Positions 1-64,000 of a stretch of DNA of 64,000 nt are shown one piece after another. Location: positions 1 to 64,000 of the forward strand of contig JABYQU010000076.1 in NCBI GenBank assembly GCA_022264855.1, given 5' to 3'. Below the pieces are notes generated by a model. It searched no databases and was not told the origin of the DNA. It worked only from the letters and a program-made list of their open reading frames with translations. A program made the translations under genes and the position numbers. Position 1 is the first letter of the stretch; the number at the start of each line of letters is the position of its first letter. Origin of the DNA: Lenzites betulinus (taxonomy: Eukaryota; Basidiomycota; Agaricomycetes; Polyporales; Polyporaceae).

Positions 1-2640
1 CAACGTGCCAGCGCACCCAGTACTTGGGCGCTATCATTCCACACCAAACATGTATCAACAATGGACCAGCGCCGACTCAGCCGCTCATTGGGCATCTCGG
101 ACTTGTCTATTTCAGCGTCAGACCACTGGGACCAGGCTTCGCAGGATCGCCGCCGTCAGACATCATCGTCCTGTACTCTTGTAAAGCCTGCGGTGTACAA
201 TTCCAATGGACGACAAGCTACTAGAGAAGTGCCGCCTACCACTGGGCGTCGGATCGAATATTCGGGCCGAATATATGACGACTAGTTGAAAGAGGCTTTA
301 CATATTCCGCTGATTGTTGCCTCGCATATACTACAAATATAAGAATCCCTTTTAAACTATTCAACGTATATTCCGGAGACATTCCGCTGGCGCCTGATGT
401 AGGAGCAGCAATATTGTCGCCCGGGCGCCCTCCTGATTGGTCTACAGGCTCTTTCAATCAGCCCTTTTGTGGGCTCGCACAAGCTTCGACAATAAATGGG
501 CCATAAAAATATATAGGGGTGCTATATAGTACTAGTACACATGTTCTACAGCTACGGGGTAGCAGTAGCGGCAAGAAATAGAGTATAAATGAACCTGGAA
601 GGCAGTCAGAAGAATGCATATATGTGGATAATATGCTACACCTACCTTCGGCGTCGGGTCATAACACCCACCAGTAGGATTTGCATTTTGCGGCCTGCTC
701 AAATCAGCCTTGATATCAAATTAGCGGATGGTTAGCATGTTAGTATGTTAGTGCGTCAATCACAGTCAGTATGGGGTTAGTATGTCAGTACTTGGGATGT
801 TAGTACAGTCAGACTCGGATGTTAGTTTGAATAGAATTGTTAGTACTGGAGATTGAGCAAGGAGACAACGAGAAGAATATAAGCGACCTGGGCCTGCGGG
901 GGAGATGATGGTGGTCGAGGGACAAGATGTTGCCAACAATTAGGTTCGTCGAGACGTCGAAGGTCGGGTTTTCGCCAAGTCCGAAGACGTACAGTTGCGT
1001 CATCGACGCTGTTTACCCTTTCGGGCGGAGTTCAACTATTCAGGCGAATATACACGGCCAAGCTGGATGGCCGACTATCTAAAGAATATCTAGATACTAT
1101 TTGAACTAGGCTTCATGTATTCGGAGCGAATATTTTAATATGATCTCCAGTGCTACGCGTCGGCGTATACCTTGCGCATATTTGAAGGCACACGGCCAGA
1201 CGTCACGGTGTTCTGCCCTGTCCCGCCTGGACCTCCGTCGCTCCCAGGGAGTCCAGAGACGGACCGTCGCGGCGCACAGCAACAGCTACTTTGATCTTGT
1301 GGTCCGAGAGACCTTACATGCGAGGTAATATCCATCAGTGTGTCACCAGTAGGTGCAGAATTCTGTGTCTGGGGGCCATATTGCGGGTATCCTCCATACT
1401 ACACTGTTGGCCACGAGGGGTGCACTGGAAGATGCCGAGACCCGGGGTAGGGGGAGGGGGGGGGTCCGCGAGCTCCTTATGTCGATGCCTGCATGTCATC
1501 TCCAAATAGTTTATAGAGGCCCCCGGGGCGCGTGTCTGGCAGCGCGGTGGGTCTGTCCGTCGTGCAGCAGGCTCTTCAAGTGTTTATGGGTCGTTTGGGG
1601 CCGATTGAGAGCATTATTTGTGTTGACGGCGGTCCCCGTCCATCTGAAGAGCTGCTCACGGGGAATCTGGGAGGAAACAACTGGAACGGCGACATCCTAT
1701 GGATGGAGAATAAATAGGACCCCCGACAACCGCCCAAAATGCCTGATGACGCCGACCGCGATTTTGCCCAAAATGTCCGGGGTCAACAGGCCTGTTAGAC
1801 GCCCACTTTTGTCCGGATAAAATCAGGCTTTCGGCCCCTAAAAAGCCAGAAAATGTCCAAAAGCCGGCGCTTAACCACCACAGGCCTGATTTTCGGCGCT
1901 CAATGTGTGTTTAGCGCCCACTTGGGCCGAACCTGATGGCTCTTTTTGGCATCCATGTCCGGACCATTCCACAGGCCTTTCGGCATCTAAGCCCTGTTTT
2001 GTCCGGATGCGAGCAGGCATACCCCCTCCAGAACCCGAGATATTGTCCGGGCAGATCCTCCCATTGTCAGGGGTCCTGAATAAACCTGCGTGAAAAGGTC
2101 CATCTATATCACCAATTGTCATGTTTGATGTTTTGTCAATGTTTCGCCAACAACTTATGTTCACGTTCATCCCAATCAGGAAATATCCAATCAAAACATA
2201 TGTCCAAGCGGCTGGATGCGGAAGTATACTCCCACGAGGGGGGGAGGGGGGTACCCAGCGCGGCCTTATGTCGATGAACCGACCCCGGTACTTGTGTCAA
2301 TTTGTGCACCCCTCGTGCCGTTGGCCATGCATGCAACATGGTGCGCCCGACTAGCTATGCATTTATTGTATTGCGCAATATACACATTGGTGAGCACAGT
2401 ATGAACGTGAACAGGTGAACGTTGAACCATGTGCCGCATCTGAATGCAACAGGATGCCCCCCAGCGAGAATCTAGAGGGTCAGTTTAGGTGACGCTCGTC
2501 ATTACATTAGTAGTATCCTGCATGTCTCGAAGTGTCCTCAAATATCATGACTTTTCGATGTATGTTGTCGATATATCGTGGTATGCTCGATATATCCGCA
2601 ATATCTTGTAGTATGCTAAATATATTCACGATATAGTGGC
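1..2640. other. Gene-free, repeat-rich DNA
   Basis: No open reading frame here has a recognisable domain or a plausible exon structure. The stretch holds degenerate repeats: GTTAGTA motifs near 730-857, a G-rich block followed by CCTTATGTCGATG that occurs twice (about 1447-1490 and 2229-2275), and scattered TTGTCCGG and CAGGCCT motifs between 1720 and 2090. It looks like decayed transposon or intergenic DNA. I cannot assign a family. Confidence 0.55.
730..857. repeat. Degenerate GTTAGTA repeat
   Basis: GTTAGTATGT-like words (GTTAGCA, GTTAGTA, GTTAGTG, GTTAGTT and CAGTCAGTA variants) recur roughly nine times in about 130 bp with irregular spacing. No gene overlaps. It is an imperfect tandem array of unknown origin. 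Confidence 0.5.
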
Positions 2641-2654
2641 TATCTCACAGGGAG

Positions 2655-2965
2655 GTTTCCTCTGATGAGATGAGTGTTTTGTCTGCACTCTCTCCAACTC
2701 GACCTGGAGCTCATTCTCCGGTGGCCACAAGCTCATCCACGGCATCGTATGGTACGCCCTACCCCACGACGATCCGGTGAAGGCCGCAGATCTTGAGTGG
2801 CCCTTCTCGCGCATCGACCGGCTGGAAGACAAGCTAGAAGCGCTGCGGACTGAGGACTCTGCTGACCGATTCGACGTGCTGAATAGCGGGCTGTCTCGCC
2901 TGGTCGATCTTGAGGCTATGGAGTCGGTGTCGCAGCAGAAGCTCAAAACGGGGCCATACCGGTGA
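2655..2965 (+). pseudogene. Fragment of a LINE ORF1 N-terminus fused to a short coiled-coil reading frame
   Basis: Bases 2662-2757 read MSVLSALSPTRPGAHSPVA..., nearly identical in DNA and protein to the beginning of the LINE ORF1 found inverted at 31518-31420. The match stops abruptly near 2757. A frame then runs to a stop at 2963-2965 and encodes heptad-rich sequence (RIDRLEDKLEALRTEDS, then LSRLVDLEAMES) that does not match the LINE at 31 kb. It could be the 5' end of a related LINE with a different ORF1 body, or a capture of the LINE leader by other sequence. No promoter or continuing frame supports a live gene. Confidence 0.5.
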
Positions 2966-4165
2966 CACTGTCCGTGTGCCCACTGCATCGCGCCGCCCCC
3001 TGCCGCACATCACATCCTGCACACAGCGTCCTCGTATGACGTTCTCGTGTGCCCACCGTTGTATGTTCGTTCCCCGACCTCCCGCCGCCCCACCGACTGA
3101 CCTTGCCTGTACACTGTCTCACCCCTTCACTTGGGCAGACTCGCATATACATATTGCACCCGCCTGCCAACCCACAGCGTGGACGGCATTCTTGCTGTAC
3201 CAGCCCCGCGCACAAGACCGCGCGTGCCGTCTCGGCCTGTCGTCCCCACCCCGCACAACTCGGGGTATGCACTCATTAGAACGTCTCGCACGCGCTCGCG
3301 AGCAGATCCGAGTCGAGATCGCGACACTTTCAAGTTCACGCGATTTCATGCACGCGCACGTCCCATCCCCTCCCGCTGCTCTGCTCCTCGTCCGCCCGTT
3401 CAGCCCTTCCACGCACTGGACAGGGTGCAACAACAGCACACGCCTGCAGATTCCCAGCCCGATCCGCGAAGAACGCAAAATTGGCCCCATTCTCTGCGGC
3501 CGTGCCGCATCAGGAAAGAATCCTACAGAATCTCGCAGGTGGCTATGTCGCGGCTGTAGCCTACATAGCACCCACTACATTTGACGTAGAACTATGTAAC
3601 CTCGGTAGGGACGATAAATTCTATTTGTGCATCTAAATTGTACCAAGAGATGCACAATGTCTGTCTCTTACAGCGGTAAATATTTGTGGGCCACTGCACT
3701 GCGTAGAAATCACTTGACAACCTTTGGAAGCAGCGGCTTCACAGGAGTTCGTGGGCGCCTTTGAGCCGGATATGGCCGAGCGCCCATGAAAATGACACGT
3801 CGCACGCTCTTGCCTTATCGCTTCTCGGTTGCCTCTCTGCTCTCCCCATAATGCTCGCTCTCCCTATCTGCTTTGGGCTTGCTCTCTGAACCTGAGCTCC
3901 TCCTCGTCGAACACTGGCTAGATCACGCACACGCGCCTGGTTGTCCATAAGTCGCTCATCGAACAACTCTGGGGCTGCAGGTAGCGAGACTGGTGGCTCT
4001 CTTGCCCGCGTTGCTATGCTATGAGTGCTGCTCCGTGCTCGCTGAACACATCTGACCTTAATCTCCCAGCGGATTTGTTCAGCTTTTGGGGCTCTGCCGC
4101 GGTGGGATCAAAGTCAAGTCTGGTTGCCCCAGTCGCCCAACCGGGGCTTAAGTGCGCGACAAGAG
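2966..4165. other. No supported gene
   Basis: Several overlapping frames on both strands (for example 2910-3584 plus and 3119-3571 minus) are Arg/Pro/Ser-rich and look like compositional shadows of GC-rich DNA. No domain, splice pattern or signal was seen. This is the left flank of the truncated palindromic element. Confidence 0.5.
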
Positions 4166-4169
4166 CGAC

Positions 4170-5767
4170 ATGCAGTCAAAAGTGTTATCGGACATCTGGA
4201 TCTCTTATAGGATTCTTATCAGTAGCCCACAGAGTAGCCCAATCTGTCGCATTTTGGGGGCATATTATTTAGATCAGACAGCACAGCTGTACTGGCATGG
4301 TATTCAGGATTACGTTGCACTAAACATCATGAGATTTGGTGGAGAAGTGACGGAGGTATGGAGGGAACACCTCAAAACAGCCCTCTGATGCAGTTGGTGA
4401 AGAATACATGAATGCACTGCTGTAAGCTGTGCTTAAGCATGTAGACCACCATTTGGGATATTCTGCCCATAACTCCATCACTTCTCCACCAAATCTCATG
4501 ATGTTTGGTGCAATGTAATCCTGAACACTATGCCAGTACAGCTGTGCTGTCTGATCTAAATAATATGCCCCCAAAACGCGACAGATTGGGCTACTCTGTG
4601 GGCTACTGATAAGGAGCCTATAGGAGATCCAAATGTCTGATAACACTTTTGAGCACATCTATTGGTAGCTATAGTATACACAGACAGCATGCAAAAAAGA
4701 GCAGGGCCATATCTATACAGGGTATAATATTATGGAGCAAACAAGCTGGGAGTGCACAAAATGTACAGCAAGCGGGCACGGAAGGGGTAGGCTGTTCTAA
4801 ATCATGCCAAGCTGGAAATATGTATGGATATGATGCCAGTACACACTGCACAGGCTTTCAAGGAAATCCATCAGGAACTGAGGGCCCTGGAGGGCGATCT
4901 ACTGGCAGGGAGGCAGGAGGAGGGGCAGAATACATGTGGATGGAATATCCTGAGAGTAGGCCCGTTTTAAAGGTCTGCTAAATACACGTCCAACGGTGTA
5001 TGGGGTGGAGTTATATGTGCCCTGGATCAAGAGCTATTGAGCAAACAAAATGGCTGCTTTTTGCGAAAATGCGAAAGGCCATATCTTCATCAATACAGCA
5101 TCGGGGGCTATGCAAATAGCTGTCCCAGAAAGCCCTGCGCTATAGCTTTCAAATGATATATTGATCAATGTAATAGGCCCAGAGGAACCAATCATACACT
5201 GCATGCACCTACCAGGACCTGCTGACCCCTGCCCTGGGTTCGCATTTTTGACTGCTTTTGGTCGGTTTTTAGCCCCCACAGAACACCCTAATATGTATCA
5301 TGATCACCACATATACATAGGGCACAAACTGGGGCAATAATGCACCCAGGGAGGCCAAAAGGGAGCCCCCAGGGGGTGGTAGTAGGCCCCTGCCCCATTT
5401 GGAAGCCAAAAAAGCGCCCATTAAGCGGTAAACAGGGACCTACAAGCAGGCACTGATTTTACAATCATTAACACCATCCCAAGCAGCTTTTAACAATATT
5501 AAACAATCTCAGGGCACATTTTACAACCATTAACAACATCCAAAGCAGCTTTTAACAATGACTAACATCATTTGACAATCCTAGGGTCCATTGTATAAAT
5601 GCGCTCTATTTAACAATCAATAACAACACTGTACAGATTAACAACCATCAATGGGTTTGTACAACACCTGGGGGCCAGATTAACAATAAACTATGGTGAC
5701 CACAGAATACACAACTTGTGCACCAGGTAGGTGGGCTATTGTAATACAACAGTGGTAACCACAAGTG
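4170..5767. mobile_element. Palindromic (foldback-like) element, copy C, truncated on the left
   Basis: This is a diverged relative of the 2,723-bp palindromes at 15380-18102 and 25391-28113. The right arm (4467-5767, about 1.3 kb) is essentially complete and ends in the family terminus CCACAAGTG. The central spacer is 4362-4466, 105 bp as in the other copies. Only about 190 bp of the left arm remain (4170-4361), so the left flank has been lost and no target duplication can be read. The outer ~300 bp of the right arm (AACAATC/TTAACAATC-rich) differ strongly from copies A and B, while the inner arm is clearly homologous. It carries no transposase. It abuts a MULE transposase remnant, which may be a chance neighbour. 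Confidence 0.8.
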
Positions 5768-5768
5768 C

Positions 5769-7300
5769 GAGACGGGCCCTCGGTCCCCACTTCCTGGATA
5801 TCTATTCTGTCCTCAGGGACAACACCTCGCCATCATGCGACTTGCCACCAAGCAGAGCGCTCAGCACTTGCTTCTTCTGGAGCGCCATGGAGAGTCCCGC
5901 TCGGCAGATGATATCTATTGGGACACTGTAGGTGAGATGTACTGCCACCGCAAATCAAACAACCTCAGCGAAGTTTGGGCATACATGTGGAACTCTTGGT
6001 ACTGTAGGCCCTGCTGGAAGCTCTGGGTGCACTCAGCCTATCCCGCAAGTATCCCACGGAAGCGGACAACAATGATGGTCGAGGCTCTGTGGCACAACAT
6101 CAAGCGGCTTGTGCTGCACATGTACAACCGACCTCTGATTGATCTTGCCCTCTATGCAGTCATCAGCAAGGCTTTGCCGCCGTATCGGCGCACTCTCAAG
6201 GCCATCATCAAGAATCCACATGTCGGCCAACCACCAAAGCTTAACAATTCTCAGAAAGCTTTCAAGCATGCGTGGGAACGTCTCGAAAAGGTTCCGCTTA
6301 AGGGAGCCTACCAAACGGACATTGTGCGGTGGACATGCAACTGCGCGACCCAAAAATACCACACCTATCTCTTGTGCAAGCATCTTGTCCAAGCGGTTGG
6401 CCATCCATCCGCTTCCTGGTGGCCGACAGGACTCCGTTACCACATCCCGCCCTTCTACACTGCCCCGATTGACAGCGTGATCGCCCCTCCCCCTGAGTCC
6501 GTAAAGAATCACGGTTGGACTGAGCGTCTGCATGACAAGCCCTCAGTCATCCGGATATGGCCTCGACGGATCAAATGCGCAGCATCAGACAGCTCTGATG
6601 CTGGAATCCCCATGGAGGATAAGTTCCGGTCATCTTCTCCGGTAACGTTTGCCATACTGGGGTCAGTCAGAGCAGCAGTGCTAATATTAATTAAATTAGA
6701 TATCCTCCTCTCCAAACAAACCACCCGCAACTGGGTGAGATGGCCTTTTGTGCACAAACACAGGTGGAGGTGCAGGCTATCATGTAAGTACATCTTATAA
6801 ATTATAACCCAGCTATTGGACAACGTAAACTGACTTTGTTCTCGACTCTAGCTTGACAATCATGAAGATGTAGAGATCAATTGACTCGAGCGCTGCTTCT
6901 CCTCAGCCATTGAGATTCTCCTCAGCCAGGACCAGAATCCCGAGCCCCGCTTCTTTTGGAAAGCCACTGATTCCATGCGACCTGCAATCAAATGGGCCTG
7001 TAAGCTTGATTAGCACCCAGTGCCTGCCTCAGATGCTCCAACCACAGGCAGTGATCTCATTGACTACCTCCATAGGGCATTGGTCCTTTTTCGAGATCAG
7101 CAGAAGCAAAACAGCAGGCGGGAGCTTCAGAATGCAGTACAAGCTGCACAGGTGATCAGTAAATGGGTGCGCGCTCTGGAACAAGCCGAATAACATCGAA
7201 TGATGCCAAAGACCAATGTTCGCAGCGCGCGGGAGCCGGATCCTGGGCTCACACACGGTTACCACTACCGCAACAATGAGCATGAGGATGATTGTATCCT
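5769..7300 (+). pseudogene. C-terminal remnant of a MULE-like transposase with SWIM zinc finger
   Basis: The main frame (from about 5820 to the stop near 6800) resembles the C-terminal half of basidiomycete Mutator-like transposases. It has a conserved Trp-rich block (EVWAYMWNSW, WKLWVHSAYP), a helical TTMMVEALWHNIKR segment, and a SWIM finger with CNC then CKHL (WTCNCATQ ... LLCKHLVQAVG). A likely intron acceptor precedes the frame near 5817. Further downstream another frame (about 7015-7300) matches the usual C-terminal tail of these proteins (DLIDYLHRALVLFRDQQ, then TMPKTNVRSAREP). The catalytic DDE half is absent, because the palindromic element copy C ends at 5767 immediately upstream. 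I infer a dead, 5'-truncated transposase. Confidence 0.7.
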
Positions 7301-7432
7301 TTAAATTGTATTCCTATTCTAGTTGACTATAATACATGATTGAATAGCACTTGTTCCCAGGAAGACGTGTAGTGGCGTACGGTACAGACTCGGCACGACT
7401 CAGAAGCGCCGGTGCCCACGAACGTCCGCAAG

Positions 7433-7455
7433 GATAGATAGATAGATAGATAGAT
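7433..7455. repeat. (GATA)n microsatellite at the probable LINE 3' end
   Basis: About six GATA units. On the LINE strand this reads (TATC)n and lies downstream of the ORF2 stop after about 440 bp of 3' UTR. A short simple-repeat tail is common at LINE 3' ends, so I use it as the approximate 3' boundary. The same TAGTGGCGT word occurs on both sides of it (about 7370 and 7467), which leaves the exact end uncertain. Confidence 0.5.
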
Positions 7456-7779
7456 TCAAGGATTATAGTGGCGTGTAGGCCGGCACGGCCCAAGGTGCCA
7501 CTTCTACTACACAGGCGCTCAATGCGAGATTAAACTACTGAACTGTGAGAGTGACAACGGAGGGGTGGGAGATATACGGTAAAGTGTAGTAAGGTGCAGG
7601 TGATCATGTAAGGGCAGTAACATACGGGGGATTGTGCGTTGCGTGGAAGAGAGGGCGGCGTGTTCCGATTCGTTGGGGCCGAGAGGACACTAATCCTCCT
7701 GCGCACGGTGTCGGGCCATGCTGGCGACGACACCGTGAGATAGAGAAAATATAAAGAAAAGAAAATGAGGCAATGGATG

Positions 7780-7852
7780 ATGGAGGGGGGAGGGGGAGGA
7801 GGGAGAGAATGGGGGGAGGGGAGAATGGGGGGAGGGGAGAAGGAGGGGGACT
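7780..7852. repeat. Polypurine G-rich tract in the LINE 3' UTR
   Basis: About 70 bp of nearly pure purine on the plus strand, with repeated GGGGGGAGGGGAGAATGG units. It lies just past the ORF2 stop, so the LINE RNA carries the pyrimidine complement. The plus strand could form G-quadruplexes. Confidence 0.7.
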
Positions 7853-7894
7853 TTGTCACTCATCCTTGGTGGTGTCCGCTGCTGCCCGTTGGAG

Positions 7895-10800
7895 TCAACC
7901 AGTCTCACGCACGTATTCCAGGACCGCAGCGCAAGCCTTTTCGTTCCCGAGGGTGGTACGAAGCGACAGCGGGCCTCCAACCACGCGGAGCAGCTTGTCT
8001 CGCGCTCCGGTGTAACGCTGGCATGTGAATAGATAGTGGGCGGGGGTCTCTGGGATGAGGCAGGTAGGACATAGCGCAGAGTCCACAGCGCGGATGCATG
8101 CAAGGTAGGCATTGAGGGCGACGTGTTCACTCTGGAGTTGAGTGAGAGTGCTGCACTGCTGCCGGGTGAGCCCACAGTACAGCTTGCGCGCATCTAGGCT
8201 CGGGGGTGCGTCGCTGATAACGCAGCCGAATCGCTGTCCTTGCGGTGATTCCTCCCACAGCTGCTTCCATTGACTGAGCAGCTGTATGTCGTACTGCTTC
8301 TCCAGCAGTGTGCGCTCCGTGGGTAGGTCCGCCAGTGCGACGAGTACCTTCTTTGGGAGCTGTGGGGATGCTGGGCGGGATGTGGCTGCTTGCGCGACCT
8401 CACGTACCTTTCGAGCAAGCTCGTGATCCCCACTCTTTAGAGGGGCCCACACCACACGCAGGCGCAGGGAACGTCGTGACCGTTGCTTGATGGTGTGCAG
8501 TTGTTCGAGGAACAAGCTTGATAGGGCTCGGTCAGGACGAGAGATCAAAGCTGTGATAGCGGCGCGGTCCGGGACTAGCACACTAGCATGGGTGACCCGG
8601 GGACACCCCATGATTGTGTTAAGTGCTAGTGTCATCGCTGCCAGTATGCCGTCGTGTCCCTGCCGCCGCGTGATAGGTTTAAGCGACGCATGGCGGGAGA
8701 CTGTCCCCCCGTCACCTGTTGCTGTCACAGCTGCAATCCCGAGAGTGTCGCCCGCCGTTAGCCCATGCACAAATACGCACGTGTCGTGACTTCCAAGCAC
8801 CCGCATGGTGTGCGAGACCGCCTCATTGCGAGAGGAGCCCATGAGTAGCTCAAAAGGTAGCTCCTCTTCGTGGAGAGGAGCCGAGGTACTGGGTGGTGCC
8901 ACATTGCGCAGATCCGTGAACGCGTGAAGCAGCTCGTGGAGAGGGGAGCGATGGAAGCGGGGGTAGGATGAGGAGCAGCGCTTGATGGCCTTGTATAGCA
9001 GGTGATCTGGACCGAGCGTTGCGAGGCGAGCTGTTGCACGGTGCGCTGCGCGGTTGAGGCGTAGCTCAGCAGGGAGTAGGGCAGAGTGGTAGTTGAGAAA
9101 TACAGATGATGTTGACCGGAACACCCCTGTGATAAGAAGTCCAGCGAGGCGCTGTACTTTGCCAATATGGCAGGCAGTGCCAACTGAGCCAACTGCTCGA
9201 CATGCACCCTCCAAGCAACGAACTGGTGTGTACCACACGGGCAGCCCATACTCCATCTTGGGGCACATGACGGATGTGAACAGTTGGTGTACGTACTGAT
9301 GTGGTAGCCCAAAACCAGGTCGGGCGAGACGTCCTACAGCGAGTACCACTGCAGTGCCTTTGGCCACAGCCGCTTCGATGTGTTCATGCCAACGTAGCCG
9401 TTGGTCGACGATAATGCCAAGGTAGTGTGCGGACTCGCTCGGGTTGATGATATGCTCGCCAATCTGCAGTGGGAGAGGGATGTAGCGCGGGTTGTGTCGA
9501 GTGTGGTGAACGAGCTGAAACTTGCCGATGTCGAACCTACATGCGTGATGAGTTGACCAGTCCAGAAGCAGAGGCGCCACCTCAGAGAGGACGCGGATGT
9601 TGGTGGCAATGTCTGGTGAGGAGACAGAAATGGCAGTATCATCGATGTAGCCCAGGGAGAGTTTGTGGCGGTCCTTGGGGTCGATCACTTCGAGTAGGTC
9701 GGCGGAGTAGAACAGGTACAAAATGGGGGAGAGGGGGGAGCCTTGAGGGATGCCACAGTCAGCGAGGAGGGGGTCCGATGTAAAGTCATCGAATTTGAGC
9801 TGCGTCCGGCGACCACGGAGGAAGTCCGCTATCCACCGGACAAGGGGTTCCGGGACTCCACGCTTCCACAAGTTGTGCAGGAGGTGCTGATGGTTGACGG
9901 AGAGGAAGGCGGATGAGATGTCAAGGTACAGGACAGATGTGACCTTGCGCCTCCGCCAGGAGTCCTTGATGTGCTGCACAAGATGTAAAACGGCATCAGT
10001 AGTAGTGCGGTGCGGTCACCCGCCGAAGTGATTGGCAGGAAGAAGATTATGCTCTTCCGCGATGGCTGATAACTGTCGTGCAATTACTGACTCAATTACC
10101 TTACTAGACGTGTCCTCAAGCGCGATTGGGTGATATGCTTTGGGAACAAGGTAGCTGGGCTTCCCTGGCTTGCGGAGGGTGATTGTTGTGAAAAACTTCC
10201 AGTGGGCGGGGTGATAGCTCAGCTCGATGCACCTGTTGACGTTGTTAGCGAAGACTGGCTCGACGTGGACTGCACAATGCTTGAGCGCCGCATTGGGAAC
10301 CCCGGATGGGCCCGGGGCTTTGAATGGGCTCAGGTTAGCAAGGGCAGCAGCAACGTCCTCCTCGGAGAATGGTAAGAAGGGGAGCTGGCCGTCATAGACA
10401 GCCTTGTCAATGTCGTCAAGAGAGGCAGGTGGAGGGGTGGGGAAGAACTGGGTCATAAGCGCGTCCCACTTTTCCATGCAGGAACGCGCCACCAAGCCAT
10501 CCGGAAGGTGTAGGGCTGGGAGACGAGAGGCGAGTGTGTCCTCTGGTGCTTGCATGACATACTTACTCGCCTGCCAGATGGTCCGTTCCATGGCTGACTC
10601 GACGTACTTGCGCCAATGCAGGCGTTTTTGATGTCGAATCTCCCTGTGGTACTCTTGGGATGCAGCACGTGCCGCTTCCACATCCGCGGGTGAGGCGTGA
10701 CGTTTGGCGGCACGATTGGTGAGCCGACTCGCCGCATGCTTCAATGCAGTGAGTTCGGACGTCCACCATCGCTTGGAGTAGGGACAGGGTTTTGCCAAGG

Positions 10801-11716
10801 GGACGGCACCGTCTGCGGCCTGGGTAAGGACATCAGTGATGTCATGAACGAGTGAGTCAATATCTGTGGGTGTGTGTAGCTCTTGTGAGCGTTCGTGAAT
10901 CCACCGTGCTACCCATTGCTGGGTCACGTTGTACTCATAGCACTCCCAGTCGGTCTCACGCCAGTTCCTTCTTGCCGGAGACTGTGCGAGCTGGGTTCCG
11001 AATTCGAGCTTGATTTCCACGCAGTGATGGTCACTGCCATGGCCAAAGCTTGTGTTGCAGTGTGTGACCAAGTCCTCCACCGTCTGGGACACGAAAGCGA
11101 GATCAAGAGTGGACCATGTGCCATGTGCATCCGACCGGTAGGTCGGCATCCCAGCTGGGAGGGCAAGCACGAGCTGAAAGTCTGCGAGAACTTGAAGTAG
11201 TGCATCTGCATCCAAACGCCGTGTGCGCTGTTGTGAATTGGTGCCCGACCACAGCGGGTGATGAAGATTGAAGTCTCCCATGAGGAGGACTCGAGAAACG
11301 GGAATGATGGGGCTGAGAACGGAGCGGAGAAAGGAGACGGAGCTCACTGAGCTTGGAGGATTGTAAACAGAAAAGAGGCAGAGGGAAAACGGAGCAGAAT
11401 GAAATGTAACAGCGCAAACATCGAGAGACTTGAGGGGGACTTAGGTGTACGAGTCAGACTGAAGGTGGTTGCTGACATAGATGGCGCTCCGAATGTGAGC
11501 GGGAGTGCCATGTTCTGCCGCGATGCTGGGAAGAAGCAGGTTCCACTTGGGCGAACAAAAACACACTCGCTCAGCAATATGAATGGGGAGCTCCTGCAAG
11601 CATAGTACATCCCAGCAGGATGGGTCAGTGGTGTTAAGAAGCGAGAGCACCACTTCCGGAGACCGCCTGCAGTTCAGAGAGAGGACTCGTAACCCAGAGG
11701 GAGCAGGTGCGCTCAT
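7895..11716 (-). pseudogene. LINE ORF2: endonuclease, reverse transcriptase, RNase H (two in-frame stops)
   Basis: One reading frame of about 1,273 codons is interrupted by TAA at 11443-11441 and TGA at 10018-10016. The N-terminal APE-type endonuclease shows LNCRR, LQEL, MGDFNLHHPLW and GSDHH motifs (about residues 1-230). The reverse transcriptase has GIPQGSPLSPILY and the catalytic YIDD near residues 655-695. A degenerate RNase H-like region follows (about 980-1140), then a C-terminal zinc finger CPTC-x7-H-x4-C. The start is taken as the ATG at 11716, which overlaps the ORF1 stop as ATGA; an upstream in-frame start at 11779 is possible. In a live element it would nick target DNA and prime cDNA synthesis from LINE RNA. 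Both stops fit single C-to-T changes (CAA to TAA, CGA to TGA). Confidence 0.85.
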
Positions 11717-12797
11717 TTCATCGCAGCCGCGCCAAAGGCGCGGCCAGATGGAGCGCAGAATGAGGGGTTGTAGTAGCATGAGCTGTTGTTGAAACGGGCA
11801 GCTACTTTTGCTTGCTCAAGGGCCTTGACCGGACACTTACTGTCGAAGGACTTATAAGGGCCATCACAGTTTGCACATCGCACCTTGATGTGCGGGCAGT
11901 GCCGGCCATTAGAGCACTTGGTCTTGGAGGGGCAGAGGCACTCCCTCAGAGCATGTGGGCCCGCGCAGCGGGCGCACCGAATGGTAGAAGGGGACGATGA
12001 AACGGAACACGCCTTGGCCGTGTGGCCAAAAGCTTGGCAGCGGTAACACTGCATGGGTGGGGGAATGAACTTACTAACTGAGCATAATGCCCCGCAGACA
12101 GTCAATGAGCTGTAAATGAGCTGGTCTGCCTCCGCGCGGCTGGGGACTGAGAATACTAGCGACCCATTGCGTTTGGCTGACGACCAGCCCCGCTCAGCAT
12201 GAAGCCAACGGAGGCCACGGAGGGTCGTCTTTGACGCTACAGTCCCCGCATTCTCATGCCACAGTGACTCAGCTGCACCGGGCGCGGAGGGATCAAATTC
12301 CGTCGGAACGGACGCAGCAATGAGCGTGAACGATTGGTGCTCGACACGGGCGCCCTGCAGGCTTTGCAGATGGGGCACCCAGCTGCCATCATGGCGGAAC
12401 AGAGAATCAGCCTGCTCTGCCGATGAAGCACGTACCAGGAGGCTGCCGTTCGCCAGGCGGCGAACACCGCGAACTCGCGAGCCTGTCAGGCCGACCACGC
12501 CGGACTTGTCCAGGGCGGCGTCGACCTCGTTCTTGAGCTGAGCGGCTGTGAGCTTGGCAAATGCCTCGCCGCGGTTGGCCTGCGGGACACCAATGGTGAC
12601 ATCCAGCCTGAGGTGTTGCGGGGAGTCCTGTGGGGTGCGGGGGCCCGGGAGGGCCACCTTGGCGGGGGTTGCGCGGGCTAGTGATACCGAGGACAGAGCC
12701 TTCTGTACAGATGATTGCACGATCTGTTGAAGCTCGCCCCGCAAAGACTCGACTGCTCGCTGCGTCGACAGCAGCGACGCCTGAAGGCGGGGTGTGA
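11713..12797 (-). pseudogene. LINE ORF1 (gag-like), 3' part with zinc knuckles
   Basis: This is the larger part of a gag-like nucleic-acid-binding protein. A central region (VTIGVPQANRGEAFAKLTAAQLKNEV onward) resembles the RNA-binding part of fungal LINE ORF1 proteins. It is followed by three Cys/His knuckles near the C-terminus (CYRCQAFGHTAKAC, CARCAGPHALREC, CANCDGPYKSFDSKC). The frame is open upstream to 12797, exactly where the 8-bp target duplication of the inserted element lies. Together with 31275-31518 it gives 1,329 nt (442 aa plus stop), an exact multiple of three when one TSD copy is kept. The stop codon overlaps the ORF2 start. Confidence 0.85.
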
Positions 12798-12805
12798 CAT
12801 CAGTA

Positions 12806-13548
12806 CACCTAAGGCAGGGCCCCCATGTATCTCTTAGATAGGTTGATCGCTCGTGGGAAAGTCATCTAAGGGATACACTGTCTCCGAGCGCTTGAGGGCC
12901 TGTCATCCAAATCGGGACACAAAGTTTCCAAGCCTCCCGCTTCTGAATTCCGGTCATTTCCCCAGTACTCCCCAGGTGGAGGATGTTCGTGTAATGGGCG
13001 TCCTGGGCCGCACAAATACTTATATTAGTGCCCGGTGCACTGTAAGTAATTTACAAGATAGCCAAAACAGCCCTACGCGCAGGTGAAGCCTTGTAAATGG
13101 CCCCCTTTTGCCCCATGACGCTCTGCAAACATTATTCAAAAGCTTCCGACAAATGTTAAATCTAACGTTTTACACGAGTTTTAGTTGAACAATCCACGAA
13201 ACCTTTGTACGAATGTTCACACGAACGTTTGAATGAATGTCAGATAAAACGTCAGTCAAACTGTTTAGACAAATATCCGAGTAAACCTTCAAACGAACGT
13301 TTGCGCAAACGTTTGCGGGCGCTCCCTGCCGTCGGGATGCCGCCGCACGCAGCGTTCGGGATACCGTGTACGCCGTCGTGGACGGTGCCGACGTCTAGCG
13401 CCCGCGCGCCCTCCCGTACTCGCCGTCCGTATATGGTAACAGGCTCCTCCATCCCGCGACCTCCCCTTACCGGCACGGCTCTGGCTCGCCCATTTTCCCT
13501 TCGAATACATCGTTTCTTTTTTCATCTGGTGCGCGTTATGTACAGATA
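12806..13548 (+). repeat. Left terminal inverted repeat of the 8-bp-TSD element
   Basis: It is complementary to 30533-31274. The inner ~400 bp (about 13140-13540) are almost identical between the arms, whereas the outer ~330 bp show many substitutions and small indels. Within 13160-13320 the words ACGTTT, CAAACG and CGAACGTTTG recur in both orientations, resembling subterminal transposase-binding repeats. Short frames inside (for example 13205-13717) occur identically in the other arm and are not genes. Confidence 0.85.
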
Positions 13549-13941
13549 CCCACAGAATGTGTCCCGGAGTTCGTTTGTATTCTATTGGGATGGATCTTCG
13601 CAATGTTCTGGAAACATAACCACCTGGAGTATGGAATATTATGTGGCTCCAATAGAATGTGTCGCAAAAATGTATAAGGAGCACGATAATGTGTCACAAT
13701 GCATTGAGCAACACTAAAACTTTTTTACACGACCATAAGCCCCTTTGGACGGATGCTTCGTATGTATCTCCCCGCATACAGCAGCCCATCAAAGTGGGTG
13801 CTATACCAGCTTCCCCCGGCTGGCGCGTTCAAAACTAGTGGCATATCTTGATTGCATAGCATGTATTTCATGTATAAAACGAGTATCGACGCCCCGCCGC
13901 CACTTTGAGATAGATAATAGCTGATATGTTTGAAACATTAC

Positions 13942-14312
13942 GTGTTTGACAGTAATCTGCACATACCAGGTGGAAATCGTGGCCGACGCTGCTAAAACAA
14001 ACGTCGTTCAATAGCGCCGAGCGGTACGCACAGAACGAGCTATTCTTTGTGTTTGTAACCGCAAAACATCCCACGATATGCTCGGAGAATCCTCAATGTG
14101 CAGGAAGATGGCATTTCGAGGCATCGAAATGAAGCTCAACTTCTGCATGAACTGGACACTTTCGGGGTATTTCCGCTGTAGCGTAGCCGGATTTTACCGT
14201 AGATACACCAGAAGTAGCGCATTCTGTGCGTATTGGGTAGCGCTATCGAACGGTGTTTGTTTGTGCAGCGTCAACTACGATCTACGCATGATATGTGCGA
14301 ATTACTACTGAA
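13942..14312. repeat. Internal inverted repeat of the 8-bp-TSD element
   Basis: The minus-strand frame at 13868-14074 and the plus-strand frame at 14078-14311 share a diverged sequence block (SSFCAYRSALLNDVC versus SAFCAYWVALSNGVC). About 100 bp near 13942-14050 is therefore repeated in inverted orientation near 14210-14312. The frames are probably non-coding; the point is the second foldback arm pair in the interior. Confidence 0.55.
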
Positions 14313-14652
14313 AACATACCTTTCAAAACATATCACCTAATCTACCACTCAACATTGTGGTGGGGGCACGGTACAGGCCTCACATCGTACTGACCTCACA
14401 TAGAAGTGATATACTCAGTTTGTTTGCAACGCGCCAGTCAGGGGCAGCCGGTACATGGTCGGCTCTTGAGGTATGTTATGTCTTGAAAGAGTGAACTATA
14501 TCTTTGTCTCCGGTGAGCGTAAGATCGCGCAAAATTGTTCTTTGCATTGCTAGAGCATTGAGGCACATTGGGGCACTGTTTTTGTATTTTATATACCCAT
14601 TCCGCCAGAGTGGTATGTTGTTTTGTACTCCAGATGTCTATAGCTCCGATAT

Positions 14653-14948
14653 TGTAAGAATGACGGGGTAGGTGCCTTACTGGGCTCCTATCCCTTGGGT
14701 ACTCTGGTCCGGGCTCGTATTTGGGCTCGGCGTACTCGTAGGGATGGTGGAGGGTAGTAAGGACTTACCCTCCACCAGGCGCCCGAGTTCCGAATACTCG
14801 GGACACCGTACGCGGTGGCATTACATACATGCGGCTATCCGCGCGCTAATATGCGCGCGTGTACGTATGGTCCGATTCCGTATATTTTAGTTGTGCGTTT
14901 CGCACAACTAAAGGATCCTGTAGGAGCGCAGGATACGCGCTCCTTACA
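14653..14948 (-). repeat. 3' LTR of the Ty3 element
   Basis: This 296-bp repeat reads the same as 30177-30472 over its full length. Several perfect hairpins lie inside it, for example TTTAGTTGTGCG/CGCACAACTAAA and GGTGGAGGGTA/TACCCTCCACC on the plus strand. It begins TG and ends CA with the short inverted repeat TGTAAG/CTTACA. Confidence 0.95.
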
Positions 14949-14960
14949 CTCTCCCCCACT
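14949..14960 (-). promoter_or_regulatory. Polypurine tract of the Ty3 element
   Basis: On the element strand AGTGGGGGAGAG abuts the 3' LTR directly. This is the expected place and composition for the primer of plus-strand DNA synthesis in LTR retrotransposons. It independently supports the orientation read from the genes. Confidence 0.75.
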
Positions 14961-15292
14961 AGACCTGATCCCAGGTCTACAGCTGTATAGTAAAGAATAT
15001 AAATAGTATATATTTTTTTGAGGGCCACAAATAGCAGTGGCCATTACGCCTATGATACACAGAAGTCGTCGTGGCGTCCGACGGTTCATGGTAGGGGTCA
15101 CCGATAGGTGACCCTGCGTCTGGGTGTACGAACCGTGCTCGACGAGGCTGACGGTAAGAGGCGGCATGCCCGATAATATACTCATCCACCAATTTCGGTG
15201 GGGTTATGATTGTTGATTAGCCAATAGTAGTCGACGCAGGTGGGGCAGGCACCTGCGCGGTGATAGTATCATGGGCGGTGAACCACATAGGT

Positions 15293-18200
15293 TCACGACG
15301 CCATGGACGTAGCATCGTCGTAAGGAGGGGGAGCATCGCCTCCCGGCTCTCCTTGAGTCTCTTGACGAGCCCCTGCGTCCACTTGTGGTTGCCACCATAA
15401 TAATATAATCCCCCACCAGACTGGTGCACACCTCGTGTATTTTGTGATCACCACTTGTAATTGTTTAACGCTACCCCAGCCATTGTATTATAAGTGTCAA
15501 GTATTATATTATAAGGACCACCTATTGTACAATCCCTGGGCAGTTTGTTTTTGATACTGTGGGCGCGTATTTGGGATTGTACAATCCCTGGGCAGTTTGT
15601 TTTATATTCTGGCAGCTGTGCCTGGTTTGCGTTTATCCATTATACAATCAGTGCCTGCTTGTAGGTCCCTGTTTACCGCTTAATGGGCGCTTTTTTGGCT
15701 TCCTAATAGGGTAGGCATACCAAATGACCGCATTTGGGCGCTTTTTTGGCTTCCAAATGGGGCAGGGGCCTACTACCACCCCCTGGGGGCTCCCTTTTGG
15801 CCCCCCTGGGTGCATTATTGCCCCACTTTGTGCCCTATGTATATATGGTGATCATGATACATATTAGGGTGTTCTGTGGGGGCTAAAAACCAACCAAAAG
15901 CAGTCAAAAAAGCGAACCCAGGGCAGGGGTCAGCAGGTCCTGGTAGGTGCATGCAGCATATTATTGGTTCCTCTGGGCCCATTATGTTGATCAATATATC
16001 ATTTGAAAGCTATAGCACAGGGCTTTCTGGGACAGCTATTTGCATAGCCCCCGATGCTGTACTGATGAAGATATGGCCTTTCGCATTTTCGCAAAAAGCA
16101 GCCGTTTTGTTTGCTCAATAGCTCCTGATCCAGGGCACATATAAATCCACCCTATACACCGTTAGATTTGTATTTAGCAGACCTTTAGAACAGGCCTACT
16201 CTTAGGATATTCCATCCACATGTATTCTGCCCCTCCTCCTGCCTCCCTGCCAATACATTGCCCTCCAGGGCCCTCAGTTCCTGATAGATTCCCCTGAAAG
16301 CTTATGCAGTGTGTACTTACAGTATATCCAAACATATTTCTAGCTTGGCATGATTTAAAATGGCCTACCCCTTCCGTGCCCTCTTGCTGTACATTTGGTG
16401 CACTTCTAGCTTGTTTGCTTCATAATATTATATCCTGTACAGATATGGCCCTGCTCTCTTTTGCATGTTGTCTGTGTATACTATAGCTACCAATAGATGC
16501 ACTCAAAAGTGTTATCATACATCTAGATCTCTTATAGGCTCCTTATCAGTAGCCCACAGAGTAGCCCAATCTGTCGCGTTTTGGGGGCATATTATTTAGA
16601 TCAGACAGCACAGCTGTACTGGCATAGTGCTCAGAATTACATTGCACTAAACATCATGAGATTTGGTGGAGAAGTGACGGAGGTATGGAGGGAACACCTC
16701 AGAACAGCCCTTTGATGCAGTTGGTGAAGAATACATGAATGCACTGCTGTAAGCTGTGCTTGAGCATGTAGACCACCATTTGGGATATTCTGCCCATACC
16801 TCCGTCACTTCTCCACCAAACCTCATGATGTTTGGTGCAATGTAATCCTGAACACTATGCCAGTACAGCTGTGCTGTCTGATCTAAATAATATGCCCCCA
16901 AAACGCGATAGATTGGGCTACACTGTGGGCTACTGATAAGGAGCCTATAAGAGATCTAGATGTATGATAACACTTTTGAGCACATTTATTGGTAGCTATA
17001 GTATACACAGACAACATGCAAAAGAGAGCAGGGCCATATCTGTACAGGATATAATATTATGGAGCAAACAAGCTGGAAGTGCCCCAAATGTACAGCAAGA
17101 GGGCACGGAAGGGGTAGGCCATTTTAAATCATGCCAAGCTAGAAATATGTTTGGATATACTGTAAGTACACACTGCATAAGCTTTCAGGGGAATCTATCA
17201 GGAACTGAGGGCCCTGGAGGGCAATGTATTGGCAGGGAGGCAGGAGGAGGGGCAGAATACATGTGGATGGAATATCCTAAGAGTAGGCCTGTTCTAAAGG
17301 TCTGCTAAATACAAATCTAACGGTGTATAGGGTGGATTTATATGTGCCCTGGATCAGGAGCTATTGAGCAAACAAAACGGCTGCTTTTTGCGAAAATGCG
17401 AAAGGCCATATCTTCATCAGTACAGCATCGGGGGCTATGCAAATAGCTGTCCCAGAAAGCCCTGTGCTATAGCTTTCAAATGATATATTGATCAACATAA
17501 TGGGCCCAGAGGAACCAATAATATGCTGCATGCACCTACCAGGACCTGCTGACCCCTGCCCTGGGTTCGCTTTTTTGACTGCTTTTGGTCGGTTTTTAGC
17601 CCCCACAGAACACCCTGATATGTATCATGATCACCACATATACATAGGGCACAGATTGGGGCAATAATGCACCCAGGGGGGCCAAAAGGGAGCCCCCAGG
17701 GGGTGGTAGTAGGCCCCTGCCCCATTTGGAAGCCAAAAAAGCGCCCAAATGCGGTCATTTGGTATGCCTACCCTATTAGGAAGCCAAAAAAGCGCCCATT
17801 AAGCGGTAAACAGGGACCTACAAGCAGGCACTGATTGTATAATGGATAAACGCAAACCAGGCACAGCTGCCAGAATATAAAACAAACTGCCCAGGGATTG
17901 TACAATCCCAAATACGCGCCCACAGTATCAAAAACAAACTGCCCAGGGATTGTACAATAGGTGGTCCTTATAATATAATACTTGACACTTATAATACAAT
18001 GGCTGGGGTAGCGTTAAACAATTACAAGTGGTGATCACAAAATACACGAGGTGTGCACCAGTCTGGTGGGGGATTATATTATTATGGTGGCAACCACAAG
18101 TGCTGCGTCACCCATTTCGGTGACCGGGGCCGTGGTGGTGGGCGCAGCCTCGCCCTCCTCGACCTCCATGTTGTCGTTCGACGCGTGAGCTGGAGGGGGA

Positions 18201-20392
18201 GGAGCGGGGTTAGCGGCCGGAGCCTCGTTGGTAGCGGTCGACGTGGGTGTCGCCGCTATGTTTAGGGATTGGGGAGGGGGTACATTGACCACCTCCGATA
18301 CAGAGTGTATGCCGGGGAGAGCCGTGATAGGTTCCCCGGGAGTGATTCCTTCGCGAGCGGCGCGGGATCGCGCGGCCGCGTCGCGGTGCTCGTCTGCCCA
18401 CTCGATGGTGACGCCTAGTCGGGCGTACCAGAGTGCGACGTGAAACAGGGACAGCGCGTCCTCTGCGAAGCTGCCGGGATATGCCTGCGTGGTGCTCTTG
18501 GGGCTGACAGGGTACTGTCCCGTCAGAATGATGTGACGGTACAGGCCCGGCACTGAGAACAATACGTTCGTCAGCGAGAGCCACCGTCCGCGTTCAGACG
18601 GGGTTACACGGCGCGTCAAAGCGCGGCGACCCATCTGGTGGAACTCGACGTGGACCAGTTGCGGCCGACCGTCGGGGGCGACCGTCATCCACGACGGACG
18701 AGACGACGGGTAGTTCTTCATCCACTCGCGAAGCTCCTTCGCGGTGGAGTCCAGCCGTGGCTGCGCGAGCTTCACGTGCGGCTGCTGCTTGGAGCGATAC
18801 GGCCGTCCTGCAATCGGGTGGTCGTTGCGGGTGGTGGGCATCGGCAGATGCGCCGTGCTTGTAGGGATTAACCCCGGCGGCGTATATGCAGCCGGGTGGG
18901 GCTGGTCTACGGTGGGACCTGTCCGATTGGATGGGCCACCCGAGGGACCAGCTCGGTCGGGGTTCCGCCAGCTGCTCACCAAGACTTGTAATCCCCGCAC
19001 GCTGGTCAGTGCGGGGTTGGCGTTGACCTGCGCCAGCAGATGTTGTATGCGATGCCGCGCCTGACCCATGTCAGTGTGCGAGGCATCCAAGATTTGCCGG
19101 GCCTCCTCTTGAGTCATTGGCACGAAGTCGTACCAATGGTTGGTGAGCTTGGGGTCCGAGTTCGCCGGTGCGGCTAACTCGTCGTGGGGCCAGTTGGGGA
19201 TGAGCGACTGATGAGAGGCGGCAGTTGTGCCTGTCCACGTCATCGTGCCCGGGCGCGGAGGAGCTGGTACTCCTCGACGCGCGTTCCGCATCACTTGCCG
19301 ACTCGAAATACGCCGCGCCCGTTTGGCGTCGAACGTAGCCTCGTCTTCCGACGAGAAGTCGTAGTCGACCATGGGGTGCGGGGCCGGCTCTTCCCGCGGC
19401 GGCTCGATTCTTTGGGTCTCGGGCGACGTCTGCGTCGGCCGAGTCGTGGTAGACGATCCTTGTCGGAACATGTCAAATCCACGAACGTCCCCTGCTGATA
19501 TTGGCGGGGGAAAGCGGGACGACATGTCCTCGCGCCTATCCCCGCGCCGCACCGTCCTGTCCTCGTTGGGATGGCTGTAAGGTTGGTAACGAGCAGTTTC
19601 TGCTCGAGACTCCTGTTGTTTCTTCATATCCTCCAGCTGCTGCTGGAGTCGATCCTTCTCGTCTTGCAGATCGTCGTACCGCTCGCGCTCGTCGTTGCGC
19701 TCGCGACGGTACCGCTCCATCGTCTCACGACGCTCATCTGCGAGCTGCCGTGCCTCCTTCAACTGCTCTTGCAGTTCGGCTATACGCCGCTCGTTCTCCG
19801 CGGCGTCCCCTCCCTCCTTGGAGCGACTATGCTCCTCGAAGTACTGCCAGAACCGGGCTTGAAGCTGAGCTTGCACGCTCATTTGAGCTTCGCGCAGCGA
19901 TGGCTCCGACTGCGCGCCCCGAAGATGGCGGATGAACTCGGCGCAGATCACGCAGCCCGTCGTATGCGCGACGAGGAGCGGATGCTCTGCTACCGGTCCC
20001 CAGGCCAGGTTCATGCTCAGTGGCATGATGGGCGGCATCCCTGGCATTACGCCCATGGGAGCGACCTGATTTTGGGGCGGAGCAAACGCTGAGACCGACG
20101 CCCCATGTGCTTGAGGGTACGCGGGCGGGTACGCGTAGCCGTATCCCGGCTGCGGATATTGATTCGTAGGCGGTGTCTGCGTTGGGGCACCGCCGTACTG
20201 GTACTGGGCCGGATACGGTGCAGGATACCCAGCTACTTGCTGATGCACGGCTGGGGCGGCAGGATCCGGGAAGGCCACGTTTGGTGGCATGGCGGTAGAG
20301 GGGGGTGCTGGGCGATCCACTACCATTTCGGTAGTGGCGCTCGGGGGTGCGTTGAGGGGCGCGTGAGGCGGCTGGGATTGGTCCGGGTTCAT
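15293..20392 (-). pseudogene. Extra ORF (ORF3) downstream of integrase in the Ty3 element, split by palindrome copy A
   Basis: Two pieces, 20392-18103 and 15372-15293, join in frame when one copy of the 7-bp duplication CTGCGTC is kept: 2,370 nt, 789 aa. The N-terminus is rich in Pro, Gln, Tyr and Ala (repeats such as YPQPGYGYAYPPAYPQ). A strong coiled coil follows (about residues 195-275), then an acidic-basic linker and a more globular C-terminal half (NHWYDFVPMTQEEARQILDA; AEDALSLFHVALWYARLGV). Near the end is a PPPY motif. No transmembrane segment, zinc finger or enzyme motif was seen, so it is not an obvious envelope gene. It starts 323 bp after the integrase stop, on the same strand. 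Its function is unknown; a structural or RNA-binding accessory role is only a guess. Confidence 0.75.
15380..18102. mobile_element. Palindromic (foldback-like) element, copy A
   Basis: A 2,723-bp palindrome: left arm 15380-16688, spacer 16689-16793, right arm 16794-18102 (1,309, 105 and 1,309 bp). It begins CACTTGTGGTTGCCACC and ends with the complement, and is flanked by the 7-bp direct repeat CTGCGTC (15373-15379 and 18103-18109). Short direct repeats lie inside each arm, such as TGGGCGCTTTTTTGGCTTCC at 15684 and 15735. All frames are short (about 60-110 aa) and mirrored in the two arms, so no transposase is encoded. It disrupts ORF3 of the Ty3 element. A 7-bp duplication with very long inverted termini recalls Galileo of the P superfamily, but no sequence homology is claimed. 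Confidence 0.92.
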
Positions 20393-20715
20393 GGCGGTGG
20401 TGCGAGTGTTGAGGGCGAGTGGGCGAGTGAGAGAGTCGTAGTAAAAGCAAGAGAGACGAGTGTGAAGTTAGGCGAGCGCGAGCTGGCAATTCGCCAGTCG
20501 CAGGGTCGCGGAGCCACGCTAAGCGCTGGCTGAGCTCGAATCTGAGCTGTAATTACGCGACGCGTCGCGCGTAGCACATGTGACCGCGTGCGAGCGCTTG
20601 CTAGCAGGTGGCTGTGCTCGCGCCTTCAACGCCGGACGCACAAGTCCTTTTCTCCTTTGACGCCGCACTGGCTACACTCGCCGTATCGGCGTAGCTACTC
20701 CCCACCACACACGTA

Positions 20716-22071
20716 TTAGTGTGCGGCTGGTTTCCGGGGTAAGGCTCGCCATGAGCTGACTCCCATGAGCGTACAATACTCGTCCAACGCTGCGAGATCT
20801 TTACAACTCTCATACGGCTCCCAAGTATGGTCGCCCTGGGTCCACCGTACGTGAAACCGACATCTGGCGCCTTGCCACTCGTGGCCGACTATCTCGTCGA
20901 CCAACCATTCAGCGTCGTCGCTGAGCCCGAAGTCGTAGAAGGCTTGGGCATCGCGATGCGGGAATACCGCATCGTCGTTGGCTTCATGTCTCCTAAGTAG
21001 GGAGACATGGAATTTGGGATGTATTCGCCGCTCTCGTAATTCCGAGGGTAGGTCCAATACATAGTTGGAAGTGCGAGGTATGCACTCCAAAATCTTGTAT
21101 GGCCCGATGTATTTAGGCACGAGCTTGCGTGCTCGACCTTTGGGCACGGTTAGGTTCTTAGTCGAGAGATAGACTAAGTCTCCAATCTGGAACTCAGGTT
21201 CCTCCTGCCTATGCTTATTCGCATGGTAGGTTTGAGACACGCGAGCGTCGATTATGGCATCGTGCGCTATCTCAAGATTAGCACGAGCTCGCTGTGCGAA
21301 CTCGCGTACTCCCGCGAACGGAGTTTCCGTTCTGATTCCACTCATCGACCGAGGTAAATACCCATAGTTCAATTCGAATGGGGCAAACCCAGTAGTAGAG
21401 CTGGCGGCAGAATTCAATGCGAATTCTGCCAAGGGTAGTTTCTCGTACCAATCGAGTTGATTGGGCGATACTATAGCACGGAGAATCTGAGTAATTGAAC
21501 GAATAGTTCGCTCACTCAGTCCATCCGTTTGCGGGTGGAAAGAAGTGGACATGAGCAGCTTCGCGCCCATGAGTCTATGAAGCTCACGCCAGAACTTCGA
21601 CGTGAACTTGCTGTCTCTATCAGATACGATAGATTCAGGCAACCCGTGGAGTCGTACTACCTCTCGCAGATATACGAGAGATAATTCCGCGGCCGTGTCG
21701 GTCGTTCGTACAGGTATTAAGTGTACCATAGACGTCATGCGGCATACGACTACCCATACGTAGTCGTATCCGTGTGACAATGGAAATGGACCGACAAAGT
21801 CCATGGAGATCGAGACCCATGGGGCCAGGGCCAGGGGTAAGCTATGTAGTAGCCCCATAGGTAGTTGAGTGGACGACTTTGCGGTATGACATGTACCGCA
21901 AGTTATACAAAATTTATCTACGTCTTTGCGTAGAGTCGGCCACCAAAACCAACGTCTGAGATACTCAGACGTGCGTTGCGGACCGAGATGTCCCAACGTA
22001 CTGTGCGCGCGATCAATCACGATCTCGTGTAGTGATCGTTTGTTCAATAGAACCCGGGGTAGGCATAACAC
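20716..22071 (-). pseudogene. Ty3 integrase with C-terminal chromodomain
   Basis: About 451 codons. The N-terminal HHCC zinc-binding module (H-x-HLGPQRTSEYL...CITCGTCH) is followed by the catalytic core with D in SISMDFVGP, D in IVSDRDSKF and E in HPQTDGLSERT, then a C-terminal chromodomain (AEWLVDEIVGHEW ... FHVRWTQGDHTWEPY). The chromodomain is expected to steer integration to particular chromatin. The frame is offset from the RT frame upstream. The overlap region 22073-22082 contains a tandem 5-bp repeat (GAGGC GAGGC on the coding strand), and a single unit would make RT and integrase continuous. I therefore read it as the integrase part of one pol frame broken by a 5-bp duplication. Confidence 0.9.
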
Positions 22072-24296
22072 AGCCTCGCCTCGCGGTTCTTGGAGAAAAT
22101 CAACCCATCGCGAGTGGCGAATGCGCTAAACTGAGATGGTTTAGCCATAATTTTGCCAAACGTCTTGTCCGTAACATATCCGTTACGGACGGCTTTCATG
22201 AACCCATCTTCGTTTTCGAAGTGGGTGCGCAGTGAGGGGCCGGACGCTAGCGACATCGCTAGCGTAGGGTCGTCAGGCGACGTTGGTTCAGATGTAACCT
22301 CAGCCGCTGGAGCGTGTGTGGCATACCGTGCGCTCTCTATGACTCGCTCCTCCACTGGCTCCGGCAGCGTGGTAGCTGTCGGCTTCGCTTTTGCTGGGAG
22401 AACGACTTTGTTCTTCGGGCGTGCTACTGGCGCCTCGTCATCGGAGTCACGATAACGAGCAGGTTTCCGAATGACTCGTCCAGCTCGTATCTCGAGCAGA
22501 CGACTCTGAGGTAGATCGTCTCCCTCAGGATCTAATCGCGCGTCAGCGTTCACGACGTCGTATTCCGGCGTCGTGTCATGCAAGGAGTCCATCTCGTAGT
22601 ATCGAGATAGACAGTCCGCGACTTTGTTGAGTCGCCCAGGTACGTAGGTAATATCGTAGTCAAATCTGGCTAGGTATTCGTACCAACGAATCTGGCGACG
22701 ATTCGGATTCTTGACTCCTTTCATAAATTCTAGGGCCTTATGGTCAGTTACGATACGTAACTTGCGGCCGAGAAGTTTATCCTCCCATTTCAGGAGTCCT
22801 TCCATTATTGCAAGGGTCTCTTGCTCGTACGTGTGATATGCACGCTGAGCACTGGTGAACTTCTTTGATAGAAACCCAGCGGGACGGCAAGTTTGCCAGT
22901 CCTCGCCTTGGCCGTATAAGGCCCCGATTCCAAACAGTGAGGCGTCGCATATGAGCCATATCGGCTCACTGCGGCGCGGGTCTATTGGTCTCAGTATGGG
23001 GACCTTGCACGCTAGAGTCTTAATGGACTCGAAGCATTTCTCGTGCAAGGCTCGCCATACAAAAGGTCTATCGTTGTGTACCATCTCCGAAAGCGGAGAT
23101 GTGTATGCCGATATATCTGGCATGAAATGGGCTAGGTAATTCACTAGTCCCAGAAACCGCTGGACTTCATTGTAAGACTGCGGGGTTCTCCAGTTACGGA
23201 TACGGCTCATCTTGTCTGTATCGGCGTGCAAGCCGCGGTCATCTATGCGATGACCTAAACAGTCCAGATCCTTAGAATACAAGTCGCATTTCGACTTGCT
23301 AAGGAATAGTTGTGCCTTTCGAAGCTCGTTAAACACCAATTTCAGGTGTTTCTCGTGATCTTCGATAGTATCCGAGAAGACGAATATGTCATCGAGGTAT
23401 ACGTGAACGAATCGGCCTATGAATTCACGAAATATCGTGGTCATTAGCCTTTGGAATGTAGAGGGTGCGTTTGTGTCACCCTGCTGCATTACTTCGCTCA
23501 CGAAGGTTCCGAAAGGAGTGGAAAATGCGGTTTTCCAGATATCCTCCGCTACGATGTGTATTTGCTCGTACGCGTCGGATAAGTCGATCTTCGAGCGGTA
23601 CTTCGCTCGTGCCACATCCATCCGGATCTGATCTTGATCCGGAAATGGCGTAAGATCATGTACAGTATTGTCATTGCGCTGTCTTGCGTCAATGACAGTT
23701 CGAAGTTTGCCATTTTTCTTCGCTACGCATAGTAGCGGAGCTGCTTGTGTGACCGTAGCAGGTCTCCACCAGCCGGCCTTTACATACCGGTTGATCTTCG
23801 TAAGAAGCTCATCCTTGATCGCCTCCGCGCATCGCGGTAGGTGATACTTGTATAGTTTTTTCTCATCAATCAGCGGAATACGATGATTGATCTCCCTATA
23901 CGGTGGTAGAGTCTCAGGCGCAGGACGCATTATGTCCTCCGTCTCCTTATACCACCGTTCTCGGAGCCTATTCAGCTCCTCTTCAGATTCATCTATGACA
24001 AATCCGACGTGTGTCCGTCGGATTATTTCATCCTCCAGCTGCTCTTTCGCTATCTGGTCGAGCATCTCGTGGATGCCGAATGGGTCTTTGCCATAGTTGT
24101 TGACCAATTTCGGTCTCGATTGTGAATGTACGGTAGGTACACTACGTTCTCGTATGTCGGGAACAGCGGCATTCGCTGCCCGACCTTGATGTCGTACCGG
24201 AGTTACGACGGTTTCGCCGTCGTTCCCTCCCCCTTCCGGTGACATACTAGTCATCGCGTAGCGGGTTTGGGGAGGCTCCACCTTGGTGGATTCCAC
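22044..24296 (-). pseudogene. Ty3 reverse transcriptase and RNase H
   Basis: About 750 codons. After an N-terminal linker the RT domain shows TVIDARQRN, FSTPFGTF and the catalytic YLDDIFVFSD. The RNase H follows with DASLFGIGALYGQ, YEQETLAI and TDHKALEFM, then a connection region to integrase. The frame is the same as that of the upstream gag-protease ORF and is separated from it by a single TAG (24308-24306). The listed start is a GTG and is unlikely to be a real initiator, so expression probably came from a gag-pol precursor. At the C-terminus a 5-bp duplication shifts the frame into a stop at 22044. Confidence 0.9.
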
Positions 24297-24305
24297 TACG
24301 CTGTG

Positions 24306-27300
24306 CTAATACGCCGCACGCTGGCTGGCGTATTTGCCTCCTTCAATGAATAACGGGATCTCCTTCCCATTCATCACTACTCGGTTCTTCGCGAAGTCGA
24401 GAACAACGCCATATTGACGACAGAATACGGTGCCTAATATGGCATCGTATTTGTCAATATCCACGACGTCGAAATAATGCGTTTCGCATATATTTCCGAG
24501 CGCTATTGACGCTTGAGCCCCGAAGTTTATCTTCGTGCGGCTGCCTTTGGTGCCCAACTGTAGGCCCATTGGCTCCTTCAAGTCGATACGACTTGCCTTG
24601 CACAAATATGCGAACTCCGGAGTGATAGAGTCCGTGGTGCATCCGGAGTCAAAGAGCACTAAGCCCTTGACTCCGTTGATCGGGAGCTCGGCACATAACG
24701 TGCGTTGCGTATCCAGCGTACGTGCTGGTTGTGCCTGCGGATCCTCGATGCGCCGTACTTTGGCGTCATACATCCACGCATGTCTCGCAGCACGGTCTTG
24801 CCCTACTGCCATGCTGTGGATGTGTATCGTATCCGATACTTCATCGGCCAAAGGTTCTATGCGCATTCCTGCGAACTCCAATTGATCGTAGTGATCATTG
24901 GTATTGAACACTTCTTCGTGCTCTGATTCATACTGAGATCCTCCCCAGCCATATTCTGACTGAGGGTAATCCCCTACGACTTGCAGGTCGGTTTCGTCCT
25001 CTACCAGAGCTTCATCCTCCTCTGGTTCGGGTACATGGTCATCAGCCACGCCGACTTGCTCGTCGTGCGCGGCCTGTTCATGGTCGGACGTATCGTCCAA
25101 TACTCGTTGAGCAAACATGCGAGGACCGGAGTGGTCGCGTTTGCCCACATTCGGACAGACTGGATCGGACGCGAAATGTCCGATCTGTCCACACGAATAG
25201 CAAGTCTGCGCTGCTTTGGTGGCGGCCTGCTTTCCGTTGGGACGATTGTTCGGGTGAGGCACGTTACGTGTCTTGTCCCCAGACGGACCTCCGGTGCGAG
25301 GCCGTCCTTGTTCGGCAGGCTTAGCCGCGTAGTGCGCAGGCCGTGAGACCAACGTAGGTTGCGTCGGTTTACTCGGAGGAGCAGTTTGCTCACTTGTGGT
25401 TGCCACCATAATAATATAATCCCCCACCAGACTGGTGCACACCTCGTGTATTTTGTGATCACCACTTGTAATTGTTTAACGCTACCCCAGCCATTGTATT
25501 ATAAGTGTCAAGTATTATATTATAAGGACCACCTATTGTACAATCCCTGGGCAGTTTGTTTTTGATACTGTGGGCGCGTATTTGGGATTGTACAATCCCT
25601 GGGCAGTTTGTTTTATATTCTGGCAGCTGTGCCTGGTTTGCGTTTATCCATTATACAATCAGTGCCTGCTTGTAGGTCCCTGTTTACCGCTTAATGGGCG
25701 CTTTTTTGGCTTCCTAATAGGGTAGGCATACCAAATGACCGCATTTGGGCGCTTTTTTGGCTTCCAAATGGGGCAGGGGCCTACTACCACCCCCTGGGGG
25801 CTCCCTTTTGGCCCCCCTGGGTGCATTATTGCCCCAATCTGTGCCCTATGTATATGTGGTGATCATGATACATATCAGGGTGTTCTGTGGGGGCTAAAAA
25901 CCGACCAAAAGCAGTCAAAAAAGCGAACCCAGGGCAGGGGTCAGCAGGTCCTGGTAGGTGCATGCAGCATATTATTGGTTCCTCTGGGCCCATTATGTTG
26001 ATCAATATATCATTTGAAAGCTATAGCACAGGGCTTTCTGGGACAGCTATTTGCATAGCCCCCGATGCTGTACTGATGAAGATATGGCCTTTCGCATTTT
26101 CGCAAAAAGCAGCCGTTTTGTTTGCTCAATAGCTCCTGATCCAGGGCACATATAAATCCACCCTATACACCGTTAGATTTGTATTTAGCAGACCTTTAGA
26201 ACAGGCCTACTCTTAGGATATTCCATCCACATGTATTCTGCCCCTCCTCCTGCCTCCCTGCCAATACATTGCCCTCCAGGGCCCTCAGTTCCTGATAGAT
26301 TCCCCTGAAAGCTTATGCAGTGTGTACTTACAGTATATCCAAACATATTTCTAGCTTGGCATGATTTAAAATGGCCTACCCCTTCCGTGCCCTCTTGCTG
26401 TACATTTGGTGCACTTCTAGCTTGTTTGCTTCATAATATTATATCCTGTACAGATATGGCCCTGCTCTCTTTTGCATGTTGTCTGTGTATACTATAGCTA
26501 CCAATAGATGCACTCAAAAGTGTTATCATACATCTAGATCTCTTATAGGCTCCTTATCAGTAGCCCACAGAGTAGCCCAATCTGTCGCGTTTTGGGGGCA
26601 TATTATTTAGATCAGACAGCACAGCTGTACTGGCATAGTGCTCAGAATTACATTGCACTAAACATCATGAGATTTGGTGGAGAAGTGACGGAGGTATGGA
26701 GGGAACACCTCAGAACAGCCCTTTGATGCAGTTGGTGAAGAATACATGAATGCACTGCTGTAAGCTGTGCTTGAGCATGTAGACCACCATTTGGGATATT
26801 CTGCCCATACCTCCGTCACTTCTCCACCAAACCTCATGATGTTTGGTGCAATGTAATCCTGAACACTATGCCAGTACAGCTGTGCTGTCTGATCTAAATA
26901 ATATGCCCCCAAAACGCGATAGATTGGGCTACACTGTGGGCTACTGATAAGGAGCCTATAAGAGATCTAGATGTATGATAACACTTTTGAGCACATTTAT
27001 TGGTAGCTATAGTATACACAGACAACATGCAAAAGAGAGCAGGGCCATATCTGTACAGGATATAATATTATGGAGCAAACAAGCTGGAAGTGCCCCAAAT
27101 GTACAGCAAGAGGGCACGGAAGGGGTAGGCCATTTTAAATCATGCCAAGCTAGAAATATGTTTGGATATACTGTAAGTACACACTGCATAAGCTTTCAGG
27201 GGAATCTATCAGGAACTGAGGGCCCTGGAGGGCAATGTATTGGCAGGGAGGCAGGAGGAGGGGCAGAATACATGTGGATGGAATATCCTAAGAGTAGGCC

Positions 27301-30071
27301 TGTTCTAAAGGTCTGCTAAATACAAATCTAACGGTGTATAGGGTGGATTTATATGTGCCCTGGATCAGGAGCTATTGAGCAAACAAAACGGCTGCTTTTT
27401 GCGAAAATGCGAAAGGCCATATCTTCATCAGTACAGCATCGGGGGCTATGCAAATAGCTGTCCCAGAAAGCCCTGTGCTATAGCTTTCAAATGATATATT
27501 GATCAACATAATGGGCCCAGAGGAACCAATAATATGCTGCATGCACCTACCAGGACCTGCTGACCCCTGCCCTGGGTTCGCTTTTTTGACTGCTTTTGGT
27601 CGGTTTTTAGCCCCCACAGAACACCCTGATATGTATCATGATCACCACATATACATAGGGCACAGATTGGGGCAATAATGCACCCAGGGGGGCCAAAAGG
27701 GAGCCCCCAGGGGGTGGTAGTAGGCCCCTGCCCCATTTGGAAGCCAAAAAAGCGCCCAAATGCGGTCATTTGGTATGCCTACCCTATTAGGAAGCCAAAA
27801 AAGCGCCCATTAAGCGGTAAACAGGGACCTACAAGCAGGCACTGATTGTATAATGGATAAACGCAAACCAGGCACAGCTGCCAGAATATAAAACAAACTG
27901 CCCAGGGATTGTACAATCCCAAATACGCGCCCACAGTATCAAAAACAAACTGCCCAGGGATTGTACAATAGGTGGTCCTTATAATATAATACTTGACACT
28001 TATAATACAATGGCTGGGGTAGCGTTAAACAATTACAAGTGGTGATCACAAAATACACGAGGTGTGCACCAGTCTGGTGGGGGATTATATTATTATGGTG
28101 GCAACCACAAGTGGTTTGCTTCCTCCGAGTGGAGAGGTCCTTCGTAGGGCGCGTCACCGTAGTTGAAGCGACCGTATTATGGCCTTCACGGGCACGCCTG
28201 CGCATCTGCATAGCGCGCGTATTCTGCTCGATATCCAGAGCAGCATGGTACAGGTCGGTCAAGGTATTGTATTTAACGGATAAGCCGTTAACTACCGCTA
28301 TCACATGCTCGAAACTCTCGGGCAATGCGTCAAGGAACTTGGTCCTCATCTGGTATCGTGAAGGGCGCTCCCACATCCTGTCGGATATGTATAGTAGCCG
28401 TTCATACAGAGCGGCTACTCCTCCCTTGCTAGCGTCGTATTTCAGACGTTCAAATTGCTGGGCCGCGTAGAGGTAATTATCCCGATGGATAAACCGGCGG
28501 AACAGCCCGATTACGGCCTCGGAGAAGAGCCAGTTTCTCTTCTCGCGAGAAGTGGACTGCACCGTGTTGTAAAACCACAGCGCCGCCTCGTCCGTGAGAC
28601 TCGAGCTGAGCAGACGTAACCTGTCTGCATCCATGCTGTCTCCGGTGATGCGGAGAGTATGGAAATACTCCAGTAGCCCGCGGAGCCACAGCTCGAACTC
28701 GTCCAGATTGTCTTTGCCGTCATACGATTTCGGCGGCGGCAACTTGGACATCTTGAGATAGGCTGGGGGAGGAGAGGTAGCCTCCTCGCTTACCATCTCC
28801 TCAATCATGTCCAGCAATCGCTGGACGCCAAAACTATCTCGCGCGATAGGACTGGGACCCGTATACGCCAACTCGGGTACATCATGTGCCGTGTTGGCAT
28901 CGCGCTCATTATCGGGGCGGGCGTAGTGCATCCCGCCCATGGCTGAAGGGGCCATCGACCGACGAGGTCGTAGTCCTGGCATTGCAGGAGGAAGCGTAGG
29001 GCCCGTAACTCCCGCGGCATTCAGGCCTCTGGTAAGAGGCGCGGCCGCGTCGGGCCAGGCGTTCGTCCTGGATATGGAACCGTAACGCGGTTCCTCCGGG
29101 TCGAACACTACGTTCCTGCGAGGCATCGCATTCGATGCTCCGCCTTGACCGATAGGTCTCGGTGTCGACTCAAACGCCGGCTGCGAACGTCTACGTTCTA
29201 TGTCGGATTCACTGAGTCCAGCCTTCTTCAGTCGTTCGCGCCGGCTGGCTTCCCAGCGACGCTGTTCGTCCATTTCCGCCTCGAGATCTGGGGCTGACTC
29301 GTATCCGAGTAGCTCGTCTTCGACCTCGTGTTCGTCGCCAGCAGCTTCACCTGCTGGCAGCTCGACATCGCTGTCCATTTCGGACCTATTCGGTCCATGC
29401 CCGTCGGATCCATGTAATATGGTCAGGCCTGTAATGTGGCCAGCCAGCTCGTCTTCTGCGTCCAATATCTGGTTCCGTAATTCGCGGAACCGGGTTGCAG
29501 ACCGCTGCAGTGCGCTGAGCAGCTCGAGCGAGGTTGATGGGGCAATGGAGTCGCGACGATGTCGGTCGCGAACGCCTTGCCACCGTTTGCTGACCTTCGC
29601 TAGACCTTTCGAGTCTAGCGACAGCTGGGAACTCCTACTTGCTGACCTCGGCAATTGACTCGCCGCTGGCCGCGGCGATTCCGGGCCTCGTACTGAGCCA
29701 ACCACGATACTACGTGGTTGGCTGACGTATTCCAACGACGGGGAATCCGCGCGCATAGACGGCGGGCCTGTCCGAGTCACTGGAGGGGGCATAACACTCG
29801 TATGCGAGTGAGCTCTTGACGGCGCACGAGAAACGTTCGCTGCGGGGCGTACGGTCGTCTCGACCGGCACGTTTACATTCTCGGAACGCGAAGTTACGTT
29901 CCGAGTCCGTCGCGCGCCCGCAAGCGGGTGTGAGTACACTGGCACGGGGGGGGTGTTGCGACGTGGCACGCCAGCACCGATATCAGTGCATGGCGGGAGG
30001 GAAGAAGCTCGCGGGGGGGAATTAGGCCTACTCGGCCGCTTGCTTCCGGAACCTGGCGCGGATTCTTCCAT
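24306..30071 (-). pseudogene. Ty3 gag-protease ORF, split by palindrome copy B
   Basis: Pieces 30071-28114 and 25383-24306 join to 3,036 nt (1,011 aa) with one copy of the 7-bp duplication GTTTGCT, an exact multiple of three. The N-terminus is a long Pro/Ser/Arg-rich region. The gag capsid-like domain starts near residue 438 (SYDGKDNLDEFELWLRGLL ... FLDALPESFEHVIAVV). A CCHC-type knuckle (CYSCGQIGHFASDPVC) follows the insertion point, and a retropepsin-type protease with LVLFDSGCTTDS and later DAILGTVF lies near residues 890-980. The frame ends with TAG directly before the RT frame. In the intact element it would form the particle and process the polyprotein. Confidence 0.9.
25391..28113. mobile_element. 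Palindromic (foldback-like) element, copy B
   Basis: A 2,723-bp palindrome with arms 25391-26699 and 26805-28113 (1,309 bp each), a spacer at 26700-26804 (105 bp), and a 7-bp duplication GTTTGCT at 25384-25390 and 28114-28120. The arms agree everywhere I compared them, which points to a recent event. Length, spacer and termini match copy A exactly. It interrupts gag between the capsid-like domain and the zinc knuckle. Frames in the arms are mirror copies and non-coding by appearance. Confidence 0.93.
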
Positions 30072-30176
30072 TTGGAAGGATGTCGAGTTGTTTATGGCAG
30101 ATGTTGTTGATGATTGATGACGTGGTAACGTCGAGCCCCAAATATGGGCGTGTAAGTATCACGGAGAGTAAAAAAG

Positions 30177-30472
30177 TGTAAGAATGACGGGGTAGGTGCC
30201 TTACTGGGCTCCTATCCCTTGGGTACTCTGGTCCGGGCTCGTATTTGGGCTCGGCGTACTCGTAGGGATGGTGGAGGGTAGTAAGGACTTACCCTCCACC
30301 AGGCGCCCGAGTTCCGAATACTCGGGACACCGTACGCGGTGGCATTACATACATGCGGCTATCCGCGCGCTAATATGCGCGCGTGTACGTATGGTCCGAT
30401 TCCGTATATTTTAGTTGTGCGTTTCGCACAACTAAAGGATCCTGTAGGAGCGCAGGATACGCGCTCCTTACA
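30177..30472 (-). repeat. 5' LTR of the Ty3 element
   Basis: Identical to 14653-14948. The sequence just inside it on the element strand (CTTTTTTACTCTCCGTGATAC) does not start with TGG, so no conventional tRNA primer-binding site is visible at this position. The flanking GATAT at 30473 completes the target duplication. Confidence 0.95.
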
Positions 30473-30532
30473 GATATATTGTTTGTATTGGCAGTGATAC
30501 TAAGAATATAGTCTTCGGAACGCCTAGGTAGA

Positions 30533-31274
30533 TAGCTGTACATAGCCCGCACCAGATGAAAAAAGAAACGATGTATTCGAAGGGAAAATGGGCGAGCCAG
30601 AGCCGTGCCGGTAAGGGGAGGTCGCGGGATGGAGGAGCCTGTTACCATATACGGACGGCGAGTACGGGAGGGCGCGCGGGCGCTAGACGTCGGCACCGTC
30701 CACGACGGCGTACACGGTATCCCGAACGCTGCGTGCGGCGGCATCCCGACGGCAGGGAGCGCCCGCAAACGTTTGCGCAAACGTTCGTTTGAAGGTTTAC
30801 TCGGGTATTTGTCTAAACAGTTTGACTGACGTTTTATCTGACATTCATTCAAACGTTCGTGTGAACATTCGTACAAAGGTTTCGTGGATTGTTCAACTAA
30901 AACTCGTGTAAAACGTTAGATTTAACATTTGTCGGAAGCTTTTGAACAATGTTTGCAGAGCGTTATAGGGCAAAAGGGGGCCATTTACAAAGCTTCACCT
31001 GCATGTAGGGCTGTTTTGGCTGTCTTGTAAATTACTCACGATTTATTGGGCACTGATATAGACGTTTTTGCGGCTTGCGATGCCTCTTACATGAGTATCC
31101 TGCACCCGGGGAGTACTGGGAAAACGACTGAAATTAAGAAGCGGGAGGCTTGAAACTTTGCGTCCCGATTGGGATGACAGGGCTTAACGCGCTAGGTGGG
31201 AGAGTATCTCTCAGATGAGTTTCCCACGAGCGATCAACCTATCTAAGAGATACATGGGGGCCCTGCCTGCGGTG
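30533..31274 (-). repeat. Right terminal inverted repeat of the 8-bp-TSD element
   Basis: Complementary partner of 12806-13548. The inner part matches the left arm almost base for base. The outer ~330 bp differ by scattered changes. It ends at 31274 and is followed by CATCAGTA. Confidence 0.85.
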
Positions 31275-31518
31275 CATCAGTAACTGGGGCGGCGCCCTGC
31301 GGCGCGTCGGGCCCAGCGCCGGGCGCCGGGCCGCTGGCCTGCGCGATCACGGCTTCTGCCACAATGAGTGATTCAATTTGAGACAAATACCGGATGAGTT
31401 CATTCTTTCTTGCATCGGGCATTTGGTAGGGCGCACCGTACGACGCCGTGGATGAGCTTGTGGCCACCGGAGAACGAGCTCCAGGTCGAGTTGGAGAGAG
31501 TGCAGACAAAACACTCAT
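31275..31518 (-). pseudogene. LINE ORF1, 5' part
   Basis: The frame begins MSVLSALSPTRPGARSPVA at 31518 and runs to the target duplication at 31275-31282. It includes a helical MPDARKNELIRYLSQIESL segment and an Ala/Pro/Gly-rich stretch, and continues in the same frame at 12797 after the insertion. The first 30 residues recur at 2662-2757. The upstream frame back to 31668 is probably leader sequence. Confidence 0.75.
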
Positions 31519-31772
31519 CTGTCTGAAGGAGGTCAGACACTGGCTCTTATGTGCGCACAGGGAGGGTTCACCGTCGCACTCGATTATGACCCCACTCCGT
31601 AATGTCTCAAGACCTTTCCTGCAAGGGCCGAAATGTTTGGCGGATGAAGAGCCTGAGACCGGTCGCATGAGAAGAACCCGCCAACGTCAAATATAGATAG
31701 AACACAGTAATCGTACAACTAGCTAATCGACGACATCTGCCCTAGTATCCTCCGCATGCGGCTACTGACCCG

Positions 31773-34700
31773 CTAGTCGACAAACAGCTCGGTGTGGGCC
31801 TTGTCCGTCGATACCAACGGCTGCATCTGTCGCACAGCGCGCCTCACCGGGCCAATGAGACGCATCCTCTCCAACACGTCAGATGAGCCACGTATCAACT
31901 TGAGCAGCTGCCCCATATCTTGATCCTCATCCTCTTGAATCACCGCAAATGTCTTGTGTGACGCCCCTGCGCACCAGATGTCGTACGCCGTGTACTGCGC
32001 GGTGGTGTCCTGGCGCAACGACCTGCGCACGGGGATATCGGGGGAAGCCACCGCAGCGTCCGGAGACGCAAGTGCAAACACCATGCGCAGGACCGGCAGC
32101 GGCTCTGCGACGTCGCCGTCGAACACGCCGCAGTTGTAGGGGTCCATCCACGTGAAGATCAGATTGTTGATATCGGCCCCATATCTCCGGCTGTTCTTCG
32201 ACTGGACCAGGATCGCCGTCACTTTCTCCTTCTCCAACCTGGTGCCGATGAGGACGGGGACGATGATGTCGATGCCGACTTGCCCGTCTGTGCAGATGAT
32301 AGCCGCACCGCGTGAGATGGCGAGGAGGAGATATGCCTGCGTGATGACGTCGCGGCTCTGGACCTTGACGAAGTGGCTGAAATAGATGTGTGCTTCCTCA
32401 AACGCCTTGTGGAGCGGCACCTTAGCGGCCTCGAGTGTGCGATACACAGAGGGAGGGCTGTCTGCAACTGTCGCAAAGGTATCCGTTCCCAGAAGCGCCT
32501 CCAGGAACTGGCGAACGGTGACGATGCGCCGCTGTATAGCACCGTCAGACTTGTCGTCCTGGCCATCGTCCAAGGGGGAGGAGGAGCCGGGGAGCTTTGA
32601 CGTCTCGCCGTCGTCAGAGGGGGAGGAGGATCCGGGGAGGGTTGATGTCTTGACGACTGACGTGGTCGCACAATCACGTGCATACAACAGCAACAAGGCT
32701 GTCGCAAATTCCCCTCTCTCGCCCAGGCTAAGGGTGGACTTCCCGAGGTAATGTGTGATCGCCATTAATGGGTTCAACTCTCTATGGCGAAGGGCGTCCG
32801 AAGCTTCCCCGTATGACCACCGGCGAGAGATCATCAGAGACGCCGCAGCCTCTGCAAGCAACGGCTCTGAGGAGGAAGTGGTGATGATGGGTGAAAACCC
32901 GACGCCCGCATACAAGAGCAGACGCATGTGGTTTGCTACCAGATCGCGCTCCACGTTGTCATCGTCCTGCGCTCCTAGCGGGGCAGGATGGAACTCGACG
33001 GGAATGCGGACGGCGACACATGCCAATGATTGCGGATACGTCATCCGGGTGTTCGACGAATGAAGGTCGGCCAGGACAATCTTCCGCGCTGCAAACCGGA
33101 TGATCAACTTGAGGGAATCTGGGTAACCCTCTGCTCTTGCAGCGTCGTACATGGCAGGGAACCTTTGGGTGCAAGGTCAATTGGAGCGGGAAATAATACC
33201 AGTAAACGGTGAGACTGACAATGGACGGCCCAGATGGACAATGTGATATGTAGACGCAACCTCCCTCAGCGTCCAGACTTTGTTCTTTGTGATACGCTGA
33301 GCCATGATGTCAAGCGGCGTCCACACTATGGGTTTGAACGGAAGAAGTTGTAGTCGGAGCATTCGGTCGGAGGCGTCGAGCTGTGCAGGCGCGGAAAACT
33401 GTTCAAGTTTCCCCGTGGTAGAGAGAAAGAGAGCAAAGATAGGCAGCTTTCTGACGAGGCGGAGAGCACTCCGGACGTGGATAAAGAACGTCGGTCCAGA
33501 AGACCCGGCGCTACTCTTGGTGAGGTGCTGTGCCTCATCAAAATACAGAATAACGTCTAGGCCGCTGTTTGATGCGAAAGATTTCTTCCGGGTCGTCGAT
33601 ATGTATGCAACCAATGCTTCTGCAGCAGTCACCAGATTTATGTGCGTCCCTGAAGATGCTTCAGCGGGACCGTTGAGCCAATCATTGAACCGGCTGACTG
33701 ACCGTGATCATCCACAACGGTCATGACAGGAGTTGGACTAGGTTGTCTGGGTTCCTTGGAGTGCTTGGCGCTCGATAAGAGCTGCATGGAACCGTCAGAA
33801 TCAGGCTTTCATACGAGGCAGCTGTGATCTAGTCAATTGTGACTTACCTCTGCCGCACGCACACACACATCTGAATAGAACTGCTGCCGGTACTGGCCGT
33901 GTTGACCATACTCCATGCCGTCGCTCATCGATTGGCGAAATATGCTCGCGAGGCTCAGACCGGCTGAGCAGCAGCCATGAGCTGTTTGACAGTGAGATGA
34001 AGGAGGTGACGACGTACGATCCGGGGCAATATCCTTGGCTCGCTGTAGCGCAGTCTCGAATAATGCGCACATGAAGAACTGGGCACGTTCTGCGCGCATA
34101 TCGGTGTTGTCACCCCCGAACCAACTGACAGCGAGATTGTCCGGCGGGGGGTACGCTAGTCGGCATTGTGTCAGCCAGTGTTGTGCATGACAAGCAAGAC
34201 GCATGTCCACCTTGGTTGGAGCCGAGAGCGATTGGAATGCAAAATATCTTCTTCGCAAGCTCGTCGACCATACGCGACTTGCCAGTACCCGAGGACTGCG
34301 TGATTGAGGCGTAGCGAGCGTAATGTTGGCCGAGCACGTCCTCATTAACGTAGTCTCGAAGAACGCTCTCGAGAATATCCCCGGAGTTCTTGTACGGCTC
34401 CTTCCAAGCAGTCGAGACCACTGTATTTATCATATGAGCGCACAGAAGAAGCCTGGAAAATGGTGCTACCGACGTCGCAGCATCTCGGGTTGCAGTTTGT
34501 CTCCCGACTGTCCTTCCAAGTTGTCTGATTGGCCAAGCGTCTCATGCTTGGCTGTGAAGAGGGCACCTGTTCGACCGCCTACTGTGAGCGGAACAAGTGG
34601 AGGGCATAAGCATGTCCATACTGACGCGAATTGAGGACTTTATCAAATTCCCTCTGCTCGAGATGCTCCTTCAGCTCAGGGTGGCTGGCAAGGAGGGAAT

Positions 34701-34947
34701 TCAATTTGTTGGGAGCGCAATAACCGGCCGGGTCCACGCCATATAGCCATTGCAATAATATTTCAAGGCGCTGCTCCGAAGTCTTATTGGGGGTCGTCAG
34801 CATATACATGGCCGTCTGATATTGATCCGGCGTCAGCTCAGGGGTGTGTGCCCTGGGCGGGGGGTCTTCTGCTTCAACAGATCGCACTCTCTTCGTCGCG
34901 CCATCTGCTGAAGTCCCCGAGCGGTTTCGCTTGAGATCTGAAGACAT
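31773..34947 (-). CDS. P-loop NTPase with restriction-endonuclease-fold domain, Crinkler-like
   Basis: A multi-exon gene. The N-terminus is basic (MSSDLKRNRSGTSADG) with a helical repeat-like region. The ATPase has Walker A SSGTGKSRMVDEL in the exon 34420-34211 and Walker B DVILYFDEAQHL near 33540. A C-terminal domain in the exon 33162-31773 has GIDIIVPV then AILVQSKN, the D-QxK pattern of restriction-endonuclease-fold nucleases. Clear introns are 34156-34210, 33782-33847 and 33163-33219. This NTPase-nuclease pairing matches the family described as Crinkler/CR effectors, often expanded in basidiomycetes. Whether it acts in the nucleus as effector, genome conflict or self-recognition factor is inference. 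The exon 1 to 2 junction is unresolved, and a one-base frame discrepancy near 33,690-33,712 suggests either an atypical intron or a lesion. Confidence 0.65.
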
Positions 34948-35219
34948 TGATTGAGGTCGAGGTGGAGGCGGATTCTGTGATGTCGGAGTTGGATTCGAAC
35001 AGTATTGTCAATCTCCGTAGGACCCCGGGAACCCGGAAACGGCGAGTTTGGGATGTGAGCCAGGCTCCTTCCCACCGCTGCTTCGAGTTGGGGAGGGGCG
35101 GATTCAGGGGGCAGGGGGGACAGGCTGGATCGAGGAGGTAGAGAGCAAGAATGTTGATTAGTTGGCAATAGATTCCGATTCCACCAGGAATTCCCGCTAC
35201 CGGTAACGGTAGTGGGTCT

Positions 35220-35260
35220 TTGCGGCCTCTCAACTCCCCGGGGGAGTTGAGAGGCCGCAA
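35220..35260. repeat. Perfect 41-bp hairpin
   Basis: Two 20-nt arms are perfectly complementary around a single G at 35240 (arms run from TTGCGGCCTC inward to CCCC/GGGG). It lies between the start of the Crinkler-like gene and the end of the transposon remnant. It may be a subterminal hairpin of the decayed transposon. Function is unknown. Confidence 0.7.
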
Positions 35261-35269
35261 GAGTCCCCC

Positions 35270-36140
35270 TCAAGGTTTCGTTCCGATCACGTGTAAAACC
35301 ATGTGACTTTTCTCACGCACGGCCTTGCCCAATGTTCCCACTCGCAGTGCTGCGCGGAGCGCTGATGGACATGTACACGGTACGTCTTGCGGTTGTCCTG
35401 CGGGCACATACGGCCGCCTGACCTTGTACGCACGACAGGACATGGCGGCGGGGCGCGACTCGAATGAATGCAAATCCAGGTAGCGATTATATAGGAACGT
35501 GATTGGCTCGTCAAGGACGTCTTCCATCAACCAGCGAGGGTCGACAGTTGTGTGGCCGAACTTGTGGATGAGATGACATGGCCGTACAAGATCATTCATG
35601 CGGACGATAGTGACATGGCATTTGTGGGCGCGAGTGGAACGGGAAGTGGGATGGAGGCCGGTGACGTGGTCGGGTGTGCGAAAGCGACGGAACCAGTGAA
35701 CGTACAGCAAAGGCTCCGATACTCCCATCCAGTCAGGGAGGCGGAATACTGTATCACGCAGACTTGACCGGGTCGAAGACCTACCATTCAAGAGTAAACA
35801 TCATCAACATTTAGGCTGCTCACACAGGACGATGAGGATTCGGTGTGCCCCGGATACTAACCTTGAAGTCCTCCCTGGGCTTGGAAGAGTTCACGATTGT
35901 CCAGGAAAGCCCACAGTCGAAACGCGCTGGTACTCCTTTGCAATCGCGAACTCGGAGTTTTGCTGGGCTGGCTCGAAGCTTGCAGATACGCTTTTGATTG
36001 CTGATATGTCTGTTGGCCGGCAGAGGGACAGTCAGCGAGTGAAAGACATCCAGAGATATGGATGTGTCAGCGGACGGAAGCGTCGGATGGTGTTCGTGGA
36101 GGTATACATTGAGATGATAGAGTAGATCGTCTGCGTAGTA
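35270..36140 (-). pseudogene. C-terminal remnant of a probable Plavaka-type (CMC) transposon protein
   Basis: The frame at 35791-35270 contains RDTVFRLPDW, PLLYVHWFRRFRTPD, SRSTRAHKCHVTIVRMNDLVRPCHLIHKFG and FLYNRYLDLHSFE. I recognise this as the conserved tail of repetitive transposon-encoded proteins in agaricomycetes. An upstream piece (about 36130-35880) adds YHLNVYLHEHHPTLPSAD and VPARFDCGLSW, the block that normally precedes it, separated by a likely intron. The N-terminal zinc finger and catalytic core are missing. Assignment to Plavaka rather than another large DDE family is tentative. Confidence 0.45.
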
Positions 36141-36417
36141 GTCGCAAGCAAGCGTGAGGAGAGGAACACGAGGTGCGGTGGGTGCTACAGCTCTTACAGC
36201 TCCTGCACTCAGTAGTGACCCCGGATTGCTCTACGCTCCCTAGAAAGAGGGGGTAAGGCAGTGTGGCTGAACTGAAAACGCAGAGGAGACGGGTGGTGGT
36301 ATTCGTCGATTATTAGGATACATGTATGGATGCCAGAATATTGTTGGTGACGGGTCGGTGTGGTCCGTGCAAGCGGAACTAACGTATTTCATCGTATCTA
36401 TGTCTACGCGTGCGCGA

Positions 36418-38596
36418 TCAGCCCTCAAAGACAGTGTCAGGGATATCCACACCAAAGTTCGATTTTGCGTAGTCGCGCATCGTGCGCTCGATCTCGTCCT
36501 CAAACCCTTGGTCGTCGCGGTGGCGGCCGATCCGACGCGCAAACCACTGGCGCACGCGCGTCGCCCAGAAGAGCGCGTCGATGGAGAACATAACGCCGAG
36601 GAAGGCGATGTGTTGGGCGAGCTCGCGGATGCGCTCCGCGAGGCCGAGACTGTGTGTCGTCGCAAGCGAGCGCGAGGCCCAAAAGCCGGTGATGCGGATG
36701 CGGTTCACGGGCGAGCCAAAGTACTGGTTGTTTCCTGCGGGAGACGATCAGCGTCGGCGGGTGCACGAGTGTGCGTTCAACGTACCTTGCACGATGCTAT
36801 GGGCGCATGGTCAGCGACGGCGTGTACGAAAACACACATGAGGGACATACCGCATGTTTCTACCAATGAATATGAGCTCTTGCGGAAGCCGGTCCGTGTC
36901 AGTGAGGAACGACTTCAGCTTCGCTTTCATTGCGACGCCCCGCTCGTATTCGTTCATTTTCTCAAAGTCAGGGATCATCTCGCCCTGCTGCGCGAACTTG
37001 ACAGGGCGCATGAGCGTCGCGCTTGCAAACAGGTCCGGCGCGCCAATGCCCCACTCGCCCGCCACCTCCTTCACCGCGCCAAAGTCCGCCGCTAGCAGCG
37101 CCTTCCAGAGCCGCGCGTACTGCTGCTGGAATGCGGGCGGGAGGCGCACATACAATCCGTGGTCGAGCAGCACGAACTGTGCTGCGCCGCGCACGCCCGG
37201 GTGCGGCCGCACGATAATGTTCCCCGGGTGCGGGTCGCAGTGCACCCAGCCCCAGTCGAAGATCTGCGCGCTGAAGAGGTCGACCATCGTGCGCATCACC
37301 CACGCCGCGCCGCCGCGCAGGGGCGCGGGGGAGCCGGGCGCGGCAGGCTCGTCGCCCATGAGGCGGGCGATGCCGCGGCGGTCGCTGAGCCGGACGCCGT
37401 CGATCCATTCCGCGACCATGACCTTCTTGGTGGAGAGCGCGGGGAAGACACGGGGGATATACACGCGGTCGGCGAGGCGCGGCTCACGGGCGATGAGCTC
37501 GGCGGTACGGAGCGCATTCTGCGCCTCCAGCTCGAAATCGAGTTCGCGCCGCAGGTGGTCCGTGATGAAGTCTCGAGAGCTAGTCAGCACACGACGAGGG
37601 AGGCGCAGGGGGCACGCTCACCGACGGCAAAGTACACAGGTAGGTCGAATAGGTAGTTCTCGTAGATCCACATGACCGCGCGGAACGCGCCGAGGTCCCA
37701 CTCGACCTGTTTGCTCACGTCCGGCTTCTGGATCTTGACGGCGACCCACTGCTCGGAGCCGTCGTCGGTGCGGAGTTTTGCGCGGTGGACCTGGGCGATG
37801 CTCGCGCTCGCAGCGGCTTGCTCCTCGAAGACTTCGAACACGCCGTCGGGCCCTGCTGGTGGACGGCCGAACTCTTTGCGGAAGACAGCGTCGACCACGG
37901 CAAAGGGCACCTGTGGGGCGTCGTCGAAGAGCTTGGCGAATCGCTCTTGGAGTGGCTTGGGGAGAAGGGCGGCGTTGTTCCCGATGGCCTGACCTGGAGC
38001 ACGGTGATCAATAAGAATCAACTACATGTGGATCTGGCATGCGTAGCACTCGATGCAACCGTCGCGCTGAAAGGTCACGAAGGTCGCGGCAGCCTCTCCG
38101 ATCGCTTGCCCTTGTTCCCTGCAGAGATCCGTCACAGCGCACGTATATGCAATCCCCGACCGAGCGCAACGTACCTATCTTTATGTACAGGCCGCCGTTG
38201 GAGGTGAGAAGGTGGTATACTCGCTCCGCAACCCGCTCCTGCAGGGCGGGGATCTCGTCGGCCCTCTCCGGTGTGAAATTAAGCTTGTAGTCTACCGCGA
38301 TGGCCGCGCACTGTGCGGGAGAGTGTCAGTTGCTGGAAAAGAGCGGATTCGGCGGAACGTACTGTAAGGAGGGTCCTAAAGTTCCTGGCGATCGCGGACG
38401 CATTATACTCGCGATCGAGTGTGTATGCAGCACCGGCGACAACGAGGGTGACGGCTACGCGGCGGGAGTAGCGGTACGTACGGGAGGCCTGCTGTGCCGC
38501 TGATTGAGCAGAGCTAGCCTGGTGGAAGCGGAAAGCGGGCTGGCGGAAGGACCGCCAGCGCGAACGCGAACGAGCGGGGTGTAGCAGAGAGAGCAT
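36418..38596 (-). CDS. Mitochondrial ABC1/ADCK atypical kinase, ADCK1/Mcp2-type
   Basis: Six exons: 38596-38363, 38310-38175, 37993-37622, 37571-36851, the 11-nt micro-exon 36796-36786, and 36734-36418. They sum to 1,791 nt, 596 aa. The N-terminus is Arg/Ser-rich, as in a mitochondrial presequence, followed by one hydrophobic segment (RVAVTLVVAGAAYTL). Family motifs are all present: KIGQ formed across the exon 2/3 junction, the Ala-rich loop AAASASIAQVHRA, the lysine in WVAVKIQKPD, HCDPHPGN and LLDHG. UbiB-family kinases act in the inner mitochondrial membrane on coenzyme Q and lipid homeostasis; the DYKLNF region near the N-terminus fits the ADCK1/yeast Mcp2 branch. Divergent from the ATP synthase g gene, so the 480-bp spacer may be a shared promoter. 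Confidence 0.92.
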
Positions 38597-39078
38597 GAGT
38601 CCGAGACCGTGCCTAGCCGTTATCTCATCGCGACAGGGGGCGAGGACGAGCGAATGAGCGCAGGAGGCAAGAGGCGAACGAGTGAGGAGGAGGGGAGGAG
38701 GTGCTTACCTTCAAGGAGCCGGGGGTCCTGCCGCGTCAATTTCTGTGACTTGTTGCAATTGGCTCTTGCACGACCTCACGCACACGGACGACTACGACAT
38801 CTTGGCCCGATACATGTTGTGTCCAAAACAGTCTGTGTGCGAGTGCAATATTGATTATTTCGCGCTCACTCTGAGCAGTGAGCTCGTCGCTCGTCGCTCG
38901 AGGAGCAACACGGAGAACCCTAACCTCAATACTGGGTATGCCACCGGCTGAGCCCGGGAGAAGCCGAGGCGCGCGGAAATTGGCGGCCGGGCTTGCTCGT
39001 CACTGTCTCGCCCGGTGTGCTCCTCATTCCCAACAGCGACCACCACCCTCCCTCCGTCGTCCTCGCGCCTCACCCGTC
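38597..39078. promoter_or_regulatory. Shared intergenic region between two mitochondrial genes
   Basis: 482 bp separate two divergent start codons, for the ABC1 kinase on the left and ATP synthase g on the right. It includes a GCTCGTCGCTCG repeat (about 38881-38900). Both products are mitochondrial, so co-regulation is plausible, but no specific factor site can be named. Confidence 0.45.
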
Positions 39079-39789
39079 ATGGTGCGCCCGATTTCTGCCC
39101 GCCTGGCGCAGGCTCTCCGCCCCCGCCGTCTCCCCCAGTCCGCCCCGCGCGTTCGCCAGCAGCAGCGTTTTGCGTCCTCGACCCCGAGCGCGGAGGAGGT
39201 GCAGAAAAAGGCACAGGAGACGCTTGCCTCCGTCCAGAAGGGACTTGGCCAAGCCTTCGAGGCTGGCAAGAAGTTCCTCGGCCCTGTAGGCGAAAAGGCG
39301 GGCAACCTGCTCGGAGGTATGTGTCAGTTCTCGTCGCGTTTGTCGTGGCGCGTCTTCCTTCGCAGTCGACTGTGCGCGTGTCTGCGGCCGTATCTGAACG
39401 GGTCGTGAGATTGTGTCGTTTGAACGCTATGTTAACATATATTGGCTTGTATAGCGTACCGCGAACCTCTGCAGTACAACTTTGCTGTCTTCCGCGAGGT
39501 CCTTAAGCAGGTTTACGTCGCAGAACGCCTCCAGCCGCCCCCCGTCTCTGCTTTCTCCTCTGTCTACTCCTCCCTCTGGTCCCGTGCCCGTAACCTGCAA
39601 TATTGGCGCGAGCTCGCCCGGTCAGGCGACCTGACCAAGGTTGGCATCTACGCGCTAGAGGCCTATGGTATCTTCAAGGTAAATGCGCTCCGCTCCCGTG
39701 ATGTAAGGCATCTCTGACGCCTAGCTCTCTTAACGCAGATTGGTGAGATTGTCGGCCGTAGAAGCCTCGTCGGATACAACGTCCAATAG
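39079..39789 (+). CDS. ATP20: Mitochondrial ATP synthase subunit g
   Basis: Three exons, 39079-39316, 39455-39678 and 39739-39789, give 513 nt, 170 aa. The first ~40 residues are Arg/Gln/Ser-rich (MVRPISARLAQALRPRRLP...RFASST), typical of a matrix-targeting presequence. A helical segment (AEEVQKKAQETLASVQKGLGQAFEAGKKFLG) and the subunit g core (YREPLQYNFAVFREVLKQVYVAERL, WRELARSGDLTKVGIYALEAYGIFKIGEIVGRRSLVGY) follow. Subunit g is a small inner-membrane protein of the F1Fo stator region needed for dimerisation of the enzyme. Splice sites are canonical and the length suits the family. The start is the first ATG after the GC-rich leader. Confidence 0.93.
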
Positions 39790-41234
39790 ACTGGTGGTCT
39801 CGCCACCTCGAGTTGTACATTCGCTTTAATATGCGTTCGCTTTTCCATGCTTGCGTTTCTATTCGTATCGTCACTGGTCCCCGGTGCTTAGAACGGATGT
39901 GTGTTGCAGACGTGAGTGCGGCCAGCATCATGAAACAACTCAAACAGCGTAGGTAGTCCTATTTTCGTCAAGCCATGATTGATCTTGTTCTGGCAACTTT
40001 CCGGTTGCGTCAGTGGATGTCTTATGCTGAACACAGCGTCTGTATGTTAGTGTATGGTGGTGTATGGCAGACATAGCGTCCGTGCGCCCCAAATCATCAA
40101 GCTTCAAGTTTCAAGCGCTGGTATTGGTCTCCCACGGCTGACTCGTCGAACACAACCATCGGGTTAGTCTCTCCCTGAGATCTCAGGAAGGGAACCTACA
40201 ACACCATTTCTCCACTGCAATTTCAAGGGTCGCTCCCAAAGCTTAAAGCGATAGGTAAGCAAATTTTACATTGTCGCATTTTATTGCCTGATCCATGTCT
40301 GAGGGGTCCGTCGAGCACGGTGACACAATCAAGGATTTTATCCGTTCGCCCACCTCTTGTTAACTCCTATCCCTCTTCATCTATCCACGACAGACACGTT
40401 GACTGTAAGTCGCAAGGGAGGCACATCGTCTCGGCCATCCGCGTCTTTCGCCCGCGGTCCTCTTTTGCGTCTTTGATTATATTCGCCACCCTGAAGAGCC
40501 ACCGGGCCTGTGGTCTTTTGGCTGAGGGACCCTTCGGCCTTGCTACTCTGGTACAAACCAGCTCCAGCTTCACCCGCCCTATCTGCCGGCGGTGGCGCGA
40601 AGTGTCAGCTGCAGGTCTTACGCCTCTATGGGTCAGATATCACTCCCGGTTTCGCATCCACGGTCATCTTCCCAAGGCATGCAGGCACTGCACCCCCCAC
40701 CCAGCTCGCCGTTGTCATTTCCCAGCCGAACCTTGACGCAGATCATCAAGGAGTACTGGATCGGCAAATGTCGCCCCCGCCCTGCCTCTCGCGGCCACCC
40801 TTCCCTAGACACCATTGACGAGCTTCTGGATTCTGACATACATGATATACCGGTGTCGTTGTGCCAGATTTTCGGCCATCCAATGGTGCGAACCAAGGCG
40901 AAGGGACCGGTGCGCCGTCCGAAGATGCGCACGGAGAATGAGAACATGTGCGTATACATGCTCTTCGTGGTATCCGAGGCGGCACGTTGACTTTATGTGG
41001 TCGCAGCGTATCGGGGATATATATCAGCTCTTGATTGTACTCTTTCGAACGCTCTGTGTAGTCTCTATTCTCTTTCTTTTCTTTCATATCCTTCATATAC
41101 ACTAGCCGTACATAACCTACTTCAACGGACTGCATGTGATTACATAGCGCCTATACTATACAAATCATTCACCCCGCCCTTTTTAGTACAACAATGATAC
41201 AGTGGAACTACGTACACGCCCGCTCATGTAGATA
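39790..41234. other. No supported gene
   Basis: About 1.4 kb. The best frame, 40592-40990 plus (LTQIIKEYWIGKC ... SLDTIDELLDSDIHDI), has a short plausible stretch, but it has no family I recognise and no clear splice structure, so I do not call it. The pyrimidine-rich block at 41055-41095 may belong to a transcript end. Confidence 0.45.
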
Positions 41235-42867
41235 CTACACGGTCTTCCAGTAGTCGTCCGGCATGTACACATCCTTCTCTCGAATCAACCGAGTCTGATC
41301 ATGGCTGAGCGTCGCACACACATACGGGATGATCGTATGCCGGTACACGATCCGCCCGACATACGGCGACCAGCGACGGAGCACAACAAACGCTACCTCG
41401 TTCAAGAACATATGCCACTTGACCGCGGAGGCGAGCACCACACCATCTTCGTGCGGGTACGCCCATACGACAGTGAGCGCGCCGGACGTTCCAACGGGTG
41501 GGTGCGGCTCTCCGTCATGATGCGGCAGTTGCTCGCGCTTTTTCGATCTCCAGTCGATGGGGCAGGGATGCATAGCGGGACCGTTGATGTGCTGCGAGTG
41601 TGAGATGGCGTGAGTAACGGATGTATGTAGTGAAAGGAGAGGGGATCACGGGGGTACTCACTTTTCCCATGTCGACGTGCAGGAGGCGCAGGCACGGAAA
41701 GCGCGCTGCGACCTCGCCCAGCGACCAAGAGGTGCCGCCTAGCCTGGAGCCCAGGCGGAGGCTGACGAGGTGCGCTCCGACAGTAGGGCCGGCGAGGTTG
41801 TCGAAATGCTCGAATCCGTAGCGGCCGAGGCAGAGGTGTGTGATTCTTGTGAGATCCTGTTCGCGGAATGTTCCCGGGCGAAGGCGTGGAAAGACCGTAA
41901 ACGTCCGAAGAGATGGTGGCAGAGCCATATTGGGTGGGATGAGGTCGTCCATCTCTAGATGCAGCTCTTCCAGATTTGCTTGGCTGTATATGTAGCTCAT
42001 GAGCTGGGGGAGGACCATAAGGGACATGTTTGTGCGGAAACCACGGAGGTTGGGGAAGGGGTGACGAAGGATGTACTGGCAGGACGAGACCACAGTATGG
42101 TTCCATATTGCGCCCCGTGAGAAGCATAATGAGAGATAGTGGAGGTCGAGTTGCAAGTTGAAGATATTTGCGAGAGCGATTGGTACACGTTCGTCCAAGA
42201 AGCTGTTGTATACGGCAGCGTCAAGTCGGCGTACAAGAGACCCATGACGGGGAGAGGCTGCGATGGTGCGATGGAACAGTATGATTGTGTTGTCTGTAAG
42301 AGAGATAGAACGATAGAGCCGGCGCTCGGCCTCCCCTCTAATAAGCATACACACACTTGCGATGCTGGCGAGATCTGTGGAGGGTAGGTACGCCAGGATC
42401 TCGGCCCATAGCTCGAGTGGCAACTGCGATGATGCCGGAGGATCATGTCCGAGTGGCTCATGAATGCCTATAGAAGCGGGAAGAAACGGCGTCAGATAGT
42501 TGTCTAGAATGAACACAACATGTTTACCATCTGGTATCTCGGAGACCACAACGCTTCCGGTTTCCTCCATATGGTCGAGGGGTGCGTCGGCGTGCAACCC
42601 TCGAGACCTAAAGAAGGACAGACGAACTGCAGCCGAGAGGCGTTTTTTCAGGCGTACAGAGAGCGGACGCCGCATGGCTTGATGAGGGGCAGGTGGGGGG
42701 GACAAGAGAGGTATATGTTGGTTTGCATTAGCGGTGGCGGTGGTACTTGGTGGCCGCGGTAGCCAGGCAACGTCATCCTGCGCAGCTTCCATTATATTCG
42801 GTGGCAGAAACCTGACGACGCTTTCACCCTGAGAGTAAGCCGCACCGTTACAAGCGCCGCCTTTCAA
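41235..42867 (-). CDS. F-box protein with leucine-rich C-terminal region
   Basis: Two exons, 42867-41662 and 41591-41235, joined across a 70-bp GT-AG intron, give up to 520 aa. The F-box lies near residues 148-190 (QLPLELWAEILAYLPSTDLASIASVCMLIRGEAERRLYRSIS). The rest has irregular Leu-rich segments (NLEELHLEMDDL, HLVSLRLGSRLG, CLRLLHVDMG), typical of the many agaricomycete F-box proteins of unknown target. It would bind Skp1 in an SCF ubiquitin ligase by family knowledge. The start is uncertain: 42867, or the later in-frame Met codons at about 42792 and 42675. Confidence 0.8.
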
Positions 42868-44587
42868 GTGAAGATATTTGCGAGGACTTCATCATGTTCT
42901 GGTTGGTATTGGACAAGCCATGTCAGTATGTTGAACTTTCAGGACTGATAGTCTGATACAGACATGTCAAGTGCGCCAGTGGTGCTGGTACGGCGAACTT
43001 GACTCTGCTCGACAGATCTAATCTAATCTCATTGAGTCGGAATCTGCCGGCATAGCAAACGCGTATCTCTCACCGGGGCTCCGCGCTATGCTCGCTGACG
43101 GAGGATCGCTACATGATGTTGCTGGTACCGCACCGCTCGCTGGGCCTGCTCCCTACTCATAGACCTGCACTCCCCGCGCCTCGCGTTCCCGACTCTCTCC
43201 CGCGCCTCGCGTTCCCGACTCTCTCCCGACTCTACGCTGCTACCGACTCGACTCCTAACAGTCTTCGATTTTACGCCCGCACACCCCTACCGCCTCGATT
43301 CAACTCTCGGCAACATATACATTTCCATATTCCTTACCATCTCCCGACTCAATTTTATTCTTCAGACCTTTTACCCTTTCGTCTCGGAAATGCAGCCTCC
43401 CCCTAGACGCCCGCGCGGCTATCCGCGCGCAAGCGCCGGGAGACACCCGAGTTTGCCTAGCCCAGCACGACACGCCGTGTCTTCGTGTGCAAGGTCTGAG
43501 AATTCGACGAGCGTCTCGAGGTAGATTATGGTTTTCAGCTCATCCACTGCATTTGCTCACTCACCCACTCCTCTTGCAGCTTCTCTGACCGGGACTGCAT
43601 TATGCGGTATATAAGCGGCGCCATAGGCCATTAATACCCCGAGGGCGGCCTGATTGGAGAGACTGGCACTCTTCTGGCCCTTCTCGCGTTTCACGGCAAG
43701 CTGTCTGCACTCAAAACCGGCTATACGTTACAACCTGTACTGTAGAGATCAGGCCGTAGCGGCACTTCACAAGTCCGAACAGGGACCTCCGCCCCGCCCT
43801 GCCCCGCCGCTATCAGGCCCTGGTCACTGGTCACCGAAGTCACCGCCGCTTGTAACCAAGGTACCTTACACCGTAGTGCCTCCCACCGCTGCGGCGGCGG
43901 CAGCAGGTAAGGTAATATCACAGTCGCCGCTCCGCGCGGCGCCGTCACCGGTCACCGCGGATCCCGCCGCTCAAACCCTCAAACCTGTCACACCTGAACC
44001 CACCGCCTCCAAGTACATAAAATACTCACGAGTTCTGCAATCACCCGCGCACATCCTGATGGCGAGTGGCCGCTTGCAATGCTCCCGCAACTGCGCGCTT
44101 AGAAATTCCCCCAATCCGGGGCAGGGCTCTCAAGCATTGGACGTGTAGGCTCCTCCGAGCTTTTTTTTCTGACGTTCCCGCACAACTGACCGATAAATTT
44201 GAGCGGGCTGACTGCAAATCCGGTCGAAACAGAGGCGGGAAAGTACTGTGGGCGGTGACGATGGCACCCGGGTCGGCTGGTGAGAATGGGCAATGCGAAT
44301 ATTTCTGGAGCCTGCCAGCAGGTGGGTCTGGCAACCAGCTGTATGCACAGGCTGCTTGTACCTGGTCGATGCGCAGCAGACCAGTCCCTGAGGTGATATG
44401 CGGGACGGGGGGAGATGGGCGCGCAGGGGGCTCGTACGTGAGAATCTCAGCTGCTGGCAATCCAACAACAATTCGGCGGTGCATTTGACCTACAGCATTC
44501 TCTTTCCACTGGGGGCAATATTCTCAACTCAACGCCGTGTTCATTCCCTCCTCTTGCGCGTCATTCAACCGATAGAGCTCTGGGCGG
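42868..44587. other. No supported gene
   Basis: About 1.7 kb between divergent genes. Frames such as 43113-43406, 43654-44148 and 44066-44488 are low-complexity or lack any homology I can name. Two 26-bp tandem units lie at 43173-43224. The region likely holds the promoters of the F-box gene and the transporter. Confidence 0.5.
43173..43224. repeat. Tandem 26-bp duplication
   Basis: The unit CCCGCGCCTCGCGTTCCCGA plus CTCTCT occurs twice head to tail, followed by a partial third start. No associated gene was seen. Confidence 0.8.
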
Positions 44588-46877
44588 ATGGAAAACACGG
44601 ATGGCCATGTTTCGCAGTATGTGTTGACCAGCCCTCCGTCACCGAGAAAGTTGCATGCCGACACATGTTGTCCGTCACCCCACAGGACTTCCTCCAAGAT
44701 CGCTGGGACGTGGAACTTTGTCTTTTGGATGATATTTCTTTCGAGTCTCCTTGTGGATATGCTGTCGGCTCTCGATCTCGTATGTCATGGGTATCATTTC
44801 CTCCCCTCACTGGCTCACCTCCCCTCCTCTCCCCAAGACCGCGGTGTCCACGGCGCTGCCGACTATCACCAACAGCTTGAATGGAAAAGACTTCATCTGG
44901 GCTGGCAGTGCTTACACCGTAACCTCTTCCGCCGTTATCCCTTTCATTGGAAACCTGGTGTCAGCGTTCGGATCGAAGCAAGCTCTCATTCTCTTCTTAA
45001 CAATATTCGCCTTGGGATCCGCACTCTCTGGAGCGGCGCACACCATGGATGGGCTTATCGCGGGTAGAGGTACGCACGCAGAAGTCAAGCCTCTCGACCG
45101 GCATGATATTAACAAGCGCTCCTAAACACACGTAGCTGTTCAAGGCCTAGGTGCAGGCGGCTGCTTCTCAATCACGGAGATCATCTATGCAGACCTTGTT
45201 CCGCTTACAGAGCGTGGAAAGCTGCAAGGAATTACCGCCGCGTGAGTGCCCGTTTGTTCGCGAAGTGTTCAGCCTTTGCTAACGGGAGGGCTCTACGACA
45301 GTGCCTGGGCTCTCGCATGGTGCGTTTTCAAGCTTGCGGGAGTTTCCTCAATGCAATCTGCGCCGAGTATATTTACAACTCTGCAGTGCAATTGGGCCTC
45401 CTATAGGAGGCGCGCTGGCGCAACATGGATCATGGAGATGGTTGTTCTTTCTGAACATACCTGTCTGCGGAATCGCAATACTTCTCAATCTTATATACTT
45501 GCCAATGCGATCCGACCCACGGCACAGAAGGCGCAGTCTGCGTAGCAAGCTGGCGAAGATGGACTTCTTGTGAGTAGTCTTAACTAACCCAGGTGCCGGC
45601 CCGGGAACGACATTCTAATCCTGATATTATTGTTTAAAAGTGGGTCCGGGACGTTGACGGCTAGCACCGTCCTGATCTTCCTTGCAATTACCTGGGGAGG
45701 TCTGCGCTATCCATGGTCGTCTGCTCAGGTTCTTGTGCCGCTCGTTCTAGGAATCCTCGGAACGCTGTCATTTTTTGTCATGGAGCGCTATTGGCTCAAA
45801 GGTCCCACGGTAAGTCGCATGCCTTAGCGCAGTACTTGTACTCAAGCTGTGAACTAGATACCTGGACACTTCTTCAAGAGCCGTACTACATTTGGAGGGT
45901 ACGTAGGCCCTGTCTTGCTCGAGCTCTGTTATGCGGTTCTCACTGCTTTGTAGTTACGTGGGAACCTTCCTCCACGGTATCAGCTCTGTGTCGACACTCT
46001 GCAAGTATTCCTCCCTCACTTTACAGGCGTTTTCATTACTTATGGTGTCATGCAGATTACATTCCCGTTTATCTCCAAGCTGCAGCAGGGGCAGCCCAAT
46101 TTAGAGCCAACGTCGACATTCTTGTCCTAGCAACGCTCGTCCCGGTAGCCGCAATCGTGACCGGCGTGTCTATCAACATCCACGATCGATATCTCCCCCA
46201 CAACTACATTGGGTGGGTGGTCATAATTGTGGGCTTTGGCGTGCTGTCCACTTTGGACGAAGGCAGCTCGCGTCCCGCGTACCTTGCTTCCCAAATCCCT
46301 ATCGCGATGGGAACTGGAATCGTGTACATCAGCACACAGTTCGCGGTCCTCGCGCCGCTCCCAGACTCGGAGGTCACCCATGCATTAGCGTTCTTCACCT
46401 TCACGCGGGTCGTCGCCCAGGTATGTGTTCACGCTGCGCTGCTATCATCTCGACCTGTATCAGGATACTTACGGACGACGTATCGATGTGCAGGGATGGG
46501 GAATAGTCGTCGGCGGGACGATCCTGCAGAACGTCCTCCTGCGCCGCCTCCCGTCCGAGTTCACCGCAACGCTTCCGGAAGGTGTGCAGGTTGCATACGC
46601 CGCCATTCAGACGATCCCAAGTCTGCCAGAGCCGCTGAGAGGACAAGTTCACGCAGCGTTCGCGCAAGCAACGCGCCAAATCTGGCTCGTGATGCTCGGC
46701 GTGTCAGGCGCTGGGCTACTATCTTGTCTCTTGCTGCGCGAGGTGTCTATGCGCGGCGCGAAGGTCGAGCCTCAAGCACTGGACAACATCGAATTGACGG
46801 ACACAGTGATCAGTGCTCTGATACTGCAGACGGTGGATATGTCAGAGGGTCGGAGCGCATCAAATGATGAGGTATAG
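44588..46877 (+). CDS. MFS drug transporter, DHA/14-TM type, with a possible frame lesion
   Basis: Exons read 44588-44779, 44838-45069, 45136-45241, an 18-nt micro-exon 45302-45319, 45387-45569, 45641-45809, 45858-45898, 45954 onward, and 46494-46877. The first helix (WNFVFWMIFLSSLLVDMLSALDLTAVSTALPTI), the ALGAGG/QGLGAGG loop (VQGLGAGGCFSITEI) and the motif IGPPIGGALAQHGSWRWLFFLNIP are typical of fungal H+-antiport multidrug facilitators in the plasma membrane. Later helices (LATLVPVAAIVTGVSINI; GTGIVYISTQFAVLAPL) are present. Between the TFLHG segment near 45970 and DYIPVYLQ near 46055 no canonical intron restores the frame; the readings differ by one base. It may be a sequencing or assembly error, an unusual splice, or an early pseudogene. 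Confidence 0.8.
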
Positions 46878-47759
46878 GCTCGAGGTCCGAGATGTTCCAC
46901 AATTGTGGTGACATATGATAAGCGGGAAGTGATGCTTACTGTATTTATTGAGGACGGCTGCGGATGATCAACCGATCAGCTCGCAAATATGCTACAGCTT
47001 ACACAAACTCGGTACTCCCCTTCCCTAATCCCACGCCTGAAACCGTAGACGTCGCGGTGTCTCTGCACATATCTGAAGATGAAGAAGAGTAGAGTCGGAG
47101 GTGATGCTGTCCGCCGACGGGGACTCATGGACTCGGCACGATACCGCCCTACTGGCCCCAGCACATTAGCCCTCGGAAGCTATCACGTATTAAGTAGTTA
47201 AAGATGTGTAGAGACGCATAAGAATCTCGCCATAATTACCAAACGCAACACCCTGACTCCGGTAGGGGCGACGGAGGAGCGGACGGTACTTGGCCCAATG
47301 TGAGACTATAGCCATTCGTGTACATTTGGTTTCAATGACCGGAATGCGTATGGTACATTTGTATTATGTGCAAGTGCGCGAGAGCGCGAATCGATAGACG
47401 GGAAAGCGAGGGGAAGCTATGTGCGAGAAAGCAACGGAACCTGATGAAAACAACATGCGAGAGAATGACTATGCTACGAGTAGGCCGGGGAGGAAGGAAT
47501 AGATGATAGGAATAAGTGAGTCGTGAGGGTCGTTATGTACGTCGTGGGTGATGGAGAGGATTTGAAGCCCGTGAAGTCGGTAGTGGGTGTCGCTGAGAGA
47601 TGGGTAGGGTGGTCGTGTCGCAAGGTAGGAAGTGTGTCGCTAGATGGTCGTTGATGTGTGGGGGATCGTTGGCGAAGGATTGGGGGTAAGCACGGTCGCC
47701 GGACTCGTGTAAGCAGCTAGGACTAGCAAGACGAGGTCAAACGAAGAAGATACCGTCGA
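46878..47759. other. Convergent intergenic region
   Basis: About 880 bp between the 3' ends of the transporter (plus) and the five-exon gene (minus). No frame of note. G-rich, AT-mixed sequence with GTCGTGTCG and GGTAGG words; nothing recognised. Confidence 0.5.
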
Positions 47760-48992
47760 CTAAGCCTGGACTGGGACGCTCTTGCCGCCCAGAAAGCTGC
47801 CAGACTCGGCGAGGTACACGCGGCTCGCCTGCTTGACGTCCGGACTTATGCGAAGCGTACACGGAAGTGGATACTTGATGCCACGACCCGCACACTCCGT
47901 ATACACCCTGTCATCCGGTCAGTAGCTGCCCGCCTCTGCGTATCGAGACGCAAACGAGAAGGACTTACTCGAGTTCGCAGAGGTAGTTCAGCAGCTTACG
48001 GCGTAAGGGTCGCGAGTGCTTCTTGCCCTGCTCCTGGAGTAACGCGGGCGAGAGGCCCTGCGTGTCGCCGTCGAGCCGCGTAACACCGAGGTCTTTGAAT
48101 GCTGCGAAGCGCGCGAGCCAAGCCTCGAATGCGAACTGCTCTTCCGGGCTGCGCGGACTCGGGGTCCTCGTCTGGAGGGCGACGGCTTGCGCAGCTGCAA
48201 TGTCCACGACGAGGCTGTCGTCCTGGAGGATTTCGGCGACGGCAGCTTGGATGTGCTTCTCTGTCGAGATACAAAGTCGCGGTCAGGTCAGAGGAATGTG
48301 AGATGATACAAAGGCCCGTACCCTGCCGGATGATTCCTGCGACCCCGGAGACGAAGAGCTCTGCAGTCTCTGCGTCTCCCTCGTCCGCATCGTCCACGAC
48401 GCGGTTGAGCTGCGCGAGGACCGCAGGGAGGCCGGAGCCCGAGGCGCGGCCACGGTTCGCAAAGGCAAGGAAGCGCCGCATCATGTCATCGGCGTCCTCC
48501 GAGTCGTCATCATCAACCCCGTGCTGCTCGTCTGCGCGCAGAGGAATATGCCAGGGATAAGCACGGCGCGGTACAAGAAAGCTACGAAACCGACCTGTAG
48601 TTTTCTCGCCATCCGACTCGGGCTCGGAGTCTTCAGTTGACCCGGCGGAGACCTGGCTAAGCCCGACGTCGCTGAAGAGCGGGACACCGCCGGCTCGAGT
48701 GCTCGACGTGTAATCAAATATGCTGACCTCATCTGCGAGGGAGGAGAAAAGCGGGCATACGAGTAAGGACCAAAAGGCGGCACATGCCGCGGGGCAATCA
48801 GTAAGGAGAACGGAACCTACCGTTGACCGATGAGGTCTCAGAGACGGGAGCAAGCGGCGCGATGTTTTCGTCCGATGCGTCCGGAGAGGTAGAGGTGGAC
48901 CAAGGGACATCGGTTTTCAATTCGTCGCGCGAGAGTGTCGCTGACTGCGTAATCGAGGTTGCGAGGGTGGTGAAGGGGATACGAGCAGCCAT
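47760..48992 (-). CDS. Uncharacterised conserved-looking protein, five exons
   Basis: Exons 48992-48821, 48732-48595, 48531-48322, 48260-47969 and 47907-47760 have canonical GT-AG introns and sum to 960 nt, 319 aa. I do not recognise the family. The N-terminus (MAARIPFTTLATSITQSATLS) is Ser/Thr-rich and followed by acidic segments (TEDSEPESDGEK; DDDDSEDADDMMRRFLAF). The C-terminal half is predicted helical (HIQAAVAEILQDD, QFAFEAWLARFAAFKDLGV, RRKLLNYLCELE) and ends with a compact YTECAGRGIKYPLPCTLRISPDVK ... FLGG segment. The perfect splice arithmetic and consistent composition argue that it is real. It is convergent with the transporter. Confidence 0.7.
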
Positions 48993-50177
48993 GTTGTGTT
49001 GCGCGAAGTTGGTATAATGTGAAGATGGAGGGAGTGAGTGATCACGAGGCGCGTTAGAGAGCGTCGAGTAGAGGAAGTCAGTATTTTGAGTAGCGGGGAG
49101 GGAGCAGAGCACCCGGGCGATAACCTTTGAGGGAGAGAGACGTTGAGGAACAAGCAGGGCAGCCGCCTCCGCCCTGACAAATCTGTGCTGCCCCCGTGCG
49201 AAACCTGCGCCCTAGCCGAGAACCTTAACTTGTTGCCCGTCTTTGCAAGACATTCAACAACTCAACGCGCAATCTAGGGCACATGACTTACAAGCTACGC
49301 GCCATCCTATCGCTAACCGAGGCCGTCACGCGCGTGACATGTGTCCATGATCTTCCAGGCGGTTGTTTGCGCTTGATTGGCAACGGCCTCCGATTCTAAC
49401 ATGCGCAAACACCTGCTTTGGGCTGCGCCTCGGACGTATACCAGTGACTGACCTTTATAGGTGCAACGAGGATTCCAGTTGGCTGCGCAGCAGGAAAACA
49501 GGCTGCAGACTGCTGCTTTGTGGAGGGAAAAAGGCGGACAGCCCCTATGGTCCGCGAGGCGCCCGTGATCCGCTAAGCGAGCCTAGATCGCCATTGTTCA
49601 TTATCAGTCAGCTCCGTCCGACATCAACGCAGAGCTCAATGTTTGCACAACGATACAAAGCCGCCCTCCGCTGAGTCGTCTAGTTCCAGGATATGGCAGA
49701 TACTAAGTCACAGAGCATCGCAGCTCAGGCCGAGCGCAGAGAGTCCAGTCACCAGTGTTGTCAATCATCATACAATAATACTACTATAGTGCTGTGAGAG
49801 CGTGCCAGATACCCAAGTCTGCCTGTTCGTCGAGCCCTAGCGGAGGATCCAGCACAGTCCAGAGTCCTCAAACGTTGCCTGCGAGTATGAAACAGATTGC
49901 GAGCCAGTTGAGTGCCACGACAACATCTTACGGTCACAACGCAGTCTGGGGGCCATGAGTTTAGGGCCGGCCAATCATGCTGTTTTCGATGAAGCGCGGC
50001 TGGTGCCGGGCCCGCCGAATGCAGCGACTTCGGACAGTGGACACTCAATATGTTTCGAACATCTCCTCATCTCAGTGTCAAAGGCGGCAACCTCGTCTCC
50101 CCTCGTGCAAGTCGCCAATTGCAACACCGAGGGTGAATCACCCGGAACGGAATGTAATGATTGCATTGTTACAGCAA
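48993..50177. other. No supported gene
   Basis: About 1.2 kb. Overlapping frames of 60-150 codons on both strands lack domains. The left end probably contains the promoter of the five-exon gene. An imperfect ATG-rich region at 49,930-50,180 shows nothing recognisable. Confidence 0.45.
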
Positions 50178-50822
50178 TTAAATAAGCAGCACTATCTCGA
50201 TGAGCGTAACGGTGAATACGAGTGCCGCGATGGCCAGCACCGCTGGCAGCCCGTTCAGCCGGGCCACCGCGGTACTTTCACCGTTGTGCCGCGCAGAGAG
50301 CCGCGCCGCACAGCCACAGCCGACGGCCTCACCACCACCGGCGCCCCTGGACCCATGATGCGGGGCGCGATGCAGCGTTTTCGTCCTGGGAACAGCGGTA
50401 GGCAGGCCGGATAGACGGTCCGTGCAGGTCGAGGAATGCTGTGTGAAGCCGCCCGGGAGCGCGATCGCGCCCTCCTTGATATGCGAAAGCGACGGTACCG
50501 TGGTCGCCCACGAGGGTGTGGACGCGGACGACGCCCTGGGAGGCGGGGTGGTGGTCAGTGTGTGCGGCGCGAGGTATCGGTGGAGGTGGGTGCTGTGCTC
50601 ACATCGAGTACCCGGTGAGGGAGTCAACGGGCCTGTCCAGAGGCCCTCCTGCTGCGTAAAGTCACTCAGTCGCAAACACGACAGCTGCATGCCGTTCTGC
50701 AGAGAGAACATGGATGAGAAAACGGCACGCATGGGAGGGTCGAGGAAGGGCATACATGACGGGGTGGACGTCGATATGATCGCGCGGCGCGAGGGCTCCG
50801 GGGTGCGTTGCACCGTGATCAT
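50178..50822 (-). CDS. Possible small protein with a C-terminal hydrophobic segment
   Basis: A 214-codon frame that is Ser/Thr/Pro-rich through most of its length and ends in a clear hydrophobic stretch (AVLAIAALVFTVTLIEIVLLI) just before the stop, as in tail-anchored or GPI-type proteins. A TATATAA box lies upstream on the same strand near 51,003. No homologous family is recognised. Alternative frames in the same stretch (for example 50662-50919) are open too, so the exon structure is uncertain. Low confidence. Confidence 0.3.
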   Translation of the reverse strand: MITVQRTPEPSRRAIISTSTPSCMPFLDPPMRAVFSSMFSLQNGMQLSCLRLSDFTQQEGLWTGPLTPSPGTRCEHSTHLHRYLAPHTLTTTPPPRASSASTPSWATTVPSLSHIKEGAIALPGGFTQHSSTCTDRLSGLPTAVPRTKTLHRAPHHGSRGAGGGEAVGCGCAARLSARHNGESTAVARLNGLPAVLAIAALVFTVTLIEIVLLI

Positions 50823-50997
50823 GTGGCGCGCGTAGCGCGTTGAGGATTATGAGGGGTTTGTCTGTCGGTACGGGGCGTGGCACAGAAGCGTGTCGAGGGT
50901 GAGGGCGTAGTGTGCGCATCGTGCGGAAGGCAGACTGCGACTGGGACTTGGAAGGAGGTGGGGGGAGGGTGATGGGTTCTCATCCTGCTTTCTGGGG

Positions 50998-51008
50998 GGT
51001 TTATATAC
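50998..51008 (-). promoter_or_regulatory. Candidate TATA box
   Basis: GCGTATATAAAC on the minus strand, about 85 bp upstream of the first ATG (50919) and about 180 bp upstream of the 50822 start. TATA boxes are weakly informative in fungi. Confidence 0.35.
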
Positions 51009-52102
51009 GCCCCGGAGGCTCAGGGGGCCCTTTGAGCGCCGAGGACCATGGGGCTGCGGCGATGTCCATTGACCTCGGCCATGGACCAAGGCCAATCCTT
51101 CCCTGCAGCATTGTCTTATTCAGGAGCAGTGCATGACCGTCGGTGCGCAAGCCGGGCCACTCGGGGGCCACATAGCTGTCAAGATGGTCCGAGCCCATCG
51201 TCGACCGCTACCCGGGCATGCGGTTCGCGTAGTATGCTGCGGTCGCCGGGAGCCCAGGTCCATGCAGGCAGAGCTTGCGAACCGAGGTCGGCTCGGCTCG
51301 CAAGCTGATTGGCATCCAGGGACCAGTCACAGAGAGCGCAAATGCCAAAGCCAGCACAAGCAACTTGAAGGCGACCACGTACGTCAACCAAGGCGCAAGG
51401 CAGAAGCTGACATATACCCCCTTGCCAGTGTACGACACAGATGTGCGCGCGCACCTCGAGCCGCCCAGGGAGCCTAGAAACCAAGGAGCGCAAAGACCCG
51501 TGTCCCAAGAAAAGCGTCCGCCGGAGACAATAACAGAGGCTCACCCGGTTACGGATGGGCCGAGTTGCGGATTCCGCGGCATGGGCCCGGGCCAAGTGGG
51601 TCTGGAGGTACGCTTTTATGTGGCGTTTGATCAAGTTCGAAGTCTTCATGCGTGTACTAAGCCGGACCTGAGAACGTCCGGATCCTCGCCGCGCCATTGG
51701 ATGTACAAGACGGGAGCCGGCGCGCTCTTCGCTTGTATCGGACGCACGGCAATTCATAACGCAATTTCCTGGAAAAAGAGGAGTCACCTCGAGTGATGGT
51801 GGTACTAGTAAGTACGCGTAGTACACCCACAGTGAGATGTGCCGCTTCATATGAATTATAATGAGGCGAGCCCTTCCGACTCCAAGTTCCGAGTCTCCGC
51901 ACTGACCTGTCCTACGCTGCCTGCCAGCGCCTGCCAGTCCGCGCCGCGGAGTCGAAGTACACACTCGAAGCACGCCTGGATGGGGAGGGAGGGGGTCTAT
52001 CGACCGTTTCCGGAAGCTGGACGTTGTGCCATGCGTATGTTGGACGCTGTGGAAGTACTATGCGAGCTGTATCCCGGTGACCTCGCGCACGAGCGACGCA
52101 CC

Positions 52103-52120
52103 GGGGGGGGGGGGGGGGGG
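52103..52120. repeat. G18 homopolymer
   Basis: Eighteen consecutive G bases. Such runs are prone to sequencing and replication slippage, so the true length may differ. Confidence 0.85.
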
Positions 52121-53861
52121 TCGGACGCCGTCCTAGTCGACAGCTACAACTACAGCCAGCACGCTGGCAGCACATCTCCCCGCGCGCGACGAAGCGGCCG
52201 CCGCTGTCGGTCCACTCTACGACTCGGAGTGGGAGCACGTCCGCCCGACACGCGGCGCAGACGCACACCCACTGTCACGAGGCCCACACCCGATCCTGCA
52301 TCCTGCTCCCGCTCCTGGCCCTCCCATAGCCCGCGGCGGCAGCGCCCACGAAACAGGCGAGCATACAACTTCGCCCGCCCCACGAGCGGGCTTCCATCAC
52401 TTGCAAGTGCCAGTGTGCATCCCCATCCCGCTTGGACGAGCTTCAGAAGAACTCGAACGCCGCGCCGCGGCAGAACGCGGACGCACGCGCCTCCCGCCCT
52501 GTGCCCGAGAAGCAGAACCAACTTGAAGCGCGGCGGGCAGCACCCCACATCCAGGACCGAGGAGGCCACGCACCGTCCGCGTCGCGTCGCGGACGCGCCT
52601 CCAAGCTTCAAGCCTCAAGTCCTCCATATAATATTCCAAGCTCCTGGCGCGGGGCCCGGCCGCCGCCGCGTTGTGGGGCGTAGCGCGGCGATTACATATA
52701 CATATGCTGGTGCGCGTGCTGGTGCTGGCGTAAGGGGCCTGCGGTTCGCGCTTCGTCGTGCGTCGTGCTGTGTGCGCGTGCGAATGGGAACGCGAAGGGG
52801 CACCCCCGTTGTGGGCGGATATCTGCGAGCGGCGTACGCCGTACAGGGAAGGACGCACGTACGTACGTACGTGTGTATCTGTGCACTGCTGCGCGCCTCC
52901 GTGCTTCGTGGCGTATGCGCGTGCGACCAGAGACGCGGACGCGGATGCGAGCCCGCTGTGCAGTCCGCGCCCGCGGGTCTCTGCGACTCGAGGGGGACGG
53001 CGAATTCGGGCGCACGTGCATATAGGTGCGCTGCTGCGCACCCAGCTGGCGTGGGCACGACACCAGACTTGCAGAGACGAGCGTATACAACGGCCGATCC
53101 CAGTACTGGCCCGCTAGTCGGGCGGACAGAGCCCGGGCGGCTGAGAGCAGGGCCGGGGAACGGGACGGTGGGAGCGCGAAGCGGGTTAGCCGCAGTACTA
53201 GAGACTAGTAGCGGGGGAAGCCTCGCGCACGCAGCTTATCTAGACGTTATAGGGTTCGTATCGTGTCCCAAGGATCCGGACTGGCACAGCTGCAGGCAGA
53301 GCCCGAGCGCGAGTCCGAGTCCTGCAGATGTGAACTGTGTGCCCGGAAAGCGAGCCTGGGGCGTCCTGGAGACGCACCTGTATACGTAGCGGTAAACGGT
53401 GTACGGTGGACACCTGTTCACATGGACAGAGCGTATCAGGCCACGCCTGTCACTACTGCATTACAGCCCGGCGCGTCTTGTCACGTAGAGTTCCTGGTAC
53501 TGCTGGGAGCCGCGTCCCGTCCCGGGCGCGAGAACCCCACGGCCACGGAAGCGCAGCGCAGCGCCGTCTAAACGCAATGTGCGTATTCCAGGCGCGGACG
53601 CGAGCAGGTGCGTGCTGTGGGGAACCCTCCGAGTGCGAAGGCGGAGGTGAGTGCGAAGACGAAGGCGAAGCCCAAGATAGACTGTATCCCGAGCTAGCTT
53701 GAGTGCTTCTCGCGGGGCCCCACGCCCAAGATAGACTGCACTTCGAATTCCACGCACGCATGCGCCCAAGTGCTCTAAACGCGTCCACGACGCCTTCGAC
53801 TGCGCATGCACAGTGGCGCCGCGATACTCTAGGATATCCTCAGGCTCCAGTACACCGGGGC

Positions 53862-54784
53862 AGCGCGCGGATCAGCGTCGGGCTATCGAGCGCCAACGGG
53901 GAACAGCGGGGGTGCGGACGCAAACGAGGGCGCGCGCGCGGTTGTGTCGCTGCGCTGTGTTCCTCGGGGCCAGAAGGGGGATGACGAGATGTCGAGATGG
54001 ACGCAGTCCGGGGTGGTGATGCGCATCATGCGCATCAGCCCTCGAAAGTCGGGGACCGGGGTCGACGCGGAGGCCGGCTAGCGTCGGAGGAACTCTCTTC
54101 ATGGCAGATCTACAAATGCCATTCTCAAAGCCGTCGAGCGTGAGCAGGGTTATCATATGCATTATCATCGACCGACGCACCTCCTAGTGTCTGTCGCCAG
54201 GTCGACGGCGCGCGCGCGTGCCCCGGAGGCAGCCTTCTAGCGTCGCAGATGACCAGGGAGCACATGCGCCCGCGCGCGGGCAGGCAGGCAGGCTATCTGG
54301 ATTCTGGCTCGGGCAGCGGCGCGTCGGCGACGGGGTGCTTCGGCAGATTGGATGCGGACAAGGTTAGTTCCCTGTTTGTGCGCGCACTGCACCCGTGCAC
54401 CTCCCAGGGAAGCGGCGAAGCGCGCGGTGCTTATTGGTGTGCTGCTGGCGACGTCATCCGAATTCCTGGCAAGGGGGCTTCGCGCGGTTCGTCGTCGTAT
54501 GTTTTGCGCTTGGTAGGGTGCGTCGAGCGTGGCGTGGCGTCACGAACGCCTGCATGAAGCTTGGCCGGGTTAAAGAACCACCTCAGCCTGCCACATGGAA
54601 AGCCTCGGCTCTGCGCCTGTCGAACGTGGAAGAGAGCGAGGCATCGACTGCTGCAGATCGTGCGAGGACGTCACCGGGCCCCCCTGTCCGCCAATCAGGA
54701 ACGGCGAACGCCGACCCACCACCCACGCCGCCGCTGCACAGACGTGACACTCCTGCGTCACGCGCGCTCTCCCATCTTCTGCCA
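53862..54784 (+). repeat. Direct repeat, copy 1 (about 0.92 kb)
   Basis: From AGCGCGCGGATCAGCG to CCCATCTTCTGCCA this matches 59814-60829 in the same orientation with scattered substitutions and indels, roughly nine bases in ten by eye. It carries CCGCCAATCAGG (inverted/forward CCAAT type) at about 54,689 and several GACGTCA and TGCGTCA words, a promoter-like composition. It lies directly upstream of the deaminase-like gene. No terminal TG/CA or coding capacity suggests an LTR. Confidence 0.85.
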
Positions 54785-54997
54785 TTGCAGGGCCCTCCGG
54801 GCAGACCTGGACTACGGGAATCTACACGCAGCGGGCAGTACAACAGAATAACAGGTAGTGCAACAGAATCACAACAGCGAACGCTGACAGCATCAGTATC
54901 GGTACTCACCTCGCCGTCAACATCTACCGTTCTGTAACTGCTTCTTGTCGACACATCTCTCATCGCTATATTGCATACCATCTGCAACTCTGCTATC

Positions 54998-57114
54998 ATG
55001 TCCCAACGCGCCACCTCGCCAGTCGGATCGGAACAACGCCTACCACTGGGGAGTTTTGGGCTTCAACCCGAGGACGTTTTCGAGGGCGATACTCCCGACG
55101 ACCTGCGCTGCCACATATCTATCCTCAGCATTGCCCTCACTCGTTGCGGATATGGCGAGCCGACGTCCTCCCGCCTACCGAAAGACGTGCCTGGCAATTC
55201 TCGCAGAATGTACAATCTGTTACGCCACATTTCCACCCTCCTTACGATCGGCACCCCTCGCGATTACACAGCTGCAAGCGTAAACGCTGTGACTGGGCTG
55301 ATCGAGCAGGATCGCGTGTCTTCAATCATCGCTACAACGAATACTCGACCGCGCAACGGAGATCCTCAGCTAGTACAGAGAGCGGAGCTTTTGCCGATAC
55401 ATATCGGCGATGCGGCGCAAGCGAGGAACTTGCTGTATAACTGGCCTGTGACGGGGTGAGCAACCTCCACGCCTTCGACCCACACCGTTGAGACTGATTT
55501 GTTTCATCTCAATCCTGCAGCGAAGAGGACATCACGTTCGACCGCCATCTTCAAGACGTTGCGACGATCATCTCCTACTTACTCCAGAAGCCCCCGCGAA
55601 ACCGTTATCTCGATGTCAACCAATTTTGCGCGTTCATCGTTCGCCGCGCTTTCCGCAAGCTATCCTCTCGCCTTGATAACGCCCGCAATATCTGGGGTGA
55701 CGACCCGATCACTCTGATCCGGGAATGGTACAGGTGCCATGACACTGCAGTGCTCACGATCAACCTCACACTTCCGCGTCCGGACACCCTTTCGAAGTCG
55801 TTCCTCGCGTTTCTGGAAGAGCATGAAATCCATCCTGCGCCGGATGGTCGCTTCGCGGTCACCAACGGGAACGTTCACGGATGGCTGTCTGCCATCTCCA
55901 GTGTTTCGGGATACCTACGAGACCGCTTGCCTTACCGCAGTCTCCATCCACCGACGGGGGCTGAATGCGGGAGGATCGCAGAACACCTCCGCCTGCTGGA
56001 ACAGCTCCTGAACATGAACTTTATGAAAGCGCTAAGCGTTCCCGGTCTACGCTCTCACCTCCAGCATCGGTACGATGAACAGCAAGAGAAGAGGCACAAG
56101 AACTGGCGTAGGTGATTTCTCTTTGCTGGAGATATCCATGCTCATAACTTCGTTGTAGAGTCGCGGCTGCGCAAGCAAGGTATGTAGACTGCACCAGACC
56201 TTTGCACCTCTACCTGGCATGCTGATCCCTGTTCCGGAAGTTGCGGAGACAACAAATGATGAAGTTACCGAAGACACCGAAGATGCTGAAGATGCTGAAT
56301 GTAAGGATCGTGCATGTGTCCTTCGTCATGTCAGCGTTGATCATGTCGGACAGCATCTGACAGAGAACCGGGGGAAGATCCACTCGAACATGTTGAGCGC
56401 TACCTGCGTACAATCACCGCGTGGTTCTCTGCGGTGGTCGTTTACCTCGGCCTCAAGATGCAAGAGGTCCCTCTGGTCCTGTACCGCTTGTCTACTCCCC
56501 CAGGCGCTTCAATCCCTCGGGACGTTGTCGAGCAGTTCAGCGAGAAGTTTCTTGCTGCTCTACAGGGGAGTAGCTACGACAATGCGATCACTCTGCTCCG
56601 TCACGTGTTCTACAAGGGTGGACAGGTGAAGTTGCTTCAAACACCTCCTGTGCATGCTGAGGCCGCTATCATGGCCTTGGCTCATCCGTCACTAGTCCAC
56701 TCTGGAGAGGACGAAGTCCGCGGAATAGAGAATGCCAAGACTATATTCTTGGTAAGTGATTGTTGGCATCGCCCTGCACATTCTACTGACCAATTGTAGG
56801 CCCAGCAAGTCTTTGTTGGTATCAGCAAGAAGTGCTGTGTGTGTTGTGACCTCCTTGCGAAGCACATCACTCAAAGTATACCCCTTGAGTTCGTCCTCCC
56901 AGGAACTCACAGCATCGTATACCCCTGGTCAGCTCCTCCTTTTGGAGTACCCCGTCAGGCACTTCTGGGCATGCGCAAGGAACTCTTCAAATTGTTCTAT
57001 CACATCGCCACCACGCTGAACCCCGGCTTCGACTCAACGCAGTCCTCCCCTGTATCCGACGCTGCCAACGAGGTGGACTGGGAACTGTTTGAGAAGGCAT
57101 CTGTGGAGAGGTAG
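54998..57114 (+). CDS. OTT_1508-type nucleic-acid deaminase-like protein
   Basis: Six exons, 54998-55455, 55521-56107, 56159-56179, 56241-56300, 56354-56751 and 56800-57114, total 1,839 nt, 612 aa. The N-terminal two thirds is helical and of unknown fold (RCHISILSIALTRCG; DVNQFCAFIVRRAFRKLS). A short acidic repeat (TEDTEDAEDAE) is encoded by exon 4. The C-terminal part has VHAEAAIMALA, the H-A-E motif of zinc-dependent deaminases, followed by GISKKCCVCCDLL, the C-x2-C pair, then HSIVYPWSAPPFGVP. This is the pattern of the fungal OTT_1508-like deaminase family, relatives of bacterial toxin deaminases. Substrate (DNA, RNA or nucleotide) is unknown. The promoter side carries the direct repeat copy 1. 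Confidence 0.7.
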
Positions 57115-57610
57115 CATTTGTGACTCTCACCTGTTGCTCCTGTTTAACTTTTTGTCTTCACAGTGCTGCACTGTTGGGCTAGGGATACAGACAAGAGAAA
57201 CAGTGCATATCTCTCGCGGCTGAGTAGGAGCGCTGCATACAATCTGGTATAGCACGATGTGGTGCTTCAGAACTATATGCGAGTTGTCGGTCAACTGAGA
57301 GGTGTATGGTACTCCGAGCCGGTTTCCAATTGGCAACGCCACCTTCTCCCGTGTCAGCACGTACCGCCGCCATTTCTACAACATGAACCTTACCAGCCAA
57401 TGCACGGTTTACCAGATCAACACGCCATACATACAACTCAAACGACGTCAGCGCTGGCAGCCACGAGCGTCCCGCGTAGTCCATGCCGCATGCTGGAACA
57501 CTCGGGAACGGGGCCTAAGACCGTAAGGAACATCGCATGGTTGCGGCGCCGTCACGGTCGTGAGCACACCTCCTCATTCACTCTATGGATGCATACACCT
57601 TATACGCATC

Positions 57611-58589
57611 TCATACGCTCTCCGCACTCCGCGCCTCCTCGAGCCCTTTCAAAAACGCCTGTATCTTCTCGCCCTCGAGCTCCCACGCCTGCCGCGGGAG
57701 GCGGAACGCGTCGCCGACGCGCGCGTACGTGATGTCGCCCAGGCGCGCGACGGGCCGCAGCTTCGCGTAGTCGACCAGGCCGCGCTCGTTCAGGACGTCC
57801 TTGCGCACGTGGATGTACTTGACGAGCCCGAGAATGAGCGTCGCGGTGTGCACGCCGCTCGTCGGGTGGATGATGTCAACGGCCTGGAAGAGCTGGGGGT
57901 GTGTCGGCGTTGGTGTTGCGGAGCGAGGGGAGCAGAAGAGACGGGCGTACCTCGCATTCCATGCTGAAGGCGCTCTCTAGTACGCGCGAGGCCTTCACAC
58001 GCACCTGCGACACTCTGTCAGGCATAGCGTGTACTGTGTCTTCGCTTAGACTCACACTGGGGGCCTTCGTCAGCCCGGTCAGCGGCCACTCGTCAAAGTC
58101 CGGGGGCGCGTCTATACACCCGACGTTCGCGTTCTCAACGAATGGCTCGCTGATGATGTTGACTGTGAAACCCTTCGTCGCCTTGATGTTGCTCGCCGTG
58201 TCTTTGAGACCTCCCTGCGGGCGCGCAGAGCACGACACCGAGATGATCGGCGGGTTGTGGGTGACCTGCGCATCGGGGCGGCAATGTTATGCTGCCCAGA
58301 GCTCGTCGGAATTTGAGCGTATACTACGCACCTGATTGGACCAGCTGTATGAGTGGCAGTGAGTGACGAGTATGCTCTCGGGAGGCTCAGGTATAGCTTG
58401 TTCAGGGACCTACCTGAAAGGTGCGAGACTCTCCGCGCCGCTCTCGGATACGCTCGACACGAAAGCGATCGGGCGGGGCACGATGCCGCTGATGAGCAGG
58501 GTATACTGCAGGAATACGGCACCCCAAGATGAGCCGCTATGCGCTGCAAGCCGGAGTGGCGTTCCGCACCAAGTTCCTGCACAGGTCAT
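57611..58589 (-). CDS. Flavin-reductase-like (FMN-binding split barrel) protein
   Basis: Exons 58505-58414, the 13-nt micro-exon 58344-58332, 58265-57951 and 57892-57611 total 702 nt and are in frame. The motif YTLLISGIVPRPIAFVSSVSESG, then LAPFSWSNQVTHNPPIISVS and NIISEPFVENAN, defines the flavin-reductase-like domain, which binds FMN non-covalently. The C-terminal part (GVHTATLILGLVKYIHVRKDVLN ... RVGDAFRLPR) matches the usual family tail. The true 5' end is unclear: an in-frame ATG at 58589 without splicing, or an upstream exon joined at 58506. Its gene ends about 500 bp from the convergent deaminase-like gene. The physiological substrate is unknown. Confidence 0.75.
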
Positions 58590-59352
58590 ACCTCTCGTGT
58601 CAGCGTTCCTTGCGTGTGCCAAAGAGTACACGGGCAGGACACGCTACGAGCCCTAGGTTAAATGTCTGCGGAATGACCCAGAGTGTTGTCAGGATTAGCC
58701 CAGGCGAGTTTCTGGCGGAGTGAACCCAGGGCTGTTTCATCTCCACTTAAGCAGGAGCTGCACTCGATTTGAGCCTCAGCGCAAAATGCATGCCGCACGT
58801 GATATGCCCACATCGCCGCCCAGCGCACGCGCCTGCGTTCGCAGCTTTGCGGGAATTGGGGTTCTCGTCCAGCCCCGGATCGCTTGGAACATGCACTTCT
58901 GAGTTCCGGAAAGCATTGTTATTATATGTGCTACACATGGTGTAGATGGTAGCAATCGCACAAGACGCCAAATACAATGTGATGATACAGTAGTTATGAT
59001 AGAAAATTGAGATACCGACTCCGAGTATGTATGCCTGTTGCCAGTGAGTGCGTGCACCGACGTCAGAAGGCTGCAGCTCCGCAGATGAACAAGAACTGCG
59101 ATAGCCCAGGTTAGCCTTCGTACACCAGGAGTGCGAGGGAACTGCAGACCAGAGTAGCCGGAGAAATAGATGCACGACAGCCGCGAGAGAGACGCGTGGC
59201 TTCACCCTGATAGCAACCAGCTAGGGAGAGCAAGACACAGGTCGTTACTCCCAACTAAGTATCACCATTAAGCCCCTCCCTGCTCTGCGTCTACTGCCGT
59301 CCGCATTGCAGTCCCGCTGGCGTTTGTTCAAGCGGGTTCAGAGGATCTGACG

Positions 59353-59757
59353 GTGCCGATGAGCAGCGAAATGCGAGTAGTACTCCATGGGACAATTTGG
59401 GACAGCGTTAAGCATGCAGCGTGGATACCAGCTGGTAAAATGGCCCAAGAGAGCATACATTCAGATGATAGCACGGAGCGAGGTCGAAGACTTGCTCAAA
59501 CTAGAGAGGCTGGTGAGGTAGAGAATCTCCGCCATCGCGTGGTCTGGCAGGTATATGTACATGCTGCCGCTGCTCGAGCCTCGAAGCCTCGAGACATGGG
59601 CAAAATTTTGGAGCCGTCCCAGCTACCCATTCTGGTCGACATGCTTGATCGGACCTTGGTCAGCATAGGCCCACTTAGTCGACAGACATTATCGGCCCTT
59701 GAATCGTTGAAGGCTGGATTGTACGACATGGCGACTCGGACATTGGCCCATTTTTAA
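59353..59757 (+). CDS. Possible short hypothetical protein
   Basis: A 134-codon frame with a mixed, protein-like C-terminal half (ILVDMLDRTLVSIGPLSRQTLSALESLKAGLYDMATRTLAHF). No family, no splice evidence, and no promoter signal. It lies between the flavin-reductase-like gene and direct repeat copy 2, in otherwise gene-free DNA from 58590 to 59813. It could be a decayed exon. Confidence 0.25.
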   Translation: MPMSSEMRVVLHGTIWDSVKHAAWIPAGKMAQESIHSDDSTERGRRLAQTREAGEVENLRHRVVWQVYVHAAAARASKPRDMGKILEPSQLPILVDMLDRTLVSIGPLSRQTLSALESLKAGLYDMATRTLAHF

Positions 59758-59813
59758 GGCTACTTTAGTCGACACCTCCTGCAGCATAGGCGGGGGTCCT
59801 CGGGCCGCTGGCT

Positions 59814-60829
59814 AGCGCGCGGATCAGCGTCGGGCTATTGAGCGCCATCGGGGAACAGCGGGGGTGCGGACGCAAACGAGGGCGCGCGCGCGGTGTCGCT
59901 GCGCTGTGTTCCTCGGGGCCTAAAGGGGGATGCCGAGATGTCGAGACGGACGCAGTCCGGGGTGGTGATGCGCATGATGCGCATCAGCCCTCGAAAGTCG
60001 GGGACCGGGGTCGACGCGGAGGCCGGCTAGCGTCGGAGGACCTCTCTTCATGGCAGATCTACAAATGTCATTCTCAAAGCCGTCGAGCGTGAGCAGGGTT
60101 ATCGTATGCACTATCAGCGACCGACATACGAGTGTCTGTCGCCAGGTCGACGGCGCGCGCGCGTGCCCGAAGGCAGCCTTCTAGCGTTGCAGATGACCAG
60201 GGAGCACATGCGCCCGCGCGCGGGCAGGCAGGCAGGCTATCTGGATTCTGGCTCGGGCAGCGCCGCGTCGGCGACGGGGTGCTTCGACAGATTGGATGCG
60301 GACAAGGTTAGTTCCCTGGTTGTGCGCCCACTGCACCCGTGCGCCTCCCAGGGAAGCGGCGAAGCGCGCGGTGCTTATAGGCTGCTGCCGAAGTGGTCCT
60401 GCGACGTCATCCGAATTCTGCATGCGTAAGTGGGCTTCGCGTTGCGATTGGCTGCGTATGACGCGGTTCGTCGTCGTATGTTTTGCGCTTGGTAGGGTGC
60501 GTCGAGCGTGGCGTGGCGTCACAAACACTGCACGAAGCTTGGCCGGGTTAAAGAACCAGCACGGCCGAGGCTCTGCGCCTGTCGTAGCCTGTCGTACGCG
60601 GAAGGGAGGCGTCGACTGGGTGCGCACCGGCAGCTGCAGATCGTGCGAGGACGTCACCAGCAGCCAATGAGCGCGCCCGCCTCGCCAATGCTGCAGACGA
60701 CGTCACCGCACTGTCACCGCGGGGCCCCCTGTCCGCCAATCAGGAACCGCGAACGCCGACCCACCACCCACGCCGCCGCTGCACAGACGTGACACTCCTG
60801 CGTCACGCGCGCTCTCCCATCTTCTGCCA
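59814..60829 (+). repeat. Direct repeat, copy 2 (about 1.02 kb)
   Basis: Second copy of the repeat at 53862-54784. It is about 90 bp longer, with extra CCAAT and GACGTCACC words near 60,655-60,720. No gene follows within 1.3 kb, so it looks like a promoter copy without its gene. Confidence 0.85.
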
Positions 60830-62197
60830 CAGTGCGCGACGAGTACCGACTACCGAGGATTAACGCGACTGGCCTCGAGGGCGGACGGTGCACGGGAGAG
60901 AGAAGAGCCGCCGCGCGGGAGGCGGGCGGTTCTGATGCTATCAACGCGCATCGGGGGTGCGAACTTTATGCGCGCGAGACGCTCTCGTGGGCCGGCGCGT
61001 GCGTGCGGGGGTGCACTTAGCCTCGCTGGCCCGTCGTCCGGTGCGTCATCGATTCATCGCGCGTGGCGCGACATACCGTTGAGAATCAATTGTCGCCGGC
61101 GGGTCAGTGCGTGCTGGGGGAGCGCTCACGTACTACAGAGCCGGGTACGCACTAGCGATGGGGATTTTCCCGGAGATGGTGTGATCATGCCTGTCCGCGG
61201 CGTGCGCAGCGCGAGGCAACTGTGGCCCGGCGCGGCGGGCGAGCTATGGTGCAGTCAGATGAGAGCGACGGAGGGCGGACGCGGCGGACGGTGCGACTTC
61301 GGAGGAGACTTGGCGCGCGTGGCGGGTCTTAGCTTGGTGCACGATCGGGTTCCTTCCAGAATACGAGCGCGTCCGCGTTCTGGCGATGTGAGATAACTCG
61401 CGTTATGTGGCCCGTGGGCAGGCTGAGCAAGTGGACTGTGGGAGGCGCGGGAGATGATGAGCGTTGGACTCGATGCTGCGGTCGAGAGAGGGTGTGATGG
61501 GCACGGAACCGGGGTGCAGAGTGAGACGTCCTCGGTTGCTATGCAGCACGCAGTCTTCTCGTCCGTCTGTCCGTTTGGGGGACTCACCGCATCGCCCGTC
61601 TCACGCGCTCCGTTTGGGGTCTCGCACAGACAAGGGTCCGCGCATAAATAGACTCGTCATTCTGCATCTTCCGCAGCAGCCCTAGCGGCGCGTGTCGTGC
61701 GCCGTCCGGTGGCTGTAATCATGGGGCGGAAGATGGCGAGCAGGATGGAATGCAACGGAGGCAGCAGCAGACGTCCTAGCGTGCAGAGGGCGGGCGCCTA
61801 TGGGAAGGAGGCGGCGGCAGGGTAAAAGAAGGGTGACGCGTATGGATCTGCGATGGGATCTGGGGAAAATGCAAATGACGTCGAGTGCTCCACAACGTTT
61901 CTAAGCTCCACCCGCTTGTCCCCATCCCCGCGACGCCCTCCCCGACCGCGCTGATCCCCATCCGTCGCCTGTGCTCTCGCGCACCTGTGCGGGCGTGTCT
62001 CAGATGCCTGGCAGGCGCAGGACGGAGCCGCGGGGACGCTGGACGGGCGGGGGAGGGAGGGAGGGAGGGGGGACGGTGGGAGAGGGGTGACGTCAGAGTC
62101 GCACGGGTGATTAATGTGACAATTGAGGCCAGAGGTCCAACAAGGCATAGCCGGCCCTTACCTTTCTTCCACCAACTCCTCCCCCGCCCTCCACACC
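60830..62197. other. GC-rich upstream region without a supported gene
   Basis: About 1.37 kb ahead of the transcription factor gene. Long frames such as 60935-61396 reflect composition. A TATA-like CGCATAAATAGAC lies at 61641. A (GGGA)n stretch runs around 62,045-62,075. Probably long 5' regulatory sequence, as is common for fungal regulators. Confidence 0.45.
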
Positions 62198-64000
62198 ATG
62201 GCCGGCGACCACAAGGTCTGTCCCGCCCCCCCGCCCCCGTCCCCCGACCCCTGCTCACCGTCTCCCACAGTGCCCCGTCTGCCAGTCCACCTTCACCAGG
62301 CCCCAGCATGTCGCCCGCCACATGCGCTCCCGTAAGTCGCTCCTCTCTCCCCAGCGCCCGCCTCGCCCGTGGAGCGTTCCACTCCCGCTCCTCCTTTTCC
62401 GCCGCTTGTGCTCACCACCGCCTTCCCCCCCGCCAGACACCGGCGATCGCCCCTACAAATGCCAACACTGTGGAGACCAGTTCGCGCGCAGGTCTGTCTT
62501 TCCGTCGCTCTCCATTCTTGGCCATCGGCTCACGGCCCGCCCAGCGACCTGCTGTCGAGACATATCAACAAGTGCCACGCCTCTGAGAAACCACCCACGA
62601 CCACTGCGCCTTCCAGACGGAAGGGCACCGCTGCCGCCTCGCGCGCAACGACCTCCAAACAGGCCTGCGACCAGTGCGTCACATCAAGCCTCCCCTGCGA
62701 CGGCGCCAACCCGTGCTGTAAGTCCCCGTGACGTCGCTCATGTGCGTGCACTCACCTCGCCCGCAGCCAAATGCGTCCAACGCAAATGTCGTTGCACCTA
62801 TGTCAAATTCCATCGCCAAACCGCTCCCGCGGGCCCGGGTCACCCTGCCCCTACCGTCATGCCCCAGACAATCCCCGGTCGCCATTCCATATCGCTCGGC
62901 GCACCCCGTCACCCAGACGAGTTCCTTCTTGCACCACCACCGGGGACGATGAACATGTCCTCGCTCTACGCGACCGGGCCCATCGCTCACGGATACCCCA
63001 TGCAACACCCCGCGCTTTACTCCCAAGACTACACGTCCCTGCCCCCACTCACCAGCGCCCTCGCGTCGTCGGATGGCAGTGTGGCCGGAGTATTGGGGAA
63101 TGATCCAGAGGCCATGGCCCGATACCGAGCCCAGGCGGAGCTCCTTACCCGCACAGGTGTGCTCAACAGCGGCAACATGGCGATCGCGCAGCCCGCACCA
63201 AGTGCCGACGCTAGCTCAGCGTTGCCCGGGCTGTACGCCGCCGCCGGTGCCCAGGACGGTCAGTACACCAGATACAACCTTCCACCTCCAAGCCAATGGG
63301 ATCCCCCTCTCGCGCAGAACGAGTACCAGCGTCAGAAAGAGTACGAGGCGTCGTATGGCGCCCGGACCCAGACCCACCATTCCGTCTCCCCCCCATATCC
63401 CACGGGCGGCGAGCCTTCGCTCCAGTCCCACCCCCCAACAGCCTCGACTTCTTCGTCGTATGAGGCTGGTGCTCCGATCTCTTATCAACACTCGACGCAA
63501 CCTTCGACGCTCTACCCGCCCCACCACTCGCAAGCGCCTCCATCGCACCACGGTCACTCGCGGTCGGAAGACCTAAGTGGCTCTGGGGACGACTTTGGCA
63601 GCGATGCAGGCAGCACGAGCACCGGGCAGCACTCCATACCCAGCAGCGCAAACTCGAGCACCGTCCACCTGCCGCTGCCCGGTTTCAACAACCTGCGCAC
63701 GAAGGCGGATTTTGGTGGCAAGGACGGCTATGAGCGGTATCCGTCCGAGCAGGGACATGCTAGCAGCCAGGGTCAGAGCCAGAGCACCCACGAGGGCGAA
63801 GGCGGGTTTTCGAGCGCATTCGGCCTCATGAGTCTAGATGACCCCAACGTACTCGCAGGGCTCTCAAGCGACGGCGCACCTTTCTTCTCCGGCCTCACGC
63901 CGCTGGCGTCGGGCTCGAGCAACCCGCACGGGCTGTCGCTCGCCACGCCCACGCAGGACCTCCTCGCGCAGCTGAAGAGCGCAGGCGGCCGCGAGGCGCT
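62198..64000 (+). CDS. C2H2 plus Zn2Cys6 transcription factor, truncated by the window end
   Basis: Exons 62198-62215, 62271-62331, 62437-62491, 62545-62717 and 62767 to beyond 64000 keep the frame throughout. Exons 2-4 encode two C2H2 fingers (CPVCQSTFTRPQHVARHMRSH; CQHCGDQFARSDLLSRHINKC) with the HTGDRPYKC linker. A Zn2Cys6 binuclear cluster follows across the exon 4/5 junction (ACDQCVTSSLPCDGANPCSKCVQRKCRC). After a basic stretch there is a long Ser/Pro/Gln/His-rich region with no further domain before the window end. It is a fungal DNA-binding regulator of unknown target. The combination of both finger types is a known fungal architecture. The C-terminal part, where a fungal_trans domain would be expected, lies outside the window. 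Confidence 0.88.

Follow-up and report, generated by a model that had tools for sequence, protein, structure and literature searches.

The 64,000-nucleotide stretch of Lenzites betulinus DNA analysed here (the window) contains two palindromic elements, A and B, a relative of these, C, and an LTR retrotransposon that hosts A and B (Table 1). Re-measurement returns the dimensions that the initial annotation had given for A and B (2,723 bp, with 1,309-bp arms and a 105-bp spacer), and their target-site duplications (TSDs) are as clean as it had stated, with exact copies of CTGCGTC and GTTTGCT, respectively, on each side. Both elements have the termini CACTTGTGG/CCACAAGTG. The arms mismatch at 17 positions in A and 12 in B, and 5 positions distinguish A from B. 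A separate repeat search reports arms of 1,322 bp with 98-99% complementarity. Arms so long and so alike are far beyond chance, and palindromes A and B are confirmed as described.

Table 1. Coordinates of the features in the window and of the related element on contig C63
Feature	Position	Strand	Evidence
Copy A of the palindromic element, 2,723 bp	15380-18102	+	repeat and arm alignment
A target duplication, left, CTGCGTC, 7 bp	15373-15379	+	
A target duplication, right, CTGCGTC, 7 bp	18103-18109	+	
A spacer, 105 bp	16689-16793	+	
Copy B of the palindromic element, 2,723 bp	25391-28113	+	repeat and arm alignment
B target duplication, left, GTTTGCT, 7 bp	25384-25390	+	
B target duplication, right, GTTTGCT, 7 bp	28114-28120	+	
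B spacer, 105 bp	26700-26804	+	
Copy C, older left-truncated relative, other end subtype, right end CACTTGTGGTTACCACTGTT	4170-5767	+	
LTR retrotransposon hosting A and B	14653-30472	-	domains, identical LTRs, target duplication
LTRs of this retrotransposon, 296 bp, identical, TG...CA	14653-14948 and 30177-30472		
C63 element, 13,688 bp	C63:104256-117943		terminal repeats, TSD, CxC5/CxC6 gene

The inverted arms take up 2,618 of the 2,723 bp, which is the structure of a foldback element and agrees with the earlier description of a sequence that is almost wholly inverted repeat. To that description can be added that the element is compound, with about 350 bp of end sequence joined to a 2-kb palindromic core that is common to subtypes with unlike ends. 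Copy C matches A at 94% over 1,251 bp of core and at 77% over the last 74 bp; diverged from A and missing its left end, it is the older truncated relative that it had been taken for. The absence of coding capacity also holds, since a six-frame Pfam scan of A finds nothing up to E 0.1 and its longest ATG open reading frame (ORF) has 114 aa. The whole window has no Rfam match at the gathering score.

On the minus strand between A and B, the retrotransposon encodes a gag-type CCHC zinc knuckle, an aspartyl protease, a reverse transcriptase, an RNase H and a Tf2-like integrase, the core match of the last being under the curated cut-off. The identical LTRs, with a GATAT target duplication on both outer sides, show that a single LTR retrotransposon contains A as well as B. 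Most of the interval 15380-28113 is LTR retrotransposon sequence. Empty sites, sought with the joined flanks of each insertion (a full query of 200 bp for A), are found elsewhere in the genome at 18 places for the full query of A (17 at 98-100% and 1 at 91%), with 1 partial match in addition, and at 6 places for the full query of B (96-100%). They are other copies of the host retrotransposon repeat. Together with the still-identical LTRs, these empty sites indicate that the insertions of A and B were precise and took place later than that of the retrotransposon.

The family was located by its end, its core and a degenerate terminal pattern in the L. betulinus (Polyporales) genome (37.4 Mb, 108 contigs). 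The terminal pattern has 71 matches, including C66:157134 and C22:328565, and its reversed control has 0. There are 31 two-ended palindromic copies, A and B among them, and 3 further copies with a single recognisable end each. Other TSD lengths in further copies, which the initial annotation had named as a refutation, are not what the family shows. Leaving A and B aside, 29 two-ended copies remain, and the 7-bp TSD recurs exactly in 21 of them; the other eight have one mismatch (C51), a 6-bp duplication (C50, C22_55423) or no match (C22_65301, C12, C31, C40_6139, C86). When copies with the same flanks are counted as one site, 20 independent sites have an exact 7-bp TSD, of which 19 belong to palindromes and one to the C63 element described below. 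With inverted ends, a TSD of fixed length at these 20 sites, and empty sites, the family has the defining features of a cut-and-paste DNA transposon with terminal inverted repeats (TIRs). The earlier view of A and B as DNA transposons of the foldback type that code for nothing, have 7-bp TSDs and belong to a wider fungal family is correct. The third base after the TSD is C at 17 of the 20 sites, with a probability of 2e-6 that refers to this one column, assumes 33% C and is uncorrected for the 27 columns. At least five end subtypes exist, and some elements carry two unlike ends. The ends of A and the C63 element agree with subtype III ends at 72% over 109 bp, as against 90-95% for the core across subtypes. 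No such palindrome occurs among the literature matches listed.

Gene conversion in place apparently keeps the two arms of each element homogeneous. A comparison of 22 elements, one per insertion site (the 31 copies less 7 at shared sites, 1 truncated and 1 without a spacer), gives a core difference between the arms of one element with a median of 0.26% and a mean of 0.64%. The median core difference between elements is 6.91%, and if arms changed independently, then the two distances would be alike. Five pairs of elements, chosen by us, were also compared site by site. In four pairs, there are 65-75 sites at which the arms of each element agree with one another but not with those of its partner, and no other site varies; the fifth pair has 64 such sites and 6 others. 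Arm differences rise towards the centre, from 0.05-0.53% in the other segments to 1.52% at positions 1000-1309.

Four copies, C64, C73, C92 and C51, derive from one common insertion (flanks 98.7-100%) and may record this process. Relative to C64, C73 is changed at 1 site in one arm, and C51 at 22 sites that are all in one arm. In C92, both arms are changed at 9 sites, mostly towards C50, in a tract from 432 to 1146; outside this tract it has C64-like sites, and inside it a few sites are C64-like and several are gapped. These one-armed and two-armed patches are read, with caution because the copies carry indels, as stages of conversion in place. A patch from another element would enter one arm and later appear in the other, as the sequence pattern suggests. 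The left arm of A contains a patch of 5 sites (447-513) for which the nearest arm is the right arm of C92 (1 of 72 positions differing).

An unlikely alternative to conversion in place is that the likeness of the arms is an artefact of assembly or polishing, or that it is renewed through a hairpin at each transposition. Many copies do have perfect arms, and C92, C73, C51 and C22_55423 contain indels, so the sequence there is perhaps imperfect. However, 12-32 differences over the arm persist in A, B, C54, C15 and C51, and arm differences are consequently not erased in general. The one-armed and two-armed patches also occur among copies of a single insertion, where no new transposition is needed.

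The initial annotation had pointed to a search for an autonomous copy with the same ends, and a likely autonomous partner of the palindromes exists as a single element on contig C63. Its terminal repeats of 359 bp (1 mismatch) match the ends of A, and its 7-bp target duplication is ACCGCGG; no empty site was found with its flanks. It consists of the left repeat, about 11 kb of further sequence, a 2,023-bp palindrome (11316-13338, 97%) and the right repeat. The six-frame Pfam scan of its coding part finds CxC5 and CxC6 above the cut-off and otherwise EF-hand matches below it. Taken singly, the splice junctions give open GT-AG joins at five of five. The C63 element is accordingly a relative that shares the ends of A and carries a candidate transposase gene. 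On its right side is a 410-aa ORF with homologues in Lenzites alone (2 proteins, itself included).

The six-frame scans of the C63 element have no P-element, THAP, hAT or PF18758 match, which bears on the lead to Galileo and the P superfamily in the initial annotation. Galileo elements have 7-bp TSDs (a few of 8 bp), giant TIRs, subfamilies and many non-coding copies (PMC4168063), and the present family is like them in TSD length, giant TIRs, subfamilies and the abundance of non-coding copies. A 7- or 8-bp TSD is not specific to that superfamily, however, and Galileo has a P-type transposase and a target consensus, GTATTAC, that is not seen in the TSDs of the palindromes. Since the partner with the same ends encodes CxC5/CxC6 instead, the lead is not supported, and a Galileo-like identity is exceedingly improbable. 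A hAT element with a 7-bp TSD (hAT7, PMC12730594) was rejected as well, there being no hAT family in the scans of C63 or among 30 homologues of its CxC5/CxC6 protein.

Element A aligns to positions 1-359 and 11316-13688 of the C63 element with a 9-bp overlap, and the 9-bp repeat GCATTTGGG occurs in the latter at 351-359 and 11316-11324. A is consequently equivalent to the ends of C63 joined at this repeat, as a microhomology deletion would give. The palindromes could then have arisen by internal deletion from an autonomous, C63-like element with the palindrome already in place, a possibility that is compatible with the main reading and that we take seriously while doubting it. Two observations are at odds with it. 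First, the C63 core is nested in the diversity of the family and falls within that of subtype I; its distance is at most 0.1% to C64, C73 and C51, about 2.5-2.8% to A, B, C50 and C70, and 4.5-8% to the other end subtypes. Second, an inverted copy of C63 positions 360-419 lies at 11258-11314 (88%), as if a terminal repeat that was once longer had been split by the palindrome. On these sequence relationships we favour the view that C63 captured the palindrome.

The transposase is probably the CxC5/CxC6 protein. For one homologue, the structure prediction resembles DDE enzymes of the RNase H fold, with the CxC6 cluster inside the core and an invariant D/D/E, and these features suggest a DDE transposase with a CxC6 zinc cluster within an RNase-H-like core. 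Neither Foldseek nor a viral fold library returns a match to the model at E<=0.001. A single PDB sequence match, to yeast guanine deaminase (E 0.0017), was judged spurious. Five CxC6 loci other than C63 are present in the genome. At one of them, C38, the extra upstream DNA lacks a matching end; by eye, this DNA looks like a dehydrogenase-type host gene.

Pfam describes the CxC5/CxC6 cysteine clusters as "associated with KDZ transposases", and a canonical KDZ (PF18758) transposase encoded elsewhere could instead move the palindromes, with the CxC5/CxC6 protein of C63 as an accessory or passenger. The genome does have 77 PF18758 matches, Kyakuja elements combine a 7-bp TSD with CA..TG ends (PMC12730594), and a weak motif match (YD..C, V..FH; E 0.023) links the two families. 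Nevertheless, PF18758 is missing from the element itself, and among those listed it occurs on 0 of 120 CxC5/CxC6 homologues, as does CxC5/CxC6 on 0 of 120 KDZ proteins. The profile comparison of the families is not significant (E 0.15), and a DDE-like core is present in the CxC5/CxC6 model itself. Canonical KDZ was rejected as a class for the element, and the accessory role is quite unlikely.

Our main reading, which we hold with good confidence, is that A and B belong to the cut-and-paste DNA transposons as palindromic, foldback-like elements that are not autonomous, are moved by the CxC5/CxC6 protein of a C63-type element and have arms kept alike by conversion. This protein would recognise the shared ends, excise the palindromes and insert them with 7-bp staggered cuts. 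A broader proposal is more tentative, and we rate its chances as a little short of even. It holds that CxC5/CxC6 proteins constitute a DDE superfamily of their own in mushroom-forming fungi and their kin, with CxC6 in the core and 7-bp TSDs, and are not KDZ accessories. Their palindromic parasites would have arms rewritten by conversion, one core would move between subtypes and into an autonomous element, and an insert reported from Pleurotus would be such a transposon. From the main reading, a widespread and unexplained fungal protein family gains a likely job.

That insert interrupts the meiosis gene MSH4 in sporeless Pleurotus ostreatus and is a 6,792-bp mobile fragment with a CxC5/CxC6 ORF (PMC7641404). 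Its authors saw no KDZ transposon within the expected distance and tentatively suggested that a Copia retrotransposon was involved. The insert may be a relative of the C63 element, a likeness drawn from its published description, which uses no TIR or TSD terms; what carried the CxC5/CxC6 fragment into the MSH4 gene of the sporeless oyster mushroom becomes a testable puzzle. Kyakuja elements resemble the palindromes in TSD length and CA..TG ends, but as described they have no TIRs (PMC12730594). Cryptococcus KDZ1-3 are about 9-11 kb long, with TIRs of 139-241 bp and TSDs of 8 or 4-8 bp (PMC12810828). The C63 element differs from KDZ elements in having no PF18758 and no significant KDZ profile similarity, and the available descriptions of Kyakuja and KDZ1-3 include no palindromic derivative (PMC12730594, PMC12810828). 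An Agaricus bisporus element with TIRs of about 93 bp and a 9-bp TSD is different (PMC10051438). In the Tm1 Mutator/Foldback elements of nematodes, long inverted repeats also take up most of the element, although transposase superfamily and host are other ones (PMC3169594). Sex-chromosome palindromes have arms that are more than 99% identical by gene conversion, but they are chromosomal and not transposons (PMC8981503). In the present family, copies of mobile palindromes that share an insertion site form a natural series along which stages of arm-to-arm conversion may be followed, and this has a bearing on how long palindromes are maintained in genomes.

The third base past the 7-bp duplication is C in 17 of the 20 target sites found genome-wide, and the position that mirrors it on the other side is G in half of them (10 of 20). 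These sequences hint at a symmetric target preference. Near-identical copies of the stretch into which A inserted occur elsewhere in the genome, in no fewer than 17 places. The site of A itself lies within an LTR retrotransposon that hosts both A and B, and a copy of a 743-bp inverted repeat occurs immediately outside each of its ends.

Coordinates of features in the window and in L032 (C63 element)
Feature	Position	Strand	Description
LTR retrotransposon	window 14653-30472		encodes a Tf2-like integrase; its two 296-bp LTRs are identical and its target duplication is GATAT
Inverted repeat	window 12806-13553 and 30528-31274		92% identity
Direct repeat	window 53862-54784 and 59814-60829		96-98% identity, copies ~6 kb apart
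410-aa ORF	L032:1570-2802	minus	right part of 13.7-kb element

A direct repeat is also present in the right part of the window, where six-frame Pfam scans of positions 53800-60900 gave an OTT_1508-like deaminase match (E 2.8e-6) and a flavin-reductase match under the cut-off.

Homologues of the 410-aa ORF of the C63 element are confined to Lenzites betulinus (two proteins, counting the ORF itself). CxC6 genes occupy six loci in the genome, and the five other than C63 are diverged relatives.
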